NCBI GenBank assembly: GCA_022728415.1
Contig: JAIJJM010000009.1
Coordinates: forward strand, 1-18,606
Origin: Collinsella sp.
GTDB lineage: Bacteria; Actinomycetota; Coriobacteriia; Coriobacteriales; Coriobacteriaceae
DNA length: 18,606 nucleotides
Direction of reading: 5' to 3'
Shown here piece after piece: positions 1-18,606 of the stretch; positions within the stretch are counted from its first letter, which is position 1; every line of letters starts with the position of its first letter. Below the pieces are notes generated by a model, which was given only the letters and a program-made list of their open reading frames with translations, was not told where the DNA came from and ran no database searches. A program made the translations under genes and the position numbers.

Positions 1-2
1 GG

Positions 3-875
3 TACACGCGCGTGTACCGCGCGCCAGCCTCGCAGGGCTCGCAGGCGGTGTCGGGCGGCACGTCGGATTCCGGTTGGGACGGGATGGGCGCGGAGCAGGC
101 GAAGGCCGCCTGGTTCGCCGGCCTGGCCGGTCCGGGCAATACGTGCGTCTCGTATCCGCAGGGCCAGTGCACGTGGGGCGCGTGCCTGCGCGCCTACCGT
201 ATCGGCTGGAAGCATGTGGGACAGTATTGGGGCGATGGCGGCATGTGGGCCTCGTCCGCGGCCGCGGAGGGTTACAGGGTGACGCGGACGGCCCCGGTGC
301 CAGGCGCGATCGTGAGTTTCCCGCCCGGCGTGCAGGGCGCTGACCCGGCGGCCGGGCATGTGGCCGTGGTCGAGTCGGTGGACGCGTCGAAGGGCACGTT
401 CACGATCAGCGAGATGAACGCGCACGGCCCGGTGTACACGTCGCGCGAGCTGCCCATCGCGGGCGGCGCGAACTTCATCCTTCCCAAGGACCCGATCCAC
501 GGGGCCGGCGGCGGCATCCTGTCGATCGCATTGTGCTCGGCGGGCGACCAGGACGGCGAGAAGGCGAGCGTGGAGGAGGCGAAGAGGATCGCGAAGCGCA
601 AGATGAAGGACATGGGCTGGGATGACGGTTCCCAGTTCGAATGCCTGGACACGATCTTCACCGAGGAGTCGGGCTGGCGGTGGGACGCCACCAACCCGGA
701 CAGCGGCGCGTACGGCATCCCCCAGTCGCTGCCGGCGGAGAAGATGGCCTCGGCCGGCCAGGACTGGCGGACGAACGCGGCCACGCAGATCGACTGGGGC
801 CTGAAATACATCCATGACCGGTACGGGACGCCGTGCGCCGCGTACGCGGAACGCCGGGCCAAGGGCTGGTACTGA
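3..875 (+). CDS. CHAP plus lytic transglycosylase cell-wall hydrolase, 5' partial
   Basis: This is probably the peptidoglycan-opening enzyme of the transfer apparatus (a VirB1-like role). The frame stays open to the left edge, so the true start is probably outside; the GTG at 12 is only the first internal candidate. Counting from that GTG, residues 45-157 look like a CHAP amidase/peptidase: Cys53 in GQCTWGA, His116 in GHVAVVE and Glu134 in ISEMN fit the usual Cys-His-acidic set. Residues 190-287 look like a soluble lytic transglycosylase domain, with a likely catalytic Glu219 in EESGW followed by NPDSGAYGIPQSLP, typical of actinobacterial SLT-like domains. The missing N-terminus probably holds a membrane anchor or signal peptide. 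The genes that follow are membrane proteins of a conjugation module, which supports a role in wall remodelling during DNA transfer. Domain calls are firm; the conjugative role is inferred from context. Confidence 0.85.
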   Translation, partial: YTRVYRAPASQGSQAVSGGTSDSGWDGMGAEQAKAAWFAGLAGPGNTCVSYPQGQCTWGACLRAYRIGWKHVGQYWGDGGMWASSAAAEGYRVTRTAPVPGAIVSFPPGVQGADPAAGHVAVVESVDASKGTFTISEMNAHGPVYTSRELPIAGGANFILPKDPIHGAGGGILSIALCSAGDQDGEKASVEEAKRIAKRKMKDMGWDDGSQFECLDTIFTEESGWRWDATNPDSGAYGIPQSLPAEKMASAGQDWRTNAATQIDWGLKYIHDRYGTPCAAYAERRAKGWY

Positions 876-997
876 AATTATCGGCGTCCGTTCAGGTGGT
901 TTTTCCGGGAGCGGTCGTCTCATGGCGTTCCCGGGCCGGCCGGCGCATGATTTTTCTTCTCCTTATTCCCGTGCGCCGGCGGGCCGCTTTCCTTCAC

Positions 998-1042
998 GGC
1001 CCCACGCCCCTCCCCCGGGCGTGGGGCCTTCCCTTTCTTTCC
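998..1042 (+). terminator. Intrinsic terminator or attenuator after the wall hydrolase
   Basis: A perfect 12-bp stem (GGCCCCACGCCC at 998-1009 with its complement at 1017-1028) closes a 7-base loop and is followed by a pyrimidine run rich in T (1029-1042). It lies 93 bases before the next gene start. It could stop hydrolase transcripts or reduce read-through into the next gene. Confidence 0.75.
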
Positions 1043-1056
1043 GGCCCGTTATCGGC
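1041..1056 (+). repeat. 16-base intergenic direct repeat, copy 1
   Basis: The sequence CCGGCCCGTTATCGGC here recurs exactly at 1788-1803. Both copies lie in spacers ahead of a conjugation gene. A related core, TTATCGGCGTC, occurs at 878-888 just after the hydrolase stop. Confidence 0.7.
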
Positions 1057-1134
1057 CGTGGGCCGTGCCGGCGCGTGGTGGATGCGCGGGCCCGTGTTTC
1101 CGGGCCGTGGAGGCTTGTGATGAGGGAGGCTGTG

Positions 1135-1782
1135 ATGTCCGGGATGGTGTTGGCCGATGATTCGCTGATCAACCTGTTCCCCGATCCCGCGTGGGATGTG
1201 GCGGGGTTCAGGGACCTGGCGGGAGGCGTGATAGCGGTGTGCCTGTACGCGGCGGTCGCGATGGTGATCGTCGGCGTGCTGACCCTGCTGCCGGGCCTGA
1301 TCACGAACAACATGATGGAGCGCGCCTTCTCCTGGAAGCGTCTGCTGTGCGCGTTGATGATCCCGTTGACGATCGGCGCGGCGACGAGCGGGTTCGCGTG
1401 GGGCGCGGGCGCGTTCGGCACGGACGGGCTGGCCGTGAACGACTCGTACCAGTCCGCGAACGGTCATCCCGACTGGAAGGGCGTGAAGAACGACGAGGCG
1501 AAGAAGTCGGACGATCTGGGCGACGTGGTCCGGCAGTTGGGCGAGGACATCGCGAACCGTGTGGGCAAGGCCGCGGGCGACGCGATCGACAAGGCCCTGT
1601 CGACGGGCAAGAAGGCGTGGCAGTGGCTGTCCGGCGGCGACGGGAAGGGCAACGTGTTCCAGAAGGCCGGGGACGCCGCGTCCGGGGCCTGGGACTGGCT
1701 GTCCGGCGGCGACGGGAAGGGCAACGTGTTCCAGAAGACGGGCCAGGCGGCGGGCGACCTATGGTCGTCCCTGTTCGGCTGA
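1135..1782 (+). CDS. Two-helix membrane protein with duplicated C-terminal unit
   Basis: A 215-residue protein I cannot assign to a named family. It has two hydrophobic segments at about 29-56 and 70-92, separated by a short loop (TNNMMERAFSWKR). A charged, mostly helical tail from about 118 to the end follows. In the tail, WLSGGDGKGNVFQK occurs exactly twice (residues 164-177 and 188-201), a 24-residue period, and a degenerate third start (LWSSLFG) ends the protein. I chose ATG 1135 because AGGGAGG sits 5 bases upstream and the layout matches the start at 2283. ATG 1120 also has a good site (GTGGAGG, 6 bases away) and would add MREAV. Its place in the block suggests an inner-membrane component of the transfer channel; this is inferred from position only. 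Confidence 0.8.
   Translation: MSGMVLADDSLINLFPDPAWDVAGFRDLAGGVIAVCLYAAVAMVIVGVLTLLPGLITNNMMERAFSWKRLLCALMIPLTIGAATSGFAWGAGAFGTDGLAVNDSYQSANGHPDWKGVKNDEAKKSDDLGDVVRQLGEDIANRVGKAAGDAIDKALSTGKKAWQWLSGGDGKGNVFQKAGDAASGAWDWLSGGDGKGNVFQKTGQAAGDLWSSLFG
1624..1737 (+). repeat. In-frame tandem repeat, 72-base period
   Basis: Bases 1624-1665 are repeated identically at 1696-1737 (42 bases). The copies encode the same 14 residues, WLSGGDGKGNVFQK, and the 30 bases between them encode a divergent linker. Identity at every third position suggests recent duplication or conversion. Confidence 0.9.
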
Positions 1783-1787
1783 GCCGT

Positions 1788-1803
1788 CCGGCCCGTTATC
1801 GGC
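1788..1803 (+). repeat. 16-base intergenic direct repeat, copy 2
   Basis: Second exact copy of CCGGCCCGTTATCGGC (first copy 1041-1056), six bases after the preceding stop codon. GGCCCGT inside it (1790-1796) can pair with ACGGGCC at 1816-1822, so it may form the left arm of a hairpin just before the next ribosome binding site. Confidence 0.7.
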
Positions 1804-1851
1804 GTCGGGCGTCGTACGGGCCCGGTGGCGGTGGGGAAAGGAGGGTGAATC

Positions 1852-2190
1852 ATGACCATTATTCATCCAATCGCCGCCACCGCGTCCGATATCGCGCTGG
1901 CGTTGACCGACAACGACCTGTCCGGGTTCTCCGTGTCCCCGAACTGGACGTTCTTCCCGTTCATGAGCCTGGTGTCGAACATCGTGGGCGGCCTGTGGGC
2001 TTTGGGCATCTTCGTGGCGACGGCCGCGTGGATCATCGCCGCGTTCTCCTGGGTCGTGTCCAAGGCGATCCACAACAGCACGATGCAGCAGTACAGCGGC
2101 ATCGTGTTCGTGTGGATCGCGCTGGGCATGATGCTGCTCGGCTCGGCCATGGCGATCGTCAAGTTCGCGTCCACGCAGGCCCTGTTCTGA
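1852..2190 (+). CDS. Small two-helix membrane protein, pilin-like (VirB2/TrbC-like size)
   Basis: A 112-residue protein with an N-terminal polar stretch of about 36 residues, a hydrophobic segment at about 38-66, a short polar loop containing KAIHNSTMQQY, and a second hydrophobic segment at about 83-104. This size and two-helix layout match VirB2/TrbC-type conjugative pilins and small membrane subunits of Gram-positive transfer systems, but no diagnostic motif is visible and there is no clear signal peptide. The start is well supported: AAAGGAGG at 1837-1844 lies 7 bases before ATG. It sits between the two-helix protein and the VirB6-like gene, the usual place for such a subunit. A GC hairpin with a T-rich tail follows the stop. 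The membrane call is firm; the pilin assignment is a guess from size and context. Confidence 0.8.
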   Translation: MTIIHPIAATASDIALALTDNDLSGFSVSPNWTFFPFMSLVSNIVGGLWALGIFVATAAWIIAAFSWVVSKAIHNSTMQQYSGIVFVWIALGMMLLGSAMAIVKFASTQALF

Positions 2191-2217
2191 CCTCGGGGCC
2201 CGTCCCCTTTTCCCTCC

Positions 2218-2264
2218 GGGCCCGTCCCGCCGTCGGGGCGGGCCCTTTCCTTTTCTTGTTTTTC
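2218..2264 (+). terminator. Hairpin plus T-rich tail before the VirB6-like gene
   Basis: GGGCCCGTCCC (2218-2228) pairs with GGGGCGGGCCC (2235-2245), 11 bp with one G-T pair and a 6-base loop. The tail TTTCCTTTTCTTGTTTTTC (2246-2264) ends only eight bases before the GGGAGG of the next gene. It looks like an intrinsic terminator placed inside the gene block, so partial read-through may set subunit ratios. Confidence 0.7.
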
Positions 2265-2282
2265 CGTTGTTGGGAGGCTGTC

Positions 2283-3728
2283 GTGGGCGATGTCGTCGAG
2301 GCGGTGCTGCAGAAGCTGTTCCCGTGGATGCTGGATCCGATGGGCAAGGCGTTGCAGGGCATGATGGTGGGCGCGTTCTCGTCGACCGCCGGGTCCGTGT
2401 CGTACGCGGAGTGGAACGTGGCGATCACGGCTGCGAACAGGATCGGCTGGGTGATGGGTTTCGTGAACATGCTCATCTGCGCGGTGGGCGCGGTGCATGC
2501 GGCCGTGAAGGCCAGCCCGGCGGAGTCGGTCAAGTCGTTCGCGATGGCGGTGCTCGCCTGGCCGTTGACCGCGATCTGCGTGAGCGTGATGATCACGTGC
2601 GAGGGGATCGTGAGCCTCCTGTCCGCGAGGATCCTCGCGGTGGGCGCGGACACGACCAAGGGCCGGGGCATGGAGTCGATGGTGTCGGCCATGTTCAAGA
2701 AGATCCTGGAGCAGGCGTCCGTCCTGCATTCGCTGACGATGCTGCTCGTCTATCTGGTGTTGTTCGTGGGCGTGTTCCTCCTGTGCTGCATGCTCGCGGC
2801 CCGCACCCTGTGCCTGGTGCTGCTGGCCGCGGTCGCCCCCTTGCCGGTGATGAGCGCCGGCTGGAAGGCGACCCGGCCGGCGATGCGCCGCTGGCTTTCG
2901 GCCGTGGTGGGCGTGATGCTGGCCAAGCCGTTGGCCGCGCTGGTGATCACGGTCGGGTCGGCGCTGATGACCTCGCAGACCACGTCGGGCGTGGGCGAGG
3001 GCAGTTTCTGGGATCTGCTGGTCGGCGTCGCCGCGATCTACATGGCCTGCTATTCGCCGAAGATGATCATGCCGGTCGTGCAGTTCCTGGGCGACGACCG
3101 GAGCATGGGCATGCAGCAGGCCGCGAGCCAGGCGGGCCGGAACGCGCTGGTGACCGCGGCCCAGCTGACCCGGCAGGTCGTGACCGCGGCCGCCGGGGTG
3201 GCGACCGGCGGGGCCGCGGCGGCGGGCGTGCAGTTGCCCGGCATGGCGCAGGGCGGGCTGGCCGCCCTGACCGGCCAATGGGGGCAGGTCGGCGAACAGG
3301 CCGGAAAAATGCTCGCCGGCTCCAAGGCCGACGGCAAGGACAAGGATGATGGCGGCGGGGCCCGGGATTCCGGCGCCCATGCCGCCGACCCGTCGAAGGA
3401 CGACGGGTACGAGCCGCCGGTCTCCGCTCCCCCGGGCCCGGATGGCTCGGCCATTCCGTCGCCCGATGGCGCGTCGTCCGCCGGAACCGCGCCCGGCGGC
3501 GCCGGAGGGGACGGTGGCCGGGGCGTCGCGGGCCTTGACGGTTCGGACGGCTCCGACGGGATCGGCGGCGAGGGCGGCCTGGGCGGCGCCGGCGGCGAGG
3601 GCCGGACCGGATCGTCCGGCGCCCCGGGGTCTCCGGGCGATCCGGGGCTTCCCGGGATGCCCGGACCGGACGCGGTGCCGGCGCCCCCGGTCTCGCCACA
3701 GTCGCCGTCGGGCCCGGTCCTGGCCTGA
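2283..3728 (+). CDS. VirB6/TrbL-like polytopic conjugation protein with collagen-like tail
   Basis: A 481-residue protein likely to form part of the inner-membrane channel for DNA transfer. Hydrophobic segments are at about 54-75, 86-114, 149-170, 172-190, 205-228 and 243-267, the layout of VirB6/TrbL-type proteins. After the last helix come an Ala/Gly-rich helical stretch (275-345), a charged linker (346-378), a Pro-rich stretch and a Gly-X-Y tract at 405-462. The tract has 12 consecutive Gly-X-Y triplets, then a one-residue register slip, then 8 more. The start is GTG at 2283, with GGGAGG 5 bases upstream; it gives a sensible N-terminus (MGDVVEAVLQKLFPW). It follows a hairpin-T element and is followed by another. 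The family call rests on topology and neighbours, since these proteins are poorly conserved in sequence. The collagen-like tail is unusual for this class. Confidence 0.75.
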   Translation: MGDVVEAVLQKLFPWMLDPMGKALQGMMVGAFSSTAGSVSYAEWNVAITAANRIGWVMGFVNMLICAVGAVHAAVKASPAESVKSFAMAVLAWPLTAICVSVMITCEGIVSLLSARILAVGADTTKGRGMESMVSAMFKKILEQASVLHSLTMLLVYLVLFVGVFLLCCMLAARTLCLVLLAAVAPLPVMSAGWKATRPAMRRWLSAVVGVMLAKPLAALVITVGSALMTSQTTSGVGEGSFWDLLVGVAAIYMACYSPKMIMPVVQFLGDDRSMGMQQAASQAGRNALVTAAQLTRQVVTAAAGVATGGAAAAGVQLPGMAQGGLAALTGQWGQVGEQAGKMLAGSKADGKDKDDGGGARDSGAHAADPSKDDGYEPPVSAPPGPDGSAIPSPDGASSAGTAPGGAGGDGGRGVAGLDGSDGSDGIGGEGGLGGAGGEGRTGSSGAPGSPGDPGLPGMPGPDAVPAPPVSPQSPSGPVLA

Positions 3729-3742
3729 CTTATCGATGCGTT

Positions 3743-3795
3743 GCCGGGTGGCGTCCCCGTATGGGCGGGGATCGCGCCCGGCCCTTTTTTCTTGT
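3743..3795 (+). terminator. Hairpin plus T run before the SCO6880-like gene
   Basis: An outer stem, GCCGGG (3743-3748) with CCCGGC (3777-3782), encloses an inner TCCCCG/CGGGGA stem. A run of six T and TTCTTGTTT follow. The ribosome binding site CGGAGG starts a few bases later. The architecture matches the element at 2218-2264, suggesting a shared attenuation design. Confidence 0.7.
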
Positions 3796-3812
3796 TTGAT
3801 CGGAGGTTGCTG

Positions 3813-5282
3813 ATGGTGGATGCCGATGGCAGGGACGGCGGGGCGAGGGTGCCCACGGCGGCGTTCAGCCGCCTGTCGGCCACGAACGTCTTGTTCGGGT
3901 GGACATGGCCGCAGATCGGCGTGGGCCTGGCCGGCCTGGTCATGGTCGTGGGCGGCGCGGCGGCGGGCATGGTGCTGCCGTTGATGCTCGCGGGCGGCGT
4001 GGTCATGGCGTACGGGCTGATCCGTTACGAGGGGTTGAGCCTGATGGCGTGGACGTACGTATGGCTGGCGTGGCGGCGGCGTGTGCGCGACGGGTCGACC
4101 CGATGGTCGGCGAGCCCGCTCGCCTCGGGCCGGCCGGCGGGCGTGCTGGGCGTGTGGGGCCAGGTCGAGTCCCGGGCCCAGGTGGTCGAGGGGTCCGGCG
4201 TGGAGGTGGTCGGAACCCCGTTCCATGGCGCCTGCTACCTGTTCGACCCGGAACGCCGGCGGGCGACCGCGGTGCTCGCGTTGAAGGTCGAGGAGTGGAC
4301 GTTGAGCACGGATGCGTCGAAATCGTCGCGCGCGGCCGCCTTGAACGATCTGACCGCCCGTCTGGCGGACACGCCGGGAGTGGTCGAGCTCAAGGAGACC
4401 GCGCTCCTGCTGCCGGGAGCCGCGCCCGCGCCGGATCTGCCCGACGATGGCGGGTCGCCGGAGTGGATGCGCCGCGACATGGCGGAATTGTGGGCCCTGC
4501 CGGAGGTCATGACCCCGTTGGCGAACGTGAGCTACGTGTCCGTGACCTGCGACGTGGACCGGCTCAAGGGCGTGGACCGCGCCCGGGGCCGGCTCACGGA
4601 ACGCGATCGGGTCGGGGTCGCGTTGGGCGACCTGGTGAAGATGACCGTCGCCCCGGCCCTGGTCGAATGCGGGGCGCGTCCCGGTTCGGTGCGCTGGTGC
4701 GGACTGGACGACCTGCGCACGCTGATCCGGTCGGTTTCGGATCCGGCCGGCAACGCGGACCGTCCTCCGGTCACCCGCGACGAGCCGACGCTGGGCTGGT
4801 GCGAGGAGAGCCTCGACGGGGAGAGCGTGACCCTGGAATCGTGCGTGGCGCGCACCTGGTGGGTGACCCAGTGGCCCGACCGGCCCGTGCCGGCGGGCTG
4901 GACGCGCGACATCCTGCAGGGCGGCAGGATGATCGCCCTGACCCATATCTGGAGGCCCATGAGCATGGAGAAAAGCGAGAAGGACCTGCGTGACCGCGAG
5001 TCCAGCATCCTGCAGCGCGACACGTTGCAGAACCAGCGGAAACTGTCGCGCGACGAACGCCGTGAGCGCCGCGAGCAGCGGCAGCGAGAGGCAGAGCAGG
5101 ACGCGAACTGGCCCGACACCGACCATCAGGGGTATATCGCCCTGTTCGCCCCGGACCGCGACGCGCTGGCCGTGTTCGAACGCGACCTGCGCGTGCGCGT
5201 CGGCAAGTACCATCTGCGCCTGTCCGGCCTGCGCGGCCAGCAGCGGCAGGCGTTGACCGCGGTCCTGCCGCTGGGGTTGTGA
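3813..5282 (+). CDS. SCO6880/PrgI-like conjugation membrane protein
   Basis: A 489-residue protein resembling the SCO6880 family, found beside VirB4-type ATPases in actinobacterial conjugative elements. It has an N-terminal cytosolic stretch with LSATNVLFGWTWPQ, two close hydrophobic segments (about 33-52 and 54-70), then a basic WLAWRRRVRDG region and a large soluble part. A segment at 137-165 (CYLFDPERRRATAVLALKVEEW) and a region rich in acidic-basic pairs fit the family as I recall it. Residues 386-430 are strongly charged and probably coiled coil. I chose ATG 3813 because CGGAGG sits 6 bases upstream; an in-frame TTG at 3741 would translate the upstream terminator. The stop overlaps the start region of the next gene (TGA 5280-5282, ATG 5285), so translation is probably coupled. 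The family name is from memory; topology and position are seen. Confidence 0.65.
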   Translation: MVDADGRDGGARVPTAAFSRLSATNVLFGWTWPQIGVGLAGLVMVVGGAAAGMVLPLMLAGGVVMAYGLIRYEGLSLMAWTYVWLAWRRRVRDGSTRWSASPLASGRPAGVLGVWGQVESRAQVVEGSGVEVVGTPFHGACYLFDPERRRATAVLALKVEEWTLSTDASKSSRAAALNDLTARLADTPGVVELKETALLLPGAAPAPDLPDDGGSPEWMRRDMAELWALPEVMTPLANVSYVSVTCDVDRLKGVDRARGRLTERDRVGVALGDLVKMTVAPALVECGARPGSVRWCGLDDLRTLIRSVSDPAGNADRPPVTRDEPTLGWCEESLDGESVTLESCVARTWWVTQWPDRPVPAGWTRDILQGGRMIALTHIWRPMSMEKSEKDLRDRESSILQRDTLQNQRKLSRDERRERREQRQREAEQDANWPDTDHQGYIALFAPDRDALAVFERDLRVRVGKYHLRLSGLRGQQRQALTAVLPLGL

Positions 5283-5284
5283 CC

Positions 5285-6082
5285 ATGGGCGCGCAGGGCC
5301 AGGAGGACTGGTTCGACGAGGTCATGCCCGGGTTGGACGCCGTGCGGCCTGGTGGGAAGCGGCGTTTTCCGTGGCCCGGCCGGCATGGGAAGGACGACGG
5401 GGACGAGGCCGAGGCCCGCACCAGGCCCCGTATCGGGGTGCGTGTGGGCGTGGCGACGGTGATCGTCACGGGTCTCATGGTCACGGCCGGGCTGACTGCG
5501 GGCATGGTCTCCGCGAACCGGCGCGAACGGCTGGCCGATGCGTCGGCGGCGTGCGAACGGTCCGCCCGGGCATGGTCCGCGGGATCGGCCGAATGGGGCC
5601 GTGACCGCGACCGGATCATGGGATCGGTCGACCTCGACGCGCTGCGCGCCACGGACCCCGATATGGCGGGCTCCCTCGAACGGCTTTCCTCCGACCCGGC
5701 CACGCCGGCCGGCTGCACGGCCGGAGGCGACGCGGCAACGCTCGACGCGGACGCGAAACGCATCTCCAAGGCCGCCGACAGGCTCGCGAAACGTTCGGAA
5801 CGGCTGGAAAAGGCCGTGGCGAAGGCCGGCCAGACGGTCGGCGACGCCGAATCGTCACGGTCCAGGAGCCGGCTCGAACATGCCGTGGCCGGCGCGCGGG
5901 GCCTGCTGGCGGGGAGCACGGCGGACCAGTACAAGGTGCCGTACCTGTACCGTCGGCTCGAACAGCTCACGGAACAGGCGGCGGGGCTGCTCGACGACGG
6001 GTCCGCGTCCCCGGCGGACATGGACCGGCTCTCCCAGGGCATCGACTCCATGGTCTCCTCGCTCGCCTCCGGCACGCGATGA
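5285..6082 (+). CDS. One-helix extracellular coiled-coil protein, paralogue of the one at 11905
   Basis: A 265-residue protein with a charged cytosolic N-terminus (about 1-48), one membrane helix (50-76), and a helical extracytoplasmic part. Cys90 and Cys144 lie 54 residues apart outside the membrane and may form a disulfide. A coiled-coil stretch at 150-185 is followed by ESSRSRSRLEHAVAGARGLL and a second helical repeat. The same order, Cys spacing and ESSR...LLA.S motif recur in the protein at 11905. I chose ATG 5285 over the in-frame GTG at 5279, which overlaps the previous stop (GTGA); both imply coupling to the SCO6880-like gene. There is no strong Shine-Dalgarno site, which fits re-initiation. 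Its role is unknown; position suggests a transfer-apparatus accessory or a contact factor. Confidence 0.75.
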   Translation: MGAQGQEDWFDEVMPGLDAVRPGGKRRFPWPGRHGKDDGDEAEARTRPRIGVRVGVATVIVTGLMVTAGLTAGMVSANRRERLADASAACERSARAWSAGSAEWGRDRDRIMGSVDLDALRATDPDMAGSLERLSSDPATPAGCTAGGDAATLDADAKRISKAADRLAKRSERLEKAVAKAGQTVGDAESSRSRSRLEHAVAGARGLLAGSTADQYKVPYLYRRLEQLTEQAAGLLDDGSASPADMDRLSQGIDSMVSSLASGTR

Positions 6083-6157
6083 CGGGCCGCCATACGGTTA
6101 TCGGTCCGGCGCACGCGTGTACGGACAAACAGATCAGGAAACAGGAAGGAATCGGTC

Positions 6158-6232
6158 ATGCCGTGTCGGTCAGAGCGTTCCGGACTCATCGAACGCGCCA
6201 TCCTCGCGCGATCAATGGGGGCGGGCCGATGA
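6158..6232 (+). CDS. 24-residue possible leader peptide
   Basis: A short open frame starting MPCRSERSGLIERAIL with a strong AGGAAGGA (6143-6150) 7 bases before ATG. Its TGA (6230-6232) overlaps the ATG at 6229 of the next small membrane gene as ATGA. The good ribosome site and the exact overlap suggest it is translated and feeds ribosomes to the next start. The peptide itself resembles nothing I know. Confidence 0.45.
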   Translation: MPCRSERSGLIERAILARSMGAGR

Positions 6233-6393
6233 TGCACCTCATACTCGTGATCGCCGTCGTTTTCGTTTTCGCCGCGTCCTGTCTGCTGACGTTCGGCCTG
6301 TGCCGTGCGGCCACGCGCCGCGACATGCTTGAGGCCCGTTGGCGTGAGGAGTCGGCCGGTTCCGTGGGTGAGGAGAGCCATGAGAGCGCATGA
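6229..6393 (+). CDS. Small single-pass membrane peptide, 54 residues
   Basis: This starts MMHLILVIAVVFVF and has one hydrophobic segment at about residues 2-25, followed by a basic turn (CRAATRRDM) and an acidic tail (EESAGSVGEESHES). The topology is probably N-out with a short cytosolic tail. The ATG at 6229 overlaps the stop of the upstream 24-codon frame, so it is probably translated by coupling; no strong ribosome site of its own is visible. A longer frame from ATG 6079 would add 50 residues. I rejected it because it would translate the TTATCGG spacer motif and has an unprotein-like composition. The function is unknown; small membrane peptides of this kind are common between conjugation genes. 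Confidence 0.6.
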   Translation: MMHLILVIAVVFVFAASCLLTFGLCRAATRRDMLEARWREESAGSVGEESHESA

Positions 6394-6731
6394 AACGCTT
6401 GAGCGTGCCGGGCGTCATGGCGGCTTCCCGGCCCGTGGTTCCGCTTCGGGCCTGTTGGCGGCCTGCCCGTCGGACGGCAGCCACGACTTCTACCTGTCGA
6501 TGATGCTCGACGTTCCCGTGCCGCGCGTGCCCGTGCTGCGCGCACGTCTGCAAGACTCCCGCCGAGGGGCGCAACGCGCATCCGACGCACAGGAAGCTGG
6601 CCGCGTGGTGCAAGTGCAGCGTGGGCACGGTCAAACGCCATTTGTCATGGCTGGAAGGGGGACGTGTGGTGATGGAGCAGCGGTTCCGTCTGCGTGACGG
6701 TTCGCCGGTCGTGCCGCGCTGGCGCCGTTGA
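6380..6731 (+). pseudogene. Broken helix-turn-helix protein (frame change near 6540)
   Basis: A well-supported start (ATG 6380, GAGGAG just upstream) opens a frame that looks protein-like to about residue 55 (DGSHDFYLSMMLDVPV...) but then becomes odd. From about 6555 a different frame (+1) encodes a clear winged-helix/helix-turn-helix stretch: GRNAHPTHRKLAAWCKCSVG, then TVKRHLSWLEGG and VVMEQRFRLRDG, ending at TGA 6729-6731. That frame has a stop at 6501-6503 and no start codon before GTG 6621, so it cannot make the domain alone. The simplest reading is a regulator or replication-type protein inactivated by a single-base indel. Programmed frameshifting or a sequencing error would give the same picture. 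The domain is of the kind that binds DNA, with HRKLAAWCKCSVGTVKRHLSWL as the turn region (split here only in description). Confidence 0.6.
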
Positions 6732-6800
6732 CGATATAGGCGTCCTTCGTGGGTGTCGGCGTCGGCGATCATGTGCTTTTCCCGTTCAGGGAGGTTTCGT

Positions 6801-7322
6801 ATGGCTGATGCTCCTGCCGGGGTCCGTGCCGGCAAGGCCGGGGGTCCGCATGGGTTGCGGGTCCTGTCCCCGGCCGATCCGGGGTATGTGGAGTGGTGCC
6901 GGTCCGGCATGCCCCAGAGGATCCGTCTGCTCAAGCTCGCCGCCGAGAAACGCCGCCGGATCGAGCAGGGCGTGATCTGTCCGAAATGCCATAGGCGCCG
7001 GGTCCGTGCCGGCGACACGTTGTGCGCCCAGTGCCGTCACTTGGAGGATCTGCCCCGCTGCCGGGAATGCGGGAGGCGGACGAGCCGTCCCGTGGACGGG
7101 TTGTGCGCCCGATGCCTGAAACTGGTCCGGGAACAGGCCAGGCCGATGTGCCCGAAATGCGGCAGGTGCCGGTGCCTCGAGGGCGAGGACATGTGCGGCA
7201 GGTGCCGGGCGCACCGTGTGTTGCCATCCTGTTCTCGTTGCGGCGCGCCGCGGCGGAAGGGCTCGCCGGACGGGTTGTGCGGCCGATGCCGGCAGCTCCT
7301 TTCGGGGAAGGCGAGGACATGA
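6801..7322 (+). CDS. Protein with four tandem zinc-ribbon (CxxC) units
   Basis: A 173-residue protein of unknown function. After a basic helical N-terminus (about 35-56), four similar units each contain two CxxC pairs: C60/C63 with C75/C78, C87/C90 with C102/C105, C117/C120 with C132/C135, and C144/C147 with C160/C163. The pairs lie 12-13 residues apart and units repeat about every 27-28 residues, so four zinc ions could be bound. Unit 3 carries extra cysteines at 123 and 125. Short basic linkers suggest nucleic-acid or protein binding, by analogy with other zinc ribbons. I chose ATG 6801 because GGGAGG lies 6 bases upstream. Its stop overlaps the next start as ATGA, so the two products are probably made together. 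Confidence 0.75.
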   Translation: MADAPAGVRAGKAGGPHGLRVLSPADPGYVEWCRSGMPQRIRLLKLAAEKRRRIEQGVICPKCHRRRVRAGDTLCAQCRHLEDLPRCRECGRRTSRPVDGLCARCLKLVREQARPMCPKCGRCRCLEGEDMCGRCRAHRVLPSCSRCGAPRRKGSPDGLCGRCRQLLSGKART

Positions 7323-7627
7323 ATCTGGCGGACGTGGCCTTGGAGGCCCTGTACTTGCTGGGTGTACTGATGTGCTGCGCGCTCCTGTCCCGCGAGGAGG
7401 GCTCGCGCGAGGGCCTGGGTTCGCGTCGCGCCCGCCTGTTCATGCTGGCGTTGGCGGTGGAGGCGATGCAGGCGGGGTTGGGTTCGCTCGCGTTCCGGGA
7501 GCCGCGGGGCGCGCCGTTCGCGCCCTGGCAGGCGTTCGACCTGACAGGAGCGGTACTGGCGGACCTGTTCCTCGCACGGGCCCTGCTGCGCGGCGACGGC
7601 GGGGCTCCCGGCCCGGACTACCGGTGA
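7319..7627 (+). CDS. Small membrane protein coupled to the zinc-ribbon gene
   Basis: A 102-residue protein beginning MNLADVALEALYLLG with about three hydrophobic segments (residues 5-24, 40-58 and 72-91), separated by an Arg/Glu-rich loop (SREEGSREG) and a Pro-rich loop. The ATG overlaps the preceding TGA as ATGA, and GGGGAAGGCGAGG upstream provides a ribosome site. It may anchor or pair with the zinc-ribbon protein, but only the gene overlap supports that. It converges with the minus-strand gene, with 13 bases between the two stops. I recognise no family. Confidence 0.65.
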   Translation: MNLADVALEALYLLGVLMCCALLSREEGSREGLGSRRARLFMLALAVEAMQAGLGSLAFREPRGAPFAPWQAFDLTGAVLADLFLARALLRGDGGAPGPDYR

Positions 7628-7640
7628 CGCGTACCGCCGG

Positions 7641-7994
7641 TCATTCCTTCCGTTCGTGTTCGTGTTCCACCTCGAAGCGGATCTTGAGCCGCGTACGGCC
7701 GCGGCGGGCATGGCGCGCGATTCGGCTTTGTCTGCCCTTTCCACCCTCCCGGACGTTGTGGCGTGCGTGGCGTCCCCGCGCACGGACGCGGGCAAGAAGA
7801 TTTCTCGCGGCCGCCATGACGCGCAGGAGCGACAGCGCCACGAGGCAGCCGATGGCGAGCAGCGCCACCAGGTCGCGGTTCCGGGCGGCGGGCAGGTTCT
7901 GGATGATTTCGAGGAGGTCGAGCATGGCCTCGATGGTGTTTGCGATGTATTCCATGTGCCGCTGTATGCGTCCGACGCCCCTGCTCATGTTCAC
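7641..7994 (-). CDS. Small membrane protein with basic tail, opposite strand
   Basis: This is the only gene I accept on the minus strand. It encodes 117 residues: an amphipathic N-terminal helix (about 14-34), one hydrophobic segment (42-60), and a long Arg/His-rich tail that ends EVEHEHERKE. Codon third positions are strongly G/C in this frame, which favours it over the overlapping plus-strand frame (7656-8015), whose product is low in order and has no good ribosome site. The start is uncertain: the upstream ATG at 7994 has only a weak purine-rich site, and the Met at residue 14 (MEYIANTIEAML) is a good alternative. Its single position against the general direction suggests independent control. 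The function is unknown. Confidence 0.55.
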   Translation of the reverse strand: MNMSRGVGRIQRHMEYIANTIEAMLDLLEIIQNLPAARNRDLVALLAIGCLVALSLLRVMAAARNLLARVRARGRHARHNVREGGKGRQSRIARHARRGRTRLKIRFEVEHEHERKE

Positions 7995-8248
7995 GTCCGA
8001 TTCCCGGTCCGATGACGGCCGGGAACGTTATGGTCGTCCACCCGCCGAAATCGGTGCCGCCGCGGGTGATCGCGCCATGGGGAAGGAACATCCTGAATGA
8101 TTGGCCATATTGGATCGGAGTGCGGGAGGAAGGCCCTGGACTTTCTGGCCGTCGGGCGGTCCCGCCTCACTGCATGTCGGCTGCGCGGCCGGCGGGCTGC
8201 ATCGTCCGGCTCACACTGGACCAGAACCGGACATGCCGTCGAAACCCC

Positions 8249-8254
8249 TATAAT
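8249..8254 (+). promoter_or_regulatory. -10 box candidate for the methyltransferase operon
   Basis: A perfect TATAAT lies 34 bases before the methyltransferase ATG. No convincing TTGACA-like -35 box occurs 16-19 bases upstream, so activation by a factor or a weak promoter is possible. The rest of the 293-base spacer (7995-8287) holds no gene that I can support. Confidence 0.5.
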
Positions 8255-8287
8255 TGTCATGTCGTCAGAACAAGCCCGGAGAAGGAT

Positions 8288-9181
8288 ATGCCATCAATGC
8301 TTACAGTCGCGGAGACGGGGAGCTTGTCCGTTCCTCTCGTCTCCAACCACGATGTGGCTTCGCCGTTGAGATATCCCGGCGGCAAAAGCGTGCTGTCCGG
8401 GTACGTCGCCTCGCTTATCGATGTTCTCGGCATTCGTGACGTCACGTATGTCGAACCCTATGCCGGGGGTGCCGGTGTCGCTCTGCGTCTGTTGAAGGAC
8501 CACAAAGTATCGAAGGTAGTTATCAACGACTACGATCCCGACGTGTTCGCGTTCTGGAACAGCGCTGTCAATGATTCGGCTTCGTTCCTGGAACGATTCG
8601 ACCGGGCGGAACCCACTATCGAGGAATGGCATAGGCAGAAACGCATCATCGCGGACCCTGCCAGCGAGCTGGACAGGGGGTTCGCGTTCTTCTTCCTCAA
8701 CAGAACCAACAGATCCGGCGTGCTGAACGGCGGCGTGATCGGAGGATTGAAACAGAACGGTAGATACAAGGTTTCGGCGCGGTACAACAAGGCCTCGCTA
8801 AGACGAAAACTTGAATTTCTCGGGGAACACGCCGACTCCATCGAGGTCAGAAACGAGGATGGCAGGGCCGTGGTCGAACGATTCGTCGGATTCCCTGAGG
8901 CGTTCATCTATGCGGATCCGCCTTACGTGGAGAAAGGCGGCAGCCTGTATATGAACGCCTTGGACGATGAGAGGCACAGGGAGCTCGGAAATCTGCTGAA
9001 CAATCATGCCGACTCCCATTGGATGCTCACCTATGACGATACGGCGTTGATACGCGAGCTGTACGGGGAACGGTACGGTGGCCTGTTTCCTTTGCAATAC
9101 AGCGCCTCCGCCCGGCGCACCGCGAACGAGCTGATGATCTTTTCCGATACACTGGGCAAGGCCGCAGCCCACATGCACTGA
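8288..9181 (+). CDS. DNA adenine N6-methyltransferase, D12 class (Dam-like)
   Basis: A 297-residue enzyme that transfers a methyl group from S-adenosylmethionine to N6 of adenine in a DNA target site. Motifs in D12-class order are visible: RYPGGKS (28-34), VEPYAGGAGVAL (55-66) forming the cofactor pocket, NDYDP (80-84), FFFLNRTNRSGVLNGG (134-149), and catalytic DPPY (210-213). Length fits the family. Start ATG 8288 has GGAGAAGG a few bases upstream; ATG 8297 is a minor alternative. The ParB-fold gene begins 15 bases after its stop, so they form an operon. GC is visibly lower than in the conjugation genes, suggesting separate acquisition. No restriction endonuclease of a known type is adjacent, so it is either an orphan enzyme or part of a methylation-linked system with the next gene. 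The recognition sequence cannot be read from the protein. Confidence 0.93.
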   Translation: MPSMLTVAETGSLSVPLVSNHDVASPLRYPGGKSVLSGYVASLIDVLGIRDVTYVEPYAGGAGVALRLLKDHKVSKVVINDYDPDVFAFWNSAVNDSASFLERFDRAEPTIEEWHRQKRIIADPASELDRGFAFFFLNRTNRSGVLNGGVIGGLKQNGRYKVSARYNKASLRRKLEFLGEHADSIEVRNEDGRAVVERFVGFPEAFIYADPPYVEKGGSLYMNALDDERHRELGNLLNNHADSHWMLTYDDTALIRELYGERYGGLFPLQYSASARRTANELMIFSDTLGKAAAHMH

Positions 9182-9196
9182 CGCGAAGGAGAGGAC

Positions 9197-10597
9197 ATGG
9201 CGAATCCGTCCGGGGAAAAGAATATCGGCCCATGGGAGGGCCAGCAGGTGGAGTACATTCCGCTGGATGATCTGGTCCTGTGGACGGAGAATCCCCGCGA
9301 TCCGCTGGATGGCGATTACACGAACGACGATGTCATCCGTCGCGCAACCGACGGACGCAACGACAAGCAATGGCAGTTGTCCAAGCTGTCGAAAGAGATG
9401 GGCGACAGATTCGATTTGAGCGAACTGCCCACGGTATGCAGAATCGATGACGGACCGAAGTACAGGGTATACGACGGCAACAGGCGTGTCATTCTGGCGA
9501 TGCTCCGCAAGGCCGGTCTCACTACTGAGGGCCAGCAACAACTGGTGCCTCCGGATTTCCCAGACCCCATCCCATGCAACGTGTGCGACGAAGAGACCGC
9601 GCTGGAGAATGTGGAACGCAAACACAGAGGTAACGGGAGCTGGAAACAGTACGAGCGGGACCGTTTCATGTTCGACTACAGGGGAGGCCCGAAAACCGTT
9701 CTCATACGGCTGGAGGAGCTCATCAAGGCGGTGACGAAATGGCCCGCCCTGAACATGAGATACGTCGAAGATGACGTCTTCAACAAAAAGCATCTCGAAG
9801 AGATGGGTCTTCTTCCCGACGAGCCGGACTTCGGGGTTCCTCTGGAGCTGCTGGAGGAGCTCGTGGAGGCCGTCGCCGACAAACTGGATAATGAGCTGAA
9901 CACGCGCAACGCGCGAAACGACCCCGCCAGCGTCCTACCGGGCGAACTCATGGACCGTATCAGAGAAGCACGGCACCGCCGACCGGCGGGCGAAAAGGCC
10001 GACGGACGGGAAAGGGAACTTCCCTCCGACAATTCCGAGCCTCCATCGCAATCCCATGGTGGTCTTGGCCGGGATGATGTGCTTCGCCCCGATACGTCCG
10101 GGACACTCCCCCACACCGATGCATCCGCCAGGAGGCGAAGGGGACGCACCCGTCAGGTCAAGCCGGCATCCATTCCCGTGTTCGGGAACCCTTCGGGTCT
10201 ACGGCTGCAGACGGGAGACGTCAACAACATGTATCGCACTTTGGAGGAACTGTGGAACATGTATGCGCGCGGAGGCATGCGGAATGCCGCCGCGTTCGTG
10301 CCGATCTTTCGCATGGGGCTGCGTCTGCTGATCGATACGGCCGCCATGGAACGATGCGGCGGATTGGACAGATATGTGGGCGAGTATGCCGGGGAAGCGA
10401 AAAAACGTCTCAGGCAGGCGGCAAACAGCGCTGATCTCGTTACCTTTATGCGCAACCAGGCGGTGTCGCCGGAAAATCTGCTCCGACTGCTCCAGAACGG
10501 CGCACATGCGTATACTTCGACCGGGAACAAGGAACAAGCCCTAGCCATGAGTATCCTGATCGGGGAAATGCTTTCGATCAGCCACGGACGTCCATGA
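9197..10597 (+). CDS. ParB/Srx-fold protein with DGNRR motif and HEPN-like C-terminus
   Basis: A 466-residue protein. Residues 19-105 look like a ParB/sulfiredoxin-fold domain: YIPLDDLVLWTENPR (20-34), a KLSKEMGD helix, and YRVYDGNRRVILAML (89-103). The DGNRR motif resembles the DGQQR/DGNRR signature of ParB-like nucleases and NTPases. A conserved-looking stretch at 137-160 (ENVERKHRGNGSWKQYERDR) could be the next ParB box. A low-complexity charged linker covers about 255-325. The C-terminal 345-466 is all-helical, with FVPIFRMGLRLLIDTAAMER and LLQNGAHAYTSTGNKEQALA, resembling HEPN-type domains of abortive-infection proteins as I recall them. It follows the methyltransferase by 15 bases with GAAGGAGAGG. 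The nuclease or toxin role is inferred; a partitioning role is unlikely without a ParA partner. Confidence 0.75.
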   Translation: MANPSGEKNIGPWEGQQVEYIPLDDLVLWTENPRDPLDGDYTNDDVIRRATDGRNDKQWQLSKLSKEMGDRFDLSELPTVCRIDDGPKYRVYDGNRRVILAMLRKAGLTTEGQQQLVPPDFPDPIPCNVCDEETALENVERKHRGNGSWKQYERDRFMFDYRGGPKTVLIRLEELIKAVTKWPALNMRYVEDDVFNKKHLEEMGLLPDEPDFGVPLELLEELVEAVADKLDNELNTRNARNDPASVLPGELMDRIREARHRRPAGEKADGRERELPSDNSEPPSQSHGGLGRDDVLRPDTSGTLPHTDASARRRRGRTRQVKPASIPVFGNPSGLRLQTGDVNNMYRTLEELWNMYARGGMRNAAAFVPIFRMGLRLLIDTAAMERCGGLDRYVGEYAGEAKKRLRQAANSADLVTFMRNQAVSPENLLRLLQNGAHAYTSTGNKEQALAMSILIGEMLSISHGRP

Positions 10598-10751
10598 TTC
10601 GGGGGGAATGGCGTTTCATGGGACACAAGACTGTGGCAGCCATTTACCAGCAAATCGCCGTGACGGGCTGATGCTTCTCTATAAACCGGGTCGCGCGTTC
10701 ACGGACGGTTCGGAATCCGGCCATCGCGCACAGAGTTTTTCACTCCTCATC

Positions 10752-10859
10752 AAGCCGATACGGGGCACGTTCGGCGTGCATCATGGCATGAGACGTCACA
10801 CTCTCATGGGACGGGAAGGAATTCCGGCTGTCGGAGGACAATCGTTTTCGTATCGGCTT
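10752..10859 (+). ncRNA. Possible structured RNA or leader before the CPBP gene
   Basis: AAGCCGATACG (10752-10762) is perfectly complementary to CGTATCGGCTT (10849-10859). Between them lie three small hairpins in series: GCACG/CGTGC around TTCGG (10765-10779), CATGAGA/TCTCATG (10787-10808), and TCCG/CGGA (10823-10835). Together they could form a multi-branched fold ending 21 bases before the CPBP ATG. The rest of the 283-base spacer (10598-10751) shows no gene I trust. I do not recognise a known RNA family. Chance pairing is possible in GC-rich DNA, but the 11-bp outer stem is notable. Confidence 0.35.
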
Positions 10860-10880
10860 TCCACATGAGAAGGGGGAAAC

Positions 10881-11726
10881 ATGGAACACGGGGATGATGG
10901 TCGTTCGCGGGATGATGTCATGGACGGTCCCGCATTGCCGCCGGATGAGCCTGGGCGGATACTCGATCCGTTCAGGAAGGCCTTCGTTTGGACAAGAACG
11001 CGTCTGAACCTGTCGGGAGAGATTTTCGGCACACCGCAGTGTCCTGTCGCGCGGATCCTCGCACCCGTCCTGACCGTTCTGGGAGCTTCGATCCTCGTGT
11101 GCGATCTGTTCGAGAGCCCGTGGAGGGAGGTCCTGGCCTTCGCAGCTCTGGCGGCCGCCTTGTTTTCCGTGGGATACAGGCCGCATCCGCTCGACGCGTT
11201 GAGGAGGCCCGGCAAGCCCATGCGGTGGTTCCTCTGTCTCGGATGCGTCCTCGTCCTGCCAATCGTGACCTTCTATGCGTCGGCACTGCTGGTTTCCCTC
11301 ATACCCGACACGTCGGAGAACGCGGGTATCGCCGCGACGGACACGTTCGGCGAGTATGTGGTCATGTTCATCCAGATCATGGGCGAGGCGTGCCTGTCGA
11401 TTCTTCTGTTCGCGCTGCTGTATAAGGCCCTCAATCGGGCATGGGGCCGGTCGGATCCATGGGTCCGTTCCCTCGTCGCGTGGCTGGTTTCGGCCTTTCT
11501 GTTCGGCATGCTGCATCTGCCTACGTATAGATGGAATTTTCTGCAATGCTTGGTCATCTTCTTCTCGCTGTTCCTGGGATTCGCCGCGTTCGTCGCGACG
11601 CGCAGCTGGACGATTCTGTTCCTTTCCCATTTCCTGTACGACCTGCTCAGCAGGCCCCTGGTGCTGAATGCGTGCCGATACGCCGCCCTTCTGTGGCTCC
11701 TGGTCGCCGTGGCTTGCGTGTACTGA
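10881..11726 (+). CDS. CPBP (Abi-type) intramembrane protein with altered first motif
   Basis: A 281-residue multi-pass membrane protein with hydrophobic segments at about 57-76, 82-97, 115-142, 159-182, 197-216, 218-240 and 264-280. CPBP-family metalloprotease motifs 2 and 3 are present: F208xxxH212 in FLFGMLH, and H250xxxD254 in LSHFLYD. Motif 1, normally EExxxR, reads GEACLS (168-173), so the first Glu and the Arg are missing while Glu169 remains. The family includes CAAX-type prenyl proteases and bacteriocin-immunity proteins; an altered motif may mean a binding or immunity role without proteolysis, or a changed activity. The start is ATG 10881 after AAGGGGG. It lies downstream of the methyltransferase/ParB pair and a possible structured leader. 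Lower-GC composition than the surface genes suggests it belongs to the same cargo. Confidence 0.75.
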   Translation: MEHGDDGRSRDDVMDGPALPPDEPGRILDPFRKAFVWTRTRLNLSGEIFGTPQCPVARILAPVLTVLGASILVCDLFESPWREVLAFAALAAALFSVGYRPHPLDALRRPGKPMRWFLCLGCVLVLPIVTFYASALLVSLIPDTSENAGIAATDTFGEYVVMFIQIMGEACLSILLFALLYKALNRAWGRSDPWVRSLVAWLVSAFLFGMLHLPTYRWNFLQCLVIFFSLFLGFAAFVATRSWTILFLSHFLYDLLSRPLVLNACRYAALLWLLVAVACVY

Positions 11727-11727
11727 A

Positions 11728-11765
11728 GGGGAGCGCCGCCGGTCCGGCTTCCCCTTCCGCTCCCC
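11728..11765 (+). terminator. Inverted repeat after the CPBP gene
   Basis: GGGGAGCG (11728-11735) pairs with CGCTCCCC (11758-11765) and encloses GCCGGTCCGGC, so two nested stems can form two bases after the stop codon. There is no T run, so termination would be Rho-independent only weakly, or it may protect the transcript end. Confidence 0.45.
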
Positions 11766-11794
11766 CGATATCGGCGGATTGTCGGGTGGATGGC

Positions 11795-11884
11795 ATGCCG
11801 GCCGGCGGGATCGCCGGCCGTGGCATAGGATGTGTTCATGCGGACCGTTCCCCTCTCCCGGAAGGGGTGCCGGCGGTTGGTCCG
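11795..11884 (+). promoter_or_regulatory. Two-hairpin leader before the coiled-coil gene
   Basis: The first hairpin has ATGCC plus GGCCGGCG (11795-11807) pairing with CGCCGGCC and GGCAT (11812-11826) around a GGAT loop, 13 bp with a two-base bulge. The second has CGGACC (11841-11846) pairing with GGTCCG (11879-11884) and an inner CCCCT/AGGGG. The ribosome site follows directly (GGAAAGGAACGAGG). It could be a 5' leader controlling translation; chance pairing at high GC is the alternative. Confidence 0.35.
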
Positions 11885-11904
11885 ATGATAGGAAAGGAAC
11901 GAGG

Positions 11905-12882
11905 ATGAGCGAAGAGGACAAGGTGCCGTCCCCGGACGGCGCGGGCGTGGTGCCCGAGCCTGAGACGGTTCGCAGGCGTCCGAAGTGGCTGGCACCCGCG
12001 GCCGTGGGTTGCGTGCTGGCGCTGCTCGCCGTGGGCGGCGTGGTCGGCTGCCGTGTGTGGTCGGCGCGCGAACTGGCCGAGGCGAGGGAGGCTTGCGCCG
12101 TGGCGGCGGACGGGGTGCGTGGCGCGGCGAACGACTACAACGCGCTCGTCAACGGGAAGGCCGCCGACGCCTCGGCAGTCACCGCCGACCAGGTGAAGGA
12201 CGCGAGGACCGTGGACGCGCTGGCCAAGGCGTTGAAGACCACGGTGCCCGAATACGAGGGGTGCGTGGCCGGTTCCAAGGCCGGTTTGGACGAGGCGACG
12301 TCGAAGCTCGACAGGCAGGCCGCCTGGTACAAGACCCATGCCGCATCGCTCGGGAAGGCCGTCAAGGCGGTGGAATCCTCGAGGCTCGACAGGACGGTCG
12401 AGGACGCGGAGAAGCTGCTCGCCGATTCGAAGGGCAGGGTCGCCGACGAGAAGACCCGTAGCATGTTGGAGCAGGCCATCAAGGACAGGGACGCGGACGC
12501 GATCGGCGAGGCCGTGAACGCGGTGGACGGGTCGGTCAAGGCCAAGGCGAAGGCCGACGCCGACGCGAAGGCCAGAAGGGAGGCCGAGGAGAAGGCCCAG
12601 GCCGAACAGGAGGCCCAGGCGGCGGCCGACGCGGCGGCGGCCCAGGCGCAGGCGCAGCAGCAGGCCCAGTCCTATGGCGGCGGCTACTCGTACGGCGGCG
12701 GCACCGGCTACACCGGTGGAGGCTACACCGGCGGCGGCTACACCGGCGGAGGCACGTACACGCCGCCCGCGACCGGAGGCGGCAACGGTGGGGGTTCCGC
12801 CTCCAGCGGACCAATCAGCGGAGGACACGGATGTACTACTGATTGTCCTCCACCATCAAGCGACGGTCTGATTCATCATTAA
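11905..12882 (+). CDS. One-helix coiled-coil surface protein with Gly/Tyr repeat tail
   Basis: A 325-residue protein: cytosolic acidic N-terminus (1-27), one membrane helix (28-49), then a helical exterior. Cys64 and Cys120 are 56 residues apart, close to the 54-residue spacing in the protein at 5285, and both proteins share the EGC/AGCxAG context and ESSR...LLADS segment (here 157-175). A long Ala/Glu/Lys/Gln coiled coil (210-256) leads to a Gly/Tyr-rich tract of GGGYT-type repeats (258-285) and a Thr/Pro/Gly stretch. A C-terminal cysteine pair (C310, C314) ends the protein. The start ATG 11905 has GGAAAGGAACGAGG upstream. It precedes a strong terminator, so it ends its unit. No sorting signal is seen. 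Possible roles are cell-cell contact or envelope spanning, inferred from layout. Confidence 0.75.
   Translation: MSEEDKVPSPDGAGVVPEPETVRRRPKWLAPAAVGCVLALLAVGGVVGCRVWSARELAEAREACAVAADGVRGAANDYNALVNGKAADASAVTADQVKDARTVDALAKALKTTVPEYEGCVAGSKAGLDEATSKLDRQAAWYKTHAASLGKAVKAVESSRLDRTVEDAEKLLADSKGRVADEKTRSMLEQAIKDRDADAIGEAVNAVDGSVKAKAKADADAKARREAEEKAQAEQEAQAAADAAAAQAQAQQQAQSYGGGYSYGGGTGYTGGGYTGGGYTGGGTYTPPATGGGNGGGSASSGPISGGHGCTTDCPPPSSDGLIHH
12820..12851 (+). repeat. Inverted repeat at the 3' end of the coiled-coil gene
   Basis: GGAGGACA (12820-12827) is complementary to TGTCCTCC (12844-12851), with a 16-base loop. It lies within the codons for the terminal cysteine pair. It may be part of the 3' end structure together with the two following palindromes. 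Confidence 0.45.
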
Positions 12883-12883
12883 C

Positions 12884-12900
12884 GACTATTAATAATAGTC
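12884..12900. repeat. AT-rich palindrome
   Basis: GACTATTA and TAATAGTC are 8-base inverted arms around one A, starting immediately after the coiled-coil stop codon. The composition contrasts sharply with the GC-rich surroundings. It may be a protein-binding site, a second stem of the terminator, or a recombination scar. Confidence 0.5.
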
Positions 12901-12903
12901 CAT

Positions 12904-12939
12904 AAGGGTCTTGCTCGAATTTCGGGCAAGACCCTTTTT
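12904..12939 (+). terminator. Strong intrinsic terminator
   Basis: AAGGGTCTTGC (12904-12914) pairs with GCAAGACCCTT (12926-12936), an 11-bp stem with an 11-base loop, and the descending arm runs into TTTTTATTT. This is the clearest terminator in the window. It separates the coiled-coil gene from the adhesin unit. Confidence 0.9.
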
Positions 12940-13030
12940 ATTTCCAAGTTCTCTTTTCCCTGTGTTTTTCCTGTGATATCGGTGTGGTTTTCCGGGGTGT
13001 GCGGGTGGGGGTCGTGGAGTCCGGCCTGTG

Positions 13031-13077
13031 GGACGGGTTCCGTGAGGGGCGGGAGAGGCCCGTCCTGTTGATCAACA
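13031..13077 (+). promoter_or_regulatory. Operator-like palindrome and hairpin before the adhesin
   Basis: TGTTGATCAACA (13066-13077) is a perfect 12-base palindrome ending three bases before the ribosome site GGAGGAG (13081-13087). Just upstream, GGACGGG (13031-13037) pairs with CCCGTCC (13059-13065). The palindrome resembles a dimeric-repressor operator; I cannot name the regulator. No strong -35/-10 pair is visible in the 12940-13030 spacer. Confidence 0.5.
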
Positions 13078-13093
13078 CAGGGAGGAGACCCTT

Positions 13094-16000
13094 ATGGGTT
13101 TTCGTCATGATAGGGCGTCGGCCGGGCGGAGTCATGAACCGCTCGCGCGTGGCGCGCATGGGGCGGGGCCGGCACGCACGGTGCTTGCCGGCCTGGTGGC
13201 CGTGGCCACGCTGGCCACGGGCGGCCTGGTGGCGTCGACCGCGTATGCGGGCGGCGCGGGAGACAACCGTCCGGGCGGCGCGACCGGCGGCCTTCCCGCG
13301 GGCATGTTCTGGCAGTACAAGGACGACGCGTCCGGCAGCTTCGGTCCGGCCGCGAACGCGGACGGCTCGCCGCGCATCGCGTCGGTGGAGGCCGCGTACA
13401 AGCGTGCCGGCGTGAGTGTGGTGAACGACGGCGTGTACGACGGGCCGGGGGCGATCCGCGATACGTTGCGGGGCGCGTTGTCGAAGTGCGTGGCCGGGTT
13501 CCGTCAGCGTCATCCGGGCGAGGGCGACGGCGACTGCCGTGTCGTGGGCGTGGGCTCGGTCGCGGGCCAGCAGGGCGGCAGATGGGTGTACAACGGGTCC
13601 GGCGGCTATTCGGCGTCCGAGTGGTACTCGTCCTGGGACTCGCAGATCAAACCGTATACATATAACTATGCCGGCACACAAAGCTACCGTACCTCAGATG
13701 GCTTTGATGATGATCCGTCGAACAGCGTGGACAAGATCGCGTATTCGAACGTGGCTGCGGCCGGCGCGACGCCGAACCTGATCATCATCGTGCTGGACAA
13801 GTACCAGCCGAAGCCGCCGACCTATCATCTGAGCGTGAGCACGCAGGCTGCGGAAATGTCGGGCCAGTCGGGTGACACCAAGGACGCTTCGGACACGATC
13901 AGCCTGTCCACCGACGGGTCGAAGACCGAGAACGTGAACGGCACCGCGACCCTGCACTGGCGCGGCATCGACGGCACCGAGAAGACGGTGACGAAGCAGT
14001 TCACCGCGTCCAACAAGGGCAGCGCCACAGTGAGCGCGTCCTTCAAGGACATGGACGCCTCGTGGGAGTCGTGGCCTGCGGGCAAGCGCTGGTGGGACGT
14101 TGACGTGGCGAAGCAGGGCGGCATGGCCGAGGCGGTCTCCCACAAGGGAGAGAACGACGGCAAGGAGTCCGGCGAGAAGACCACCACCCCGCCCGAGAAA
14201 TGGCTGACCAACGGGGCCGGCGACACGGTGCGGGACGGCAACGACTCCATCGCCTCCGGCAGCCTGTACACCGCGCACATCAAGGCGCATTCCAACGCCT
14301 CCGGCAAGTTCTGGATCTACGACACGATCGACACCAGGGACGTGGTGATCGGCGGCACCGAGCAGGACGACGTGAGCAAGGTCACCGTGACCGACGCGAA
14401 CGGCAACATCGTGCCGGCGGACATTTCCATCGACGATTCCATCGATGGCAAGCGCGTGGTCAAGGCGCACGCCACCGCCCCGCATTCCGGCCTCTACACG
14501 CTGAACGTGCCACAGTCGGCCAAGCCCACCGGCGGCGACTACAAGATCAACGACGGTTCCGTGGCGTGCTGGAACGGAGACAACGGCACCGGCAGCCTGG
14601 CCGACTGCCAGACCGGCAACGGCGACGGCGTGGGCAAGGTCACGCCGACCCCGGACAAGGTGTGGGTGCTGGACGAGTCCGGCGCTCTCGTGGCCGAGGA
14701 CAAGCAATGGACCAACCAGCAGGGTGTCGATCAGAAGACGTTCCTCGTGGGCGACCAGGTGGGCGTCGTGGTCAACGGCAGCATTCCCGCGCATCTGCTC
14801 AACCCGTTGGCGTCCTATTCCATCACCGATGATCTGACCGGTTCGATCCAGTGGATCGACTGGAAGTCCGGCAAGGTGTTCGTCGATGGCGAGGACGTGA
14901 CCGCGAACTTCGACATCGTGATCGACCAGAAGGCCAGGACCGCGACCGCCACCGCGAAGGCTTCGTACATCGCGAAGACGATGTTCAAGAACAGCGCGAG
15001 CAAGGTCAAGTTCTACCTGACGGGCACCATCAAAAAGGGTGCCACCGAGGGCAGGAAGATCCAGCTGACCAACAAGGCGTACGAGAAGTGGAACAACGAG
15101 ACGCGGCCGACCAACGAGCCCCCGGTGTTCGTGTGGACCCCGAACCCGAACAAGGCGTGGGCCATGAAGGCTGACGGCAAGTGGCAGCTGACCGTCGATC
15201 CGGCCAAGAGCGACAAGGTGGGCGGCGACGACAAGTACTACCGTCTCGGCGACGAGGTGGCCGCGGTCATCTCCGGCACCCTGCCCACCGGATTGGGCCG
15301 CGTGCCCGAGATCGCGTGGACGGACGACTTCGCCAACGTCGATAGCATCCTCGATCTGAAGGACACCTCCAGCATCAAGGTCTACGAGCAGGACACCACC
15401 GACGAGGCCAACGCCGGCGTCAACGACCTGAACAAGACCGGCAGGGACGTGACCGACCAGTTCGACATCACCGCCGAGGGCACCAAGGTCACGGTCAGCG
15501 CGAAGGACTCCTACGAGGCCGCGCAGAAGGACCTGAAGACCGCGAAGCAGATCAGCGTCGTGATCCCCTTCGACGTGAACTTCGACACCAAGCAGCTGCT
15601 CGAATCCTACGGCAAGGCGGAGGGCGACGAGCTCAACACGTGCGTTGACCCGAAGGGCGACGACCTTGACAACAAGGGCGGCCAGACGGTCGGCGGCAGC
15701 ACGGTGGACACCAACACGCCGAAGATCTGCGTGACCGTTCCCCCGATCCACAAGCAGGTCATCGCGGAATCCTCCCAGGGCGGCGACCAGTCCAACATCG
15801 ACACCAAGACCGTGTTCCCCGGCCAGACCGTGGAATACACCGTGCGCGTGGACCCGCGGATCCCCGCGGACCAGGCGTATTCGGTGACCGCCATCAAGCT
15901 GAGCGACACCTATTCCGAGTACACCACCGCGAACAAGCAGACCCTGGAGATCACCGACCTGGGGACCGGCGGCATCATCCCGAAGAGCGCCTACAAGGTC

Positions 16001-17971
16001 CAATGGGACGAGAAGGCCCACTCGTTCGAGGCCACGTTCACGAAGGACTGGGTTGCCGCCAACTGGAAGGCCGGCTCCAACCCGCGCGTGCTGCTGCGCT
16101 TCGAGGCCAAGGTGAACGAGGACGCGCCGACCGACAAGACCGTCGACAACAAGGCCGCGCTGACCGTCAACAACGGCGTCACCCCGTCCAACAAGGTCGA
16201 GAACGAGCCGCCGGTCATCAAGCCCTCCAAGCAGGACACGCAGAAGGACCCGACCATCAACATCGACGGCAAGACCGCTCTGCTCGGCGACAAGGTGTAC
16301 TACCGCGTCAACATCGACGCCTCCAGGCTCACCGACACCGCCTACAAGGTGTGGCGCTTGGGCATGGTGGACGACTACGACCAGGAGTACCTGACCCTCG
16401 ACGCGAAGCATGTGGAGATCCTTGACGAGACCGGCAGGGACCGCACCGGCGAGTTCAACATCCAGGACAAGGACGGCGTGCTCTACACGTTCGCCAGGAC
16501 CGTGGACACCCAGATCCCCGCGACCGGCGAGACCGTGCCCGGCGACCCGCAGCCCGGCGACCTGAAGGCGTACAGCGAGAAGTCCGACAAGGATTACGAC
16601 CCGCTGAAGGACCCGAGCATCGACCAGTCGCTGCTGGGCCACACCTACCAGGTGGTCATGCCGATGACCGTCACCAAGGTCAAGGACGGCCACACGGTGG
16701 AGAACACCGCCACGCAGGTCACGAACGACAAGCGCGACAAGACCAACACCGTCACCAACCCGTTGAAGGAGATCAACCCGAAGAAGGACGTGACCGTGAA
16801 GGTCGGCGGCGACAGCGTCGACGGCAAGAGCGTCTACCTGGACTCCACGTTCCTCTACCAGCTCGACAGCTCGATCCTGCCCGCGGACCGCGCCTACCAG
16901 AAGATCGCGAACTGGGGCATCACCGACCGGCTCGACCCGGCGTATGACAAGGCGACCGGCCAGTGGGCCGTGTACGCGGCCCGCGACCTGTACCGGGGCG
17001 GCGAGGCCATCGCCAGGAAGGGCGAGAGGATCGCCGGCAGCGGCTTCGACTCGTCGAGGCTCGGCGGCGACATGTTCACCGCGAACATCGACCCCTCCAC
17101 CGGCCTCGTGGACATCCAGGCCACCCAGGCGTACCTGGACCTCGTGTCCGCGGACGACGCGCACGAGCAGGGCTGGCGCGCCTACGTGCAGGCCACGCGA
17201 GTCAAGGTCACCGACCGCCACGAGAACGTGTTCACCGAGCACGTGAACGGCAAGGACCTGACCAGCAACATCGTGTGGACCCGCACCCCTGACCTGACCC
17301 CGAGCATCAAGCTCGAGAAGTGGGACAAGAAGTCCGGCTGGCCGAAGGGCGACCGCGACGACTCCAAGGACGCGCTCGACGGCGCCAAGGACGGCACGAC
17401 CATCGTGTTCACCATCAAGAACACCAGCAAGGACGAGGACGGGCACGGCGCATGGTTCAAGGCCAGCGACCTGAAGCTCGAGGACCACACCATCGTCGGC
17501 GACGGCACCGTCACCGACCTGAAGTACCCGGAAGGCTGGGACAGCCTGATCCTCAAGCCCGGCCAGAGCGTCGACGTGGAGGGAACCCTGACCGGTTTCA
17601 CCCAGGCCACGCACACCGACCGCGCCAAGGTCACCGGCACCCCGTTGGTCGAATGCCCCGTGGTGGACAAGGACCCGTTCGGCGACGCCTCCGGCAAGCC
17701 GTCCACAGGCGGCGAGGCCGGCGACGGCGACGGTCCCAGGCAGGTGACCGTCGGCGATCGCACGCTGTGCGAGGACACGCCCGTCGAGTCCAACACCGAC
17801 GACTGGAACGGCCGCCGGTCGCTGCTGGGCGAGACCGGTTCCGCGATCCTGCCCGTCGGCGTGGGCGCGCTGCTCATGGCCGGCATCGGCGCCGCCGTCG
17901 TGATGGTCCGCCGCCGCAAGTCGGCGCATGACGACAAGGACGCGGCCCTCATGCCGCGCCACGCCGCCTGA
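13094..17971 (+). CDS. Giant sortase-anchored multi-domain adhesin
   Basis: A 1625-residue secreted surface protein, probably for adhesion. A twin-Arg-free signal peptide (basic start, hydrophobic core about 29-48) ends at AYA52. An N-terminal region (about 60-210) contains one Cys pair. A series of beta-rich domains of 150-200 residues follows, starting near 522, 686, 886, 1056, 1233 and 1403. These share the pattern of a Lys near the start, (L/V)GD.V.(Y/V).V, D..., and Asn/Lys-rich ends, like isopeptide-bond pilin and antigen I/II-type adhesin domains. Other Cys pairs occur at SVACWNG...ADCQTG, NTCVD...KICVT and VECPV...TLCED. The C-terminus has LGETG (1578-1582), a hydrophobic helix, and RRRK, a sorting signal with Gly in place of the usual Pro. 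Start ATG 13094 has GGAGGAG 6 bases upstream. A secreted pilin-like gene follows. The isopeptide bonds are inferred. Confidence 0.85.
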   Translation: MGFRHDRASAGRSHEPLARGAHGAGPARTVLAGLVAVATLATGGLVASTAYAGGAGDNRPGGATGGLPAGMFWQYKDDASGSFGPAANADGSPRIASVEAAYKRAGVSVVNDGVYDGPGAIRDTLRGALSKCVAGFRQRHPGEGDGDCRVVGVGSVAGQQGGRWVYNGSGGYSASEWYSSWDSQIKPYTYNYAGTQSYRTSDGFDDDPSNSVDKIAYSNVAAAGATPNLIIIVLDKYQPKPPTYHLSVSTQAAEMSGQSGDTKDASDTISLSTDGSKTENVNGTATLHWRGIDGTEKTVTKQFTASNKGSATVSASFKDMDASWESWPAGKRWWDVDVAKQGGMAEAVSHKGENDGKESGEKTTTPPEKWLTNGAGDTVRDGNDSIASGSLYTAHIKAHSNASGKFWIYDTIDTRDVVIGGTEQDDVSKVTVTDANGNIVPADISIDDSIDGKRVVKAHATAPHSGLYTLNVPQSAKPTGGDYKINDGSVACWNGDNGTGSLADCQTGNGDGVGKVTPTPDKVWVLDESGALVAEDKQWTNQQGVDQKTFLVGDQVGVVVNGSIPAHLLNPLASYSITDDLTGSIQWIDWKSGKVFVDGEDVTANFDIVIDQKARTATATAKASYIAKTMFKNSASKVKFYLTGTIKKGATEGRKIQLTNKAYEKWNNETRPTNEPPVFVWTPNPNKAWAMKADGKWQLTVDPAKSDKVGGDDKYYRLGDEVAAVISGTLPTGLGRVPEIAWTDDFANVDSILDLKDTSSIKVYEQDTTDEANAGVNDLNKTGRDVTDQFDITAEGTKVTVSAKDSYEAAQKDLKTAKQISVVIPFDVNFDTKQLLESYGKAEGDELNTCVDPKGDDLDNKGGQTVGGSTVDTNTPKICVTVPPIHKQVIAESSQGGDQSNIDTKTVFPGQTVEYTVRVDPRIPADQAYSVTAIKLSDTYSEYTTANKQTLEITDLGTGGIIPKSAYKVQWDEKAHSFEATFTKDWVAANWKAGSNPRVLLRFEAKVNEDAPTDKTVDNKAALTVNNGVTPSNKVENEPPVIKPSKQDTQKDPTINIDGKTALLGDKVYYRVNIDASRLTDTAYKVWRLGMVDDYDQEYLTLDAKHVEILDETGRDRTGEFNIQDKDGVLYTFARTVDTQIPATGETVPGDPQPGDLKAYSEKSDKDYDPLKDPSIDQSLLGHTYQVVMPMTVTKVKDGHTVENTATQVTNDKRDKTNTVTNPLKEINPKKDVTVKVGGDSVDGKSVYLDSTFLYQLDSSILPADRAYQKIANWGITDRLDPAYDKATGQWAVYAARDLYRGGEAIARKGERIAGSGFDSSRLGGDMFTANIDPSTGLVDIQATQAYLDLVSADDAHEQGWRAYVQATRVKVTDRHENVFTEHVNGKDLTSNIVWTRTPDLTPSIKLEKWDKKSGWPKGDRDDSKDALDGAKDGTTIVFTIKNTSKDEDGHGAWFKASDLKLEDHTIVGDGTVTDLKYPEGWDSLILKPGQSVDVEGTLTGFTQATHTDRAKVTGTPLVECPVVDKDPFGDASGKPSTGGEAGDGDGPRQVTVGDRTLCEDTPVESNTDDWNGRRSLLGETGSAILPVGVGALLMAGIGAAVVMVRRRKSAHDDKDAALMPRHAA

Positions 17972-18006
17972 CCCGACGGGGCCCGTCCGATGCGCGTCGC
18001 CGCGTG

Positions 18007-18126
18007 GAAGGGCCCCTTCCCGGGGCCGGCATCCCGACCGGGACGCCGGCCCCTCATCCATGCAACGACATCGATCACTCCCCTCCCTGTCGGGGAGGGG
18101 GGCGGGCGCGGCATGCGGCCGCGCCC
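18007..18126 (+). other. Four-hairpin spacer between adhesin and pilin-like gene
   Basis: In series: GGAAGG/CCTTCC (18007-18021); GGGGCCGGC with GCCGGCCCC plus an inner TCCC/GGGA (18022-18053); CCCCTCCC/GGGAGGGG (18080-18100); and GGGCGCGGC/GCCGCGCCC (18104-18126). The last ends a few bases before the pilin ribosome site GGAGAAGGA. There is no T run after any of them. They may stabilise or process the mRNA so that the pilin-like protein is made in excess over the adhesin. Confidence 0.55.
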
Positions 18127-18144
18127 ATAGGAGAAGGACACGAT

Positions 18145-18606
18145 ATGAGGAACATCATCCGCATCGGCGCCGGCACGGACCGCCGGAACCGGTTCGTCGC
18201 GATCGCGTTGGGCGTCGCCCTGGCGGCCGGGCCGGCCGCCATGCTGCCCGCGGCGGCGCTGGCCGCGCCGGCCACGGACGCCGCGGCCGCGAGCACGACG
18301 GCCGGCGCGACCATCACACTGCAAGGCGCAGACGGAGCAAGCCTGGCCGGCCACACGTTCAACGTGTACCGGATCGGCACGTACACGGACCAGATCCTGA
18401 ACGGCACGCAGATCAGTAGCCTCGGCGTGCGCGGCGACACGGCATCCAACGCGTGGGCGGCCGACGCGATCGGCATCGCCAACGCTTACGATCCGGACAC
18501 GGCCGACGACATCGCCAAGGTGTACGGCTACGATGACGCGGGCAACATCGCCAACATCAAGATGGACTCCCAGACCAGGCAGCTGCGCAACATCAGCAAG
18601 GCCCTG
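18145..18606 (+). CDS. Secreted pilin-like (SpaA-type) protein, 3' partial
   Basis: The first 154 codons of a gene that runs past the right edge. A signal peptide (MRNIIRIGAG start, hydrophobic core about 17-38) ends at ALA40. The mature part begins with an Ala/Thr-rich stretch and then ATITLQGADGASLAGHTFNVYRIG (split here only in description: ITLQGADG, then GHTFNVYRI), the opening strand pattern of SpaA/FimA-type pilin N-terminal domains. Helical residues DPDTADDIAKVYGY follow. Start ATG 18145 has GGAGAAGGA 5 bases or so upstream. Location directly after a sortase-anchored adhesin fits a sortase-assembled pilus operon (tip adhesin, then backbone subunit, with a sortase expected next). The pilin motif and sorting signal are outside the window, so backbone identity is not proven. 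Confidence 0.7.
   Translation, partial: MRNIIRIGAGTDRRNRFVAIALGVALAAGPAAMLPAAALAAPATDAAAASTTAGATITLQGADGASLAGHTFNVYRIGTYTDQILNGTQISSLGVRGDTASNAWAADAIGIANAYDPDTADDIAKVYGYDDAGNIANIKMDSQTRQLRNISKAL

Follow-up and report, generated by a model that had tools for sequence, protein, structure and literature searches.

A D12-class N6-adenine DNA methyltransferase gene and the adjacent gene of a 466-residue protein (A) probably constitute a divergent two-gene defence operon of the PD-λ-5 kind, gated by DNA modification and with A as sensor-effector; a probability of roughly 0.6 was assigned to this reading, which was drawn from sequence homology and gene context. The window, the whole stretch of 18,606 nucleotides that was analysed, carries the methyltransferase gene on the forward strand at positions 8288-9181 (297 residues; ATG start at 8288, stop codon ending at 9181), with GGAGAAGG just upstream of the open reading frame. 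A is encoded at 9197-10597 on the same strand, its open reading frame preceded by AAGGAGAGG, and the spacer between the two genes is 15 bases (9182-9196). A comprises a ParB-like part (∼residues 14-160; 9236-9676, forward strand), a middle part common to PD-Lambda-5_A, a polar linker and a C-terminal domain (∼residues 325-466; 10169-10594, forward strand).

The GC content of the pair is 58.3%, against 69.8% at positions 1-8000 and 66.6% at 11866-18606, and its third-position GC is 0.70-0.71, three flanking genes reaching 0.91-0.93. Among 1630 sliding windows as long as the pair, 44 were equally GC-poor, the lowest beginning at 8491, inside the same stretch. Conjugation-type genes (a CHAP/SLT protein and a member of the SCO6880 family) lie on one side of the pair and an antigen I/II adhesin gene on the other. 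The pair shares its cargo interval with a gene for a CPBP/Rce1-like intramembrane protease (10881-11726, forward strand; PF02517, 4.5e-5, 24.1 bits with the cut-off at 22.4), which is also GC-low. This interval was placed at 7628-11865 from tblastn of window genes against a collinear element (L199, genome G261) and from the low GC of the pair and the CPBP gene. The collinear element lacks the methyltransferase, A and CPBP genes, the flanking matches there lying ∼0.7 kb apart, and the pair is thus carried as cargo by a transfer element. Among the window proteins scanned, a subset of the open reading frames, none was identifiable as a restriction enzyme; PADLOC and PHROGs were searched with the methyltransferase, A and the CPBP neighbour, and Pfam or NCBIfam with these three and several further proteins. 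An earlier note on this DNA had described a D12 adenine methyltransferase followed after 15 bases by a DGNRR protein, a GC content below that of the flanks, a cargo position between transfer and surface genes and the lack of a classical restriction enzyme, all of which agree with the present results. A scan for promoters (1 found, 1.3 expected) and terminators (5 found, 2.6 expected) was near chance.

The methyltransferase matches PF02086 (MethyltransfD12; 2.8e-19), the PADLOC model PDLC04018 PD-Lambda-5_B (1.3e-94, residues 23-290) and the adenine methyltransferase of PDB 7m6b (2e-17). It contains DPPY and VEPYAGGAG, which we take to be motifs of D12-class N6-adenine methyltransferases, and is predicted to be a D12 adenine methyltransferase of the PD-Lambda-5_B type. 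Relatives of E. coli PD-λ-5 sought by DNA similarity gave only phage tail genes among the best 10 of 57 records, and A was therefore compared with PADLOC models and database homologues rather than with the phage-tested protein. A itself matched PDLC03998 PD-Lambda-5_A at 5.8e-6 over residues 18-162 only, its first third. Profile-profile comparison (hhalign) of an 85-row alignment of the A family (A1) with the PD-Lambda-5_A set (A2) gave 98.8% (E 4.8e-17) over ∼residues 17-242, about half of A, and the N-terminal profiles of the two families aligned at 98.7%. In both L003 and L010, PD-Lambda-5_A genes lie in the same cluster as A. On these comparisons A and PD-Lambda-5_A are distantly related. 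The idea of a two-gene, modification-linked defence candidate is thus retained, and the suggestion that the pair is a new, non-canonical kind of system is given up, since the methyltransferase is PD-Lambda-5_B-like and A is related to PD-Lambda-5_A, both belonging to a known and phage-tested system.

The DGNRR motif (residues 93-97 of A) is invariant in 85/85 family members and aligns with the GERR motif of ParB, so that the P-motif arginines (GxRR) of the ParB/Srx fold are present throughout the A family. The N-terminal profile of PD-Lambda-5_A matched ParB_N at 96.2% with 28 ParB sequences and at 92.3% with the 22 strongest. The corresponding values for the A family were 34% with 28 sequences (P 4e-4, 0/100 shuffles as high) and 3.8% (P 0.011) when the six distant sequences were left out. 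PF02195 had no match with A and was absent from the 25 listed of the 64 families matched by the 85 members. In PDB sequence searches A2 gave a weak ParB-like match to 6ryk (E 0.0068), and nothing credible was obtained with A1, with A3 (the A family plus bridging relatives) or with a further query, A4. The direct ParB match is weak and the fold is assigned to A mainly because of its kinship to PD-Lambda-5_A, by which route the ParB-like N-terminus proposed in the earlier note is supported.

The same note had likened the C-terminus to HEPN domains. This part of A contains R376-x3-D380 and GAH437, conserved across the family as R376 in 85/85, E/D380 in 85/85 and H437 in 84/85 sequences, and is DUF4145/HEPN-clan-like, weakly so for A itself. 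The C-termini of PD-Lambda-5_A matched DUF4145 at 94.3% (P 1e-7); those of A3 matched it with P 3.8e-4 (0/100 shuffles as high) and those of A1 alone with P 0.023. The match between the C-termini of A and PD-Lambda-5_A was weak alone and moderate through bridging sequences (71%, P 3.7e-5). DUF4145 is counted as HEPN by Anantharaman 2013 (PMC3710099), where the Rx4-6H pattern is described as mostly conserved (80%) in this family; at the conserved histidine it occurs in 7/84 A-family and 0/30 PD-Lambda-5_A sequences. A strict Rx4-6H anywhere was found in only 8/32 of the DUF4145 sequences used, so a DUF4145-like domain may be present without it. PF05168 (HEPN) did not match the A family (P 0.28-0.38) and gave P 0.14 with the PD-Lambda-5_A C-termini of the A2 set and P 0.046 with nine sequences (0/100 shuffles as high). 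The listed Pfam families and PDB chains matched by A and its relatives included no HEPN entry. PF14355 (Abi_C) gave no match in 20 genomes, nor in 14 controls. The HEPN claim is therefore kept only indirectly, as a likeness to DUF4145 carried mainly by the PD-Lambda-5_A C-termini, and is dropped for the A family as a match to PF05168 or to Rx4-6H.

Conserved adjacency, proposed earlier as a check on the pair, was found in all 58 loci where A has a full-length relative (57 strong, 1 divergent): a methyltransferase gene stands beside it or one gene away, on the same strand in 55. This pairing is beyond chance, since all 58 are linked although 20 of these genomes carry just 21 close homologues of the window methyltransferase in all. 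A comes first in 53 of the 55 same-strand loci; the methyltransferase comes first in the window, L001 and L022. Distances in the A and methyltransferase trees correlate (r 0.83; 0/2000 permutations as high, highest 0.40), a value that shared ancestry can inflate. An OLD-family ATPase-TOPRIM gene is present in 16/58 loci as an optional third gene; its product is an AAA_15 ATPase, has TOPRIM-like motifs and matches the Gabija GajA, PARIS AriA and Septu PtuA models of PADLOC weakly to moderately. The window has the two-gene form without it. Related methyltransferases were found in 320 phage records; of the eight taken, the partner was scanned in six and was PD-Lambda-5_A in three and of AAA/OLD type in three. 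Two observations weigh against the favoured reading: in the phage stretches L075 and L077 the methyltransferase stands with an OLD-type gene and A was not detected, and searches of annotated plasmid and phage records did not recover A.

The near one-to-one pairing and co-divergence would also suit a type II-like restriction-modification pair, in which A would be an endonuclease acting directly on unmethylated DNA, with no abortive or RNA step, and its C-terminal domain would serve only dimerisation or target recognition. Nuclease-active ParB-superfamily proteins, cited in PMC10853773 and PMC12839542, lend this some further weight. It is nevertheless rather unlikely: a recognisable endonuclease domain, as expected of classical type II restriction-modification, was found in neither A nor the CPBP neighbour, the OLD-type gene of 16/58 loci would be redundant, and PD-λ-5 is described as RM+Abi (PMC9519451).

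In the defence operon of PD-λ-5 kind favoured here, the D12 methyltransferase would mark adenines of host DNA as self. The ParB-like N-terminus of A, in which homology to the ParB/DUF262 class would make DGNRR a nucleotide-binding site, may read DNA and nucleotide, and A would be switched on by DNA that lacks the mark or when an infected cell loses the methyltransferase. The DUF4145/HEPN-clan-like C-terminal domain would then act, its likeliest role being to attack RNA or to hold an effector dimer, and the outcome, in a presumed role in defence of the host, would be restriction and growth arrest. The OLD-family ATPase-TOPRIM gene of the 16/58 relatives is plausibly an added nucleic-acid-cutting arm; the window lacks it, so the effector would have to come from A.

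A second alternative is a toxin-antitoxin-like addiction or stability module in which loss of the methyltransferase would free A to kill, the element would be retained and phage defence would be secondary. Carriage on a conjugative-type element and the rare, patchy occurrence in Bifidobacteriaceae (full-length A in 2/189 genomes) would suit such a module. This reading was judged improbable, as E. coli PD-λ-5, to which the pair is related, protects broadly against phages (PMC9519451) and some relatives adjoin OLD, second ParB, PtuA and type I specificity genes. That A is instead a ParB-like transcription or partition factor regulating the methyltransferase or the element, the pair managing element DNA (for example shielding it from host restriction on transfer), would fit its ParB-like domain and the adjoining transfer genes and is very improbable given the specific homology to a phage-defence protein (PD-Lambda-5_A, 98.8%), the occurrence of the pair in unrelated phyla and the other defence genes at some loci.

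E. coli PD-λ-5 (Vassallo et al. 2022, PMC9519451) altered plating or plaque size for all but one of a ten-phage panel, in a test host lacking the mrr region, which in our reading fits an active methyltransferase. No mechanism was found for it in the portions of the literature searched. The window pair resembles it in having two adjacent genes, the same methyltransferase family, a homologous ParB-like N-terminus and middle of A and the order R-x3-E ... H in the C-terminal domain. It differs in that the A family has GAH-Y where PD-Lambda-5_A has Y-V-H-N, in the reach of the PADLOC PD-Lambda-5_A models to the N-terminus of A only, in the methyltransferase-first order and in being conjugative-element cargo; PD-Lambda-5 is reported mostly from prophages and also from an ICE/IME (PMC10482375, PMC12824646). 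The HEPN-ParB fusion Saro_3948, as described in PMC3710099, likewise joins a ParB-like fold and a HEPN domain in one protein, and the idea given there of a PrrC-like back-up for HEPN domains tied to restriction-modification, with DUF4145 in that context, would fit A. SspE, GmrSD and DndB (DUF262, DGQQR; PMC13251355, PMC12839542, PMC12704722) resemble A in their ParB-superfamily domain, its D-G-x-x-R motif, the binding or hydrolysis of nucleotides and a place beside, or a reading of, DNA modification, a likeness of motif and class only; unlike them, A has no HNH, and the modification here is predicted to be adenine methylation in place of phosphorothioate or glucosylated bases.

New here is the branch of A: no Pfam model covers it, its taxonomic spread is wide and 16/58 of its loci have the OLD gene. 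Relatives of the pair occur across unrelated phyla (Bacteroidota, Actinomycetota, candidate phyla and an archaeal assembly). Pfam scans gave scattered matches, the commonest family being found in 4/85 A-family and 3/31 C-terminal sequences. A itself has no Pfam match and a weak PADLOC match, which suggests that annotation tools cover part of the family poorly. On a bolder reading, less likely than not, the branch would be a separate, widespread class of immunity, poorly covered by present defence-gene models. A nucleotide switch of ParB type, joined to a HEPN-clan domain, would read the adenine marks of its own methyltransferase and either act alone, as in the two-gene form of the window, or, in the three-gene form, command a dedicated OLD-family ATPase-TOPRIM nuclease; across these phyla and the archaeal assembly the sensor would stay the same and the effector could be exchanged. 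Because the branch is divergent yet keeps the same methyltransferase, has near-invariant residues (R96, R376, E/D380 and H437) and offers a natural two- and three-gene series, the self/non-self rule and the effector are directly testable. The PADLOC candidate PDC-M38A, a model of 715 positions for which no naming paper was found in the literature searched, matches ParB-like proteins at ∼59-311 and OLD-type third genes at ∼576-673, so a ParB-plus-OLD fusion is already a candidate there; unlike the separate genes seen here it is one fused protein, and window A is not among its matches. Compared with the OLD-family systems Gabija (GajA), PARIS (AriA) and Septu (PtuA), the OLD gene of the three-gene loci differs in adjoining a methyltransferase and a ParB-like gene.

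The pair comprises a D12-class adenine methyltransferase gene (297 aa, 8288-9181, + strand) and the gene for its partner protein A (466 aa, 9197-10597, + strand), separated by 15 bases on the same strand as described in the earlier note. The lower GC content claimed there was confirmed, with 58.3% in the pair versus 69.8% upstream and 66.6% downstream; third-position GC was 0.70-0.71 in the pair genes, far under the 0.91-0.93 of three flanking genes. The pair is preceded by a CHAP/transglycosylase protein, an SCO6880-family protein and a membrane protein named as TrbL-like by eye, and followed by a CPBP-type protease and then an antigen I/II adhesin. The window resembles a conjugative element from a bifidobacterium-like host. 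The CPBP/Rce1-like membrane protease (10881-11726) is low-GC cargo in common with the pair. The adhesin (13094-17971, 1625 aa) contains isopeptide domains and has kin in bifidobacterial elements L199 and L200, with a short match in L201.

Among 189 genomes from the Bifidobacterium vansinderenii family, 10 contain a match to the SCO6880-family protein, and three of these matches are strong. The closest element (L199, genome G261) has the gene order of the window from the CHAP gene through the adhesin plus one further gene. The methyltransferase, A and CPBP genes were not found in this element at E 1e-4, nor were the small window ORFs at 6079 and 6305, and the matches bordering the gap were ∼0.7 kb apart versus ∼4.4 kb in the window. 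As G261 is collinear without the pair, the pair is accessory cargo, and its proposed position between transfer genes (SCO6880-family/CHAP side) and surface genes (adhesin side) was upheld. The pair was also not found in the other two strong elements, L200 and L201, where fewer window genes match. Six of the 189 genomes matched A overall; two contain it at full length, and the other four match weakly and along a short stretch only. Within the genus group, full-length A was present in 1 of 9 genomes. A relative element (L191, genome G259) has one in-frame stop inside its SCO6880-family transfer gene.

Further loci were collected by a genome scan using two peptide patterns, giving 74 loci. With minimum values of 400 aa and 240 bits for a full-length A, these comprised 58 loci with full-length A, 4 with fragments, 11 with weak or partial matches and 1 without an A gene by this test. 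The methyltransferase was directly 3′ of A on the same strand at 48 of the 58 loci, facing A at 3, behind one intervening gene at 5 and directly 5′ of A, as in the window, at 1 (L001). Conserved adjacency, which had been proposed as a check, was therefore observed at 58 of 58 loci (beside A or one gene away); at one of these (L022) the sole methyltransferase is more divergent (68 bits) and lies 51 bases upstream. Chance adjacency is negligible because just 21 close methyltransferase homologues (E <1e-40; 26 matches in total) were located across 20 of the 58-locus genomes (0.8-7.5 Mb). Gene-tree distances for 57 pairs plus the window correlated with r 0.83, to which shared descent contributes, and 0 of 2000 permutations were as high (top value 0.40). 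Record titles of the loci, many of them metagenome bins, included Bacteroidota, Actinomycetota, Pseudomonadota, Omnitrophota and Parcubacteria-type MAGs, with a full pair in one Pacearchaeota MAG (L035). Three viral contigs carry A and the methyltransferase; two have identical scores and may be one virus. At L042 a transposase-like ORF (1547-2854, by eye) separates a shortened A gene from the methyltransferase.

Both genes were compared with PD-λ-5, a known phage-defence pair. The methyltransferase matched the PADLOC model PD-Lambda-5_B at 1.3e-94. A Pfam scan of A gave no hit, and A matched PD-Lambda-5_A, the ParB-like protein, at 5.8e-6 within residues 18-162 only. A protein search with A returned 1229 relatives among 7990 scored candidates. 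Alignment A1 was built from the window protein and 84 of the best 120 of these; the 36 omitted were fragments or near-copies, along with some close relatives. A further search with a Pseudomonas-phage PD-Lambda-5_A returned 88 relatives, of which 25 were combined with five locus proteins to give alignment A2. Comparison of A1 with A2 gave homology (98.8%, E 4.8e-17) extending along roughly residues 17-242 of A, and 98.7% for the N-terminus alone.

The ParB_N reference consisted of 28 of 30 sequences returned from 20 loci genomes, with 3 of the 28 below the Pfam cut-off; it included no A-family members and three weak matches to the A2 model (12-15 bits). The N-terminus of A2 matched this set at 96.2% (P 2.5e-9) and that of A1 at 34% (P 4.3e-4), with GNRR paired with GERR in both alignments and 0 of 100 column-shuffled controls reaching either score. 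Using the 22 strongest ParB sequences, A2 remained at 92.3% (P 5.7e-7) and A1 fell to 3.8% (P 0.011). The predicted ParB fold of A thus rests on its kinship with PD-Lambda-5_A and on the DGNRR motif, which is invariant in 85 of 85 A-family sequences; the ParB-like assignment of the earlier note is supported on these grounds, although the direct match is weak. As reported in PMC12704722, changing the conserved P-motif arginine of the ParB fold abolished nucleotide binding, and by analogy this arginine may have the same role in A.

The C-terminus of A had been described as HEPN-like. PD-Lambda-5_A C-termini matched a DUF4145 set of 32 sequences at 94.3% (P 1e-7) and 92.8% (P 4e-7). The A-family C-termini matched it at 36% (P 3.8e-4) when bridging relatives were included (alignment A3), and the A1 C-termini alone at only P 0.023; shuffled controls were 0 of 100 for each of the four scores. 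The remaining C-terminal comparisons of this run, including the PF05168 set, gave P 0.013-0.27. According to PMC3710099, DUF4145 is a HEPN-clan member that also occurs in fusions with restriction proteins; a fusion of ParB with HEPN was listed in the same paper as early as 2013. R376 (85/85), E/D380 (85/85, D in the window) and H437 (84/85) are conserved in the A-family, in the same order as R365 (28/30), E369 (29/30) and H438 (30/30) of PD-Lambda-5_A. PF05168 HEPN did not match the A-family (P 0.28-0.38) and reached only P 0.046-0.14 with PD-Lambda-5_A C-termini. The Rx4-6H motif, the usual sign of active HEPN RNases, was present at the conserved histidine in 7 of 84 A-family and 0 of 30 PD-Lambda-5_A sequences, and in strict form in 8 of the 32 DUF4145 sequences. 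A HEPN-like C-terminus is therefore plausible through its DUF4145 likeness and shared R/E/H order, but the RNase motif is not conserved in the A-family.

The best-supported account of the pair is modification-gated defence, in which the methyltransferase would mark self DNA and A would sense the mark and then carry out an effector step.

An OLD-type gene family (AAA_15 ATPase with TOPRIM-like E..D and DGD patterns by eye), not found in the window, was clustered with the pair at 16 of 58 loci, or 13 of 44 with >1.7 kb on both sides. The gene was located before A (L004, L011, L016, L019, L024, L047, L049), between A and the methyltransferase (L045, L048, L053, L055), after the methyltransferase (L037, L039, L057) or on the opposite strand, next to a facing methyltransferase (L050, L052). 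The same family adjoins the methyltransferase in phage stretches L075-L077 and in L186/L187. In L076 (Vibrio phage ValB1MD-2, 2440-4879) the methyltransferase comes after two ORFs, one of them short and ParB-like, which gives the impression of a split partner; the OLD-type gene faces the methyltransferase. ParB-like proteins match the first half of PADLOC candidate PDC-M38A (PDLC04607) and OLD-type ATPases the second half; it looks like a ParB-OLD fusion, and the combination is therefore not wholly unseen. No name for the branch of A or for the three-gene form turned up in the openly licensed literature searched, which is only weak evidence of absence.

A PD-Lambda-5_A gene was clustered with an A-family gene and a single methyltransferase at L003 (772-2250) and L010 (7301-8626). 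At L028 the pair is followed by a second, shorter ParB-like gene (8125-9237), with relatives at L027, L035, L040 and L058, and by a 303-aa protein (9250-10158) whose L028 copies had no Pfam or PADLOC match. Single cases near the pair were PtuA (L033) and a type I specificity gene (L035, L045). Directly before A at L002, an ORF (5134-5976) scored 24.6 bits (cut-off 22) with PF12183, the family of NotI restriction endonucleases.
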